DNA from: Ligustrum vulgare
Lineage: Eukaryota; Streptophyta; Magnoliopsida; Lamiales; Oleaceae
NCBI GenBank assembly: GCA_963555705.1
Contig: OY743171.1
Location: forward strand, 15,871,352 to 15,935,351
DNA length: 64,000 bases
Reading direction: 5' to 3'
Shown: piece by piece, positions 1 to 64,000 of the stretch
How positions within the stretch are numbered: position 1 is the first letter of the stretch
Layout: every line of letters begins with the position of its first letter
Notes under the pieces: generated by a model
What the model saw: the letters and a program-made list of their open reading frames with translations, nothing else
Told to the model about the DNA's origin: nothing
The model's database searches: none
Made by a program: the position numbers and the translations under genes

Positions 1-4
1 TTGA

Positions 5-292
5 AATGAATGTGTATCGGTGTTTGATGCACATAACCAAATGAATTTCACCTTACGTGCTATGATATTTTACACCATAAATGATTTTCCTGCTTATGGT
101 AACTTGTTGGATTATACTAACAAATGAGCTAAATCATGTCCCATTTGTGAGGAAGACACGGTTGATCATTGGTCAAAAAATTGTAAGCAAAATGTGTTTA
201 TGAGTCATCGAATTTTTCTCCATGTTCACTACCCTTATCGAAAGAAGAAAAAGGCTTTCAATGGAAAAATTGAGACCCATGGAAGGAAACCC
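5..292 (+). pseudogene. CACTA (En/Spm) TNP2-type transposase fragment, split by SINE insertions
   Basis: Reading from base 5 gives a stretch with FTLRAMIFYTINDFPAYGN, then CPICEED, then FLHVHYPYRKKKKAFNGK. These are hallmark blocks of the Transposase_21 (TNP2) domain of plant CACTA transposons: the 'TINDFPAYGNLSGW' block, a CPxC block, and the 'RRFL...HPYRxxKKxFNG' block. One in-frame stop lies near base 128, and coding is lost after about 292, where a SINE cluster begins. The downstream DUF4218/DUF4216 part of the same gene resumes near 1404. TNP2 cuts and pastes the element in the nucleus; this copy is broken. Domain identity is confident; the left end lies outside the window. Confidence 0.8.
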
Positions 293-294
293 CT

Positions 295-1400
295 AAGTAA
301 AAATCTAATGGTAGTGGATTTCTAAGAATCTTTGTACTTAACCTCTAGGTACAAGACTCGAAACCCATGGAAGGAAAAAATCCACTTCCTGGAAACGAGG
401 CTGGCAGCTCTTGAGGACCAGGACGACCAGGGGGGAGTGGAAAGACCATGGAAGGCAAAAATCTAATGGTAGTGGGTTTATAAATATCTTTGTACTTAAC
501 CCCTAGGTACAAGGTTCGAAACCAATGAAAGGAAAAAATCCACTTCCTGGAAACGATGCTGGTAGCCCTTGAGGACCAGGACGACCAGGGGGGAGTGGAA
601 AGACTACGAGTACGACACGGAGAAGGCCCCCAACGAGGGAGCCAGGTAGTTACAAAAAAGGAGCCTTTTTTGTAGTGTACCTGGTCCTCAAGGGCTGCCG
701 ACCATCTACTCATGGTCTTTCCACTCCCCCCTGGTCATCCTGCTCCTTAAGGGCTGGCAGTCTCATTTCCAGGAAGTGAATTTTTGCCTCCCCAGGGATT
801 CGAACCTTGTACCTACGAGTTAAGTACAAACTTCATGGAATCCCTGGTACCATTAGACCAACGTGGTCTAATGGCAGTGGGTTTCTAAGAATCTTTGTAC
901 TTAACCCTTAGGTACAAGGTTCGAAACCTATGGAAGGCAAAAATCCACTTCCTGGAAATGAGGCGGCAGCCTTTGAGGACCAAGGCAACCAGGGGGGAGT
1001 GGAAAGACCATGAGTAAGACATGGAGAAGGCCCCAGCGAGGGAGCTAGGTCGTTACAAAAAGGCACCTTTTTTGTGACAACCCGGCTCCGTCGCTGGGGC
1101 CTTCTTCGAGTTGTACTCATGGTCTTTCCACTCCCCCCTGGTCGTCCTGGTGCTCAAGGGTTGCTAGCCTCATTTCTAGGAAGTGAATTTTTGCCTTCCG
1201 CAAGATTCGAACCAGGTAACAGGATTCTAAGAATCATTGTACTTAACCCCCAGGTACATGGTTCGAATCCTGCAGAAGGCAAAAATCCACTTCCTGGAAA
1301 CGAGGCTGGCAGTCCTTGAGGACCAGGACGATCAGGGTGAGTGGAAAGACCATGAGTACAACTCGGAGAAGGCCCCAATGAGGGAGCCGAGTCGTTACAG
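295..1400. repeat. Cluster of six tRNA-derived SINE copies in alternating orientation
   Basis: About six copies of one roughly 200-bp unit are packed together: about 303-455 (+, 3' truncated), 459-661 (+), 664-861 (-), 864-1064 (+), 1067-1217 (-) and 1218-1398 (+, 5' truncated). The unit begins near TCTAATGGTAGTGGGTTT (A-box-like). It carries the Pol III B box GGTTCGAAACC at 513-523 and 918-928, and ends near GGTCGTTACAAAAA. The CGAAACC box next to an A-box-like start makes a tRNA-derived SINE the best call. The cluster sits inside the CACTA transposase gene. Inverted neighbours would fold as long hairpins. Open frames here are short and are shadows of the repeat. Confidence 0.7.
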
Positions 1401-1403
1401 ATT

Positions 1404-2067
1404 ACCTAGATGGTGTTGAGACTATTGGTATTCCTAAAAAGAATCACAAGGGAAGATTCGAAGGTAAATGTACAATTGGATGCAAAACAATCTTGCCCAG
1501 TGTTGAATTGTCAGACAAAACACAACTCCATATCTTGCAACACCTAACTGAGTTTCATACATATTTAGACCAGTACATGTCCATTTTAAGGCAACACAAT
1601 CCTTCAAAAGGTGAAAGGTGGGTAACTAATCAACATAATTGCTCATTTACAAAATGATTCAAAGATCTAGAGATGAAAGAGTTGTCAAAAACGCCAAATA
1701 CCATTTCTGAAACGATAAAATGATTAGGGTATGGTCCTAGGGCACTTTTGAGGTCTTATGAAGCATGTGACATTAATGGGTATAAATTTTACACAAAAAG
1801 TCAAGATTGTAAGAGTACGATGCAAAATAGTAGCATGACACAAGTAGCATTATCAAGAGAATTTTTCGGAACCAAAGATACCAGACCAATAGATATTGCA
1901 ATGTCTTATTATGGTGTAATTGAAGATATTTGGGAACTTGATTATAAGGATTTCAAGTTTCTTCTCTTCCAATGTAAATGAGTTGATAACCGACGGGGTG
2001 TTCGGGTGGATGAATTAGGTTTCGCTTTGGTGGATTTTGGTCGAATGAGCTATCTTGATGAGCCATT
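1404..2067 (+). pseudogene. CACTA TNP2 C-terminal region (DUF4218/DUF4216), first part
   Basis: Reading from 1404 (Y-L-D-G-V-E) gives the tail of DUF4218 (TEFHTYLDQYMSIL at about 1548-1590). The C-terminal DUF4216 domain follows, with NGYKFYTKSQD near 1775 and MSYYGVIEDIWELDYKDFK near 1900. Together with the TNP2 fragment upstream this is the standard order of a CACTA transposase gene. A TGA stop at 1979-1981 replaces an expected tryptophan codon, and a few other stops occur (for example near 1657). The frame is cut at 2067 by the copia element D and resumes at 37573 after it. This is a pseudogene. Confidence 0.82.
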
Positions 2068-3479
2068 TGTTGGAATTATATATGCCCATAGAGTATAATT
2101 CATGACATTTAAAATAAAATATTAATTTATTGTATTAATATGAAGTTGCATTTGTCCACGGGTCGATTTGATATTACAAATTGAGTGTTTCAGTTGCTAA
2201 ACACAGAAAGATTCAATTTATGATTCGATCTAAAATTAATGTTCACGATCAGTAAATAAATATGGAATATTTATTTTGATAAGATCGTCTCGATTTTATT
2301 AAAGTCTATCTTTGACTTTGGTAATAAAACTGAGAGTACGTTTGGAACGTATTGGACGGGACCACGTGAAATTAATTTGTGACATTGACCATACAAACTT
2401 AATTTCACTTGATTATCGTACGTGGGACCTTAATCCTAATCGGATAATGGACTTCGATTACTAACTTGAAGCTCTTTGAGGTATCAATGGGTGAGATCAA
2501 ATTGCTGATCAATATCTCGGTACTTTGGGAATTAAAGTGAACTAACGAGGAACATATATTCGTATTATGGAATCCGTCACCTTTTAGGTATGATCATAAT
2601 CTCACTGGTTCTTCTAGTGGACAGTTGAATCTGAGCTCAGTAATTCGACAGTGACTGTTGAATTCTATGATGTGATGGGATCACATCGAACTGTCAGATA
2701 GAAGATGAGAGTTGAGAATTTATGAATATTCGAAGAAGGGCATTTTGGTCATTTTAACTTGCTCCGAATATACGAGTTGATCGAAGGGGGTAACATGTAA
2801 GAACGATAAGTCAGATGATATAATTATTGATTAATTTTTTCAGTAATTTCAATTTTACTAAGAGTGCAGTCTCGTTCTTTTAGTGGAATAGAACGTGATT
2901 AATAAATTAATTTTGACTGATCAAGAGTTGATCGGGTCATAATTAATTTATTGGAGCTTAGTTTAATTGGGTCCGATCAGGTTCCCTCGATGGCTTCACT
3001 ATAATGAGTTTATACAGGCTTATTACCTGTATCGGGTTGTGCAGAAATGGGCCTGGGTTATGGTACTAGGCCTGGTAGGGTTTTGGAGTGTAAAGAGGTT
3101 ACAAATAGTCTCCCAAGACTATTTTTCTTAACCTAATTGGAAAAGTGGCGAGACACACCAAAGTGTGTAGTGTGTGTTTTCTCCTTACAAAGAAACTCTA
3201 ATCCTAGTTTAACCTTGGTCTTGAGAAAGGTGGTCCACACACCTGCACAGCTGTCATTGGAGAACACCGAGGAAAGCTTGAGGGTTTGAAGCTTTGGTGA
3301 AATCAAGAAGCAGCGAAAAAAGATTATTGTAAAGTACGCTACAAGGGTAATATCTCTTTCTTTTTGTGTGCACAAAATTATTTATTCTAAGTTGAATACA
3401 TAGAACAGAAAATCCTGTAACGGGATGATCTGTTACAAGAAATCAATATTTGTGAGTAGAACAACCTGGGTTCCCAACA
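2068..3479 (+). repeat. Element D 5' LTR
   Basis: 1412 bp, starting TGTTGGAATTATATATGCCC and ending CTGGGTTCCCAACA, matching 36161-37572 along its full length with about 30 substitutions. It splits the CACTA transposase reading frame after base 2067. Confidence 0.93.
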
Positions 3480-3481
3480 AT

Positions 3482-3493
3482 TGGTATCAGAGC
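3482..3493 (+). other. Element D primer binding site (tRNA-iMet)
   Basis: TGGTATCAGAGC lies two bases after the 5' LTR end. It is complementary to the 3' end of plant initiator methionine tRNA, the usual primer for minus-strand synthesis in plant copia and gypsy elements. Confidence 0.9.
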
Positions 3494-5174
3494 ATCAGGT
3501 TTTTGATACTGTTTCATGTATTTAGGGTTAAATAATTTTGTTATGCATGTGTTAGTTGAGCGGTGTTAGGATTATGTGATTTATTTGTTATTGGATGAAT
3601 GATATTCCTGTTTGAATAAATTTATGGCCATAGAATTTTTGTTTTAAATTCTTGTATTTGTATTATCAAGTCTTGTAACAAAAGGGGTGGATTACGATTC
3701 CATGTTTTCCCTTTTGATTTTTTATTTTTGCAATAGAATTAGGGTTTGTATTATTTCTATTGTAATTGTAAAATCAGAGGATCAGATCTGTAGTTTTAAA
3801 ATTGAAGGACTTTATGTTGCAAAATGCAAAGGACCTGATCCGCGATTTTTAAAGAAAGGACTAGTGATGCAATTTTAGTTAAGGGGCTTAACTTCACCAT
3901 CTTCAACAAACAGAGGACCTTGCTTGCAATTTCTGGAAAGTAAACGATTTTGACATGCAGATCGGTGGATGGAAGCCGCAGCACGCGTGGTTGCTGCTGT
4001 TGTGATTGGCGACTGAAGGCTGCACCTTTCGGTGCCGCCATCTCGCCCCGATCGTAGCGGAAGCAGCACCACAACTTCCTGCTGCGCGCGGACGGTAGCA
4101 CCTGTGGGTGCCGCCGCTGTGATTGGTGATTGATGGCGACGCCTATGGTGTTACGATTTTGCTTAGATTGCAACGGCAACGGAGGTGCTGTGTCTAGCAG
4201 AAAAATGGTGACACATTGGTGTTGCCGCCTTCGTTCAACGCAATGTGGTGGCATTTTGTACACCATTGTTGCGTCGTGATGATGGTGGGGATGGTACCCG
4301 ATCGTTTCCTGCCTAGTTCATTGCGCGAGTGGTTGTGGCAGTTCCATCTTAGGCGATAGCAACGGAGGTGGTTAGCGGCTTGTTGCTGTCACGCTGTGTA
4401 TATCTTCATACAAAGAGAAAGAAGATGGGTTATTCACTTTGGGTTGGATCCATGAAGTTATCAGTTGGGCCATATATCAAATGATTTGCTGATTGGGTCA
4501 TTTGAATTAAATTGAAGTTGGGCAAGATATATGTGAAATTAAATATTGTCCTGAAATTGTAAAATTGGTCTATTTTAATTAATTGCAATGTGGGCTAAAT
4601 CGTTTAGCTGGGCCAACGTAATGTTGACTAGATTTTACAATGGGCTGGAATAATTAATTGGATCACTGCATTTGGAATTTGGCATTTGGGCTGAAGATTG
4701 TAGCTTTGCAGATTGGACCAGTTTGGTAATGGACTGAGAAATATTATTTGAAGAGTTCAAGTAATGGGCTGGACACTTGCAAATAGAAATTGAAGAATTG
4801 AGCCAGCTTGTGGCTCAATAGACTCTTTATTAATTTGTAATTGTGTGTCTAGGTTTGGGCCATAAATTATGTTCTTATATATTTTATTATCGCATTTATT
4901 TATTGCTTTAATTAAATTGTGAATGAATGTCATTAAATAACATGTCATGTAGATCGCATATACACCGCTCTAGGTACTATACTGTCATGCATTGTTTTAT
5001 ATTTTATTTTATTTTCTAAATGTTAGATTAGAAAATAAATATATTTATTAATAATTAAATTGATTTTAAGAGTTAAAATTGATTGGGTAATTATTAATTA
5101 AAATCCAAGAGTTCAAAATATTAAGTGAGCGATGGTGCAATTTTTTAACCCACGACCTCCCCTATTAGCCCATT

Positions 5175-5213
<39 letters not shown>

Positions 5214-6869
5214 TGTATGCTTCGTACTAATCTAATTAGTCTTCCTATAGGAGGGCTGCACTGTTTTTGGTTACTGGATTGGGCCCAATTAGGTGATAAT
5301 CTTTTTAAGTTTGAATTAATCATGATTACCCTATAGGTGACATAATTAATTTGGTACTTGAAATATTATCAATATAGGGGCTAGACACTTAAATCAATGA
5401 CATCGTGGGGACTTCCTATAGAATATCCAAACGATGTCAATGATGGCCAAATTTTAACGACTATAAATTAAATATTGCATGAGATGCTAGATATATTTAT
5501 TTAGTGGGAGGGTCCTAGCCTAGCCATAAATCACATTTATTTCTCCTATAGAGAAATGTGTTTAAGATTTTGGGGTTTTAGGTTGTCGTCATATTATAGT
5601 AGTTTTGGATCTACTTATGGATAATTTTTCTTCATGCATCATATATGAAAGTATTCATCATTTATGCAACTCGTGTTTAATACATTTATTTTATTTGAAT
5701 GTCGTATTTCCACAACTAGTTACATGTTTAGACATCACCAACTAATTTGTGAAAACTGTAACATGTCTCGTTATAATTCTTTTCACTTATGACATTTGTT
5801 CGCGCTAGAAAATCCTTATTCAAAAATAATTATAAATCTTCCAATGAAAATGGTTTTATTTTGATGAGATGGTTTATTGCATAGTTTTGATTCTCACGTC
5901 AAGTACTTCGCAATAAAGACATCAAAATAGGATACCATATTTATTTTCTCGATGGAAGGGTATTTATGATAATTTGAACATTTTAATTATGAAGTTATAC
6001 AAAATATGCTATCAAGCTATAATATATCTCTACTTATGAACTGATCACGATTTTACAAGAGACCATTTGGTAAAACATGATTGGTCACTTTAACGTGGTG
6101 GAGGTTCCACTTGCAAACATTGATTCATGTGACATAATGCTTGAGAAATCTTTTAAAATAATCTCTTGCGGTTCAGTGTGGACTATATTCACCAGGATGA
6201 ACGTGTCCCTGAAAGGTTCAATGTAAGCTATTCATAGAGAAGAGATTATTTTAAAGCAACGGATGGTATGGTAGGCCTCTAACCTTTTTGCTTTTGAGCA
6301 AAGATAGGATTAATGGGGAGGTAGCCTTCCCTAGAAACTCTATAATGGAGTAAGACTCTATTCATTGTGTTATGGTTAGTAATTGAGTCTATCTTGATTA
6401 TAGATTCTAGAATAACTAATCACTATTGCAAGTTGTTGCAATATGGTCCTAGGTAACCAAATGACACAATGAGATAGAGTATACTATAAGGATAAGCACA
6501 GGTACGATAATATGGAAAGAGCGTTGGACTTTTATGTTTACGAAACAATTTGATTGTTATTTTGTCTCTTTATTATTTGAGCGGAATTATTTAGCACTTA
6601 ATCTCCAGTTATTAGTTGGAATTAAGTTAAATAATGCTCTTATTATTGCGAGACAAATGATTAGCAATATCAAGGCCTTGTAAATGGTTCTAAGTGTAAT
6701 ATTACTACAAATGATAAGGGATAGATGATTCCTTGTATTAATGAACTCTTTGATAAGATCTTAAGATAATCATATTTATCTAAATAAGATTGAAAGACTA
6801 GTAAAGATAGCCTCTAAGTATTTTGGAGGTGGAATCTATGTGGGCTTTTGAATTGTATTTAGAGGGTAA
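3494..6869 (+). other. Element D leader and decayed gag region, no readable gene
   Basis: This follows the primer binding site of D. About 3950-4400 is GC-rich. About 4430-4960 is rich in repeated TTGGGC/TGGGCT words typical of long copia leaders. An uninterrupted run of 33 A residues occupies 5178-5210. Beyond that the sequence is A/T-rich with many stops in all frames. By position it should hold gag and protease, but I cannot recognise a zinc knuckle or a protease motif. Confidence 0.5.
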
Positions 6870-7455
6870 AATGATTAAGATCTTAGGCTTGGTTACACTT
6901 ATCCAAAACTCGATTCTAATACTAGTAAGGGATGGACCTCAAAAGGATCTGAGGTGGAATCCATACTTTTTTTCTTCTGAATCTTGTTTAGAGGATTAGA
7001 TAACCAAGAGTCCTTATACATTAAATGGACTTAAGAGTTTGGGGATTAATACACTTCGATATGTATGGATTCTTTTGTGATCAAGATACGAGAGAGTACG
7101 AGTAATTCATCACTTTTATTGATGATCACTCCAGATCTTGATTATATACTTAATATCTCATTAATTCGAAATGTTGAAGAAATTCTAGAATTTTGGATAG
7201 AAGTTGAGAAGTAATTAAGATAATCGAAATACTTCGATTTGATCGAGATTTGTGTATCTATCATATGAGTTTAGGAACCATTTATCGGAAAAGGAGAACA
7301 AGATAATACCAAATCAATGAAGAGTTATCCTCATTACTAGTTTCATTTGGGAATGTACACTGGAGATAGTCAGGTTCCTTCATAGCCTAGTACCATTAAT
7401 TCATTTCCTGAAATACCCCTAGAGTTGTGGCATGGGTGCAAGCATAGTCTATACC
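6870..7455 (+). pseudogene. Ty1/copia integrase N-terminal relic of element D (part 1)
   Basis: Broken frames read LRLGYTYPKLDSNTSKGW near 6882, resembling the copia GAG-pre-integrase block 'LRLGHxNxxRIxRLVKDG'. They are followed by an ESCLE...-like block (the 'CxxCLxGKMTKxPF' site) near 6985, an 'ITFxDDHS'-like block near 7110, and PLELWHG near 7420 (the 'PxExWxGRKP' site). There are many stops and frameshifts. The frame is interrupted at 7455 by element E and continues at 10655. Confidence 0.6.
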
Positions 7456-10400
7456 TGTAACGCCCCGAATTCCGAGGAGCGCGGGAACGTCACTTTTCTA
7501 AATTCTTGAATAAACTTTGTCGCGGAAAATGACTAAATATTAATTATCGCATTTATTGAATAAAAGTTTAGCGATAATTCAATAATTCAGATGGAATAAG
7601 TAAATTCGTACAAATTTATAAGAATTGAAAATTCTTGATAAAATGAAATAATTATTTCAAAGTTCACGACTTTTAAAAAAATATCCATTTGTAATTTGCC
7701 GTCATTGCCCATCACTCGCCACCGTCTCCAAAATCTGCAAAATTGTTTAAAATAACGAGTTGAGCATTTCAAAATGAAATACTCAGTAGACTCATCGCCA
7801 ATAATTAATCTACAAGATAATTGGACAAGAAATTATGCAAATAATGTAGTGACATTCTTTTCTTATTCATAGGCATCACATAGTGAACGCAAATGAACAC
7901 ATTCTTTTCTTTTCTTGGCTAGCAGATACGTTATGCCCAGCATAACATAAATTCTTTATCTCAAAAGAGATATTCTTTTCTCATGCAATTAAGCATAAAA
8001 TCACACAAATCCACATAACACATGCAATTATAATATAAATCAATTAGTGGGGGTGAGTCTACCTTAACGAGTGTGGTTGAGCGGGAATGACTTCAATCTT
8101 TCAAATCTCCGTACGCTTCGTCTAGCCAATTATAATAATAAGTTAAATTAATCTTATTGAAATTTAGAGTTTAAAAATGATAATTTACACTTTGGGGACT
8201 GAAATTGATGATTTAAAAGTTGAGGGACTAAAATGAATACTTTTCAAACTTGAGGGACAAAAATGTAAATTTTCGAAAGTCGAGTTGAAACTCAAAACGA
8301 ATATTAAACTGTAGGGCTAAAAAAATATATTTTAAAAATGAAGGGCTGATTAAAATCATTTAAAAACTTAAGGGACTGAATTAATTATTTTAAAACTAAC
8401 AGGACTGATTTGAAACATTTTAAAACTTGGGGACTAAGGTACAAATTTTACAAAATAAATTTTAAAAACCAACTCTCTCTCTCTTCCACATTCGGTCCAA
8501 CAGAGAAACGAGGAGAGAGATAAAGAGGTGGTTACGAGGAGATGGGAGAGCGACGGTTTAAGGCTTCGCGCAAGGTGGTGTCCAGCCGGCGGTATTTCCG
8601 GCGAAATCGCCGGCGCAGGGTGCGGCGAGTGGCGGGCAAAGGATGGGAGTTCTGATTTGGGGTTCATATACGAGGCTGGGTGCAAAAACTGAGGTAAAAT
8701 CGCGGCTTAAGGTGGGGCGATAGCTCCGGCGAAGTGGTGGTCGAAGTAAGAAATAAACTTATGGATTCATGGGTTTTTCTTTGGGTTTGATTTGAGTTTT
8801 GTTTTTGAATTTGGGGTTCGTTTGGATATTAAACGAAAATGGGCAGTGTGCGGGTGCGAGGTTCGTTTGTGGTGATTGCGAAGGTGGCGCTGTGGTAGTT
8901 CTAACTGTGGTTGCATCTGGTTGGTGAGGATGATGCAGGGGTCGTGGCATAGCTGATGATTGGCTAACTGGTGGTATTGTGGTTTAGCTGTTGGAATTTG
9001 TAGGTGGCTCGGTGGTGGTTGATGATGGTGTTTATGGTGGAATGCAGTGGTGAGGTTGGCCGGCTTGGCAGTAAACTGGTGGTATTGACATTGATGATAA
9101 TGGTTTGATTTGTCCTTGGTTGCAGATTGATTTGTTGGAACTTTGTTTGGTGATGGTGGTTGCAGGATATCAGAATTTGTCGTTTTGGTGATGAATATAT
9201 ACTTGGTGAATTGGTAGCTGTTGGTGGACTGAAAGCAGTGTTTTCATGGATTCAAAATTTGGTTCTTGGGTCAGCTTTGACAGTGTTGATGGTGGTTGGC
9301 CGTATTGTGGTGGATTAGGAAGGAGGCAGTGAAGTTGGATGTTACCAATGGGGTAGTTGTTGGTTTATGAATGAAGTTCAAGCAGAGGATGTGTGGGGAT
9401 GGTGATGTTCTTGGTCAGGCTGATTGGGTGAAAATGATATAGTGGAGGCTATGGCTTTCGGCGATAAAGGTGCAGGTGCTGAGGATGATGAAATGATGGA
9501 GTGGTGAAATGGTGGATTGAATTGGATTGATGGAGATGGTGTAGGTTGGTTGTAGTCTCGGTTGGGTGATGTTGATGATATAGGTGATGGGAATTTGGTG
9601 AGATTGTGTTAGGTGGAAGTGTGAGGATGAAAGTGATGGAGTATGGGTTGGAAATGAGGTGGAGTTGATGATGATAATGATGGTGTTTCTATGTTAAAGA
9701 TGTTTTGGTGATGGTATAGTGAGGTGGAAAAAGTAATAAAGAAGGAAATGAGCAAATGTGGGGGACGTTAGTTGTGATGGGGAAGAAGAGAAATATATGT
9801 ATTGATTAGGTATAATAGAATAGGATAGTGGACAATTAGGTGGAAATATGAAATGGAAACTGGTGTAAAATTCTTTTAAGATGGAAAAGTCTGATTGGGA
9901 TGATTGCAGGCATTAGTCATTGTTATTAGGGAAAAAGAGGGAGAGAAATCACGAGCGTGAAAATGGAATGGGAGGTGAAATTATTGGAAATGTGGGGGAA
10001 ATGGATCCTTACCAATTGGGATTGTGCTAAAAACTATATTTGGGAATTAAAGGAATTTAAATTGGACAAAGATCAAAATATCGGAATAAATTAATTTGGA
10101 CTTTAAAATCGTTAAAATTTGAATTGAGATTTAAAAATCGTGACATTGGAATATTTTAAAATAAAATTCGGAAATTTAATTACGATGGAAATTAATTTAA
10201 TTTCATTTATAATTTGGCTAGATGACAACTCTTTTAAATTAAATTGGAAAAGTCGTAACGACGCGCATTTAAAGTTTTAAAACATTTTATTTAAAAAGAA
10301 ATGAAAATTCCCGGTCTCTACAACCCTACCACCTTAAAATAATTTCGTCCTCGAAATTGAAGACTTTCTTGATTCAAAATATTTGGATTCTTTTTCTCAG

Positions 10401-10649
10401 GTAGTTTCATCAGTACCATGTCTACCCCATTGAACTTTAAAATAAAGAATGAAACTGGGACAAGTTTAAAGTCGAAATTTGGACTTAAAGATTTAAACGA
10501 ATTTAAATTTCTTTTCTTAGAACCTTAAAATAATTAATATGACTAGACGAGAGCGCTGGTTTTGAATTATAATCGTTGAGGTTGGAGAATCGTAGCGACA
10601 AGTTTGGTAAAACAAGTCTTTTAAGTTTGAAAATTTCTCGGTCGCTACA
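7456..10649 (-). mobile_element. Element E: internally deleted gypsy-type LTR element (LTR, short internal remnant, LTR end)
   Basis: The insertion begins TGTAACGCCCCGAATTCC and ends GGTCGCTACA, with TSD ATACC at 7451-7455 and 10650-10654. Bases 7456-10322 look like one full LTR (2867 bp) read on the minus strand (TGTAGAGACC...GGCGTTACA). Next to it at 10323-10365 is the reverse complement of TTTCGAGGACGAAATTATTTTAAGG, the polypurine-tract region seen in C, A and B. About 200 bp then follow that look like a diverged start of the second LTR. Most of the internal region and second LTR are therefore lost. The LTR carries the 'gggactaaaatgaatac' short repeats (8200-8450) and a long G-rich, C-poor stretch (about 8680-9760). 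No coding capacity. Confidence 0.72.
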
Positions 10650-10654
10650 ATACC

Positions 10655-11111
10655 ACATTCAGATTTGGGGACTTTTGGCACACAAGCCGAAAGGAAGGAT
10701 TGTCAAGATGGAGGGAACAATGAAGATTTGATTATAAGGTATGCAACGAAACTAGAAATTATTTCTTCTATAGTCCTCTGGTCAAGAAAGTATTTGTTCA
10801 GTACAAATGTAAATTTCTTAGAGGATAAGGCATATAGAAGAATACAAATCCACAAGTAAAATTCTATTGGATAAGATGTTAGAACGTGGTTCAAACAACT
10901 TGATTCCAGGTTTTCGCATAGAATTAATCTTGATGATTTGGGACTTCCTACGAAACCGATGGTTGCTGATCCTAGTGGGAGAAATAGGCAAGTGGTTCAA
11001 CCACTATTTTTTCCTGGTGAACCCAATGGATAGGGAAAAACCAAAGGTTGTAGTCGAAGTTGTTCTCACTGTTCTGCCTCTTCTTTATATTCATAAAGAG
11101 GTAGTGGAGAG
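10655..11111 (+). pseudogene. Ty1/copia integrase relic of element D (part 2)
   Basis: This continues the D polyprotein after E. Broken frames read YHIQIWGLLAHKPKGR (the 'HLRIWGCPAHV' block after the integrase core) and then a KYLFSTNVNFLEDKAYR stretch near 10790, resembling 'KVFVSTNAxFLED' of copia polyproteins. The longest open frames here (64 and 120 codons) are accidental or partial. Element A interrupts at 11111; the RT part resumes at 35009. Confidence 0.6.
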
Positions 11112-11694
11112 TGTAGCGACCAAGAATTTTTACGCGATTAATAATTATTTTAAAATCGTGTCGCTACTATTTCACCCATTTTTATTAAGTAACGCCGTGA
11201 CGTATTCGTATAGCCAAGTCAAGAAATAATCGAGATCGTTCGATTTTAAATTAAAATCCGAATTTCTAAAAATATCTCCATTCTCTTGATTTAAAGTATA
11301 TTAAGTCCAAGTACTTAATTCAATGTTATCCCAACATTTATTTATACAAAAATTATTTTTATTATTGAAATTAAGAAAATATATGCAAGCATGAGAGGTT
11401 CCATTATATATAATAATTATGAGAATCTTAATTTAATAATATGGAAAAGTATATGAATGAATTATATACTCCATTATATATAATCATGAAGAGCATAATA
11501 TTTGTATAAATATGGAAAAGTATATGAATGATTGATAAGACTCCATTATATGTAATCATGAAGAGCATAATATTTGTATAAATATGGAAAAGTATATGAA
11601 TGATTTATATACTCCATTATATATAATCATGAAGAGCATAATAATTGTATAAATATGGAAAAGTATATGAATGATTTATAGACTCCATTATATA
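11112..11694 (+). repeat. Element A 5' LTR, left part
   Basis: Begins TGTAGCGACCAAGAATTTTTACGCG, matching 33150 onwards. From about 11420 it carries 71-72-bp tandem repeats containing TATGGAAAAGTATATGAATGA and CTCCATTATATATAATCATG. Element C inserted in one of these repeats at 11694/11695, duplicating ATATA (11690-11694). Confidence 0.9.
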
Positions 11695-13419
11695 TATAGC
11701 GACCCAGAATTTTTATGCAATTAATAATTATTTTAATATTTAGAAAATTGTGTCGCTATTGTTTTGAAATTAATGCCGCGACGGATTCGTCTAGCCAAGT
11801 CAAGAAATATCGAATTTGTTCGATTTTAAATTAAAATCCGAATTTCTAAAATTATGATTTTAATTATTTATTCAAAGTATTATTTTCAAAATCATTTTTG
11901 AATTCCAAATTTATTAAAATATCCCAATGATCCTTATTCAAATTTATTTTCAGTCCAAAACATATCTGTTTCAAATAATATTTGATTGAAGTTAATCAAA
12001 TTTTAGTTAATTATTCTAAACTAATCTTATTTAATCTAAAGCTAATCACATTCACGTTTTTTTTCTTCACCTTTACAACTAATATTCCCCAAACATCATC
12101 ATCCTCATATTCCCCAAACATCATCATCCTCAGCACCATTTATCTTTAGCCGAAAGCTACCTTCACCTTCATTGCTGGACCACCAATTCCACCACTCTCC
12201 ATTATCAGCACAACACAAAATTATTCATAATACCTCTCTGCAGAATTCTTGGTAAGCATCACCTATATAATAACCACAGCCCTGCCTCCATCATCAGTCG
12301 CCACTGTTTCATCAATCTGTTTCATCAATGTCAAAACCACCACTATCCATTTCCACCTTCTTCAATATCAAACCAACGCAGCCACCTCCACAGATGGCCA
12401 AAATCAAGTCTGCAGCAATTGCCTTCAGCACTCATCATCAGCAGTTCACAGCCGATCCAGTTCCACTGCCAAGTACCATCTCCAACTCACCTCCGATCTG
12501 TTAAAAAGCCACCACCACAGCAATGTTAATCACAACACTGGACTCCATCATCATCTCCTGCCACCACCACCAATTCCAGCCCAAACCATAGCCAAGATCA
12601 ATTATCAACACCACTGCAATAACCATCATCATTACCACAGCAACCACCTAAACCACAATCCCAACTGCAACACCATAGCCAATTCAACAGTATGATTTCC
12701 AACTGCATAAGCTCCACCTTCATCACCATGAATCAACCATTTCAACATCACCCCACTGCAATATACAAACCATTTTATCCCCACCTCAATCGCCACTGTC
12801 GAAACCAATTCTCTGCAACCAAAATCCTAACTATCAGCATCGCCTCACCATAATCAATTCACAGCCAATTCATAAAACCACAGTTCAACCGTCACCACCC
12901 CTGCAGCACCACCAATTATCATCCATTTTCATCATCACCGGAATTTAACCCAACCAGAGTCATCACCCATCGTCGAACATCAGACCACCACCAACGCAGC
13001 CTGCACCCCAGATCAGTTGCAGAAACCAAATCATCATCACTTTCCACAATCAACTTCAGTTCGAATCCAAATCCTCACCCAAAACTCAAAATCAAAACCC
13101 AAACTAAGAAATAGAAGAAACCCAGAACCTTACCTAATCTCGAACCCTCTATAGTCTGATTACAGCAGATTGTATCGTCGGATTCTCGCAGCCAAATCGC
13201 GATCTTCTTGCACCAAATCGCGCATCTAAACCCCTCAAGCTTGAACCCACCTTGACCGCTACTCCAGCCTCCTTGCGACCATCGAACCACCGGCAGTCTT
13301 GACTGATTTTGGTCGATCGCACCTCCGTCGCCTCTCTCACTTTTCTCTCCCTCTGGCTGATACGAATGAGAGAGAGAGAATAAAATCTGATTTAATAATT
13401 TTTCAGAATTTGTACTTAA

Positions 13420-13815
13420 AGTCCCCAAGTTTTGAAATGTTTCAAATCAGTCCCTATGGTTTTAAAACAATCCAATTCAGTCCCTTTTAGTTTCAAAAGG
13501 TTTTATTTCAGTCCTTTCAGCTTTTAAACTTATCAATTTCAGCCCTTAAGTTTTAAATGAGTTTTAATCAGCCCCTATTGTTTTGAGTTTCCGACTCAAC
13601 TTTCAAAATATCTATTTTAGTCCCTCAACTTTCAAAATATTCATTTTAAATCCCAACTTTTGAAAATATTCATTTTAGTCCCTCAACTATCAAAAGTATT
13701 CATTTTAATCCCTCAACTTTCAAAGTATCTATTTTAGTCCCTGAACTTTTAAAAGTATTCATTTTAGTCCCTCAACTTTCAAAACATCAATTTTAGTCCT
13801 CAAATTATAATTTAT
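13420..13815 (+). repeat. Short-period repeats 'AGTCCCTCAACTTTCAAAA' in LTR C
   Basis: Roughly a dozen degenerate units of about 30 bp of the form TTTCAAAATATTCATTTTAGTCCCTCAAC. The same block occurs at 19422-19817 and 25423-25818, and in reverse complement in LTR B (49950-50220, 56840-57110) and LTR E (8190-8450). It appears to be a conserved LTR module of this family; function unknown. Confidence 0.85.
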
Positions 13816-14118
13816 CATTTTGAGCTATATATTCGATAGACTAAAGTGACTTATTGGCTAAGACGAAGCGTACGGAGAATTTAAAGAAATTGAAGTCATT
13901 CCCGCTCAACTTTGCACTCGTCGGATTTGAGGTAGACTCGCACTTATTAATTGATTTAAATTATGATTTCATATAAATGTCATGTGACTTGTGAAAGTCA
14001 ATTTTCAAGAAAATTAAGTATGTTTTATGAAAGGTAAATATACCTTATGTTTTTATGAAAAGTAAGTATACCCTATGTTTTTACGATAATGTTTTATATG
14101 TTTTGGATCATTGCTACG

Positions 14119-14535
14119 CATAAGAATTCTTACCACCTAAGTTCGGTAAAATTCTTGTGTCTCCATAAGTTTATGAGGATTTACCACCTAAGTTCGGTAA
14201 AATTCCTGTCTTTCCATATGTTTATGAGGATTTACCACCTAAGTTCGGTAAAATTCCTGTCGCGTATGTTTATGAGGATTTAGATCCTATCTTATGTTAT
14301 GATGGAAATGATCCCTATGAATTTCATGAATTATGTTTTGGTATACTTACTGTTATTATGATTTTACTACATAAGAATTCTTGCCACCTAAGTTCGGTAA
14401 AATTCTTATATTTATGAGGATTTCGATCTTATCCTATGTTATTATGATCTTACTGTTATTATGGTTTTACTGCATAAGAATTCTTGCCACCTAAGTTCGG
14501 TAAAGTTCTTGTGTCTATTTATGTTTATGAGGATT
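14119..14535 (+). repeat. Interspersed 'CACCTAAGTTCGGTAAAATTC' repeats in LTR C
   Basis: Five units share CCACCTAAGTTCGGTAAA(A/G)TTC followed by TATGTTTATGAGGATTT, spaced about 50-110 bp. Equivalent units occur in LTRs 2 and 3 of C, in LTR A (28080-28130, 34615-34665), and inverted in LTR B (49140-49510, 56030-56400). Each unit can pair AATTCTTACC with GGTAAAATTC, forming a small stem. Not a CRISPR array. Confidence 0.85.
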
Positions 14536-15195
14536 TCAATCCTATCTTATGTTATGCTTTCAAAAGAAATTATGCTTGGCATAATTAAAATGTTTTTATA
14601 AGTATATGGTTTTCAAAGAGCTGTTTTCAAAGAGCTATTTTCAAAGAGCCTATGATTTGTAAAATATGTCCCGTGCTGTAATGCACAATATGAGTTTTAT
14701 CAAGAGCAGTTTTATAAAGAAGCTCTATCAATGCCCGTTTTATAAAGAGCCGGGATTTGTGTGTTTAATCATCTTATAAATTAAATTAATTTGCGATGAG
14801 TCTACTGAGTATTTCCCCCATGAAATACTCACCCTACTTTTTAACAGTTTTGCAGATTTCGGAGACGGTGGCGAGCGATGAATGATGTTGGCAATAATCG
14901 TTGAACGGTTGAAAGTTTGACGTTAATGATTTCCGTATTTTCCAAACAATCGAATAATTTAGAGAAGTTCATTTATTTGAGAAATTATGATATTGGCAAT
15001 TTCTTTACAATATTAATGGTTCGATTTACTATTTCAAATGGTTTCATAAATGTTTTCAATTTTAGCGGCCATTACAGTTTATTTAATGTTGCCAAAAATG
15101 AATTTCAATTATTTCTTCCGCAAAAAAATATTATTCGAAAAATTTAGACAGAAAATGACGTAGTGAATCGGGTATACGGAACTCGGGGCGCTACA

Positions 15196-17695
15196 AGTTG
15201 GTATCAGAGCTAGTCTGCGTTTCTGTAGACTGGTAAAATTTTCAAAAAGAATTTTCAAGAAATATTTTTCATTATAAGATTTTTATTGATGAAGATTGCC
15301 ACTGCCATCATTTCGCTCCACCAACTCCGAGGTAAAGAAGTTTATAATGTTTAAAGTTATTTCAGTATTTCGAATACTCATTTTATTGATTTATGAGAAA
15401 GAATGAAGAGTATTTCGGATACTTATGATTTATGAGAAATAAGAATGTATTTCTTCGAAAATAATGATGTTGTTATGCTTTGTCATAACTTATATGCTTT
15501 AATGTATGATTATGAGAAATTTTTTTTAAGAAAGAAAACGAGTGTTGAGCATAATGGGAACAATATGATTTTATTGAAAATTAAGTAATGGATATTATGT
15601 TGAGTAAATGAATTATGCCTCTATGTTGAAGAGAAATTTATTATGAAGTTTGGCTTTGTGAATAAATTTTGGGAATATGATTTATGGCATATATTTATAA
15701 TTATGAGTAGTCTTTTGAGCCAATTAAGGTATGGAAGGAAGTGATATTGTGATATTGAAAAATATGATTTGAAATTGTTATGTTGAGGAATTATGAATTG
15801 AATTATGAGATATTTTTGATGATATTGAAGTGTTGGAATCATTTTCAATATTTTTAGATCGTTGTGATCAAATGTGGAGTTATTTATTATTGTGAGTTAT
15901 GAAGTATGCTTATGGTTTGGGATAAGTCCAAATTACAAGGGAGACTCTGTCCAGAATTTTATCGTTTGGAAATAAGAGCATAATATGGTATGCAATCACT
16001 AAGAGAATTGAGTTTAGAATTGCAAGTTCATAAGCAAGATTGAGTAAAATATAAGTTATATTTTGAAAGACGAGTGAAGACAAGTATAATGGCATTATTG
16101 GGAAGAATCTTAATTATTCTTGGGAATGGATTTATCACTTGTAAGGAATGATCACTTGTATTGGAGAGTATTATAAGGATATGAATTTTGAGGAAAATAG
16201 GGATAAGATCTTACAGTGATGACTTTTTGGAATGGTGTTCAGAAGAGGGATCACGGTAGAATCCAAGATTTTTTTTAGTCTGAGAAATTGATATATAATA
16301 TTAGTGATCAGATTGACGTATAAGGTACGTGATAGATATGACGACTAGACGGTTAAAGAATGTTATGGTTATCCAGGGAAGAATCGTGTGAATATTGAGT
16401 TCGATGATCTTATTTTGATGGTTTATTGCATTATGGTGAAATATTATCTACGATTGAGAATTGTCATTTTTAGTCATAATATATGGGTTTATTTAAAGAT
16501 TTAGTGATGCAGTTTCGATTAATTATTATTGGTTGTACTTTTGAAGTGAGTAAATATTTTGGCTACAATAATGGAAAATCTGAGATGACCAGTTGTGTGA
16601 TTTTAAATTATGGGATTGTATCTTTGGGTTAAGCAAATTTGATGAGGAATCCTATATGATTTACAGAAGTCTTATTTAATGGTGATAAAATTAATCAGAG
16701 TATTGTTCATAAAGTGTGATATGAATTGAAGTTTGGGAAAATAGAAAATTTGATGATAAGATTGGAGATATGGAATATTTTACTGGATTTTGGTACTGAT
16801 ATTTTTGGTATAATAATCAAGGTATAGTGAGATGATACGGGAATACGTGAAAGAGAAATAAGGACCATATTGAATCAGAATTCATAAGTATGTATAAGTG
16901 AAAGAAATACTTTGCATGAAATGTGGTGACATTTAAGTAAAGAATCTTAGTTATTTGGAAAAATTATTATGATATGATATGTCAGTAAAGATTTGTTGAA
17001 ATTTTAGAGATATATACGAATATCTGAGGTCACATGATACGATGATAAGTGACATGTTACATGAATACTACAAGATATGATGAAATTTTTACATTCGATT
17101 GGGAATTGTTTTGATTATTTTGGGAATATTCGATGATAAGAAGTTTAGAGATGACAAATTATTATGGTTTGATATATCAGTAAAGATTTATGGAAATTTG
17201 AAGAGATTTTTTTTTATGGAATTACAGAAATTAGTAAAGAGACATGATGTTGTTTGGGATTATGTGAGATAATGATGATGGACGTAAGGTTAGTTGAATA
17301 TAAAGGTACAATAGAAAATTGTAAGGAATGATATGATGATGATAATTGAAGGTGATAATGTATTGAGATTATGAAATAAGTAGATCATCTATGAATAAGT
17401 TATGTTGTTTTTGGTTCATAATAATGGAATTCAAAGAATAGTGAACTTTCAGTCACTTACGATTCAGAAGAATTTTTGAGTAGACACATATTGTCTATAG
17501 AAAAAGTCCATGTTCTTGAGAAAACAAAGTGATGCATTTAGTCAAAGTCCAGTGGGTTAATCATGGTTGGGTTAAATATGGTAGCGATGATGCTACATAA
17601 GAGAAGAAGAAGAAGAGATTCTGATTAAGTATTCAGAAATCATAAGATCAAGTAAGTTTAATTTCGAGGACGAAATTATTTTAAGGGGGTAAGAT
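15196..17695 (+). other. Element C internal region 1, non-coding
   Basis: 2500 bp from primer site to purine tract (17683-17695). A/T-rich with no gag, pol or conserved gene. Bases 15196-16031 match the internal start of elements A and B, and about 16748-17695 match their internal end. The 716 bp between (16032-16747) replace the LOG/zinc-finger cassette found at this point in A and B. It appears identical to internal region 2 (21198-23697). Confidence 0.85.
15199..15210 (+). other. Primer binding site of element C, first internal region
   Basis: TGGTATCAGAGC starts four bases after LTR 1 and is complementary to the 3' end of initiator-Met tRNA. The second copy is at 21201-21212. Confidence 0.9.
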
Positions 17696-20600
17696 TATAG
17701 CGACCCAGAATTTTTATGCAATTAATAATTATTTTAATATTTAGAAAATTGTGTCGCTATTGTTTTGAAATTAATGCCGCGACGGATTCGTCTAGCCAAG
17801 TCAAGAAATATCGAATTTGTTCGATTTTAAATTAAAATCCGAATTTCTAAAATTATGATTTTAATTATTTATTCAAAGTATTATTTTCAAAATCATTTTT
17901 GAATTCCAAATTTATTAAAATATCCCAATGATCCTTATTCAAATTTATTTTCAGTCCAAAACATATCTGTTTCAAATAATATTTGATTGAAGTTAATCAA
18001 ATTTTAGTTAATTATTCTAAACTAATCTTATTTAATCTAAAGCTAATCACATTCACGTTTTTTTTTCTTCACCTTTACAACTAATATTCCCCAAACATCA
18101 TCATCCTCATATTCCCCAAACATCATCATCCTCAGCACCATTTATCTTTAGCCGAAAGCTACCTTCACCTTCATTGCTGGACCACCAATTCCACCACTCT
18201 CCATTATCAGCACAACACAAAATTATTCATAATACCTCTCTGCAGAATTCTTGGTAAGCATCACCTATATAATAACCACAGCCCTGCCTCCATCATCAGT
18301 CGCCACTGTTTCATCAATCTGTTTCATCAATGTCAAAACCACCACTATCCATTTCCACCTTCTTCAATATCAAACCAACGCAGCCACCTCCACAGATGGC
18401 CAAAATCAAGTCTGCAGCAATTGCCTTCAGCACTCATCATCAGCAGTTCACAGCCGATCCAGTTCCATTGCCAAGTACCATCTCCAACTCACCTCCGATC
18501 TGTTAAAAAGCCACCACCACAGCAATGTTAATCACAACACTGGACTCCATCATCATCTCCTGCCACCACCACCAATTCCAGCCCAAACCATAGCCAAGAT
18601 CAATTATCAACACCACTGCAATAACCATCATCATTACCACAGCAACCACCTAAACCACAATCCCAACTGCAACACCATAGCCAATTCAACAGTATGATTT
18701 CCAACTGCATAAGCTCCACCTTCATCACCATGAATCAACCATTTCAACATCACCCCACTGCAATATACAAACCATTTTATCCCCACCTCAATCGCCACTG
18801 TCGAAACCAATTCTCTGCAACCAAAATCCTAACGATCAGCATCGCCTCACCATAATCAATTCACAGCCAATTCATAAAACCACAGTTCAACCGTCACCAC
18901 CCCTGCAGCACCACCAATTATCATCCATTTTCATCATCACCGGAATTTAACCCAACCAGAGTCATCACCCATCGTCGAACATCAGACCACCACCAACGCA
19001 GCCTGCACCCCAGATCAGTTGCAGAAACCAAATCATCATCACTTTCCACAATCAACTTCAGTTCGAATCCAAATCCTCACCCAAAACTCAAAATCAAAAC
19101 CCAAACTAAGAAATAGAAGAAACCCAGAACCTTACCTAATCTCGAACCCTCTATAGTCTGATTACAGCAGATTGTATCGTCGGATTCTCGCAGCCAAATC
19201 GCGATCTTCTTGCACCAAATCGCGCATCTAAACCCCTCAAGCTTGAACCCACCTTGACCGCTACTCCAGCCTCCTTGCGACCATCGAACCACCGGCAGTC
19301 TTGACTGATTTTGGTCGATCGCACCTCCGTCGCCTCTCTCACTTTTCTCTCCCTCTGGCTGATACGAATGAGAGAGAGAGAATAAAATCTGATTTAATAA
19401 TTTTTCAGAATTTGTACTTAAAGTCCCCAAGTTTTGAAATGTTTCAAATCAGTCCCTATGGTTTTAAAACAATCCAATTCAGTCCCTTTTAGTTTCAAAA
19501 GGTTTTATTTCAGTCCTTTCAGCTTTTAAACTTATCAATTTCAGCCCTTAAGTTTTAAATGAGTTTTAATCAGCCCCTATTGTTTTGAGTTTCCGACTCA
19601 ACTTTCAAAATATCTATTTTAGTCCCTCAACTTTCAAAATATTCATTTTAAATCCCAACTTTTGAAAATATTCATTTTAGTCCCTCAACTATCAAAAGTA
19701 TTCATTTTAATCCCTCAACTTTCAAAGTATCTATTTTAGTCCCTGAACTTTTAAAAGTATTCATTTTAGTCCCTCAACTTTCAAAACATCAATTTTAGTC
19801 CTCAAATTATAATTTATCATTTTGAGCTATATATTCGATAGACTAAAGTGACTTATTGGCTAAGACGAAGCGTACGGAGAATTTAAAGAAATTGAAGTCA
19901 TTCCCGCTCAACTTTGCACTCGTCGGATTTGAGGTAGACTCGCACTTATTAATTGATTTAAATTATGATTTCATATAAATGTCATGTGACTTGTGAAAGT
20001 CAATTTTCAAGAAAATTAAGTATGTTTTATGAAAGGTAAATATACCTTATGTTTTTATGAAAAGTAAGTATACCCTATGTTTTTACGATAATGTTTTATA
20101 TGTTTTGGATCATTGCTACGCATAAGAATTCTTACCACCTAAGTTCGGTAAAATTCTTGTGTCTCCATAAGTTTATGAGGATTTACCACCTAAGTTCGGT
20201 AAAATTCCTGTCTTTCCATATGTTTATGAGGATTTACCACCTAAGTTCGGTAAAACTCCTGTCGCGTATGTTTATGAGGATTTAGATCCTATCTTATGTT
20301 ATGATGGAAATGATCCCTATGAATTTCATGAATTATGTTTTGGTATACTTACTGTTATTATGATTTTACTACATAAGAATTCTTGCCACCTAAGTTCGGT
20401 AAAATTCTTATATTTATGAGGATTTCGATCTTATCCTATGTTATTATGATCTTACTGTTATTATGGTTTTACTGCATAAGAATTCTTGCCACCTAAGTTC
20501 GGTAAAGTTCTTGTGTCTATTTATGTTTATGAGGATTTCAATCCTATCTTATGTTATGCTTTCAAAAGAAATTATGCTTGGCATAATTAAAATGTTTTTA

Positions 20601-21197
20601 TAAGTATATGGTTTTCAAAGAGCTGTTTTCAAAGAGCTATTTTCAAAGAGCCTATGATTTGTAAAATATGTCCCGTGCTGTAATGCACAATATGAGTTTT
20701 ATCAAGAGCAGTTTTATAAAGAAGCTCTATCAATGCCCGTTTTATAAAGAGCCGGGATTTGTGTGTTTAATCATCTTATAAATTAAATTAATTTGCGATG
20801 AGTCTACTGAGTATTTCCCCCATGAAATACTCACCCTACTTTTTAACAGTTTTGCAGATTTCGGAGACGGTGGCGAGCGATGAATGATGTTGGCAATAAT
20901 CGTTGAACGGTTGAAAGTTTGACGTTAATGATTTCCGTATTTTCCAAACAATCGAATAATTTAGAGAAGTTCATTTATTTGAGAAATTATGATATTGGCA
21001 ATTTCTTTACAATATTAATGGTTCGATTTACTATTTCAAATGGTTTCATAAATGTTTTCAATTTTAGCGGCCATTACAGTTTATTTAATGTTGCCAAAAA
21101 TGAATTTCAATTATTTCTTCCGCAAAAAAATATTATTCGAAAAATTTAGACAGAAAATGACGTAGTGAATCGGGTATACGGAACTCGGGGCGCTACA
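17696..21197 (+). repeat. Element C LTR 2 (middle)
   Basis: 3502 bp, shared between the two tandem units. It has private differences from LTR 1 and LTR 3 (an extra T near 18066, T at about 18467, G at about 18833). It shares a derived C near 20256 (AAAACTCCTGTCGC) with LTR 3. Confidence 0.92.
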
Positions 21198-23697
21198 AGT
21201 TGGTATCAGAGCTAGTCTGCGTTTCTGTAGACTGGTAAAATTTTCAAAAAGAATTTTCAAGAAATATTTTTCATTATAAGATTTTTATTGATGAAGATTG
21301 CCACTGCCATCATTTCGCTCCACCAACTCCGAGGTAAAGAAGTTTATAATGTTTAAAGTTATTTCAGTATTTCGAATACTCATTTTATTGATTTATGAGA
21401 AAGAATGAAGAGTATTTCGGATACTTATGATTTATGAGAAATAAGAATGTATTTCTTCGAAAATAATGATGTTGTTATGCTTTGTCATAACTTATATGCT
21501 TTAATGTATGATTATGAGAAATTTTTTTTAAGAAAGAAAACGAGTGTTGAGCATAATGGGAACAATATGATTTTATTGAAAATTAAGTAATGGATATTAT
21601 GTTGAGTAAATGAATTATGCCTCTATGTTGAAGAGAAATTTATTATGAAGTTTGGCTTTGTGAATAAATTTTGGGAATATGATTTATGGCATATATTTAT
21701 AATTATGAGTAGTCTTTTGAGCCAATTAAGGTATGGAAGGAAGTGATATTGTGATATTGAAAAATATGATTTGAAATTGTTATGTTGAGGAATTATGAAT
21801 TGAATTATGAGATATTTTTGATGATATTGAAGTGTTGGAATCATTTTCAATATTTTTAGATCGTTGTGATCAAATGTGGAGTTATTTATTATTGTGAGTT
21901 ATGAAGTATGCTTATGGTTTGGGATAAGTCCAAATTACAAGGGAGACTCTGTCCAGAATTTTATCGTTTGGAAATAAGAGCATAATATGGTATGCAATCA
22001 CTAAGAGAATTGAGTTTAGAATTGCAAGTTCATAAGCAAGATTGAGTAAAATATAAGTTATATTTTGAAAGACGAGTGAAGACAAGTATAATGGCATTAT
22101 TGGGAAGAATCTTAATTATTCTTGGGAATGGATTTATCACTTGTAAGGAATGATCACTTGTATTGGAGAGTATTATAAGGATATGAATTTTGAGGAAAAT
22201 AGGGATAAGATCTTACAGTGATGACTTTTTGGAATGGTGTTCAGAAGAGGGATCACGGTAGAATCCAAGATTTTTTTTAGTCTGAGAAATTGATATATAA
22301 TATTAGTGATCAGATTGACGTATAAGGTACGTGATAGATATGACGACTAGACGGTTAAAGAATGTTATGGTTATCCAGGGAAGAATCGTGTGAATATTGA
22401 GTTCGATGATCTTATTTTGATGGTTTATTGCATTATGGTGAAATATTATCTACGATTGAGAATTGTCATTTTTAGTCATAATATATGGGTTTATTTAAAG
22501 ATTTAGTGATGCAGTTTCGATTAATTATTATTGGTTGTACTTTTGAAGTGAGTAAATATTTTGGCTACAATAATGGAAAATCTGAGATGACCAGTTGTGT
22601 GATTTTAAATTATGGGATTGTATCTTTGGGTTAAGCAAATTTGATGAGGAATCCTATATGATTTACAGAAGTCTTATTTAATGGTGATAAAATTAATCAG
22701 AGTATTGTTCATAAAGTGTGATATGAATTGAAGTTTGGGAAAATAGAAAATTTGATGATAAGATTGGAGATATGGAATATTTTACTGGATTTTGGTACTG
22801 ATATTTTTGGTATAATAATCAAGGTATAGTGAGATGATACGGGAATACGTGAAAGAGAAATAAGGACCATATTGAATCAGAATTCATAAGTATGTATAAG
22901 TGAAAGAAATACTTTGCATGAAATGTGGTGACATTTAAGTAAAGAATCTTAGTTATTTGGAAAAATTATTATGATATGATATGTCAGTAAAGATTTGTTG
23001 AAATTTTAGAGATATATACGAATATCTGAGGTCACATGATACGATGATAAGTGACATGTTACATGAATACTACAAGATATGATGAAATTTTTACATTCGA
23101 TTGGGAATTGTTTTGATTATTTTGGGAATATTCGATGATAAGAAGTTTAGAGATGACAAATTATTATGGTTTGATATATCAGTAAAGATTTATGGAAATT
23201 TGAAGAGATTTTTTTTTATGGAATTACAGAAATTAGTAAAGAGACATGATGTTGTTTGGGATTATGTGAGATAATGATGATGGACGTAAGGTTAGTTGAA
23301 TATAAAGGTACAATAGAAAATTGTAAGGAATGATATGATGATGATAATTGAAGGTGATAATGTATTGAGATTATGAAATAAGTAGATCATCTATGAATAA
23401 GTTATGTTGTTTTTGGTTCATAATAATGGAATTCAAAGAATAGTGAACTTTCAGTCACTTACGATTCAGAAGAATTTTTGAGTAGACACATATTGTCTAT
23501 AGAAAAAGTCCATGTTCTTGAGAAAACAAAGTGATGCATTTAGTCAAAGTCCAGTGGGTTAATCATGGTTGGGTTAAATATGGTAGCGATGATGCTACAT
23601 AAGAGAAGAAGAAGAAGAGATTCTGATTAAGTATTCAGAAATCATAAGATCAAGTAAGTTTAATTTCGAGGACGAAATTATTTTAAGGGGGTAAGAT
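21198..23697 (+). other. Element C internal region 2, non-coding
   Basis: A 2500-bp repeat of 15196-17695 with no difference noticed by eye. The primer site is at 21201-21212; the purine tract is just before 23698. No gene recognised. Confidence 0.85.
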
Positions 23698-26600
23698 TAT
23701 AGCGACCCAGAATTTTTATGCAATTAATAATTATTTTAATATTTAGAAAATTGTGTCGCTATTGTTTTGAAATTAATGCCGCGACGGATTCGTCTAGCCA
23801 AGTCAAGAAATATCGAATTTGTTCGATTTTAAATTAAAATCCGAATTTCTAAAATTATGATTTTAATTATTTATTCAAAGTATTATTTTCAAAATCATTT
23901 TTGAATTCCAAATTTATTAAAATATCCCAATGATCCTTATTCAAATTTATTTTCAGTCCAAAACATATCTGTTTCAAATAATATTTGATTGAAGTTAATC
24001 AAATTTTAGTTAATTATTCTAAACTAATCTTATTTAATCTAAAGCTAATCACATTCACGTTTTTTTTCTTCACCTTTACAACTAATATTCCCCAAACATC
24101 ATCATCCTCATATTCCCCAAACATCATCATCCTCAGCACCATTTATCTTTAGCCGAAAGCTACCTTCACCTTCATTGCTGGACCACCAATTCCACCACTC
24201 TCCATTATCAGCACAACACAAAATTATTCATAATACCTCTCTGCAGAATTCTTGGTAAGCATCACCTATATAATAACCACAGCCCTGCCTCCATCATCAG
24301 TCGCCACTGTTTCATCAATCTGTTTCATCAATGTCAAAACCACCACTATCCATTTCCACCTTCTTCAATATCAAACCAACGCAGCCACCTCCACAGATGG
24401 CCAAAATCAAGTCTGCAGCAATTGCCTTCAGCACTCATCATCAGCAGTTCACAGCCGATCCAGTTCCACTGCCAAGTACCATCTCCAACTCACCTCCGAT
24501 CTGTTAAAAAGCCACCACCACAGCAATGTTAATCACAACACTGGACTCCATCATCATCTCCTGCCACCACCACCAATTCCAGCCCAAACCATAGCCTAGA
24601 TCCATTATCAACACCACTGCAATAACCATCATCATTACCACAGCAACCACCTAAACCACAATCCCAACTGCAACACCATAGCCAATTCAACAGTATGATT
24701 TCCAACTGCATAAGCTCCACCTTCATCACCATGAATCAACCATTTCAACATCACCCCACTGCAATATACAAACCATTTTATCCCCACCTCAATCGCCACT
24801 GTCGAAACCAATTCTCTGCAACCAAAATCCTAACTATCAGCATCGCCTCACCATAATCAATTCACAGCCAATTCATAAAACCACAGTTCAACCGTCACCA
24901 CCCCTGCAGCACCACCAATTATCATCCATTTTCATCATCACCGGAATTTAACCCAACCAGAGTCATCACCCATCGTCGAACATCAGACCACCACCAACGC
25001 AGCCTGCACCCCAGATCAGTTGCAGAAACCAAATCATCATCACTTTCCACAATCAACTTCAGTTCGAATCCAAATCCTCACCCAAAACTCAAAATCAAAA
25101 CCCAAACTAAGAAATAGAAGAAACCCAGAACCTTACCTAATCTCGAACCCTCTATAGTCTGATTTCAGCAGATTGTATCGTCGGATTCTCGCAGCCAAAT
25201 CGCGATCTTCTTGCACCAAATCGCGCATCTAAACCCCTCAAGCTTGAACCCACCTTGACCGCTACTCCAGCCTCCTTGCGACCATCGAACCACCGGCAGT
25301 CTTGACTGATTTTGGTCGATCGCACCTCCGTCGCCTCTCTCACTTTTCTCTCCCTCTGGCTGATACGAATGAGAGAGAGAGAATAAAATCTGATTTAATA
25401 ATTTTTCAGAATTTGTACTTAAAGTCCCCAAGTTTTGAAATGTTTCAAATCAGTCCCTATGGTTTTAAAACAATCCAATTCAGTCCCTTTTAGTTTCAAA
25501 AGGTTTTATTTCAGTCCTTTCAGCTTTTAAACTTATCAATTTCAGCCCTTAAGTTTTAAATGAGTTTTAATCAGCCCCTATTGTTTTGAGTTTCCGACTC
25601 AACTTTCAAAATATCTATTTTAGTCCCTCAACTTTCAAAATATTCATTTTAAATCCCAACTTTTGAAAATATTCATTTTAGTCCCTCAACTATCAAAAGT
25701 ATTCATTTTAATCCCTCAACTTTCAAAGTATCTATTTTAGTCCCTGAACTTTTAAAAGTATTCATTTTAGTCCCTCAACTTTCAAAACATCAATTTTAGT
25801 CCTCAAATTATAATTTATCATTTTGAGCTATATATTCGATAGACTAAAGTGACTTATTGGCTAAGACGAAGCGTACGGAGAATTTAAAGAAATTGAAGTC
25901 ATTCCCGCTCAACTTTGCACTCGTCGGATTTGAGGTAGACTCGCACTTATTAATTGATTTAAATTATGATTTCATATAAATGTCATGTGACTTGTGAAAG
26001 TCAATTTTCAAGAAAATTAAGTATGTTTTATGAAAGGTAAATATACCTTATGTTTTTATGAAAAGTAAGTATACCCTATGTTTTTACGATAATGTTTTAT
26101 ATGTTTTGGATCATTGCTACGCATAAGAATTCTTACCACCTAAGTTCGGTAAAATTCTTGTGTCTCCATAAGTTTATGAGGATTTACCACCTAAGTTCGG
26201 TAAAATTCCTGTCTTTCCATATGTTTATGAGGATTTACCACCTAAGTTCGGTAAAACTCCTGTCGCGTATGTTTATGAGGATTTAGATCCTATCTTATGT
26301 TATGATGGAAATGATCCCTATGAATTTCATGAATTATGTTTTGGTATACTTACTGTTATTATGATTTTACTACATAAGAATTCTTGCCACCTAAGTTCGG
26401 TAAAATTCTTATATTTATGAGGATTTCGATCTTATCCTATGTTATTATGATCTTACTGTTATTATGGTTTTACTGCATAAGAATTCTTGCCACCTAAGTT
26501 CGGTAAAGTTCTTGTGTCTATTTATGTTTATGAGGATTTCAATCCTATCTTATGTTATGCTTTCAAAAGAAATTATGCTTGGCATAATTAAAATGTTTTT

Positions 26601-27198
26601 ATAAGTATATGGTTTTCAAAGAGCTGTTTTCAAAGAGCTATTTTCAAAGAGCCTATGATTTGTAAAATATGTCCCGTGCTGTAATGCACAATATGAGTTT
26701 TATCAAGAGCAGTTTTATAAAGAAGCTCTATCAATGCCCGTTTTATAAAGAGCCGGGATTTGTGTGTTTAATCATCTTATAAATTAAATTAATTTGCGAT
26801 GAGTCTACTGAGTATTTCCCCCATGAAATACTCACCCTACTTTTTAACAGTTTTGCAGATTTCGGAGACGGTGGCGAGCGATGAATGATGTTGGCAATAA
26901 TCGTTGAACGGTTGAAAGTTTGACGTTAATGATTTCCGTATTTTCCAAACAATCGAATAATTTAGAGAAGTTCATTTATTTGAGAAATTATGATATTGGC
27001 AATTTCTTTACAATATTAATGGTTCGATTTACTATTTCAAATGGTTTCATAAATGTTTTCAATTTTAGCGGCCATTACAGTTTATTTAATGTTGCCAAAA
27101 ATGAATTTCAATTATTTCTTCCGCAAAAAAATATTATTCGAAAAATTTAGACAGAAAATGACGTAGTGAATCGGGTATACGGAACTCGGGGCGCTACA
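23698..27198 (+). repeat. Element C LTR 3
   Basis: 3501 bp ending CGCTACA, followed by the TSD ATATA and by the resumed LTR of element A. Private changes near 24597-24603 (TAGCCTAGATCCATT) introduce a stop in the histidine-rich open frame, confirming that this frame is not conserved. Confidence 0.92.
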
Positions 27199-27203
27199 AT
27201 ATA

Positions 27204-28474
27204 TAATCATGAAGAGCATATTATTTGTATAAATATGGAAATGTATATGAATGATTGATAAGACTCCATTATATGTAATCATGAAGAGCATAATATTTGT
27301 ATAAATATGGAAAAGTATATGAATGATTTATATACTCCATTATATATAATCATGAAGAGCATAATAATTGTATAAATATGGAAAAGTATATGAATGATTG
27401 ATAGACTCCATTATATATAATCATGAAGAGCATATTATTTGTATAAATATGGAAAAGTATATGAATGGTGCTTTACTTTAAGAAAATGATGTGTTAAAAT
27501 TAATAGAATTGAATGATTATGTTTACAATATGCCAACTTTATACATCTATTTAAACCCATCTCTTTTACACACAACTCTACACATATACACTTATTTCCA
27601 ATCTCTTGACAAAATCCACAAGTAAGAGAAATTCAAGGTGGTCAAGAAAGTTTTGGTCCATTTACTACTACACTTCATTTTAATCTTTTAAAAGGTAAGT
27701 ATATCTTATGTTTTTATGAAAAGTAAGTATGTTTTTATGAAAGGTAAATATACCTTATGTTTTTATGAAAAGTAAGTATGTTTTTATGAAAGGTATTACT
27801 TTATGTTTTTATGAAAAGTAAGTATGTTTTTATGAAAGGTAAATACACCTTATGTTTTTAAGAAAAGTAAGTATGTTTTTATGAAAAGTAAAATACATTA
27901 TGTTTTTAAGAAAAGTAAGTATGTTTTTATGAAAAGTAAATATACCTTATGTTTTTACGAAAATGTTTGGATCATTGCTATGAAATCAATCTCACAAGAT
28001 TGCTATGGGTCCCATATGATATGTTTATGATTATGCTAAGGGGACCGGAGTTTAGTAGCGCTACACATAAGAATTCTTGTCATCTAAGTTCGGTAAAACT
28101 CTTGTGTCTCTCTATGTTTATGAGGATTTCGATCCTATCCTATGTTATGATGAAAATGATCCATATGCTTTCAAAAGAAAATTATGCTTGGTATACTTAC
28201 TGGGATTTTATAAATCTCACTCCACGATATTTACCATTTTCAGATAATTGAAGGTTCGAGGCGGTCAACATGGAAGTGGCAAAAGTGGTTAAGATTGATG
28301 AGATAATTATGTTGAACTTTATGTAAGAAAATTATGTTCTATTTTTATTCACAAATTAAATTATGGGATTCTAATTATTCTTTTGAATAATTTTACATTA
28401 CTATTTAAGTCTCGATAATATGATATGAGTCACTTTTAGTGGCACTCGAATGGTCGAGAATTCGGGTCGTCACA
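27204..28474 (+). repeat. Element A 5' LTR, right part
   Basis: Resumes the A LTR after C and matches 33733-35003. It begins with 71-72-bp tandem repeats (to about 27470). A run of units 'AAAAGTAAGTATGTTTTTATGAAAGGTAAATA' then occupies 27690-27960. It ends GGTCGAGAATTCGGGTCGTCACA. Confidence 0.9.
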
Positions 28475-28476
28475 GT

Positions 28477-28487
28477 TGGTATCAGAG
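28477..28487 (+). other. Element A primer binding site
   Basis: TGGTATCAGAG starts two bases after the LTR and pairs with initiator-Met tRNA. It sets the element's transcription direction as plus, opposite to the two genes it carries. Confidence 0.88.
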
Positions 28488-28645
28488 AAAGTTATACTTT
28501 TCTGTAGACTCCTTAAATCATTTCAAAATATTTCTACAAGAAATTGCAATTTAATCTATTTTTAATTTCAGTTAAAGTAATTAATTTTCTTCATATTTTA
28601 CATCTCTTGGAAAAAAAATGTTTATGCATGTACAGTAAAGCAGTA

Positions 28646-28760
28646 GGTTACTGTTCGGTGAACAGTAACCGGGACACTGTTCACATGAACAGTACTCGTG
28701 ACGGTCACTGTTCATCATTTAAAAAAAAAAATTGTGTTCGGTGAACAGTGCGTTTACTAT
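28646..28760. repeat. Cluster of ACTGTTC/GAACAGT hairpins in element A
   Basis: GGTTACTGTTC-GGT-GAACAGTAACC (28646-28670) is a perfect 11-bp inverted repeat with a 3-base loop. ACTGTTCA-CA-TGAACAGT (28676-28693) is an 8-bp one. Further GTCACTGTTCA and GTTCGGTGAAC words follow to about 28755. It lies in the element leader just after the primer site; it could be an RNA fold in the genomic transcript or a protein-binding palindrome. Confidence 0.75.
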
Positions 28761-30390
28761 TCAAAAAAAAAAAAAAAAAAAAATTTAACTATTGATTTTG
28801 TCGTGATGGAGAAATATGAATGGATATACTTTTAAGTCTCTTATCACTTTAGACCTAACTTTATGTATTTGAAAAATTTTCTTAGTTGTCTAAATTATTA
28901 TTTAAGTAAATCATTAGCAAATTGTTATTATGAATCAGATTTTGGTCTAATCATTTATGCAAATTTTATTTTGAATAACCAAATTATTTTATTTGGTATT
29001 ATATTAAATTGGGCTCAATCATGTATGAAAATTTTAATTGGGCTAAGTAAATTACTACATGTATTGATAGTGTATCAATTGGGCCAAATCTTATGTAAAG
29101 ATTCAAAAATGGTTAATGAATTTTTTCTAAGAAATAGACCATTATTTAATTATGAAAATTTTGACTCATCAATCCGCTACGCCACCTTCCACGTTTTGAC
29201 TCCTCGAACCAGGTATGTTATGTATAATAGCAATTACATGGCATTTATGATTATATTGAAGCATGTTAAGTATGAAATATTCATATGTTATGAATCTTTA
29301 TGTGTTACACATAATATACATGTCAAGTATGATATAAATTGATAGAAGACTCAATTTTTTTATTCTTTTCAATGTAGAATCATGAGACAGAGAGGATATT
29401 TATATGAATTTTGGTGCATATTAAGCTTAGTAAGATTGACTCAATTAGAAATTAAGTTGGGTTGTTAATTTTGCCCAAAATATATGGAATAATATATTAA
29501 ACAAACAAAATTAATAATGAATTCGTACAATAATTTATCCCTTTATCACTACCTTTGTGTAAAAACAAGGGAAAAACTGTGGATGGTTATTAGTACTTCC
29601 TCTTCAAGTTTCAATTTTCGGTTCAATAATTTATCCCTTTATCACTACCTTTGCTTAAAAGTAAGGAAAAACTGTGGATGATTATTGGTACCACTCTTCA
29701 AGTTTCAATTCTAAAAAAAAAAAAATTCGGAAAGAAAAGAAAGAAAGAGAACGGGTGTTGAGCATAATGGGAATAATATGACTTGAGAAATAGCGAGCCA
29801 ATTTTATGAAGTTTTATGAGATGTTAAGATTATAAGTGATGTGGTTTTAATGAGACTTTTATGAGAAGCATTATGAAGTTAGAGATTTAAAGATTTGGTT
29901 ATTGGGAATTAAGTAATGGATATTATGTTGAGTAAGTGAATTATGCCTCTATATTGAAGAGAAATTTATTATGAACTTTGGCCTTGTGATTAAATTTTGG
30001 GAATATGATTTATGACTTATAAATATAAGTATGAGTAATCTTTTGAGCCAATTAAGGTATGGAAGGAAGTGATATTGTGATATTGAAAAATATGATTTGA
30101 AATTGTTATGTTGAGGAATTATGAATTGAATTATGGGATATTTTTTGATGATATTGAAGTGTTGGAATCGTTTTCAATATTTTTAGATCGTTGTGATCAA
30201 ATGTGGAGTTATTTATTATTGTGAGTTATGAAGTATGCTTATGGTTTGGGATAAGTCCAAATTACAAGGGAGACTCTGTCCAGAATTTTATCATTTGGAA
30301 TTAAGAGCATGATATGATAAGCATCCACTAAAGGAATTAAGGTTAGACATGCAAGTTCATTTACATCACAAACGAGATTTAGTAGATGAT
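28761..30390 (+). other. Element A internal 5' region, no recognised gene
   Basis: A/T-rich with several open frames of 60-160 codons, none with a recognisable domain. A direct duplication of about 95 bp (AATTTATCCCTTTATCACTACCTTTG...) occupies about 29529-29712. From about 29750 the sequence matches the internal start of B and C. I see no gag or protease. Confidence 0.55.
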
Positions 30391-30399
30391 AGCAGAGAT

Positions 30400-30405
30400 T
30401 TTATT
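30400..30405 (-). terminator. AATAAA poly(A) signal of the element A LOG gene
   Basis: AATAAA on the minus strand, about 325 bases after the LOG stop codon. It is conserved in element B (54600-54605) with its surroundings. It supports the cassette being a transcription unit that runs antisense to the retrotransposon. Confidence 0.55.
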
Positions 30406-30484
30406 ATTTTCTCATAAGGAGAACACACAAAGAGTCACACTGGAAAAGAAATACATGAAACACGCAAAAGCAAAAGAAAGCAAC

Positions 30485-30720
30485 ATGGGAAATTCCTCAA
30501 ATTGAGAGATGTGTTTCCGGAGTAGCCGTATCCTACCACCTCTGACCTTTTGAGGAAATAAAGAAACCTTCAAAGAGGTGTGTTTCGAGAGTAAGAATAC
30601 TCCGTAATCTACCACCTGGAACCTTTGAGGTACACACAAGATTTAAACATTTAGGAAATCCTAGGAAATTAGAGGGGTGTCTCGAGAGTAAGAATACTCC
30701 GTACTCTACCCCCACCTATT
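30485..30720 (-). repeat. Threefold repeat downstream of LOG (element A)
   Basis: On the minus strand three diverged units of the form GGTGGTAGATTACGGAGTATTCTTACTCTCGAAACACACCTC are spaced about 75-100 bp, ending at about 30490. The same three units occur in B (54291-54503). Unit ends (CACCTCT...AGAGGTGG) can pair with the next unit, so a folded 3' UTR is possible. Confidence 0.7.
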
Positions 30721-30727
30721 CTAAGAT

Positions 30728-31381
30728 TCATAAAGTTAAGTTTACATTAACCAGACTCCATTTTCGCTTGATTCCCCTTCCTTGCGACCAATCTATCTTA
30801 ACCCCTGCTGGATCTTGTATTGAGATATATGACTGCAGCTTATCCAGTAGTTCATCAATAGTAGGAGCAGAAATAAGGAGCCTTCTGGAAAATGGAGAGA
30901 TGAATCCCTGTTCCACAGCATAATCAAGAAAGGTTAACAAACCATCAAAGAAATTGTTAACATTCAGAAGCCCAATAGGCTTAGTATGGAGATCTAGTTG
31001 AGCCCACGAGGTAATGTTAAAGATTTCTTCTAAGGTACCAAAACCTCCGGGCAGGGCTATAAAGGCATCAGAACCATATAGCATACAAGTTATGCGTTCA
31101 TGGATGGATAAGGTTTGAACTTCATGCCCTCGTGTTTTGCCTGCAACATCTACCAAAGGGACAGGTATGACACCGATTACTTTTGATTTCTCTGCAAGAG
31201 CAGATTGGGAAACACAACCCATTAGACCACTGCTACCACCCCCATACACAAGAGTGATACCTTTTTCCCCCAGTTTCTTTCCAAGATCTACGGCTGCTTC
31301 TAGATAACTGAAGCCTTTCCCCACTTTTGATCCACAAAATACACAAATAGTTTTGATCTGTCGAAGTTTTGGTGCTTCCAT
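30728..31381 (-). CDS. LOG-like: LOG-type cytokinin riboside 5'-monophosphate phosphoribohydrolase, carried by element A
   Basis: 217 codons, intronless and intact. LOG enzymes release free active cytokinin and ribose 5-phosphate from cytokinin riboside 5'-monophosphates in the cytosol. Seen: CVFCGS at residues 13-18, GGGSSGLMG at 47-55, an arginine at 96 in the HER block, and the family signature PGGFGTLEE at 111-119 with its catalytic glutamate. Length fits plant LOGs (about 200-240 aa). The overall wording (SWAQLDLHTKPIGLLNVNNFFDGLL, residues 125-149) looks plant-like but is divergent from classic LOG1-8. Host LOG genes have several introns, so an intronless copy implies passage through RNA or an unusual source. 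It lies antisense to element A, about 300 bp after the zinc-finger gene and in the same direction. It differs from the B copy by 9 nt, 2 of them amino-acid changes (S26G and L210P). Confidence 0.88.
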   Translation of the reverse strand: MEAPKLRQIKTICVFCGSKVGKGFSYLEAAVDLGKKLGEKGITLVYGGGSSGLMGCVSQSALAEKSKVIGVIPVPLVDVAGKTRGHEVQTLSIHERITCMLYGSDAFIALPGGFGTLEEIFNITSWAQLDLHTKPIGLLNVNNFFDGLLTFLDYAVEQGFISPFSRRLLISAPTIDELLDKLQSYISIQDPAGVKIDWSQGRGIKRKWSLVNVNLTL

Positions 31382-31439
31382 CTTTGATAGTATAGAAGAG
31401 AAAACTTACGAAGAAGATGTGATTTTGGGATGCCTGAAC

Positions 31440-31475
31440 TATGAAATATGTTTGGCTATTTAAAGTCGGAAAAAT
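31440..31475 (-). promoter_or_regulatory. TATA-like box upstream of LOG (element A)
   Basis: On the minus strand CTTTAAATAG lies about 75 bases before the LOG ATG. Identical wording (CTTTAAATAG) occurs at 53542-53551 before the B copy, followed by conserved CAAACATATTTCATAGTTCAGG. A short 5' UTR would follow. Inference from sequence only. Confidence 0.45.
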
Positions 31476-31677
31476 TTACTGTTTTTGATTGATTATGAAA
31501 AAGTAAAGATTTACTTTTGACAAAATCGGCCAACTTTTGACTGTTTTACCAAAGATATCACCTTTCGGTGATTTATTTCCAGCTTTATCAAAACTCGAGA
31601 AAGGAAAATATATTTTATTTCCAAAACGCGTGAAAGAAAACAGCAAAATATTTTAAATGTGTATCAAGAGATTTACC

Positions 31678-32229
31678 TTATATCATTGTTGAACTGCCAG
31701 AAGCCTCATTTTGTAAAACAGACTGGCAAACAGGATCTTTTGCTATTATATTTTGGAGACTACAACGATTTTTGTCCTCGTTAAACTGAGCGTATAAGGA
31801 GAGAAGTTCACGTTGCACATAACCACTTGGGTGCGTCTCAAGAGTCAGTCGAATATCATCCAAAGACTCCTTACTCAGTCCACCCTTTATGAATTTGATT
31901 TTATCATCCCGATTAGTAGAAGAATATCCTACTGTTTTGCAACGAGTATCACAGTTCCAACGAGCACATTTGTAGCAACCATTCAGCCTTTTTGCTCTTC
32001 GTTTCTTTGCGAAGGTGCTTTTGCCTAAACCAGGCATGTGCTTTGGAAATGTCATAGGTAATTCACCAGATAGTCGAACCTTTGCTTCGATCAACCAGCG
32101 AACATCTTCTGAAACACCATGAGCCATCAGCAACCTCAATCTTTCGAGTCTTATTCGATAAATTTTCCTCAGATCATTCATTGGAAGACTGGAATAATAC
32201 TTGCGAATGTTTGTAAGAATGATATCCAT
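31678..32229 (-). CDS. Carlavirus-NABP-like cysteine-rich zinc-finger protein, carried by element A
   Basis: 183 codons, intronless and intact. I start it at the ATG (32227-32229) shared with the B copy. An upstream in-frame ATG would add 16 residues but has no counterpart in B. Seen: a charged helical-looking N-terminus (residues 1-55), GLGKSTFAKKRRAKRL at 67-82, then cysteines 85, 88, 93 and 97 (CX2CX4CX3C) and a conserved-looking region to about 120. A basic patch directly before a C4 finger, with a following T-R-C and F-I-x-G-G, resembles the Viral_NABP family of carlaviruses and relatives. Those are small RNA/DNA-binding proteins, some linked to silencing suppression or nuclear transcription control. 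It is longer than typical viral members (about 100-140 aa). The homology is by motif recognition only; function here is inferred. Confidence 0.65.
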   Translation of the reverse strand: MDIILTNIRKYYSSLPMNDLRKIYRIRLERLRLLMAHGVSEDVRWLIEAKVRLSGELPMTFPKHMPGLGKSTFAKKRRAKRLNGCYKCARWNCDTRCKTVGYSSTNRDDKIKFIKGGLSKESLDDIRLTLETHPSGYVQRELLSLYAQFNEDKNRCSLQNIIAKDPVCQSVLQNEASGSSTMI

Positions 32230-32279
32230 GTTTTTGATGGATCTAACCTCTTCCCAGCATGAACTATTTAAAAGCATTA

Positions 32280-33149
32280 AGGATCGGAGGGAATCCGCGT
32301 GATATTGATTCCAGCAAGAAAGCGCGGAATAGAATAATGGAAAAGAGGGAACAAGAGTTTATGCGCCGTTTACTTTCTTGATAAAAGGAAGATTTGATGA
32401 TGACGGGATTTGAGATATGGAATATTTTCTTGGATTTTTGGGTACTGATATTTTGATATAATAATCAAGGTATAGAAATAATACGGGGATACGTGAAAGT
32501 GAAATAATGACTGTATTGAATCAGGATTAATAAGTTTGTGCAAGTGAAAGGAATACCTTACGGGAAATGTTATGATATTTGAGTTAAGAATTTTAATTAT
32601 TTGGGAGATATTTGTTTATTGAATTTTGCAGAAATTTTGGGTTACAAATATTGGAAAGATAAACTGATGATTATGTTGATATGTGAATAACATGTTTGGG
32701 TATATTACATAGAGAATATTCAGGTAATCGTTTTAATTATTTTGGGATATTTGGTGATAAGAAGAAATGACAAATTATTATGGTATGATATGTTAGTAAA
32801 GATTTATTGAAATTTTAGAGATATTAATACGAATATTTGAGGTTACATGATACGATGATAAGTGACAGGTTACATGAGTACTACAAGATATGATGAAATA
32901 TCACATACGATTGGAAATTTTCATTTTGAGTTAGAATTTATGAGTAGACACATATGTCTATTATTGATAAGAAAAATACATGTTCTTAAGAAAACAAAGA
33001 GATGCATTTAGTAAAAGTCCAGTGGGTTAGATATTATAATGATGAGATTACTAAGAGAAAGAAGAGAACAGATTCTGATTAAGTGTTCAGAAATCATAAG
33101 ATCAAGTAAGTTTAATTTCGAGGACGAAATTATTTTAAGGGGGTAAGTT
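32280..33149 (+). other. Element A internal 3' region with polypurine tract
   Basis: After the cassette (boundary near 32395) the sequence matches the internal 3' part of C (from about 16748) and B. There is no gene. It ends TTTCGAGGACGAAATTATTTTAAGGGGGTAAGTT (about 33116-33149). The purine run 33136-33146 would prime plus-strand synthesis. Confidence 0.75.
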
Positions 33150-35003
33150 TGTAGCAACCAAGAATTTTTACGCGATTAATAATTATTTTAAAATCGTGTC
33201 GCTACTATTTCACCCATTTTTATTAAGTAACGCCGTGACGTATTCGTATAGCCAAGTCAAGAAATAATCGAGATCGTTCGATTTTAAATTAAATTCCGAA
33301 TTTCTAAAAATATCTCCATTCTCTTGATTTAAAGTATATTAAGTCCAAGTACTTAATTCAATGTTATCCCAATATTTATTTATACAAAAATTATTTTTAT
33401 TATTGAAATTAAGAAAATATATGCAAGCATGAGAGGTTCCATTATATATAATAATTATGAGAATCTTAATTTAATAATATGGAAAAGTATATGAATGAAT
33501 TATATACTCCATTATATATAATCATGAAGAGCATAATATTTGTATAAATATGGAAAAGTATATGAATGATTGATAAGACTCCATTATATGTAATCATGAA
33601 GAGCATAATATTTGTATAAATATGGAAAAGTATATGAATGATTTATATACTCCATTATATATAATCATGAAGAGCATAATAATTGTATAAATATGGAAAA
33701 GTATATGAATGATTGATAGACTCCATTATATATAATCATGAAGAGCATATTATTTGTATAAATATGGAAAAGTATATGAATGATTGATAAGACTCCATTA
33801 TATGTAATCATGAAGAGCATAATATTTGTATAAATATGAAAAAGTATATGAATGATTTATATACTCCATTATATATAATCATGAAGAGCATAATAATTGT
33901 ATAAATATGGAAAAGTATATGAATGATTGATAGACTCCATTATATATAATCATGAAGAGCATATTATTTGTATAAATATGGAAAAGTATATGAATGGTGC
34001 TTTACTTTAAGAAAATGATGTGTTAAAATTAATAGAATTGAATGATTATGTTTACAATATGCCAACTTTATACATCTATTTAAACCCATCTCTTTTACAC
34101 ACAACTCTACACATATACACTTATTTCCAATCTCTTGACAAAATCCACAAGTAAGAGAAATTCAAGGTGGTCAAGAAAGTTTTGGTCCATTTACTACTAC
34201 ACTTCATTTTAATCTTTTAAAAGGTAAGTATATCTTATGTTTTTATGAAAAGTAAGTATGTTTTTATGAAAGGTAAATATACCTTATGTTTTTATGAAAA
34301 GTAAGTATGTTTTTATGAAAGGTATTACTTTATGTTTTTATGAAAAGTAAGTATGTTTTTATGAAAGGTAAATACACCTTATGTTTTTAAGAAAAGTAAG
34401 TATGTTTTTATGAAAAGTAAAATACATTATGTTTTTAAGAAAAGTAAGTATGTTTTTATGAAAAGTAAATATACCTTATGTTTTTACGAAAATGTTTGGA
34501 TCATTGCTATGAAATCAATCTCACAAGATTTCTATGGGTCCCATATGATATGTTTATGATTATGCTAAGGGGACCGGAGTTTAGTAGCGCTACACATAAG
34601 AATTCTTGTCATCTAAGTTCGGTAAAACTCTTGTGTCTCTCTATGTTTATGAGGATTTCGATCCTATCCTATGTTATGATGAAAATGATCCATATGCTTT
34701 CGAAAGAAAATTATGCTTGGTATACTTACTGGGATTTTATAAATCTCACTCCACGATATTTACCATTTTCAGATAATTGAAGGTTCGAGGCGGTCAACAT
34801 GGAAGTGGAAAAAGTGGTTAAGATTGATGAGATAATTATGTTGAACTTTATGTAAGAAAATTATGTTCTATTTTTATTCACAAATTAAATTATGGGATTC
34901 TAATTATTCTTTTGAATAATTTTACATTACTATTTAAGTCTCGATAATATGATATGAGTCACTTTTAGTGGCACTCGAATGGTCGAGAATTCGGGTCGTC
35001 ACA
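33150..35003 (+). repeat. Element A 3' LTR
   Basis: 1854 bp, TGTAGCAACC...GGGTCGTCACA, matching the split left LTR with about ten substitutions. It holds about seven 71-72-bp tandem units (33480-33990) and the GTAAGTATGTTTTTATGAAA repeats (34220-34490). Followed by TSD GAGAG. Confidence 0.93.
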
Positions 35004-35008
35004 GAGAG

Positions 35009-36160
35009 GTTGATCCCAATTAGGGATATAACCAAGTAGTGGGAGAAGAGGAGAATGGTAGATGAGAAGGTTGATGCCTTCAGTGCAAGGCTTATGGCTG
35101 TGGGTTTGTGAAACCCTTCTCGCCAATTGCCATGCGAAAGCTTGCTTGGATCTTTTATCCATTGTCATTCATTGTGAAAATGAGGTACGACAGATGGATG
35201 TCAAGAAGTTGTTTCTTGAATGCATCTTGAGGAAATCATTTACAAAGTTTAACCTGATGAGTTCATACTAGAGACCATGAAAGTAAAGTTCATGACTTAC
35301 AAGTTTCCAACTTTGGATTTGGGTATTTGTTCAAGATATGGAACATAGAATTTGATCGAACGATTGTGATACATGTTCTTGATCAAAATCTTGATATATC
35401 TTAAGTATACTCGTGTATACAGAAAGATGAGACAGTTTTCATGACTATTTATTTGAATGAAACTCTACTTATGTGTGAGAGTATCTTCATTAAATAGTAG
35501 TTGGCTCCATCAATTAGACTTGAAGGCCTTGTAGATGACTGTCTATTTTTTTCTAGACATCCGTACTTTTCGGAGTGGGAGAAAAATGAAATAGAATAGT
35601 CTCAAGTTTCATGTAGTAATAAGATACTATATATATTTGCAATATTGAATTCTTGAAAGGAATAATGTTATTTGTGGACTTTATCTATCTTATGAGTATT
35701 CTCCTAAGACTCATGGTAAGATAGAGAAGGTTCCTTATGCTCCGGCTATAGGAAGCCTTACTTTGCACTAGATAGGTCATATCTTATGCTGGAGATATTG
35801 TTGGTGATTATTAGTTTGATCCAGGATCAGATCATTGAATAGAGGTAAAGCATATACTGAATCGTTTTCGAAAAATGAGTAAATATTTGCTTATCTATTC
35901 AGTTTGTGATCTGATGATTAAAACTAATTAAGATCTGATTTGACTAGGACTCTTGAGAGTCGTCAAAATTGGAATATAACTGGGAGATAATGTGGTTAAT
36001 TGGTTGGGTATAACACAATCTTGGATTGTTTGTTATACAACCGTGACTCACATCGAAATGCGTCATCATCTTGGTTGAGAACATAATCATTAATGTAATG
36101 ATGATGTTGACAAGATGGATGATTTGATTTTCATGTATACTCTAAGGGCAAGTGGGAGAT
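35009..36160 (+). pseudogene. Ty1/copia reverse transcriptase/RNase H relic of element D
   Basis: Broken frames show the copia RT sequence around 35185-35240: QMDVKKLFLECILRKSF (the 'QMDVKTAFLNGxLEExIYM' motif; the region just after it is also shifted). Further on there is APAIGSLT-like wording near 35745 (the 'YxSAVGSLMYA' site). It ends with the purine tract AAGGGCAAGTGGGAGAT before the 3' LTR. Many stops and frameshifts; not functional. Confidence 0.65.
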
Positions 36161-37572
36161 TGTTGGAATTATATATGCCCATAGAGTATAATTCATGACA
36201 TTTAAAATAAAATATTAATTGATTGTATTAATATGAAGTTGCATTTGTCCACGGGTCGATTTGATATTACAAATTGAGTGTTTCAGTTGCTAAACACAGA
36301 AAGATTCAATTTGTGATTCGATCTAAAGTTAATGTTCACGATCAGTAAATAAATATGGACAATTTATTTTGATAAGATCGTCTCGATTTTATTAAAGTCT
36401 ATCTTTGACTTTGGTAATAAAATTGAGAGTACGTTTGGAACGTATTAGACGGGACCACGTGAAATTAATTTGTGACATTGACCATACAAATTTAATTTCA
36501 CTTGATTATCGTACGTGGGACCTTAATCCTAATCGGATAATGGACTTCGATTACTAACTTGAAGCTCTTTGAGGTATCAATGGGTGAGATCAAATTGCTG
36601 ATCAATATCTCGGTACTTTGGGAATTAAAGTGAACTAACGAGGAACATATATTCGTATTATGGAATCCGTCACCTTTTAGGTATGATCATAATCTCACTG
36701 GTTCTTCTAGTGGACAGTTGAATCTGAGCTCAGTAATTCGACAGTGACTGTTGAATTCTATGATGTGATGGGATCACATCGAACTGTCAGATAGAAGATG
36801 AGAGTTGAGAATTTATGAATATTCGGAGAAGGGCATTTTGGTCATTTTAACTTGCTCCGAATATTCGAGTTGATCGACGGGGGTAACATGTAAGAACGAT
36901 AAGTCAGATGATATAATTATTGATTAATTGTTTCAGTAATTTCAATTTTACTAAGAGTGCAATCTCGTTCTTTTAGTGGAATAAAACGTGATTAATAAAT
37001 TAATTTTGACTGATCAAGAGTTGATCGGGTCATAATTAATTTATTGGAGCTTAGTTTAATTGGGTCCGATCAGGTTCCCTCGGTGGCTTCACTATAATGG
37101 GTTTATACAGGCTTATTACTTGTATTGGGTTGTGCAGAAATGGGCCTGGGTTATGGTACTAGGCCTGGTAGGGTTTTGGAGTGTAAAGAGGTTACAAATA
37201 GTCTCCAAAGACTATTTTTCTTAACCTAATTGGAAAAGTGGCGAGACACACTAAAGTGTGTAGTGTGTGTTTCCTCTTTACAAAGAAACTCTAATCCTAG
37301 TTTAACCTTGGTCTTGAGAAAGGTGGTCCACACACCTGCACAGCTGCCATTGGAGAACACCGAGGAAAGCTTGAGGGTTTGAAGCTTTGGTGAAATCAAG
37401 AAGCAGCGAAAAAAGATTATTGTAAAGCACGCTACAAGGGTAATATCTCTTTCTTTTTGTGTCCACAAAATTATTTATTCTAAGTTGAATACATAGAACA
37501 GAAAATCCTGTAACGGGATGATCTATCACAAGAAATCAATTTTTGTAAGTAGAACAACCTGGGTTCCCAACA
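36161..37572 (+). repeat. Element D 3' LTR
   Basis: 1412 bp, TGTTGGAATT...TTCCCAACA, followed by TSD CCATT and by the resumed CACTA reading frame. Confidence 0.93.
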
Positions 37573-37836
37573 CCATTCATACTTGCATCACAACTGAAAT
37601 AGGTATTTTATGTTCCTGATCCTTCCGATACTAAGTGGTCAGTTGTCCTTCAACTTAAGCGACGTATTGTTGTCATTGGTGATGTGGTGGATGAAGAAGA
37701 CTATGACCACTTTGATGAAACCCCTCCATCATCTATTTGGTATACAAAGGGTGCAACTTTAGAGGAAGAAAACCTTGAAACGAATTACATGTGTTGGGAT
37801 CATGAAGAAGGATTGTGGATTGACCATTGTTCATGA
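37573..37836 (+). pseudogene. CACTA TNP2 gene C-terminus (DUF4216), resumed after element D
   Basis: From the CCA codon at 37573 the frame reads PFILASQLK, a TAG stop (near 37600), then VFYVPDPSDTKWSVVLQ and a D/E-rich tail to the stop at 37834-37836. This is the usual end of DUF4216 ('ASQAxQVFYVxDPxxxxWxVVL'). Removing D and one CCATT copy joins it exactly to 2067. Two nonsense codons (1979 and about 37600) mark the gene as dead. Confidence 0.82.
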
Positions 37837-38016
37837 TATTAGTTGTGTAAGGTCATTTACATTCTTATAACTTTGTAGTATTGTTTATATATATATATAC
37901 TCTATTGTAATATTGTGGATTTTAATATTGTTTATATTGGTAACACTAATTAATATGCTACATATTTTTTTCTGTTGTCATACATGTAGGTATGTTGAAT
38001 AGTAACCTTCAAAGTC

Positions 38017-40405
38017 ATGGCTAGTTCTTCAAGTTCATCTGATCATGATCAGCCCATTAGCCAAAAGAAAAACACTAGAGGGCCAACAACTTGCAAAAAG
38101 ATGAAGAAGAAGGTGCAAGAAGTGAAAGTCATTGAATTTGATGAGTGCAATAGACCGATCGAACCATATAAGAAGAACTTCAAGTCTTATCATGGGTCTT
38201 TGGTCCATATTCAAGTTGATATAAATAGTAGTGACTTGCACCAAGTTGATCAAGGCCTTAAGAACATGATTTGGGAAGATATTAAGGTATCTCTCTCTCT
38301 CTCTCTCACACACACACATAGTTAATTAGTAATTAATCTTTTTGAAATAGCAATGCATATTATTGTTGTATTTTAGAGGAAGTTCAACATACTCGATGAC
38401 AACATGAAAAAAACTATTTTGAGAGTTACTAGTTCGCGTTGGAAAGACTTCAAAACAAGGTTGGTGCATGAATTCATCAACAAGGAGCACCCAAGATACA
38501 CATCACCTACTCAGCTCTACGATTTCTTGATGAAGGAACAATGGAAAATATTCAAAAAAGAACGTGAGATTGAGTTTTCAAGGCCTGTATAATGTAACAA
38601 TTCTTATTCATTTTTTATACTGAGTTGAAAGACTTAAAGTTTGTGGTTTTTCTTTTTTTTTTTTTATAAGGAAAAAAGTCGGAAGACTAGGGAAAGGCAA
38701 CTGCAGAATGAGCATCCACAATTTTTAGGCCAAGCTGGTTATGTTGGGATGAGGCCAGAGTGGCTTCAAACAGACCCACTGTCTTTTGCATCTTCTTGTG
38801 GGTCAATTAGCTCATCCATGTTAAGCCAAGATCGCAGTTTAGATTGGGTTAGAACAAGATCCAAGAAGAAAGACGATGGAACCTATTACATCCCCAACGA
38901 GAAAACGAGAGAGGTGTATGAAAAAATTGTTAGTATGACCTCCCATTTTTTCAAGTTGTGATGACGAGCTTCATACAGTAGCTAGAGGGACGATGTTTCC
39001 ATCTGGACCTGAAACTGTGGTACACCATCAACCACTCTTGACTGATCATGTTAACGTGACAGTTGATGATGTTGTACGTGGTGCAAAAGCATATCCTATT
39101 CCAGGGCCATCTCAATATCATACCACAGTGGGAGAAGCTATTGGAAGCTTCAATCAATGGCCTCAACATCTGGTTATGTTAGGAGAGGTAATAATTTCTA
39201 ATTATATAAAAGTTTCTTTCAAAATTGTTTACTTTGATATTTATATGAGAAGAGTTATGATGACAACAATTTTCTAAATGCATGAAGAGTCACTGAAAAA
39301 GGCAAAAAAAGTCAATAAACAAAAAAAGGGCCAAAGTTCTGAAATGTCATCTACTCGACGATCTTCGCTTGGTGACGATGAAACGTTATAATGTTTGGGT
39401 GATGATTGCAAAAGGTTGCACAATGCGGTCATTCAGACACCTGTTGGTATTGACTTTTTCACTATGCCTTTAGATGCAAATGTGTTTCATCACATGAACA
39501 ACACATATATTTACGTTACAATCGACGACATCGCCGACTTGCTTAAAATGGAGTGGTTGAATATATCTATCCTGCAAATACACACGATGTAAGACTGCTT
39601 AACACAAATTTATAAATTCCATTTATATTTTCATCATTTGTTTATTTAATGGTTTAATTATTTTTAGGTACCTACATGAGTTGTGTGAGAAATTCGGTGT
39701 CAAGTCGGTTGGATTTATGTGTCCGTAAGAAATTGCGTCAATTAAGGTGAAAAATAATTTTGACAGCGTCATTACCTATATGGCTAAAACCATGCGGAGC
39801 TTGCAATATAAGCAATATATTCTCACACCTACTTTCAAGAGTAAGATTATTAATATTCATATTTCTTACTTAGTTTGAATCATTTGGCATTTAAAGTTGT
39901 ATTTATATGTTCATAATATGTAGGAATCATTGGATGTTGCTTGTGATTTTTTCTCAATCTAATACTGTGTACTTTTTGGATTCAGCGGGGTCAAATAAGC
40001 GTAAAATACAAATCAGACCAGCATTGAATACATAAGTATTTATATATTTCCTTGATCATGTTTTTTATGTAGTATGTGGTGGATAAGTTTTGATAGTTTC
40101 CATATAGAATAATTATTATCGAGTTTGAGGTGAAATTGATGTGTTTGTGTTGTGATTATTGATAAGTTAAGATAGTTTTTAATGTCAAGGTCTCTCTACA
40201 TGTTAGTTATATTCAATTTATAGGGAAAATTCTGCCAAAATTTCTGTATAAATGTTTATCATTCATATTTATTGAAATTTTAGGGCTCTTAAAACATTCT
40301 GGATATATGGTGGTAAGAGCAGTATAGGCAATATAAATTGGAAACAAATTGCGATATGTCAATTTAAAAGTTATTACAAACTCCAGAATACTTAGTTCTC
40401 TCTCT

Positions 40406-40448
<43 letters not shown>

Positions 40449-40760
40449 TAATATTACTAATAGTTTTAATGTGAAAACTTCAGTGTCCTTAGCAATCCGG
40501 ATGCTCTAAATATGGCTATTATATTATGAGAAACATGTATGAGATAGTCACACAATATTTTCAATTGACTTCTTTAGATAAGGTATTATAATTATTGAAT
40601 ACTACGAATTGTTTAATAATAAATTTATTAGTTATTAAGAAATAACTAATAATTTATCTTAAGTGTTTGTAGGCATTTTATCAAGATTCTTACTCAATGG
40701 AGGAGATGGACGAGATTAGAAATTTATGGGATAAATACTTCTATGAATCTTGTATGTAAA
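38017..40760 (+). pseudogene. CACTA second gene: Ptta/En-Spm plant transposase domain plus Ulp1-like (C48) peptidase relic
   Basis: The multi-exon gene starts at ATG 38017. Exon 1 (38017-38286) has RGPTTCKKMKK and NMIWEDIK. Intron 38287-38376 is GT-AG. Exon 2 (38377-38586) has SRWKDFKTRLVHEFI. Exon 3 starts at 38671 and has DGTYYIPNEKTREVYEKI. Together these match the Transposase_24/Ptta family of CACTA elements. Downstream exons from about 39395 carry an Ulp1-type region: DDIADLLKMEWLN, MYLHELCEKFGVKSVGF and HWMLLVI...VYFLDS, holding the His and Asp of the C48 triad. A last exon (about 40674-40757) has SMEEMDEIRNLWDKYFYE. I do not find the catalytic-Cys block, and there are stops (about 39390, 39727) and a frameshift in a T run near 38946. 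Broken. Confidence 0.75.
40407..40445. repeat. (CA)n microsatellite
   Basis: About 19 CA units in a row, preceded by a short CT run (40395-40406). The (CT)(CA) run at 38290-38320 is similar but shorter and lies at an intron start. Confidence 0.95.
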
Positions 40761-40934
40761 TTTTCATTTTTTATGTTAATATATATATGAATATTTGTAA
40801 TAACTATCATTAATATTAATGTAAATTGACTTATATAATTTTATCATGCATTAGTGTTGATTATTTGTTGGTTGTTGATAGTTACATTTGACGATAAGAT
40901 CAAATATAAAATAAGAAATAGGATTAAAAAATTA

Positions 40935-41118
40935 GAATATGTGTCGGTTGTAGTGTACAACCGACGCATATTCTATTTTTTTTTTCACTATATGCGTCGG
41001 TTTGTTATACAACCGACGCATATTCCCTTTACCTTATACGTACGTTTGTGCCAAATGCATCACTTCCAAAACCGACATGTATTGTCGTTTACAACCGACA
41101 CCAACGACTGAAAATGTA
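40935..41118 (+). repeat. CACTA element right terminus with subterminal repeats
   Basis: Several direct and inverted units of GTCGGTTGTA...ACAACCGACGCATATTC occur within 180 bp. The block ends GAAAATGTACTTGTG, whose complement CACAAGTACATTTTC resembles a decayed CACTAGTACA terminus (compare 62801-62815). Subterminal repeat arrays like this bind the element's own accessory protein. It closes the CACTA element whose genes are at 1-2067 and 37573-40760. Confidence 0.6.
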
Positions 41119-42012
41119 CTTGTGTATCGTCCCACGAAGACAATATTATTCGAGTATATGTTTAAATTAATCAATCCTAAAACTAATAATAAAAAATATT
41201 TTTTTTTGTGTTTGGTCTAATGAAAATTAAAATGAACAACTAAAGAAACAACTTGCAAATATGTGAGTGAGAATCAAGATTTAAGTTTTCTTATAAAGCG
41301 AAAGTTTTGGAACTACATGATATAACCTTATAAGTTACCATATTCAATTCCCCATCCCAATCTTCTTCTTAAAGTAGTATTTAATCGAATTTATAATTGT
41401 ATCTAATTTCCCCCTTGAGTTTACATTAGTTCTACCTAATTATATCAACCACATATCTCTATGTTAGGTCAAAATAAGACCTAATTAAATGCATTCAAAT
41501 ATAGGAATTAATTCTTGTAATGATCACAACCAAAACTATGTATCTCAACCTTTGTTAAATTACCAAAATTTATTACATGGTCTAGATTTGTAACCAACCT
41601 ATCAACTAATTATAACAAAAAATCAATGAATTAGTGATCAAATAATTCATACATTAAGAAAAAAATAAATTCAATACATAAAATTAAAGCACAAAACTAG
41701 AAAATTTAATTTATCACACATAATTGGAGAAAAATAAGAAATCATTAGAACTGAATACGTAACCAGGTTTTAGAATTAAATTGAGAGGGAGAAGAAGTTC
41801 TTGCACTAAGAACTAATCTCCTAGTCTTGAAAATCTCAAATCCTAGCTTTCTAATTGTGTTATTGAATTTCTCTCTTTTGACGTTTATGATATGATATGA
41901 TAATAGATTGCCCTACTTGAAATCTTGAAAAACCTTAAGGTTGCTTGATGCTTTCTTGTAAATCTCTATCTATTTGGTGGTGTAATATGGTGGTAATTGA
42001 CCCCTCATCTTG
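41119..42012. other. A/T-rich stretch without recognisable features
   Basis: No open frame over 60 codons with recognisable content and no repeat border found. It continues across element F (58782 onwards), which inserted here duplicating TCTTG. Confidence 0.5.
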
Positions 42013-42661
42013 TGTAAGGATTTAAGGCTCAGAATCAAACCACAAAGAACAAGAAAAAGTGTTAACCACAAAGAATCAAAACACTTTATTCAGAAACCAT
42101 AAAAATTACGGAAACAAATCCAAAACCCAGAAATATACATAAAACTTCCAGAAATCAAAGAACTCGTACAAAGAACCACAGAGATCAACTGAGTTGCAGA
42201 AAATTCTGCCAAAACTCATAAAAATGTATACTGATTATCAGAAAATCAGTATCAACCACTATCACTAAGAATATACAAACAATATCTAAGAATTTCTGGA
42301 AGAAGTATGAAGAAATATGAAAGATCGGATGAGGCGATGAAAAATCGCCTACACAGAGAGAGAGAGAGAGAGTACTAGGGTTTGAGTGAAAAGGAAGCGT
42401 CTGGATCAGAATGGATGCAGTCAGAACGTCTCCTTTCCTTTTCATTACAAATGGATGACTCAGATTCATCAGAACATATCAATGGCTGAGATGAGTCCAA
42501 ACCAGGTTATAAAGGTCCGGCTGAAGTGTAATGGTCCGGCTGAAGTGTAATGTATCCGGACTTGGGCCTCAAATTAAAATTGTGTAACATGGGCTCTAAA
42601 GTTGGACTGAATATTGGGCTCAATACCGGTCCATTTCCTTAATCAGATCAATTTCCCAACA
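42013..42661 (-). repeat. Element F 3' LTR
   Basis: 649 bp on the left because the element is minus-oriented. It has a (GA)n run at 42355-42372 and ends at CCCAACA (42661), next to the purine tract. Confidence 0.92.
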
Positions 42662-42715
42662 ATCTCCACCTCAATTGAGCTGGATTCCAGTATCTGAAAA
42701 CGTAGTAAATAAGTA

Positions 42716-45666
42716 TCAAGATTCAACCAAATTTAAAAAACTCAATGCATCTTTAAACTTATTAATAGGAATGATCTTAGTTCCTGCATCTGCAGGATTA
42801 ACCTGAGTTGGAATTTTAACAAGTTTCACAATGCCTTTATCAATAATGTCTCTAATGAAATGGAATTTAACATCAATATGTTTTGACCTATTGTGAAAAA
42901 CAGGATTTTTACACAGATGTAATGCACTCATGCTATCAGTACATATTTCAACTTCAGAGTCAGTAATGCAACCAATTTCAGATAATAAACCCTTTAACCA
43001 TAGGAATTCCTTAACAACATCTGTAGCAGCTATATATTCTGCCTCAGTTGATGATGAGGCAACCAATTTTTGTAGCTGGGATTTCCAGCTAATACAGGAA
43101 TAATTTAAAGTAAAGAAATAAGAGGATGTTGATTTCCTGTTATCAACATTTCCAGCAAAATCTGAATCAACAAAACCTTTAAGTTTAAAATCATTTTTGG
43201 TTTTAGAAAACACTAGACTAAGTCTAGCAGAACCTTTCAAATATTTCAAAAGACATTTCATAGCTTCCTAGTGCAATTCACCTGGATTGCTCATAAATCT
43301 GCTTAAAACACTTACTGCAAATGCAATATCAGGTCTGGTACAAACCATTAAATACATGACAGATCCAACTGCATTAGAATATGGCACATTTTTCATTCTA
43401 AGTAATTCATCATCAGACTTAGGACAATGCTCAACAGATAATTTAAAATGTGCAGGCAAAGGCAAAGACACAGATTTGGATTCAGATAAACAAAATTGTT
43501 TAAAACCTTTTCTATGTAATGTTTCTGGTTTAAAAACAGTTTCCCAGATTGTCTATTCCTAAAAATATCCATTCCAAGTATTCTTTTAGCATTTCCTATA
43601 TCTTTCATTTCAAATTCAGAATGCAGTTTATCTTTAAGAATATTTATATCATGCATACTAGGTCCAGCAATAAGCATGTCATCCACATATAAAAGCAAGT
43701 AAATGAAATCAGTTTTACCAAGTTTAAAATAAAAACAGGAATCATATTTACTTTTCTGAAAATTTAGGCTTTGGATATAGGAATCAAATCTCTTATATCA
43801 CTGCCTAGGAGCTTGTTTTAAGCCATACAAAGATTTTTTCAACAAACAAACTAAATCAGAATTTCATCCTTTTTCAAAACCTTTAGGTTGATGCATATAA
43901 ATTGTTTCATCTAAAGAACCATAAAGGAAAGCAGTTTTCACATCCATTTGCTCAAGTTCTAAATCAAATTGTGCAACCAAAGCAAATAGAATTTTGATAG
44001 AGGTGTATTTAACAACAGGTGAAAATATTTCATTAAAATCAATTCCTTCTTTTTGAGAAAAACCCTTGGCTACAAGTCTAGCCTTGTACTTAGGTTTCAT
44101 GCCCTTAGATTCACTTTCTTTCAGTTTAAAAATCCATTTACAGTCAATTATCCTTTTATTTACAGGTCTATTGACTAAAATCCAAGTACCATTTTTCAAA
44201 AGTGACTCCATTTCATCTTGCATAGCTGCAAGCCAAAGTTTGGAATCCTTAGAAGACACAGCTTCTTCAAAAGATTGTGGTTCAAACAAAATAGGATCAA
44301 AATATGTGAATGCAGACACAAAATCAGGATCCTCAAACCTAGGAGGAGGTCTAATCTCTCTTCTAGGTCTATCCCTAGCTAATTGATAATTTTCTAAGTT
44401 AGTTTCAGCTTCAGGGATATCAACAGGTTGTGGTTCTATGTCTGCAGGTTCATGTTCAGGTTCAGTAATGACATTTGGAGACTGTGGGGGTTGTTCCACC
44501 TGAAACTGAGTACTGGGCAGGCCATTTTCATCACCTAAATGGTCTGTACTCAGCTCATAAGCGATAAAGTCTTTTTCTTTAACAGGATCAATCAATTTTT
44601 CATTTTTGCAAGGAAAATAATTTTCATTAAAGACCACAGACCTACTCAAAATGACCATGTAACCTCCCTGTTCCCTGACCCATAACCTATAGCCCTTGAC
44701 TCCTTCTCCATACCCAAGAAAAACACATTTTAAAGACCTGGAGTCAAGTTTAGTTTCAGAATGGTGTGAGTAGGCAGCACAACCAAAAACTTTTAATTTT
44801 GAAAAATTAGGAAGATAATTATTTCAGATTTGATCTGGAATCTTAAAATCAATAGCACTACAGGGAGAAAGATTTATCAAATAAGATGCAGTTTTGACTG
44901 CTTCACCCCAAATTTTTTTTGGCAAATTGGAATCAAGTAAAAGACACCTAGTTCTTTCAAGAAGTGTTCTATTCATCCTTTCAGTAACCCCATTTTGCTG
45001 TGGACTGTAGGCAACAGTCCTATACCTAAGAATACTTAAGGTGCTACAAAAAGAATCAAACTCTTGGTTACAAAATTCTAAACCATTATCAGTTCTAATA
45101 GTTTTGACTCTTTTTCCTATCAAATTTTGAACTAATGTAATCTAGTTTTTGAAAACAAACACAGTGGCATCCTTAGTTTTTAACAAGTGCACCCAGATTT
45201 TCCTAGAAAAGTCATCCACTATAAGAAGAAAATATCTGAAACCTGAAACTGAACCCACAGGAGCAGGACCCCACAAATCAGCATGCACATATTCAAGCAC
45301 ATCAGAAGATTTATGAATACTTTTACCAAATGAACTCTTCTTTTGTTTACCTAACACACATTTTTTACAGAAGTCAAGTTTATGCAACACATCATTACCA
45401 AATACACCTTTGGTTTCAAGTAACTTAAGTCCTTTTTGACCTATGTGTCCTAATCTTTTATACCATAACTCATTTTTATTCAAGTCAGACATAGCATTAA
45501 AAGACTTAGCATAAACAGGCAAGGCATTCAGCATATAGATCCCATTTATTTTAGGAGTACTCATAATCAGGCATTTATTTTTGAAAATACTCAAAAAACC
45601 ATTTTGCATTCTAATCTCAAAAGATTCAGAATCTAGAACACCAAGATAAATTAAGTTCCTTTTCAA
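42716..45666 (-). pseudogene. Element F pol: integrase, reverse transcriptase and RNase H (several stops)
   Basis: Minus-strand reading. GAG-pre-integrase LWYKRLGHIGQKG with FCKKCVLGK (near 45450-45340). Integrase core with VHADLWGP, IRTDNGLEF and a YSPQQNGVTERMNRT block (D,D,E). Then the RT: QMDVKTAFLYGSLDETIYM (about 43900) and the YVDD box LLLYVDDMLIAG (about 43670). RNase H has GFVDSDFAGNVDNRKST, SSTEAEYIA and HIDVKFHFIRD, ending at the stop at 42716-42718. In-frame stops lie near 45141, 44823, 43863, 43798 and 43268, and a frameshift is near 43560-43480. Otherwise the copia frame is continuous, so inactivation looks fairly recent. These enzymes copy and insert the element; this copy cannot make a full polyprotein. 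Confidence 0.88.
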
Positions 45667-46059
45667 ATCAGGAACATATCTAGTTTTATTTAAAGTAAGA
45701 GTTTTGTTATTATCAAGTTGTAACTAAACCTTTCCAATACCTTTCACATCACATGAAATATTATTGCCAAGTTTCATAGAACCAAAGCAATTATCACTGA
45801 AATTAACAAACATATCATTTTCAGGACACATGTGAAAGGTGCATCCAGAATCTAAAATCCATTCATTCTTATTATCTGACTCAGTAGTGACATAAACCAC
45901 CCCATTATTATTATTATCTTACACTGCAGCCTCAGTCTGATTACTGATTCCCTGTTCATTTTTCCTTTTAAAACAATATTTAATATGATGTCCAGGTTGG
46001 CCACAATAAAAGCAAATTCTAGGTGGTTTATCTATATTTGCAGTACCAGCATTATTATC
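45667..46059 (-). pseudogene. Element F gag zinc knuckle and aspartic protease
   Basis: The minus strand reads CFYCGQPGHHIKYC (CX2CX4HX4C zinc knuckle, about 46020-45970), then WILDSGCTFHMCP (about 45865-45825), the Ty1/copia aspartic protease active-site block. The VKGIGKV...RYVPDLKRNLIYLG block runs into the integrase. Stops near 46059, 45920 and 45725 break it. Confidence 0.8.
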
Positions 46060-46890
46060 CTATGTTCTAAAATTGTTCTGGTTTCTGAAATTATTATAAT
46101 TTTTAGCATTATTATCTTGATTTCTGAAACCAGACTGACTTCTAAAGTTACTGTCTCTAGGCCTATTGAAATTGCCCTTATCTTGAAAATTTCCCTTTAC
46201 AAGCTTGTTATTCCAATCCCTATTGTTGTTAGAATTATTCCAATTTTTATTGAAATTAGTTCCAGCTTTATTCAGCCTAGGAGAGTTCTTCTTCCTAGAG
46301 GTACCTACCACATTATAGGCTTCCTTAGGATTATTTTTAAACTCTAACTCTTTATTCTTAAGGGATGTGTGAACAATCTCAGTGGTCAACTTCTGTCCCC
46401 CATACTCTAAAGCATTCCTCAAATCTTTAAACTTATCCCCCGTAGCATTCAATAAACAAACAACTTTTTGTTCATCAGTAAGTTTTTCATCACAGTTTAA
46501 TAAACTTTGTGTGATCTTAGTAAACCTACTTATGTTCTCTTCTATATCCTTAGATGGATCAAATTTAAAAGAGAAATATTATTTCCAGAGAAAACACTTA
46601 TCAAGCAAGGACACAATATCATAAAGTTCTTCCAACCTATCCCACAATTCCATTGTAGTTTTAGTCTTGCCTACTTGTCTAATGACATTATCAGATAAGT
46701 GTAAAAATAAAGTGCTCCAAGCAGTTTCATCCATTTCAAGTTGTTTGTCCTGTGGGGTATCAAGGGGCCAGGATTTATCAATAGCCTTAGCACATTTCAT
46801 TTGAAGTAGTAAAGCTCGCATTTTTTGGCTCCAGAGGTTGAAATCCCCTTTGTCATTCCATATTTCAACATCTACCTTGACAGTAGCCAT
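46060..46890 (-). pseudogene. Element F gag (UBN2/Retrotran_gag-type capsid), one internal stop
   Basis: Starts MATVKVDVEIWNDKGDFNLW at about 46890; an ATG 15 bases upstream is also in frame. It shows the copia gag pattern: 'W...M..LL', ALL, DETAWSTLFLHLSD, and TMELWDRLEELY. A stop near 46578 interrupts it; the second half (46452-46060) is N/R/K-rich with GFRNQDNNAKN-type repeats before the zinc knuckle. Length and order match copia Gag. Confidence 0.85.
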
Positions 46891-47945
46891 TGAAATAATG
46901 ACCAAGATTTTGAAAATATTTCAAGTTATGGAGCTTTAGTAGTTCAAAGAACAAGTAATCAGGCAGAAGACAATAATGCAGGTCACAATCACAAAGTAAG
47001 ACAATAACACAAAGTCAAGAATTTGTATTCAAGAATGTTCACTAATGTTCAGAACACAGTATTCAGTAAACAAAGTAATCAAGGTGATCACAATTCAACA
47101 ATTCAATTACTCAATCAAGAAATTACACAAAACAGTATACAAATAAAAGCTGTCCTTCCAGTATATCCCTCAACCTATACTGGATATTCCCACACTCCCT
47201 CAGATTCCCGGATTCTCAATGAAATCCTGGACAAAGGTAAGCTAGGGGTCCAAGTTATAGGCTTCAACGGAGAGATTTGGGAGAGAACAGGAAATTTGAA
47301 GAAATCAAATTTACAGCATAAGACTGCAGTAATTGAATAATATCACCTGATTGCAGATTTTTATTAAGCTATTGCAGCTTCCACAAGGAATCAGAATCCC
47401 AGAAGTCCAGGGCCACAAAGTATCAATATCAATTATCCACCACAAAGAATTAATCCACAAAGAAATATCACCAGTATCCACCACGAAGGATCAATCACCA
47501 AGAACAATGTAGGATCTATATGTGACCAGAATATTTTATAGAAAATATTCTGTGTCTCAAGATCCTCAGTAATGTGGACTCAGAAATAAGATCCAGATAC
47601 ACAAAATTTCAGAAACCCTAAATTTAAAATAGGTTTCAGTAAGAATAGAATCCACGAAGTTTTAAAAGATTTTATATAAAAATCTTTAAAAGAAATTTTG
47701 AATCTGAAAGATTTTAAACAAAATTTTCAGAAATCAAAAGTGATATACTGTTAGGGTTTGTAAAAAACGACTTAAGAAAATAAAAAATTTCTTAAAAGTT
47801 TAAACGGTTCAGAAACCCTAAAATCATTTGAAGAAGTAAGATCCGTTTCCAGAAAACCCTATATCCAAAAAATAAATTTCTGGATCTACCAGATCTGAGT
47901 CAAATCCACCGGGTTTTTCAAAGAACCCTAAGGCTCTGATACCAC
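46891..47945 (-). other. Element F 5' leader and primer binding site
   Basis: About 1.05 kb of untranslated leader between the LTR and gag. At 47932-47944 the minus strand reads TGGTATCAGAGCC, the initiator-Met tRNA primer site, one base from the LTR. No conserved gene in the leader. Confidence 0.8.
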
Positions 47946-48471
47946 TGTAAGGATTTAAGACTCAGAATCAAATCACAAAGAACAAGAACAAGTATTAACC
48001 ACAAATAATCAAAACACTTTATTCAGAAACCATAAAAATTACAGAAACAAATCCAAAACCCAGAAATATACATAAAACTTCCAGAAATCAAAGAACTCGT
48101 ACAAAGAACCACAAAGATCAACTGAGTTGCAGAAAATTCTACCAAAACTCATAAAAATGTATACTGATTATCAGAAAATCAGTATCAACCACTATCACTA
48201 AGAATATACAAACAATATCTAAGAATTTCTGGAAGAAGTATGAAGAAATATGAAAGATCGGATGAGGCGATGAAAAATCGCCTACACAGAGAGAGAGTAT
48301 TAGGGTTTGAGTGAAAAGGAAGCGTCTGGATCAGAATGGATGCAGTCAGAACGTCTCCTTTCCTTTTGATTACAAATGGACGGCTCAGATTCATCAGATC
48401 AATGGCTGAGATGAGTCCGGACCAGGTTATAAAGGTCCGACTGAAGTGTAATGGTCCGACTGAAGTGTAAT
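47946..48471 (-). repeat. Element F 5' LTR, part 1 (interrupted by element B)
   Basis: Matches 42013-42540. The remaining 110 bp lie at 58667-58776 after element B and its GTAAT duplication. Confidence 0.92.
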
Positions 48472-51400
48472 TGTAGCGCCCCGAGTTCCGTATACCCGAT
48501 TCACTACGTCATTTTCTGTCTAAATTTTTCGAATAATATTTTTGCGGAAGAAATAATTGAAATTCATTTTTGGCAACATTAAATAAACTGTAATGGCCGC
48601 TAAAATTGAAAACATTTATGAAACCATTTGAAATAGTAAATCGAACCATTAATATTGTAAAGAAATTGCCAATATCATAATTTCTCAAATAAATGAACTT
48701 CTCTAAATTATTCGATTGTTTGGAAAATACGGAAATCATTAACGTCAAACTTTCAACCGTTCAACGATTATTGCCACCATCATTCATCGCTCGCCACCGT
48801 CTCCGCAATCTGCAAAACTGTTAAAAAGTAGGGTGAGTATTTCATGGGGGAAATACTCAGTAGACTCATCGCGAATTAATTTAATTTATAAGATGATTAA
48901 ACACATAAATCCCGGCTCTTTATAAAACGGGCATTGATAGAGCTTCTTTATAAAATTGCTCTTGATAAAACTCATATTGTGCATTACAGCACGGGACATA
49001 TTTTGCAAATCATAGGCTCTTTGAAAACAGCTCTTTGAAAACCATATACTTATAAAAACATTTTAATTATGCCAAGCATAATTTCTTTTGAAAGCATAAC
49101 ATAAGATAGGATTGAAATCCTCATAAACATAAATAGACACAAGAACTTTACCGAACTTAGGTGGCAAGAATTCTTATGCAGTAAAATCATAATAACAGTA
49201 AGTTTTCATCATAACATAGGATAAGATCGAAATCCTCATAAATATAAGAATTTTACCGAACTTAGGTGGTAAGAATTCTTATGTAGTAAGTATACCAAGC
49301 ATAATTTTCTGAAATTCATAGGGATCAATTGCATCATAACATAAGATAGGATCGAAATCCTCATAAACATATGCGACAGGAATTTTACCGAACTTAGGTG
49401 GTAAATCCTCATAAACATATGGAAAGATAGGAATTTTACCGAACTTCGTGGCAAATCCTCATAAACATAGGAGACACAAGAATGTTACCGAACTTAGGTG
49501 GCAAGAATTCTTATGTGTAGCGCTACTAAAACTCCGGTCCCCTTAACATATCATAACTTATCATATGGGACCCAAAACAATCTTGGTAGATTGATTTCAT
49601 AGCAATGATCCAAAAAAACATTTTCGTGAAGCATAGGGTATACTTACTTTTCGTAAAAACATAAAGTATATTTTCTTTTCATAAAAACATACTTACTTTT
49701 CATAACAACATAAGGTATATTTACCTTTCATAAAAACATACTTGTTTTTCTTAAAAATTGACTTTCACAAGTCACATGACATTCATATGAAATCATAATT
49801 TAAATCAATTAATAAGTGCGAGTCTACCTCAAATCCGACGAGTGCAAAGTTGAGCGGGAATGACTTCTTTAAATTCTCCGTACGCTTCGTCTTAGCCAAT
49901 AAGTCACTTTAGTATATCGAATATATAGTTCAAAATGATAAATTATAATTTGAGGACTAAAATTGATGTTTTGAAAGTTGAGGGACTAAAATGAATACTT
50001 TTGAAAGTTCAGGGACTAAAATAGATACTTTGAAAGTTGAGGGACTAAAATGTAAATCTTTTTAAAACTTGGGCTTAAAAGTAAATCAGCAGGGACTGAA
50101 ATAATAGATTTTAAAAATGAAGGGCTGATTAAGACTCATTTAAAACTTAAGGGCTGAAATTAAAAAGATTTAAAGCTGAAAGGACTGAATTGAAACAAAT
50201 TAAAACTTCAGGACTAAAGTTGCAAATTTCCGAAAGTTTATAATATTTAAAATAATCAGATTCTCATTTCTCTCTCTCACTTTACTGTCTCTCGAAATCG
50301 AACCAGAGAGAAGAAAGTTGCGATCCACGTCGCTGGCGGCAATTTGCCGGTGAAATGCCCTGGTCGAGCGGCGGCGGTCAGAGTATGGTGCGAGTGTGAG
50401 GAAAATAGAGATGTTTTGGGTGGTTGGACGTGCAAAACCGAGGCAAATAACGAGGTTGTTGTTTGGTGATTGCCCGACGATACTCCATTCAAAATAGGTT
50501 AGTGACTGAGGTGTGTATCTGGGTTTCACTTAATTCTTGTTTTGGTTTTGATTTGGGTTCGATTTGAGCTGGTTGGAGGTGGCTGATTCGAAAATGGGTG
50601 ATGAGTTGGTGGTGGTTGAAATGGTGAAGAAGGTAGCGATGGCATTGGGTGTTGACTCGTGGCTGCAAGCGGCGGCTGTAGTGTTTGGCAGCTAGTTGAT
50701 GGTCGGCGAACTGGTGGTGAAAGGGCCGTAAATGGTTCGACAGTGGTGATGTTCATGATTTTGGCGTTGGCAGTGTTGTGGTTGAAAAATTGAGATGGCT
50801 ATGGTGTATGAAATTTGATTTCTTGTGGTGCAGTGTTAAATTGGATGATGGAGATTCTGCAGTGAGGTTTGGATTGTGATTTCAGACAGTTGGCAGTGAA
50901 TTTCCGGTGGTGATAAATTCTTAGTAGTGAATTGGTGATGGAGGTGATGATCACGCAGAGAGTTGAGATTTGCAGGCGTGCTGGGAATTGAAAATGACAA
51001 AGAAGGCTGGTGGTTAGACTGATGATTCCAAACATGAAGGTGGGATGAAGGTATCTTTAAAGGAGAAAAGAAAGGAAAAGAAGAAGATTAATGGAGAATA
51101 AAAATCATTATGTTTAGTAGACACATGGGGTAGGATTGAATTGTGATAGCTTTGATTAATTGGTAGTGGTGTTCTTTGTTAGGTATAATAATAATAATGA
51201 TGATAGTTTGTATGTGCAGGACGGAAGAATGCAAATTGAGTTTGATGTGGGTGAAGATATTGATTATTCAAATGATGGTGATATAGTGGATTGAAAGTGT
51301 GATAGGTGGAGTTGGTGAGGATGTGATGAGCATGATGAAGAACATATAAAATTAGAGGAAGAGATGTAGATAGTTAGGTATTAAGAAAAGTGGGAAAACA

Positions 51401-51772
51401 TGGGGAATAATTAGTTGGTTTGTTGATGATGATGTTTTTGGACTGAAAATACATTTGAGAATAAATAGATTTTGAGATAAAATCGAATTACGTATTTGGA
51501 CTTGAAATAATTTGAATAAGGAAAATTGAGATATTTTAATAAATTTGGAATTCAAAATGATTTTGAAAATAATACTTTGAATAAATAATTAAAATAACAT
51601 AATTTTAGAAATTCGAATTTTAATTTAAAATCGAACAAATTCGATATTTCTTGACTTGGCTAGACGAATCCGTCGCGGCGTTAATTTCAAAACAATGAGT
51701 GAAATAGTAGCGACACAATTTTCTAAATATTAAAATAATTATAAAATTGCGTAAAAATTCTGGGTCGCTATA
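48472..51772 (-). repeat. Element B 3' LTR
   Basis: 3301 bp. It contains the inverted 'CCGAACTTAGGTGG' repeat set (49140-49510), the 'gggactaaaatgaatac' repeats (49950-50220) and a G-rich strand tract (about 50270-51330), all collinear with LTR C read in reverse. Confidence 0.93.
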
Positions 51773-52504
51773 ATCTTACCCCCTTAAAATAATTTCGTCC
51801 TCGAAATTAAACTTACTTGATCTTATGATTTCTGAATACTTAATCAGAATCTCTTCTTCTTCTTCTCTTATGTAGCATCATTGCTACCATATTTAACCCA
51901 ACCATATTTAACCAACTGGACTCTGACTAAATGCATCACTTTGTTTTCTCAAGAGCATGGACTTTTTCTATAGACATATGTGTCTACTCAAAAATTCTTC
52001 TGAATCAAAATGAAATTTCCCAATCGTATGTGATATTTCACCATATCTTGTAGTATTCATGTAACTTGTCACTTATCATCGTATCATGTGACCTCAAATA
52101 TTCGTATATATCTCTAAAATTTCAACAAATCTTTACTGATATATCATATCATAAAAAAATTTCCTTTCTTCTTATCATCGAATATTTCCAAAATAATCAA
52201 AGAATTACCTGAATATTCTCTCTACGTAATATACCCAATAACATATCAACATAATATCATCAACTTATCTTTCCAATATTTGTAACCCAAAATTCAGTAA
52301 ACAAATATCTCCAAAAACTAAGATTCTATACTTAAATGTCACCATATTTCCTGCAAAGTATTTCTTTCACTTGTATATACGTATGAATTCTGATTCAATA
52401 CGGTACTCATTTTACTTTCCACGTATCATCACATTATACCAAGATTATCATTATTATAACAAAATATCAGTACCCATAATCCAAGAAAAATATTCCAAAT
52501 CTCA
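51773..52504 (-). other. Element B internal 3' region, no gene
   Basis: Begins with the complement of the polypurine tract (ATCTTACCCCCTTAAAATAATTTCGTCCTCGAAATT). It matches, in reverse, 32400-33149 of A and about 16760-17695 of C. Non-coding. Confidence 0.75.
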
Positions 52505-52638
52505 AATCCCATCATCAAATCTTTCTTTTATCAAGAAAGTGAACGGCGCATTACTTCTTGTCTCCTCTTTTCATTAAAATAATCCTGCGCTTTCTTGCTG
52601 GTCACAACATCACGCGGATTCACTCAGATCCTTTACGC

Positions 52639-52648
52639 TTTTAAATAG
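52639..52648 (+). promoter_or_regulatory. A/T-rich TATA-like box before the zinc-finger gene (element B)
   Basis: TTTTAAATAG lies 34-43 bases before the ATG at 52682 and is conserved in A (TTTTAAATAGTTCATGCTGGG). It resembles the CTTTAAATAG box before LOG. The distance to the ATG is short, so a promoter role is only suggested. Confidence 0.35.
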
Positions 52649-52681
52649 TTCATGCTGGGAAGAGGTTAGATTCATCAAACA

Positions 52682-53233
52682 ATGGATATCATCCTTTCTA
52701 ACATTCGCAAGTATTATTCCAATCTTCCTATGAATGATCTGAGAAAGATCTATAGAATAAGACTCGAAAGGTTGAGGTTGCTGATGACTCATGGTATTCC
52801 AGAAGATGTTCGCTGGTTGATCGAAGCAAAGGTTCGACTATCTGGTGAATTACCATCAACATTTCCAAAGCACATGCCTGGTTTAGGCAAAAGCACGTTT
52901 GCAAAGAAACGAAGAGCAAAAAGATTGGGTGGTTGCTACAAATGTGCTCGATGGAACTGTAATACTCGTTGCAAATCAGTAGGATATTCTTCTACTAATC
53001 GGGATGATAAAATCGAATTCATAAAGGGTGGACTGAGTAAGGAGTCTTTGGATGATATTCGACTGACTCTTGAGACGCACCCAAGTGGTTATGTGCAACG
53101 TGAACTTCTCTCCTTATACGCTCAGTTTAACGAGGACAAAAATCGTTATAGTCTCCAAAATATAATAGCAAAAGATCCTGTTTGCCAGTCTGTTTTACAA
53201 AATGAGGCTTCTGGCAGTTCAGCAATGATATAA
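52682..53233 (+). CDS. Carlavirus-NABP-like cysteine-rich zinc-finger protein, carried by element B
   Basis: 183 codons, intact and intronless. The ATG at 52682 is the first in frame here. Cysteines 85, 88, 93 and 97 and the preceding basic stretch (residues 68-82) are unchanged from the A copy. There are 12 amino-acid differences, 29 nucleotides in all by my count. 27 of them fall in the first 112 codons. Retention of length, frame and all four finger cysteines in two diverged carriers argues for a functional protein. In carlaviruses the related protein sits near the genome 3' end and binds nucleic acid; a nuclear or RNA-binding role is inferred here. The gene runs antisense to element B. 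Stop codon TAA at 53231-53233, and 392 bp separate it from LOG. Confidence 0.65.
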   Translation: MDIILSNIRKYYSNLPMNDLRKIYRIRLERLRLLMTHGIPEDVRWLIEAKVRLSGELPSTFPKHMPGLGKSTFAKKRRAKRLGGCYKCARWNCNTRCKSVGYSSTNRDDKIEFIKGGLSKESLDDIRLTLETHPSGYVQRELLSLYAQFNEDKNRYSLQNIIAKDPVCQSVLQNEASGSSAMI

Positions 53234-53298
53234 GGTAAATCTTTTTAAAATATTTTGCTGTTTTCTTTCACGCGTTTTGGAAATAAAAAAAAAAAATA

Positions 53299-53424
53299 TT
53301 TTCCTTTCTCGAGTTTTTGATAAAGCTGGAAATAAATATATTTTCCTTTTCTCGAGGTTTGATAAAGCTGGAAATAAATATATTTTCCTTTTCTCGAGGT
53401 TTGATAAAGCTGGAAATAAATATA
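53299..53424 (+). repeat. Three 42-bp tandem repeats between the two cassette genes (element B)
   Basis: Three head-to-tail units of TTTTCCTTTTCTCGAGGTTTGATAAAGCTGGAAATAAATATA (53299-53340, 53341-53382, 53383-53424); the second and third are identical. Element A has a single unit (about 31567-31608), so the expansion is specific to B. It lies in the LOG promoter region and could alter its activity. Confidence 0.9.
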
Positions 53425-53541
53425 TTTAATCGCCGAAAGGTGACAGCCTCGATACGATAAAAATATTCAAAAGTGGGCTGATTTTGTCAAAAGTAAATCT
53501 TTACTTTTTCAGAATCAATCAAAAACAGTAAATTTTTCCGG

Positions 53542-53551
53542 CTTTAAATAG
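53542..53551 (+). promoter_or_regulatory. TATA-like box upstream of LOG (element B)
   Basis: CTTTAAATAG, 75 bases before the ATG at 53626, identical in the A copy. Its position would allow a 5' UTR of about 45-50 bases (AAATCACATCTTCTTCGTAAG...). Prediction only. Confidence 0.45.
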
Positions 53552-53625
53552 TCAAACATATTTCATAGTTCAGGCATCCCAAAATCACATCTTCTTCGTA
53601 AGTTTTCCTTTCTTTACTATCAAAG

Positions 53626-54279
53626 ATGGAAGCACCAAAACTTCGACAGATCAAAACTATTTGTGTATTTTGTGGATCAAAAGTGGGGAAAGGCTTCGGT
53701 TATCTAGAAGCGGCTGTAGATCTTGGAAAGAAACTGGGGGAAAAAGGTATCACTCTTGTATATGGGGGTGGTAGCAGTGGTCTAATGGGTTGTGTTTCCC
53801 AATCTGCTCTTGCAGAGAAATCAAAAGTAATCGGTGTCATACCTGTCCCTTTGGTAGATGTTGCAGGCAAAACACGAGGGCATGAAGTTCAAACCTTATC
53901 CATCCATGAACGCATAACTTGTATGCTATATGGTTCTGATGCCTTTATAGCCCTGCCCGGAGGTTTTGGTACCTTAGAAGAAATCTTTAACATTACCTCG
54001 TGGGCTCAACTAGATCTCCATACTAAGCCTATTGGGCTTCTGAATGTTAACAATTTCTTTGATGGTTTGTTAACCTTTCTTGATTATGCTGTGGAACAGG
54101 GATTCATCTCTCCATTTTCCAGAAGGCTTCTTATTTCTGCTCCTACTATTGATGAACTACTGGATAAGCTGCAGTCATATATCTCAATACAAGATCCAGC
54201 AGGGGTTAAGATAGATTGGTCGCAAGGAAGGGGAATCAAGCGAAAATGGAGTCCGGTTAATGTAAATTTAACTCTGTGA
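53626..54279 (+). CDS. LOG-like: LOG-type cytokinin riboside 5'-monophosphate phosphoribohydrolase, carried by element B
   Basis: 217 codons, intact and intronless, ending TGA at 54277-54279. Same motifs as the A copy: CVFCGS (13-18), GGGSSGLMG (47-55), Arg96, PGGFGTLEE (111-119) and Glu119. It would convert cytokinin nucleotides to free bases in one step in the cytosol. Compared with A there are about 9 nucleotide differences, 7 silent and 2 replacements (G26 and P210 here). That is the pattern expected under purifying selection, although numbers are small. The residues after about 190 (PAGVKIDWSQGRGIKRKW...) form a basic tail that I do not recognise from classic LOGs. Because element B is young and its LTRs nearly identical, this is a recently mobilised gene copy. 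Confidence 0.9.
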   Translation: MEAPKLRQIKTICVFCGSKVGKGFGYLEAAVDLGKKLGEKGITLVYGGGSSGLMGCVSQSALAEKSKVIGVIPVPLVDVAGKTRGHEVQTLSIHERITCMLYGSDAFIALPGGFGTLEEIFNITSWAQLDLHTKPIGLLNVNNFFDGLLTFLDYAVEQGFISPFSRRLLISAPTIDELLDKLQSYISIQDPAGVKIDWSQGRGIKRKWSPVNVNLTL

Positions 54280-54290
54280 ATCTTAGAATA

Positions 54291-54503
54291 GGTGGGGGTA
54301 GAGTACGGAGTATTCTCACTCTCGAGACACCCCTCCATTTACTAGGATTTCCTTAATGTTTAAATCTTGTGTGTATCTCAAAAGTTCCAGGTGGTAGATT
54401 ACGGAGTATTCTTACTCTCGAAACACACCTCTTTGAAGGTTTCTTTATTTCCTCAAAAGATCAGAGGTGGTAGGATACGGCTACTCCGGAAACACATCTC
54501 TCA
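54291..54503 (+). repeat. Threefold repeat downstream of LOG (element B)
   Basis: Three units starting GGTGG(T/G)AG and containing TACGGAGTATTCT(C/T)ACTCTCGA(G/A)ACACC at 54291-54337, 54390-54434 and 54466-54503 (the third is shorter and changed to TACGGCTACTCCGGAAACAC). It is conserved with element A, so it predates their split. It may shape the 3' UTR. Confidence 0.75.
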
Positions 54504-54599
54504 TTTTGAGGATTATCCCATGCTTCTCTCGTTTGCTTTTGTGTGTTTCATGTATTTCCTTTCCAGTGTGACTCTTGTGTGTTCTCCTTATGAGAAAAT

Positions 54600-54605
54600 A
54601 ATAAA
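54600..54605 (+). terminator. AATAAA poly(A) signal after LOG (element B)
   Basis: AATAAA about 320 bases after the LOG stop codon, conserved in A. Together with the TATA-like boxes it marks the cassette as its own transcription unit. Confidence 0.55.
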
Positions 54606-54645
54606 ATCTCTGCTATCATCTACTAAATCTCGTTTGTGATGTAAA

Positions 54646-55360
54646 TGAACTTGCATGTCTAACCTTAATTCCTTTAGTAGATGCTTATCATATCATGCTC
54701 TTAATTCCAAACGATAAAAATTCTAGGCAGAGTTTCCCTTGTAATTTGGACTTATCCAAACCATAAGCATACTTCATAACTCACAATAATAAATAACTCC
54801 ACATTTAATCACAACGATAAAAAAATATTGAAAACGATTCCAATACTTCAATATCATCAAAATATCTCATAATTCAATTCATAATTCCTCAACATAACAA
54901 TTTCAAATCATATTTTTCAATATCACAATATCACTTCCTTCCATACCTTAATTGGCTCAAAAGACTTCTCATAATTATAAATATATACCATAAATCATAT
55001 TCCCTTATGCTCAACACTCGTTTTCTTTCTTAAAAAAAATTTCTCATAATCATACATTAAAGCATATAAGTTATGACAAAGCATAACAACATCATTATTT
55101 TCGAAAGATACATTCTTATTTCTCATAAATCATAAGTATCCGAAATACTCTTCATTCTTTCTCATAATTCAATAAAATGAGTATTCGAAATACTGAAATA
55201 ACTTTAAACATCATAAACTTCTTTACCTCGGAGTTGGTGGAACGAATGATGGCAGTGGCAATCTTCATCAATAAAATTTTATAATGGAAAATATTTCTTG
55301 AAAATTCTTTTTGAAAATTTTTCCAGTCTACAGAAACGCAGACTAGCTCTGATACCAACT
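54646..55360 (-). other. Element B internal 5' region with primer binding site
   Basis: Matches the internal starts of C (15196-16031) and A in reverse. Ends at the tRNA-iMet site (GCTCTGATACCA, 55346-55357), three bases from the LTR. Non-coding; short open frames only. Confidence 0.8.
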
Positions 55361-58300
55361 TGTAGCGCCCCGAGTTCCGTATACCCGATTCACTACGTCA
55401 TTTTCTGTCTAAATTTTTCGAATAATATTTTTGCGGAAGAAATAATTGAAATTCATTTTTGGCAACATTAAATAAACTGTAATGGCCGCTAAAATTGAAA
55501 ACATTTATGAAACCATTTGAAATAGTAAATCGAACCATTAATATTGTAAAGAAATTGCCAATATCATAATTTCTCAAATAAATGAACTTCTCTAAATTAT
55601 TCGATTGTTTGGAAAATACGGAAATCATTAACGTCAAACTTTCAACCGTTCAACGATTATTGCCACCATCATTCATCGCTCGCCACCGTCTCCGCAATCT
55701 GCAAAACTGTTAAAAAGTAGGGTGAGTATTTCATGGGGGAAATACTCAGTAGACTCATCGCGAATTAATTTAATTTATAAGATGATTAAACACATAAATC
55801 CCGGCTCTTTATAAAACGGGCATTGATAGAGCTTCTTTATAAAACTGCTCTTGATAAAACTCATATTGTGCATTACAGCACGGGACATATTTTGCAAATC
55901 ATAGGCTCTTTGAAAACAGCTCTTTGAAAACCATATACTTATAAAAACATTTTAATTATGCCAAGCATAATTTCTTTTGAAAGCATAACATAAGATAGGA
56001 TTGAAATCCTCATAAACATAAATAGACACAAGAACTTTACCGAACTTAGGTGGCAAGAATTCTTATGCAGTAAAATCATAATAACAGTAAGTTTTCATCA
56101 TAACATAGGATAAGATCGAAATCCTCATAAATATAAGAATTTTACCGAACTTAGGTGGTAAGAATTCTTATGTAGTAAGTATACCAAGCATAATTTTCTG
56201 AAATTCATAGGGATCAATTGCATCATAACATAAGATAGGATCGAAATCCTCATAAACATATGCGACAGGAATTTTACCGAACTTAGGTGGTAAATCCTCA
56301 TAAACATATGGAAAGATAGAAATTTTACCGAACTTCGTGGCAAATCCTCATAAACATAGGAGACACAAGAATGTTACCGAACTTAGGTGGCAAGAATTCT
56401 TATGTGTAGCGCTACTAAAACTCCGGTCCCCTTAACATATCATAACTTATCATATGGGACCCAAAACAATCTTGGTAGATTGATTTCATAGCAATGATCC
56501 AAAAAAACATTTTCGTGAAGCATAGGGTATACTTACTTTTCGTAAAAACATAAAGTATATTTTCTTTTCATAAAAACATACTTACTTTTCATAACAACAT
56601 AAGGTATATTTACCTTTCATAAAAACATACTTGTTTTTCTTAAAAATTGACTTTCACAAGTCACATGACATTCATATGAAATCATAATTTAAATCAATTA
56701 ATAAGTGCGAGTCTACCTCAAATCCGACGAGTGCAAAGTTGAGCGGGAATGACTTCTTTAAATTCTCCGTACGCTTCGTCTTAGCCAATAAGTCACTTTA
56801 GTATATCGAATATATAGTTCAAAATGATAAATTATAATTTGAGGACTAAAATTGATGTTTTGAAAGTTGAGGGACTAAAATGAATACTTTTGAAAGTTCA
56901 GGGACTAAAATAGATACTTTGAAAGTTGAGGGACTAAAATGTAAATCTTTTTAAAACTTGGGCTTAAAAGTAAATCAGCAGGGACTGAAATAATAGATTT
57001 TAAAAATGAAGGGCTGATTAAGACTCATTTAAAACTTAAGGGCTGAAATTAAAAAGATTTAAAGCTGAAAGGACTGAATTGAAACAAATTAAAACTTCAG
57101 GACTAAAGTTGCAAATTTCCGAAAGTTTATAATATTTAAAATAATCAGATTCTCATTTCTCTCTCTCACTTTACTGTCTCTCGAAATCGAACCAGAGAGA
57201 AGAAAGTTGCGATCCACGTCGCTGGCGGCAATTTGCCGGTGAAATGCCCTGGTCGAGCGGCGGCGGTCAGAGTATGGTGCGAGTGTGAGGAAAATAGAGA
57301 TGTTTTGGGTGGTTGGACGTGCAAAACCGAGGCAAATAACGAGGTTGTTGTTTGGTGATTGCCCGACGATACTCCATTCAAAATAGGTTAGTGACTGAGG
57401 TGTGTATCTGGGTTTCACTTAATTCTTGTTTTGGTTTTGATTTGGGTTCGATTTGAGCTGGTTGGAGGTGGCTGATTCGAAAATGGGTGATGAGTTGGTG
57501 GTGGTTGAAATGGTGAAGAAGGTAGCGATGGCATTGGGTGTTGACTCGTGGCTGCAAGCGGCGGCTGTAGTGTTTGGCAGCTAGTTGATGGTCGGCGAAC
57601 TGGTGGTGAAAGGGCCGTAAATGGTTCGACAGTGGTGATGTTCATGATTTTGGCGTTGGCAGTGTTGTGGTTGAAAAATTGAGATGGCTATGGTGTATGA
57701 AATTTGATTTCTTGTGGTGCAGTGTTAAATTGGATGATGGAGATTCTGCAGTGAGGTTTGGATTGTGATTTCAGACAGTTGGCAGTGAATTTCCGGTGGT
57801 GATAAATTCTTAGTAGTGAATTGGTGATGGAGGTGATGATCATGCAGAGAGTTGAGATTTGCAGGCGTGCTGGGAATTGAAAATGACAAAGAAGGCTGGT
57901 GGTTAGACTGATGATTCCAAACATGAAGGTGGGATGAAGGTATCTTTAAAGGAGAAAAGAAAGGAAAAGAAGAAGATTAATGGAGAATAAAAATCATTAT
58001 GTTTAGTAGACACATGGGGTAGGATTGAATTGTGATAGCTTTGATTAATTGGTAGTGGTGTTCTTTGTTAGGTATAATAATAATAATGATGATAGTTTGT
58101 ATGTGCAGGACGGAAGAATGCAAATTGAGTTTGATGTGGGTGAAGATATTGATTATTCAAATGATGGTGATATAGTGGATTGAAAGTGTGATAGGTGGAG
58201 TTGGTGAGGATGTGATGAGCATGATGAAGAACATATAAAATTAGAGGAAGAGATGTAGATAGTTAGGTATTAAGAAAAGTGGGAAAACATGGGGAATAAT

Positions 58301-58661
58301 TAGTTGGTTTGTTGATGATGATGTTTTTGGACTGAAAATACATTTGAGAATAAATAGATTTTGAGATAAAATCGAATTACGTATTTGGACTTGAAATAAT
58401 TTGAATAAGGAAAATTGAGATATTTTAATAAATTTGGAATTCAAAATGATTTTGAAAATAATACTTTGAATAAATAATTAAAATAACATAATTTTAGAAA
58501 TTCGAATTTTAATTTAAAATCGAACAAATTCGATATTTCTTGACTTGGCTAGACGAATCCGTCGCGGCGTTAATTTCAAAACAATGAGTGAAATAGTAGC
58601 GACACAATTTTCTAAATATTAAAATAATTATAAAATTGCGTAAAAATTCTGGGTCGCTATA
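55361..58661 (-). repeat. Element B 5' LTR
   Basis: 3301 bp, matching 48472-51772 with about three substitutions (near 55846, 56321 and 57842). Followed by TSD GTAAT and the rest of the element F LTR. Confidence 0.93.
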
Positions 58662-58666
58662 GTAAT

Positions 58667-58776
58667 GTATCTGGACTTGGGCCTCAGATTAAAATTGTGT
58701 AACATGGGCTCTAAAGTTGGACTGAATATTGGGTTCAATACCGGTTCATTTCCTTAATCAGATCAATTGCCCAACA
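58667..58776 (-). repeat. Element F 5' LTR, part 2
   Basis: Completes the F LTR after B (GTATCTGGACTTGGGCCTCAG...CCCAACA) and is followed by TSD TCTTG. Confidence 0.9.
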
Positions 58777-58781
58777 TCTTG

Positions 58782-59221
58782 TCAAGGTTAAGTCTTTATA
58801 TAATAGTGCACCTTATATATCCAAGTTAAACTAAAAAAAAAAAAAACTAAAAGAAAATTAAAAAAAGACTTGGTATAGAAAGCAAGTGGACTGACTACGG
58901 TCTACCCGAATTGATTTTCGAGCTACGTCGGTCGAATTTCAAACCTACGTCACTTTTGATCTATAACTCTGAATTATGCTCCACTTGTTGCATTAAACTA
59001 TACATTCAATTAAAGTTTTAATAAATATTATAGGATCCATGGAGATACGTGTACTAAAATTCGTGTACTGATTTCTTCATTTAACTTTATCGTTTCCGTC
59101 CAACTTCTTTCGAATTTGAGTTTCAACAAAAAATAATTAAATACACACATAATTATGAAAAAGGCAAATTAAAAGAACTCATTTTTATGGTCAAAATAAG
59201 TAAAAAATAGTACTTATCAAT
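58782..59221. other. A/T-rich sequence without recognisable feature
   Basis: No domain, repeat border or open frame found; a short A run at about 58834. Probably the same background as 41119-42012, possibly the edge of the gypsy fragment that follows. Confidence 0.4.
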
Positions 59222-59959
59222 CATCTGACTGAAGGTCGAGTACCTGAGATTACTTCAATACCAAACTTGATTTCTTGATCAGGTGATAATCCCGAAAGTT
59301 CATCAGGATATACTTCCTGAAGTTCTAGAACAACGGGTAATGAAGAAATGGTTATCTGATGTGGGTTTACCCAAAATCCTGAATGTCCCTAGTTTATAAG
59401 CTTAATGGCCTAGGTAGTTGTGATGACTATGTTTGAGGTTTTCTCCGGTTGTGAAAAGAAAACAAATTCTTCGTTTAGGAAATTTTAAGGTTCTCTTAAT
59501 CACGACTCCATGATTGGATCAACAATGCATACCAAGAATTATATCAAAATCATAGACGTCAAACAAAATGAAGTCCACAAAGAAGTGAACATTTCTAATA
59601 CATATAGCCACATTATGAATATAACATTTAGCACGTTGAGCAAGTTCAGATGGAATGATAATATCAAGGTCGAATGGTAAATAAATCAATTTCACTCTTA
59701 CATCTTGTATAAAGCTCAAATATATAAAGAAGTAAGTAGCTACAGAATCAAACAACATTTATGCTGGTTTAGTTTTAAAATAAGTTGTACCTACAAAGAT
59801 GTTAGCGTCATCGAGCATGCTGAGATGCACCATTGGGAATAACTGTCCGATTGGAGCATTTGGTTTTTGCGGGGGCATTTTCTTTATTAATAGGGCAATC
59901 TCTGAACCGATGTCCTTCTTTGCGACACCTATAGAAAAGTCCTTGCCTTGTATAACGAG
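59222..59959 (-). pseudogene. Ty3/gypsy gag-pol fragment: zinc knuckle, aspartic protease and RT linker
   Basis: Minus strand. A frame near 59935-59890 reads YRCRKEGHRFRDCP, a CCHC knuckle lacking its first Cys. 59758-59519 reads MLFDSVATYFFIYLSF and later FVDFILFDVYDFDIILGM, the RVP_2 protease of Ty3/gypsy with the usual DSGAT changed to DSVAT. About 59340-59222 reads VVLELQEVYPDELSGLSPDQEIKFGIEVISGT, the linker leading into reverse transcriptase. The frame is broken between these. Order and wording fit Ty3/gypsy. It is interrupted upstream by the small CACTA element at 59960. Confidence 0.82.
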
Positions 59960-60484
59960 CACTACAAGAAAAGAGAGTTACTGTCTTTCATTCCGTCGCA
60001 AAAAGGTGTGACCAATGGAAATCTTGGCTTCACCGATTGAAAAATTCATCTCTGTTAGTGGGACAATAAATGCGTCATAGTAGACTTTCTGTTAAAGACT
60101 TATAGGGACGACATAAGATCAAATATTTATTGAGATGACAAATGATCGTCTCAATGGCCTACACTTATAGGGATGACATATGTTGTCTCTATAGATTAAA
60201 TATTTATTGAAACGACATATGATCATCTCAATAGATCAGTTGGAACGATTATCCCGACGAAGTTGGAAGACGAAAATCAGGGTTATAGAGACGACATTGT
60301 TGTCTCTTTAAATCATGAATCTATTGGGACAATTTTTTTCATCTCTGTTTACTTGTTAGTACGTACGGGCTTATTGGGATGATCAATATAGACGACAAAA
60401 GTCGTCCCTTTTACTTTGTAGCAACGATTTTTCAATATATAGGGACGACAAAAGTTGTCCCTAAAACCCTTGTTTCTTATAGTG
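59960..60484. mobile_element. Small non-autonomous CACTA element (about 525 bp)
   Basis: Starts CACTACAAGAAAAGAG and ends CCTTGTTTCTTATAGTG, so the termini CACTACAAGAAA / CACTATAAGAAA are inverted. Between them are many short units of GGGACGACA...TGTCGTCCC in both orientations, the subterminal repeats of plant CACTA elements. A 3-bp duplication is not clear (GAG before, AAG after). No gene. It sits inside the gypsy gag region. Confidence 0.75.
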
Positions 60485-60860
60485 AAGGTCTAATATGGAA
60501 TTACAGGTTCGACAAAAATCATCTTTAGACACACTATCTTTACGAGGTCTTTTATTTGAAGATCTAATCGATTGGTATTCCTTGTCAGGTGGTTATTTCT
60601 ATTGTTCCACAATCCGTTTTGGATCCAATTTTTGGTTAGAAGAAATACCAAAACTAAAAGCTCAGATTGAGTTTCGAGGATTCCAGGTTGAGAAAAGACC
60701 CAACTTTGTGGAATTTACTCAGACTCAAACCTCGTTCTTTGTTGACATGCGTGGAATGTTCTACTTTTATCTAGCGGGGTTTGCAACTTTTGCCCTTCAG
60801 GGCTTTATGTATTGTCAAATGTGTAAGCTTTTTATGACTTTTCCGTCCTCATGTTGAATT
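60485..60860 (-). pseudogene. Probable Ty3/gypsy gag continuation
   Basis: On the minus strand, broken frames with K/R/N/Q-rich wording (for example RSSNKRPRKDSVSKDDFCRTC) run up to the small CACTA element, as expected for the gag tail before the zinc knuckle. The 120-codon plus-strand open frame here (60495-60857) has no recognisable domain and is probably its shadow. Confidence 0.4.
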
Positions 60861-61989
60861 TCCATTCTACCAACACAATCATTCAAATGCAATAATAAAC
60901 AATTCAATATACCCCCCCCCCCCCCCCCAAAAAAAAAGCACAAACTTACTTTCTAAACTAGTTGACTCAACGAGATTTATATATATGTGAAGTTTGCAGA
61001 ACAAAATTTTATAATGATGGATCTGATCCCACACTTGTGATGACCCCAATTTAAATTAATTAGTTGAAAAATGGAATAAAATTAAAAAACTTTTCCACTG
61101 AAAACCTTTGGTATCGAATTGTTGACGTCAAAGCGCCTGAGACTGCGTTTGATCTCAAGAGTTTTGGTGTCCACACCATTCAACATCTAGGGCTTAGGTG
61201 TGACACATAATAGTCTAGAACATGATTTTTGAATATTTAATGACATTTTGAACTCATGGCTTCAGTAACATAAAGTTTGGTTGAGACGCGTAGAGTCTTG
61301 ACTTTACGCGTTGGTTGTAAAATGATGCCTAAAGTCAACTTTAGGCGTCGATTGTTGGTCAACAAACAACTCCTAAAAAAAATTAATTATTTCTTCCCCC
61401 ACCAGTAAACTATGCAACTATAACACCAAAATAGACAATTCTTAACATGAACAGATAATAGCACTAGTCCAAAACAAACAGATAAGAGCACTAGTCCAAA
61501 ATAATTTACTGCAAGCTAGATCAAATTGAGTATATAATGATATCCAACAAAGGAACTATCCATTTGCCAAGTTGAGAAGAGATGTGTAATGGCTATTCAC
61601 ATACTTCCTTAAATTTCTAGAAATTAAGCAAGTGAAATGAAAACTTCATTTATTGATTATGGTAAGTAACAAGTCTCGTGTTGGATAAATACTATATGAA
61701 GCAACCACAAAATATAGATGTCATTATAGTTAAAGCTACTAGTGCTTAATTTCCAAAGTGACTGATATACTTCCATAATTACTGACCCTTCAACAAAATG
61801 AATACATTATAGATGCACCAACTCTTCCTATGTTTCCATAGTTGATCCCAATTCCAGTTTTAGAACTCTTGAACAAGCTTAACAACAAGTTTTCAACCCC
61901 TAATTCTCAATCCCAAGTAGAATCAATCGAAAGAAGGAAGAATGAAAAAATATATTATACTTAAAAACGAACCAATAAAATAAAACATA
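60861..61989. other. Non-coding stretch with a C/A homopolymer and possible CACTA subterminal repeats
   Basis: A run of about 18 C followed by 9 A is at about 60911-60938. Bases 61285-61380 hold TTTACGCGTTGGTTG and CTTTAGGCGTCGATTGTTGG, similar to the subterminal repeats near 62630. They may belong to the left part of the CACTA element that ends at 62815, but I do not find its left terminus. A 27-bp direct duplication (GCACTAGTCCAAAA...) lies near 61459-61500. Confidence 0.45.
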
Positions 61990-62385
61990 GGATACCATTG
62001 GGAATAAGCTCTAGAATGGAGCATAAATTTCTTGTCCATTGAAAGACCCAACCAGATTGAGGATGTCCGGGTAAGAGAGCCAAAATAATTGGCTTGCAGC
62101 ACCTTGTCCTTTGTAGCCTATAAATTGCTCTGCTAATTTTCAATAACCCATACGTCAAATTTTTGCCATATATTCTCATTATTCAAAGGGTAAATCCTTG
62201 TTTAAATCCTAATTAATTTCTAAATATTAATTTCCCAAATCCTAGATTATCATATCATATTATAAAAACACCACAATTAAAGTTTTATGCGATTTACTCA
62301 AATCTAGAAAACTGACTCGCGATTTGCAATGACACCACCAGTAAGTGTTGAGCCATTGTTACCTCCCCATCCGACAAGCATAACC
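61990..62385 (-). pseudogene. MIPS-like fragment: Captured fragment of myo-inositol-1-phosphate synthase gene (two exons)
   Basis: Minus strand. After an acceptor TTATGTAG the exon 62385-62316 reads [19 protein letters not shown] then ANRE, the NAD-binding glycine motif of plant MIPS (EC 5.5.1.4, glucose 6-phosphate to inositol 3-phosphate). After another acceptor (AATTTATAG) the exon 62117-61990 reads ATKDKVLQANYFGSLT, then shifts frame by one base and continues GSFNGQEIYAPF, a TAG stop, and SLFPMV. Both blocks are near-exact MIPS sequence in the right order. The frameshift, the stop and the missing few codons between the blocks (around 'GISW') show it is dead. Retained splice acceptors mean it came from genomic DNA, not mRNA. 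It lies beside a CACTA terminus, which suggests gene-fragment capture by that transposon. Confidence 0.85.
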
Positions 62386-62599
62386 CTACATAAAATCAAA
62401 ACAACATCACAATGAAGACAAAAATCAAATAATACATGAAGATATCTAAAGGGAGTGAGGGTTTGACACTGTGGCTTTATCATAACGCCATGATTTCTCT
62501 TGCAACTCTTTCGAAGTAGGTGGCGGTGTGTGATGTGAGTCGAGAGAGATAGAGGCCGGAAGAGAGTGAAATGAAGAGCTAGAGCGTTCAGGTTAGTAA

Positions 62600-62815
62600 A
62601 ACTAAAATAACTGTAGTAAAACTAAAATAACTTTAGGCGTCAGTTCAACAAGAACCGACGTTTAAAATTTAACATCCCATTTTCAAGTAGGCAATACAAC
62701 CGACACGTATTTTTGGAATATATTTACAAAAATGTCACTGTCCTTTTATACGCGTCAGTTTTAATAAAAATCGACGTGTATTCCCTTTTTTTTTTTGAGC
62801 AAATTTGTACTAGTG
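62600..62815 (+). repeat. CACTA right terminus with subterminal repeats (element H)
   Basis: Repeated GGCGTCAGTTCAACAAGAACCGACG and CGCGTCAGTTTTAATAAAAATCGACGTGTATT units, then the end GCAAATTTGTACTAGTG, whose complement is CACTAGTACAAATTTGC. This is a CACTA-type end. The left end was not found; the MIPS fragment lies just inside. Confidence 0.65.
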
Positions 62816-64000
62816 ACAAAAGGTATTCCAAAATATCATCATTTTCATTTACAACATTACTATTACAACTACTACTATTACATTACCACCATTCTTCAGA
62901 AAAGTTTTCGGATTGCAAAAATTCCATAGTCTCGGCATCGTGGAAGTCAACATAGAAGTGAGACCAGATGAACCACTTCAAAGCTGTAAAATAGCGGTAC
63001 GTTTGCCAGATCTGTATCTCAGCCACATATATATGTATAAAATCTCTTGTTGGCCTACTTTATCCATTCCCGAAAGATTACCTTGAACATGTCAAAGTAC
63101 AACATTTACATTTGTAAAACATGAAAATATGAATAATAATTCAATGAGTAATCAATACGCCTATGCACTTTTTAAAACAATGATTCAGGACCCAAAATCG
63201 ATTGTCTCCACTACCTCAAGCGCTTAATAAGTCTACAAACAAAATATCAATAAGGTGGCTGCATATAATAAGACATCATCCATTCACTTTTTACCTTAAT
63301 CAACGAAATTAGGGTTAATCAAACAAATGTCGATCGTCGCAGGGCTTGAAATCCAGAGGTTGCTCCCACTATATAATATCGATATCTATAATGTAATGAT
63401 TATCATAGCGGGCTATAGTTCGAATCTATAATCCCAATGTATAAAACTTTCTTTGTGACTCACAATCATACGAGTAATCTCGTATCAAAATCACATCAAC
63501 ACATTATGCTACATATAAATGTGTATCGAATAGTATGTGGATAGGATATTAGAAACCTGAAAATCACAAGAAAGCAAAATATGGAGATTAAAACCTAAAA
63601 ATGGTAAACTGTCTACAAAGCTGTCTATATGGGCATTAATAGTGTCGACACCAAGTCATCTTCTTCCAGTGATTTTTCAGAAACTAAATTTGGTTTTACT
63701 TGCTTTCTTTGAACCATACTCGTTCCTTTTCATTTTCATAAGAACACGCTTATTGATTAAAAGAGCTATTATAATGAATTAAAATAAGAATTCATCATAA
63801 GTCCCATACCTAGGGTTTTGAGGAAGAAGTTTTTTTTATTTTTTTTCTCTGCTGGAATTTTAGTGTGGAATTTTTAGTTAAAATCATTTGCTGTTCATAA
63901 TATGGACTTTTATTCACAAAGTTCGGATTAAAACTGAGTTTAATTGAGGTGGAAATGTATAAGACATAATGTTTGCCAGCTCAATACATGCAAGCATGAG
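62816..64000. other. Sequence with no recognised feature
   Basis: No domain, LTR border or RNA gene recognised on either strand. The open frame ending at 62955 starts in the transposon end and is not convincing. Confidence 0.4.

Follow-up and report, generated by a model that had tools for sequence, protein, structure and literature searches.

Two LTR retrotransposons of Ligustrum vulgare with an antisense gene pair: a LOG-derived protein, possibly a TOPLESS adaptor, and a relative of carlavirus-type zinc-finger proteins

Introduction

Why would LTR retrotransposons in which neither gag nor pol is found carry an intact gene for a relative of the plant LONELY GUY (LOG) enzymes next to an intact gene for a relative of viral zinc-finger proteins (NABP)? 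The question is raised by two elements, A and B, located in the window (the whole stretch of 64,000 nucleotides of Ligustrum vulgare DNA that was analysed). Antisense extra ORFs of plant retrotransposons have already been published, and the function of such genes is treated as an open question in the accessible text of both sources (PMC7264820, PMC11963269). In the accessible part of the 2020 review, these ORFs are described as lacking similarity to other TEs or viruses (PMC7264820), unlike NABP, which matches a viral protein family. In the pair studied here, the antisense genes encode domains that can be recognised, and one product ends in a short conserved tail for which TOPLESS is the candidate partner.

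Structure, age and orientation of the two elements

The features of element A are the following:
11107..11111, no strand: left TSD GAGAG (flank sequence)
11112..11696, + strand: 5' LTR, first part (4 differences in 585 positions against the 3' LTR)
27200..28474, + strand: remainder of the 5' LTR, beyond the nested array (5 differences in 1275 positions)
28477..28487, + strand: primer binding site TGGTATCAGAG
30728..31381, - strand: LOG-derived ORF (99% protein identity to that of B)
31678..32229, - strand: NABP ORF (93% protein identity to that of B)
33133..33149, + strand: polypurine tract TTTTAAGGGGGTAAGTT
33150..35003, + strand: 3' LTR
35004..35008, no strand: right TSD GAGAG (flank sequence)

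Those of element B, which lies on the - strand, are:
48467..48471, no strand: left TSD GTAAT (flank sequence)
48472..51772, - strand: 3' LTR (3 differences in 3301 bp against the 5' LTR)
51773..51790, - strand: polypurine tract TTTTAAGGGGGTAAGA
52682..53233, + strand: NABP ORF, 183 aa, a Viral_NABP / Carla_C4 relative, antisense to the element
53626..54279, + strand: LOG-derived ORF, 217 aa, antisense to the element
55347..55358, - strand: primer binding site TGGTATCAGAG(C), which we take to be of the initiator-Met type
55361..58661, - strand: 5' LTR (3 differences in 3301 bp against the 3' LTR)
58662..58666, no strand: right TSD GTAAT (flank sequence)

Each element thus has an LTR pair, a TSD, the TGGTATCAGAG primer binding site and a polypurine tract, as expected of a non-autonomous LTR retrotransposon; the 5' LTR of A is split by a tandem LTR array. 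An earlier note on this DNA had described two LTR elements without gag and pol that carry the same pair of intronless ORFs in the same order, and this description is borne out: both ORFs are open and intact in both copies, with NABP preceding LOG. No gag or pol was found among the ORFs and longer frames of B or, by Pfam, in two further ORFs of A (27949-28251 and 28863-29342). Neither of these two gave a match in the scan, in which a neighbouring copia ORF used as positive control gave RVT_2 at 1.1e-33. The window ORF list holds no ATG-started ORF of at least 90 aa within B besides NABP and LOG, and the stop-to-stop frames of B beyond these two are all of 111 aa or less. When the window proteins were compared with the window by tblastn, A and B each yielded a single full copy of NABP and of LOG, and there was no other match at E <=1. 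Rfam gave no match within the window at the gathering threshold. The mechanical ORF of the NABP of A begins at 32277.

Both insertions look recent, because few differences separate the LTRs of each pair (9 of 1860 sites in all for A and 3 of 3301 for B). Segmental duplication, named in the earlier note as another way in which the pair could have come to occupy two loci, was rejected: the LTRs differ in sequence and in length (about 1.86 kb in A and about 3.3 kb in B), and each copy has its own TSD and its own young LTR pair. The internal regions are similar only in part.

Primer binding site and genes occupy opposite strands: in A the site is on + and the genes on -, in B the site is on - and the genes on +. 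Hence the cassette runs antisense to its element in A and in B, the two elements from which this orientation is known. It follows that the LTR transcript of the element cannot encode NABP or LOG and that the genes would need promoters of their own. A protein gene antisense to its element and conserved between copies, as demanded of an aORF-3R, is found in A and B. An aORF-3R would also be placed between pol and the 3' LTR; NABP is the cassette gene closer to the 3' LTR, a position that is read here without pol as reference point. The earlier note had overlooked both this orientation and the NLS/EAR-like tail of the LOG-derived protein.

A TATA-like sequence precedes each gene, as follows in B:
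52640..52648, + strand: TATA-like TTTAAATAG, 42 bp upstream of the NABP start, in a block that A and B share without a difference
53543..53551, + strand: TATA-like TTTAAATAG, 83 bp upstream of the LOG start

In the two elements, TTTAAATAG is located on the correct strand 42-43 bp upstream of each NABP start and 83 bp upstream of each LOG start. These sites account for four of the six matches in the window, about 1.7 being expected per strand. At the NABP site a 35-bp block is identical in A and B, within a 100-bp stretch that is 82% identical overall. We infer that these blocks are putative promoters, one per gene.

Comparison of the two copies shows that both genes are under purifying selection. 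In NABP about 14.7 of the changes are synonymous and 14.3 nonsynonymous (dN/dS 0.257; Fisher p 2.7e-4 on rounded counts), and in LOG 7 are synonymous and 2 nonsynonymous (dN/dS 0.088; Fisher p 9.8e-4 on rounded counts). The antisense arrangement in A and B would also suit a module that represses its own element and relatives, either through proteins that bring corepressors to the LTRs or through an antisense transcript that gives rise to dsRNA; in the accessible text of the 2020 review, dsRNA and regulatory roles are suggested for antisense ORFs (PMC7264820). However, the coding constraint counts against a role of the RNA only, and self-repression would be difficult to sustain in an expanding family. 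Control of copy number by the module is accordingly regarded as improbable.

The zinc-finger protein

The two motifs that characterise the NABP of B are:
52904..52924, + strand: basic cluster KKRRAKR, residues 75-81, almost invariant
52934..52972, + strand: Cys4 zinc-finger-like motif C85-x2-C88-x4-C93-x3-C97

Pfam profile matches above the curated cut-offs confirmed the earlier assignment of the pair to the LOG family and to the carlavirus-type zinc-finger proteins: Viral_NABP (3.9e-7 in B and 1.1e-7 in A) and Carla_C4 (4.5e-6 in B and 7.6e-5 in A) for NABP, and Lysine_decarbox, the LOG domain, for the other protein (1.3e-33 in A and in B). Viral_NABP was found in 29 of 31 NABP rows (E <=0.01) and Carla_C4 in 28 of 31, so that a zinc-finger ORF without viral relatives, considered in the earlier note, is not what the profiles indicate. 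The KKRRAK cluster and the Cys4 motif are almost invariant, and so are some parts beyond the zinc finger. A basic cluster followed by a Cys4 motif is the layout of Viral_NABP and of the carlavirus cysteine-rich proteins (CRPs), a likeness judged by layout and not by residue-level alignment to viral proteins. NABP resembles the carlavirus and allexivirus CRPs in its Cys-rich motif and basic cluster, with scores over the Pfam cut-offs, and differs from them in its length of about 183 aa, in its long conserved N- and C-terminal parts and in its location: it belongs not to a betaflexivirus genome but to a plant LTR element with LOG as the sole other long ORF.

The predicted structure of NABP is weak (pLDDT 68). 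A viral fold search (BFVD) with this model returned nothing at E 0.001; the best match, at E 0.34, is not significant, and ranks 1 and 2, both non-significant, are annotated as RNA silencing suppressors (from Fig latent virus 1 and Grapevine Kizil Sapak virus). A PDB profile search with NABP gave non-significant rows only (best E 0.41), and NABP scans of the IMG/VR viral contigs found no relative. The LOG scan of the same contigs found 28 loci at 24-42% identity, which are taken for presumably unrelated LOG genes.

In the accessible text of PMC12172455, viral CRPs of the NABP family are described as suppressors of silencing, and chrysanthemum virus B as encoding one that acts as a transcription factor. 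It could then be that NABP is the selected part of the pair and shields the element from RNA silencing in the way that carlavirus CRPs shield viruses, LOG being a helper or stabiliser. The Viral_NABP and Carla_C4 matches, the strongly conserved Cys4 motif and basic cluster, the suppressor activity of carlavirus-type CRPs (PMC12172455) and the annotation of the two best BFVD matches, non-significant as these are, agree with such a role, but the dN/dS of LOG between A and B is below that of NABP, which makes a purely auxiliary role of LOG improbable. As an explanation of the pair, it is considered unlikely.

The LOG-derived protein: fold and active site

In the structure model, the LOG-derived protein shows the LOG core fold with a disordered tail, and PGGFGTLEE is kept in the window copies; fold and PGGxGTxxE motif are thus those of a LOG phosphoribohydrolase. 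In the LOG of Corynebacterium, which is a dimer, catalysis is proposed to depend on Arg99 and Glu122, adenine is held by Met96, Lys100 and Glu121, and the prenyl group is thought to be held by Met96, His97, Lys100, Glu125 and Trp129, according to the accessible text of PMC4979012. The catalytic residues are kept in the window protein (Arg96 and Glu119, equivalent to Arg99 and Glu122 of Corynebacterium) and in most of 127 family rows (Arg99 in 113, Glu122 in 125), and their persistence suggests selection for some nucleotide chemistry. Residues of the adenine/prenyl site have changed: Met96 is replaced by Ile93, Lys100 by Ile97 and Glu125 by Asn122 in the window protein, and among the 127 rows Met96 is kept in 101, Lys100 in 6 and Glu125 in 5. 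Three internally duplicated or chimeric models (P0122, P0123 and P0165) were left out of the LOG counts. Compared with the plant LONELY GUY enzymes, the retroelement proteins are alike in fold, in PGGxGTxxE and, for most rows, in the catalytic Arg and Glu, whereas Lys100 and Glu125 are replaced in almost all of them and a basic-plus-LxLxL tail is added.

The earlier note regarded LOG as an active cytokinin-releasing enzyme by which the element stimulates cells to divide where it replicates. This proposal is consistent with the fold of the model, with the motif and catalytic residues kept in the window and in most of the family, and with the low dN/dS of LOG between A and B. Besides, plant LOG activity tracked neither phylogeny nor the common site residues in the accessible results of PMC11593424, and because of this, residues alone do not settle whether a LOG is active. 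Nevertheless, the replaced Lys100 and Glu125 are part of the substrate site, and alanine changes of AMP-binding residues, except S19A, are reported almost to abolish LOG activity (PMC4979012, accessible text). With these two positions changed in almost all of the 127 rows, and the catalytic Arg lost in one Orobanche lineage (see below), the claim loses ground, and cytokinin release as the role of the gene appears quite unlikely.

In four rows, which come from Xanthoceras and Acer, Lys100 and Glu125 are both retained and the EAR tail is missing; the Acer row is without Arg99. In a tree of 46 LOG rows (midpoint root, read from the host side on two host LOGs, one very long branch, P0259), from which near-duplicates and rows below 180 aa, except P0292L, were left out, two of these four rows group with the host LOGs (99/91). 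P0161, which has an intact site and the tail, adjoins that group (97/91). An evolutionary order of capture, then tail gain, then site loss is plausible.

The C-terminal tail

The tail of the LOG-derived protein of B is encoded at:
54232..54276, + strand: C-terminal tail GIKRKWSPVNVNLTL, with a basic cluster and a relaxed EAR-like motif (VNLTL)

The LOG rows listed resemble each other strikingly at the C-terminus: the last conserved Trp is followed by a short variable stretch, then by a basic cluster and typically by a terminal L-D/N-L-x-L-x-L. An ending of the form hydrophobic-x-hydrophobic-x-L is present in 101 of 119 LOG rows, 92 of them with the strict LxLxL. After removal of rows shorter than 205 aa and of those sharing 80% identity or more with a retained one, the counts are 34 and 32 of 41, against maxima of 3 and 2 in shuffled tails. 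LxLxL is given as an EAR consensus in the accessible text of PMC9956375. In the window copies K-R-K is followed by V-N-V-N-L-T-L, a relaxed form with Val at the first Leu position. Some of the 18 rows without the tail are cut short and others are real variants (KKRKLDH, KKRRLA); the tail is also absent from two Arabidopsis LOGs, the sole host controls (n = 2). It likely comprises an NLS-like basic cluster and an EAR-like motif of the TOPLESS-recruiting type.

Related to this, the effector HaRxL21 is described, in the accessible text of PMC7446885, as a foreign protein that recruits TOPLESS through a C-terminal LMLTL, and the same work indicates that an EAR motif alone is sometimes insufficient. 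EAR effectors of this kind share with the LOG-derived protein the C-terminal LxLxL and the condition of foreign protein in plant cells. They differ in that the protein is carried here by a transposable element of the plant's own genome, and its binding to TOPLESS is a prediction.

Relatives and spread of the pair

The NABP protein search gave 346 significant matches from 400 candidates, the best 120 of the 346 including Orobanche, Populus, Xanthoceras and Acer, and NABP relatives occur also in Citrus. For LOG, 7230 of 7542 candidates were significant, with Reevesia, Populus, Diplodiscus, Xanthoceras and Diospyros among the best 120 of the 7230. With a fused Orobanche model as query, at least 22 of the best 120 of 150 rows contain both domains; three Orobanche species account for 20 of these and Citrus for 2, and NABP is first in all 22. 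Both halves were recognised by eye in three more rows (P0250 from Orobanche, P0289 from Citrus and P0292 from Acer). Contigs of at least 1.4 kb and matching size in the NABP and LOG listings number 5 against a mean of 0.3 expected, a match in size not being proof of one contig; when contigs of every size are taken together the result is weak, with 9 pairs where the expected mean is 2.5 and the maximum 10. To judge from these sequence matches, the NABP-LOG pair is widespread. Many of the relatives are intact in length, so the suspicion in the earlier note that all other copies might be decayed is dispelled.

The pair could also be a passenger that hitchhikes with the element, the LxLxL ending being mis-scored, by chance or for structural reasons. 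The relaxed tail of the window agrees with this, but the frames are open and under purifying selection, the tail is far more frequent than in shuffled tails, and the NABP-LOG order is the same in the Orobanche and Citrus gene models; this explanation is disfavoured as very improbable.

Among the matches listed, 31 Orobanche rows have a LOG part, and 29 belong to one lineage. In this lineage the catalytic Arg is replaced by Asn or Ser in all 27 readable rows, and PGGFGTLEE has turned into forms such as PGGYDTLNE. The tail matches in 21 of the 29, most of the other 8 ending early or in unrelated sequence. Two of the rows of this lineage stand for several sequences each (P0259 for 24 and P0243 for 46). 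This lineage offers the best evidence that the tail, and not cytokinin release, may be the feature retained. The lineage of P0265 and P0268, where Arg is kept and the terminus is AFLSL without a tail match, speaks against a strict tail rule. The AFLSL terminus may be set against an adaptor role of the LOG-derived protein, together with the relaxed VNLTL of the window copies, the 18 tail-less rows of 119 and the catalytic Arg and Glu kept in most of the 127 rows.

Proposed mode of action and related systems

The explanation that we favour, tentatively and with less than even confidence, is that of an antisense cassette in which a LOG-derived protein acts through its tail as a nuclear TOPLESS adaptor, while the zinc-finger NABP, a predicted nucleic-acid binder, blunts silencing. 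The weak structure model of NABP and its non-significant viral fold matches count against this explanation. Each gene would be transcribed from its own promoter, at the TATA-like block upstream of its start. The basic-plus-EAR-like tail would allow the LOG-derived protein to recruit host TOPLESS corepressors in the nucleus, and dimers of the LOG fold would expose at least two tails. NABP would bind nucleic acid and weaken silencing, and the pair would be an accessory, retrovirus-like regulatory module that shifts host transcription or silencing to the benefit of the element, the gag and pol proteins being supplied by an autonomous relative. The wider proposal is possible but doubtful: a captured hormone enzyme would have been converted into a TOPLESS-docking nuclear adaptor and would work beside a relative of the carlavirus-type suppressors, in an antisense module, spread through the eudicots, by which host repression is reprogrammed, and NABP genes may have been exchanged between retroelements and flexiviruses. 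If true, plant RNA viruses and retrotransposons would be linked by a common host-manipulation gene.

LOG/YgdH-domain Ty3/gypsy elements of Citrus and Populus were reportedly described by Steinbauerova in 2011. The earlier note knew of no plant retrotransposon with this pair; that remark stands for the pair itself, as far as the open-access literature goes, but not for one of its members, given that gypsy elements of Citrus and Populus with a LOG (YgdH) domain have already been published (Alvarado-Marchena 2022, PMC9289625, accessible text). Those elements are similar to A and B in having a LOG-family domain within a plant LTR retrotransposon, and Citrus and Populus are also among the relatives found here; a NABP partner, an NLS/EAR tail and an altered substrate site are not reported in the accessible part of that paper (PMC9289625). 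Searches of open-access literature yielded no NABP in a retrotransposon, no NABP-LOG pair and no EAR tail on a LOG. The antisense ORFs of Retand and similar elements (TRP28) resemble the cassette as conserved antisense protein genes with predicted nucleic-acid binding and a proposed regulatory role. In the accessible text they belong to other protein families and mostly accompany gag-pol, whereas no gag-pol was found in A and B (PMC11963269, PMC7264820).

Natural variants bear on both functions: the Xanthoceras and Acer rows keep Lys100 and Glu125 without the tail, and Orobanche rows keep the tail without the catalytic Arg. The enzyme and adaptor functions would therefore be separable.

Nested and neighbouring elements

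The 5' LTR of element A, one of the two LTR retrotransposons carrying the cassette, contains a tandem array (11697-27199) with the order LTR-internal-LTR-internal-LTR. Its three LTRs, of around 3.5 kb each, are about 99.9% identical (BLAST), and its two internal parts (2.5 kb each) have ends similar to the internal ends of A and of the second carrier, element B; despite this, the cassette itself (NABP, a relative of carlavirus-type nucleic-acid-binding proteins, and the LONELY GUY-derived LOG) is absent from the array. A and the array appear to sit within an outer element, whose LTRs would be the two arms of a direct repeat at 2067-3479 and 36160-37572 (97.9% identical). Element A also holds an ORF of 159 amino acids in sense orientation (28863-29342), for which a Pfam scan gave no match. 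The insertion site of B is directly adjoined by a Ty1/copia element on the minus strand (42013-48471), with Pfam matches to RVT_2 and gag_pre-integrs.

Repeats between and after the cassette genes

In B, the unit AGGTGG...ACGGAGTATTCT...ACTCTCG...CACCTC occurs three times 3' of the LOG stop (54290-54503), in copies that have diverged from one another; it is also kept in A and has no Rfam match. Between NABP and LOG of B there is a tandem repeat with a period of about 41 bp (53290-53425), present in approximately three copies in B versus one in A.
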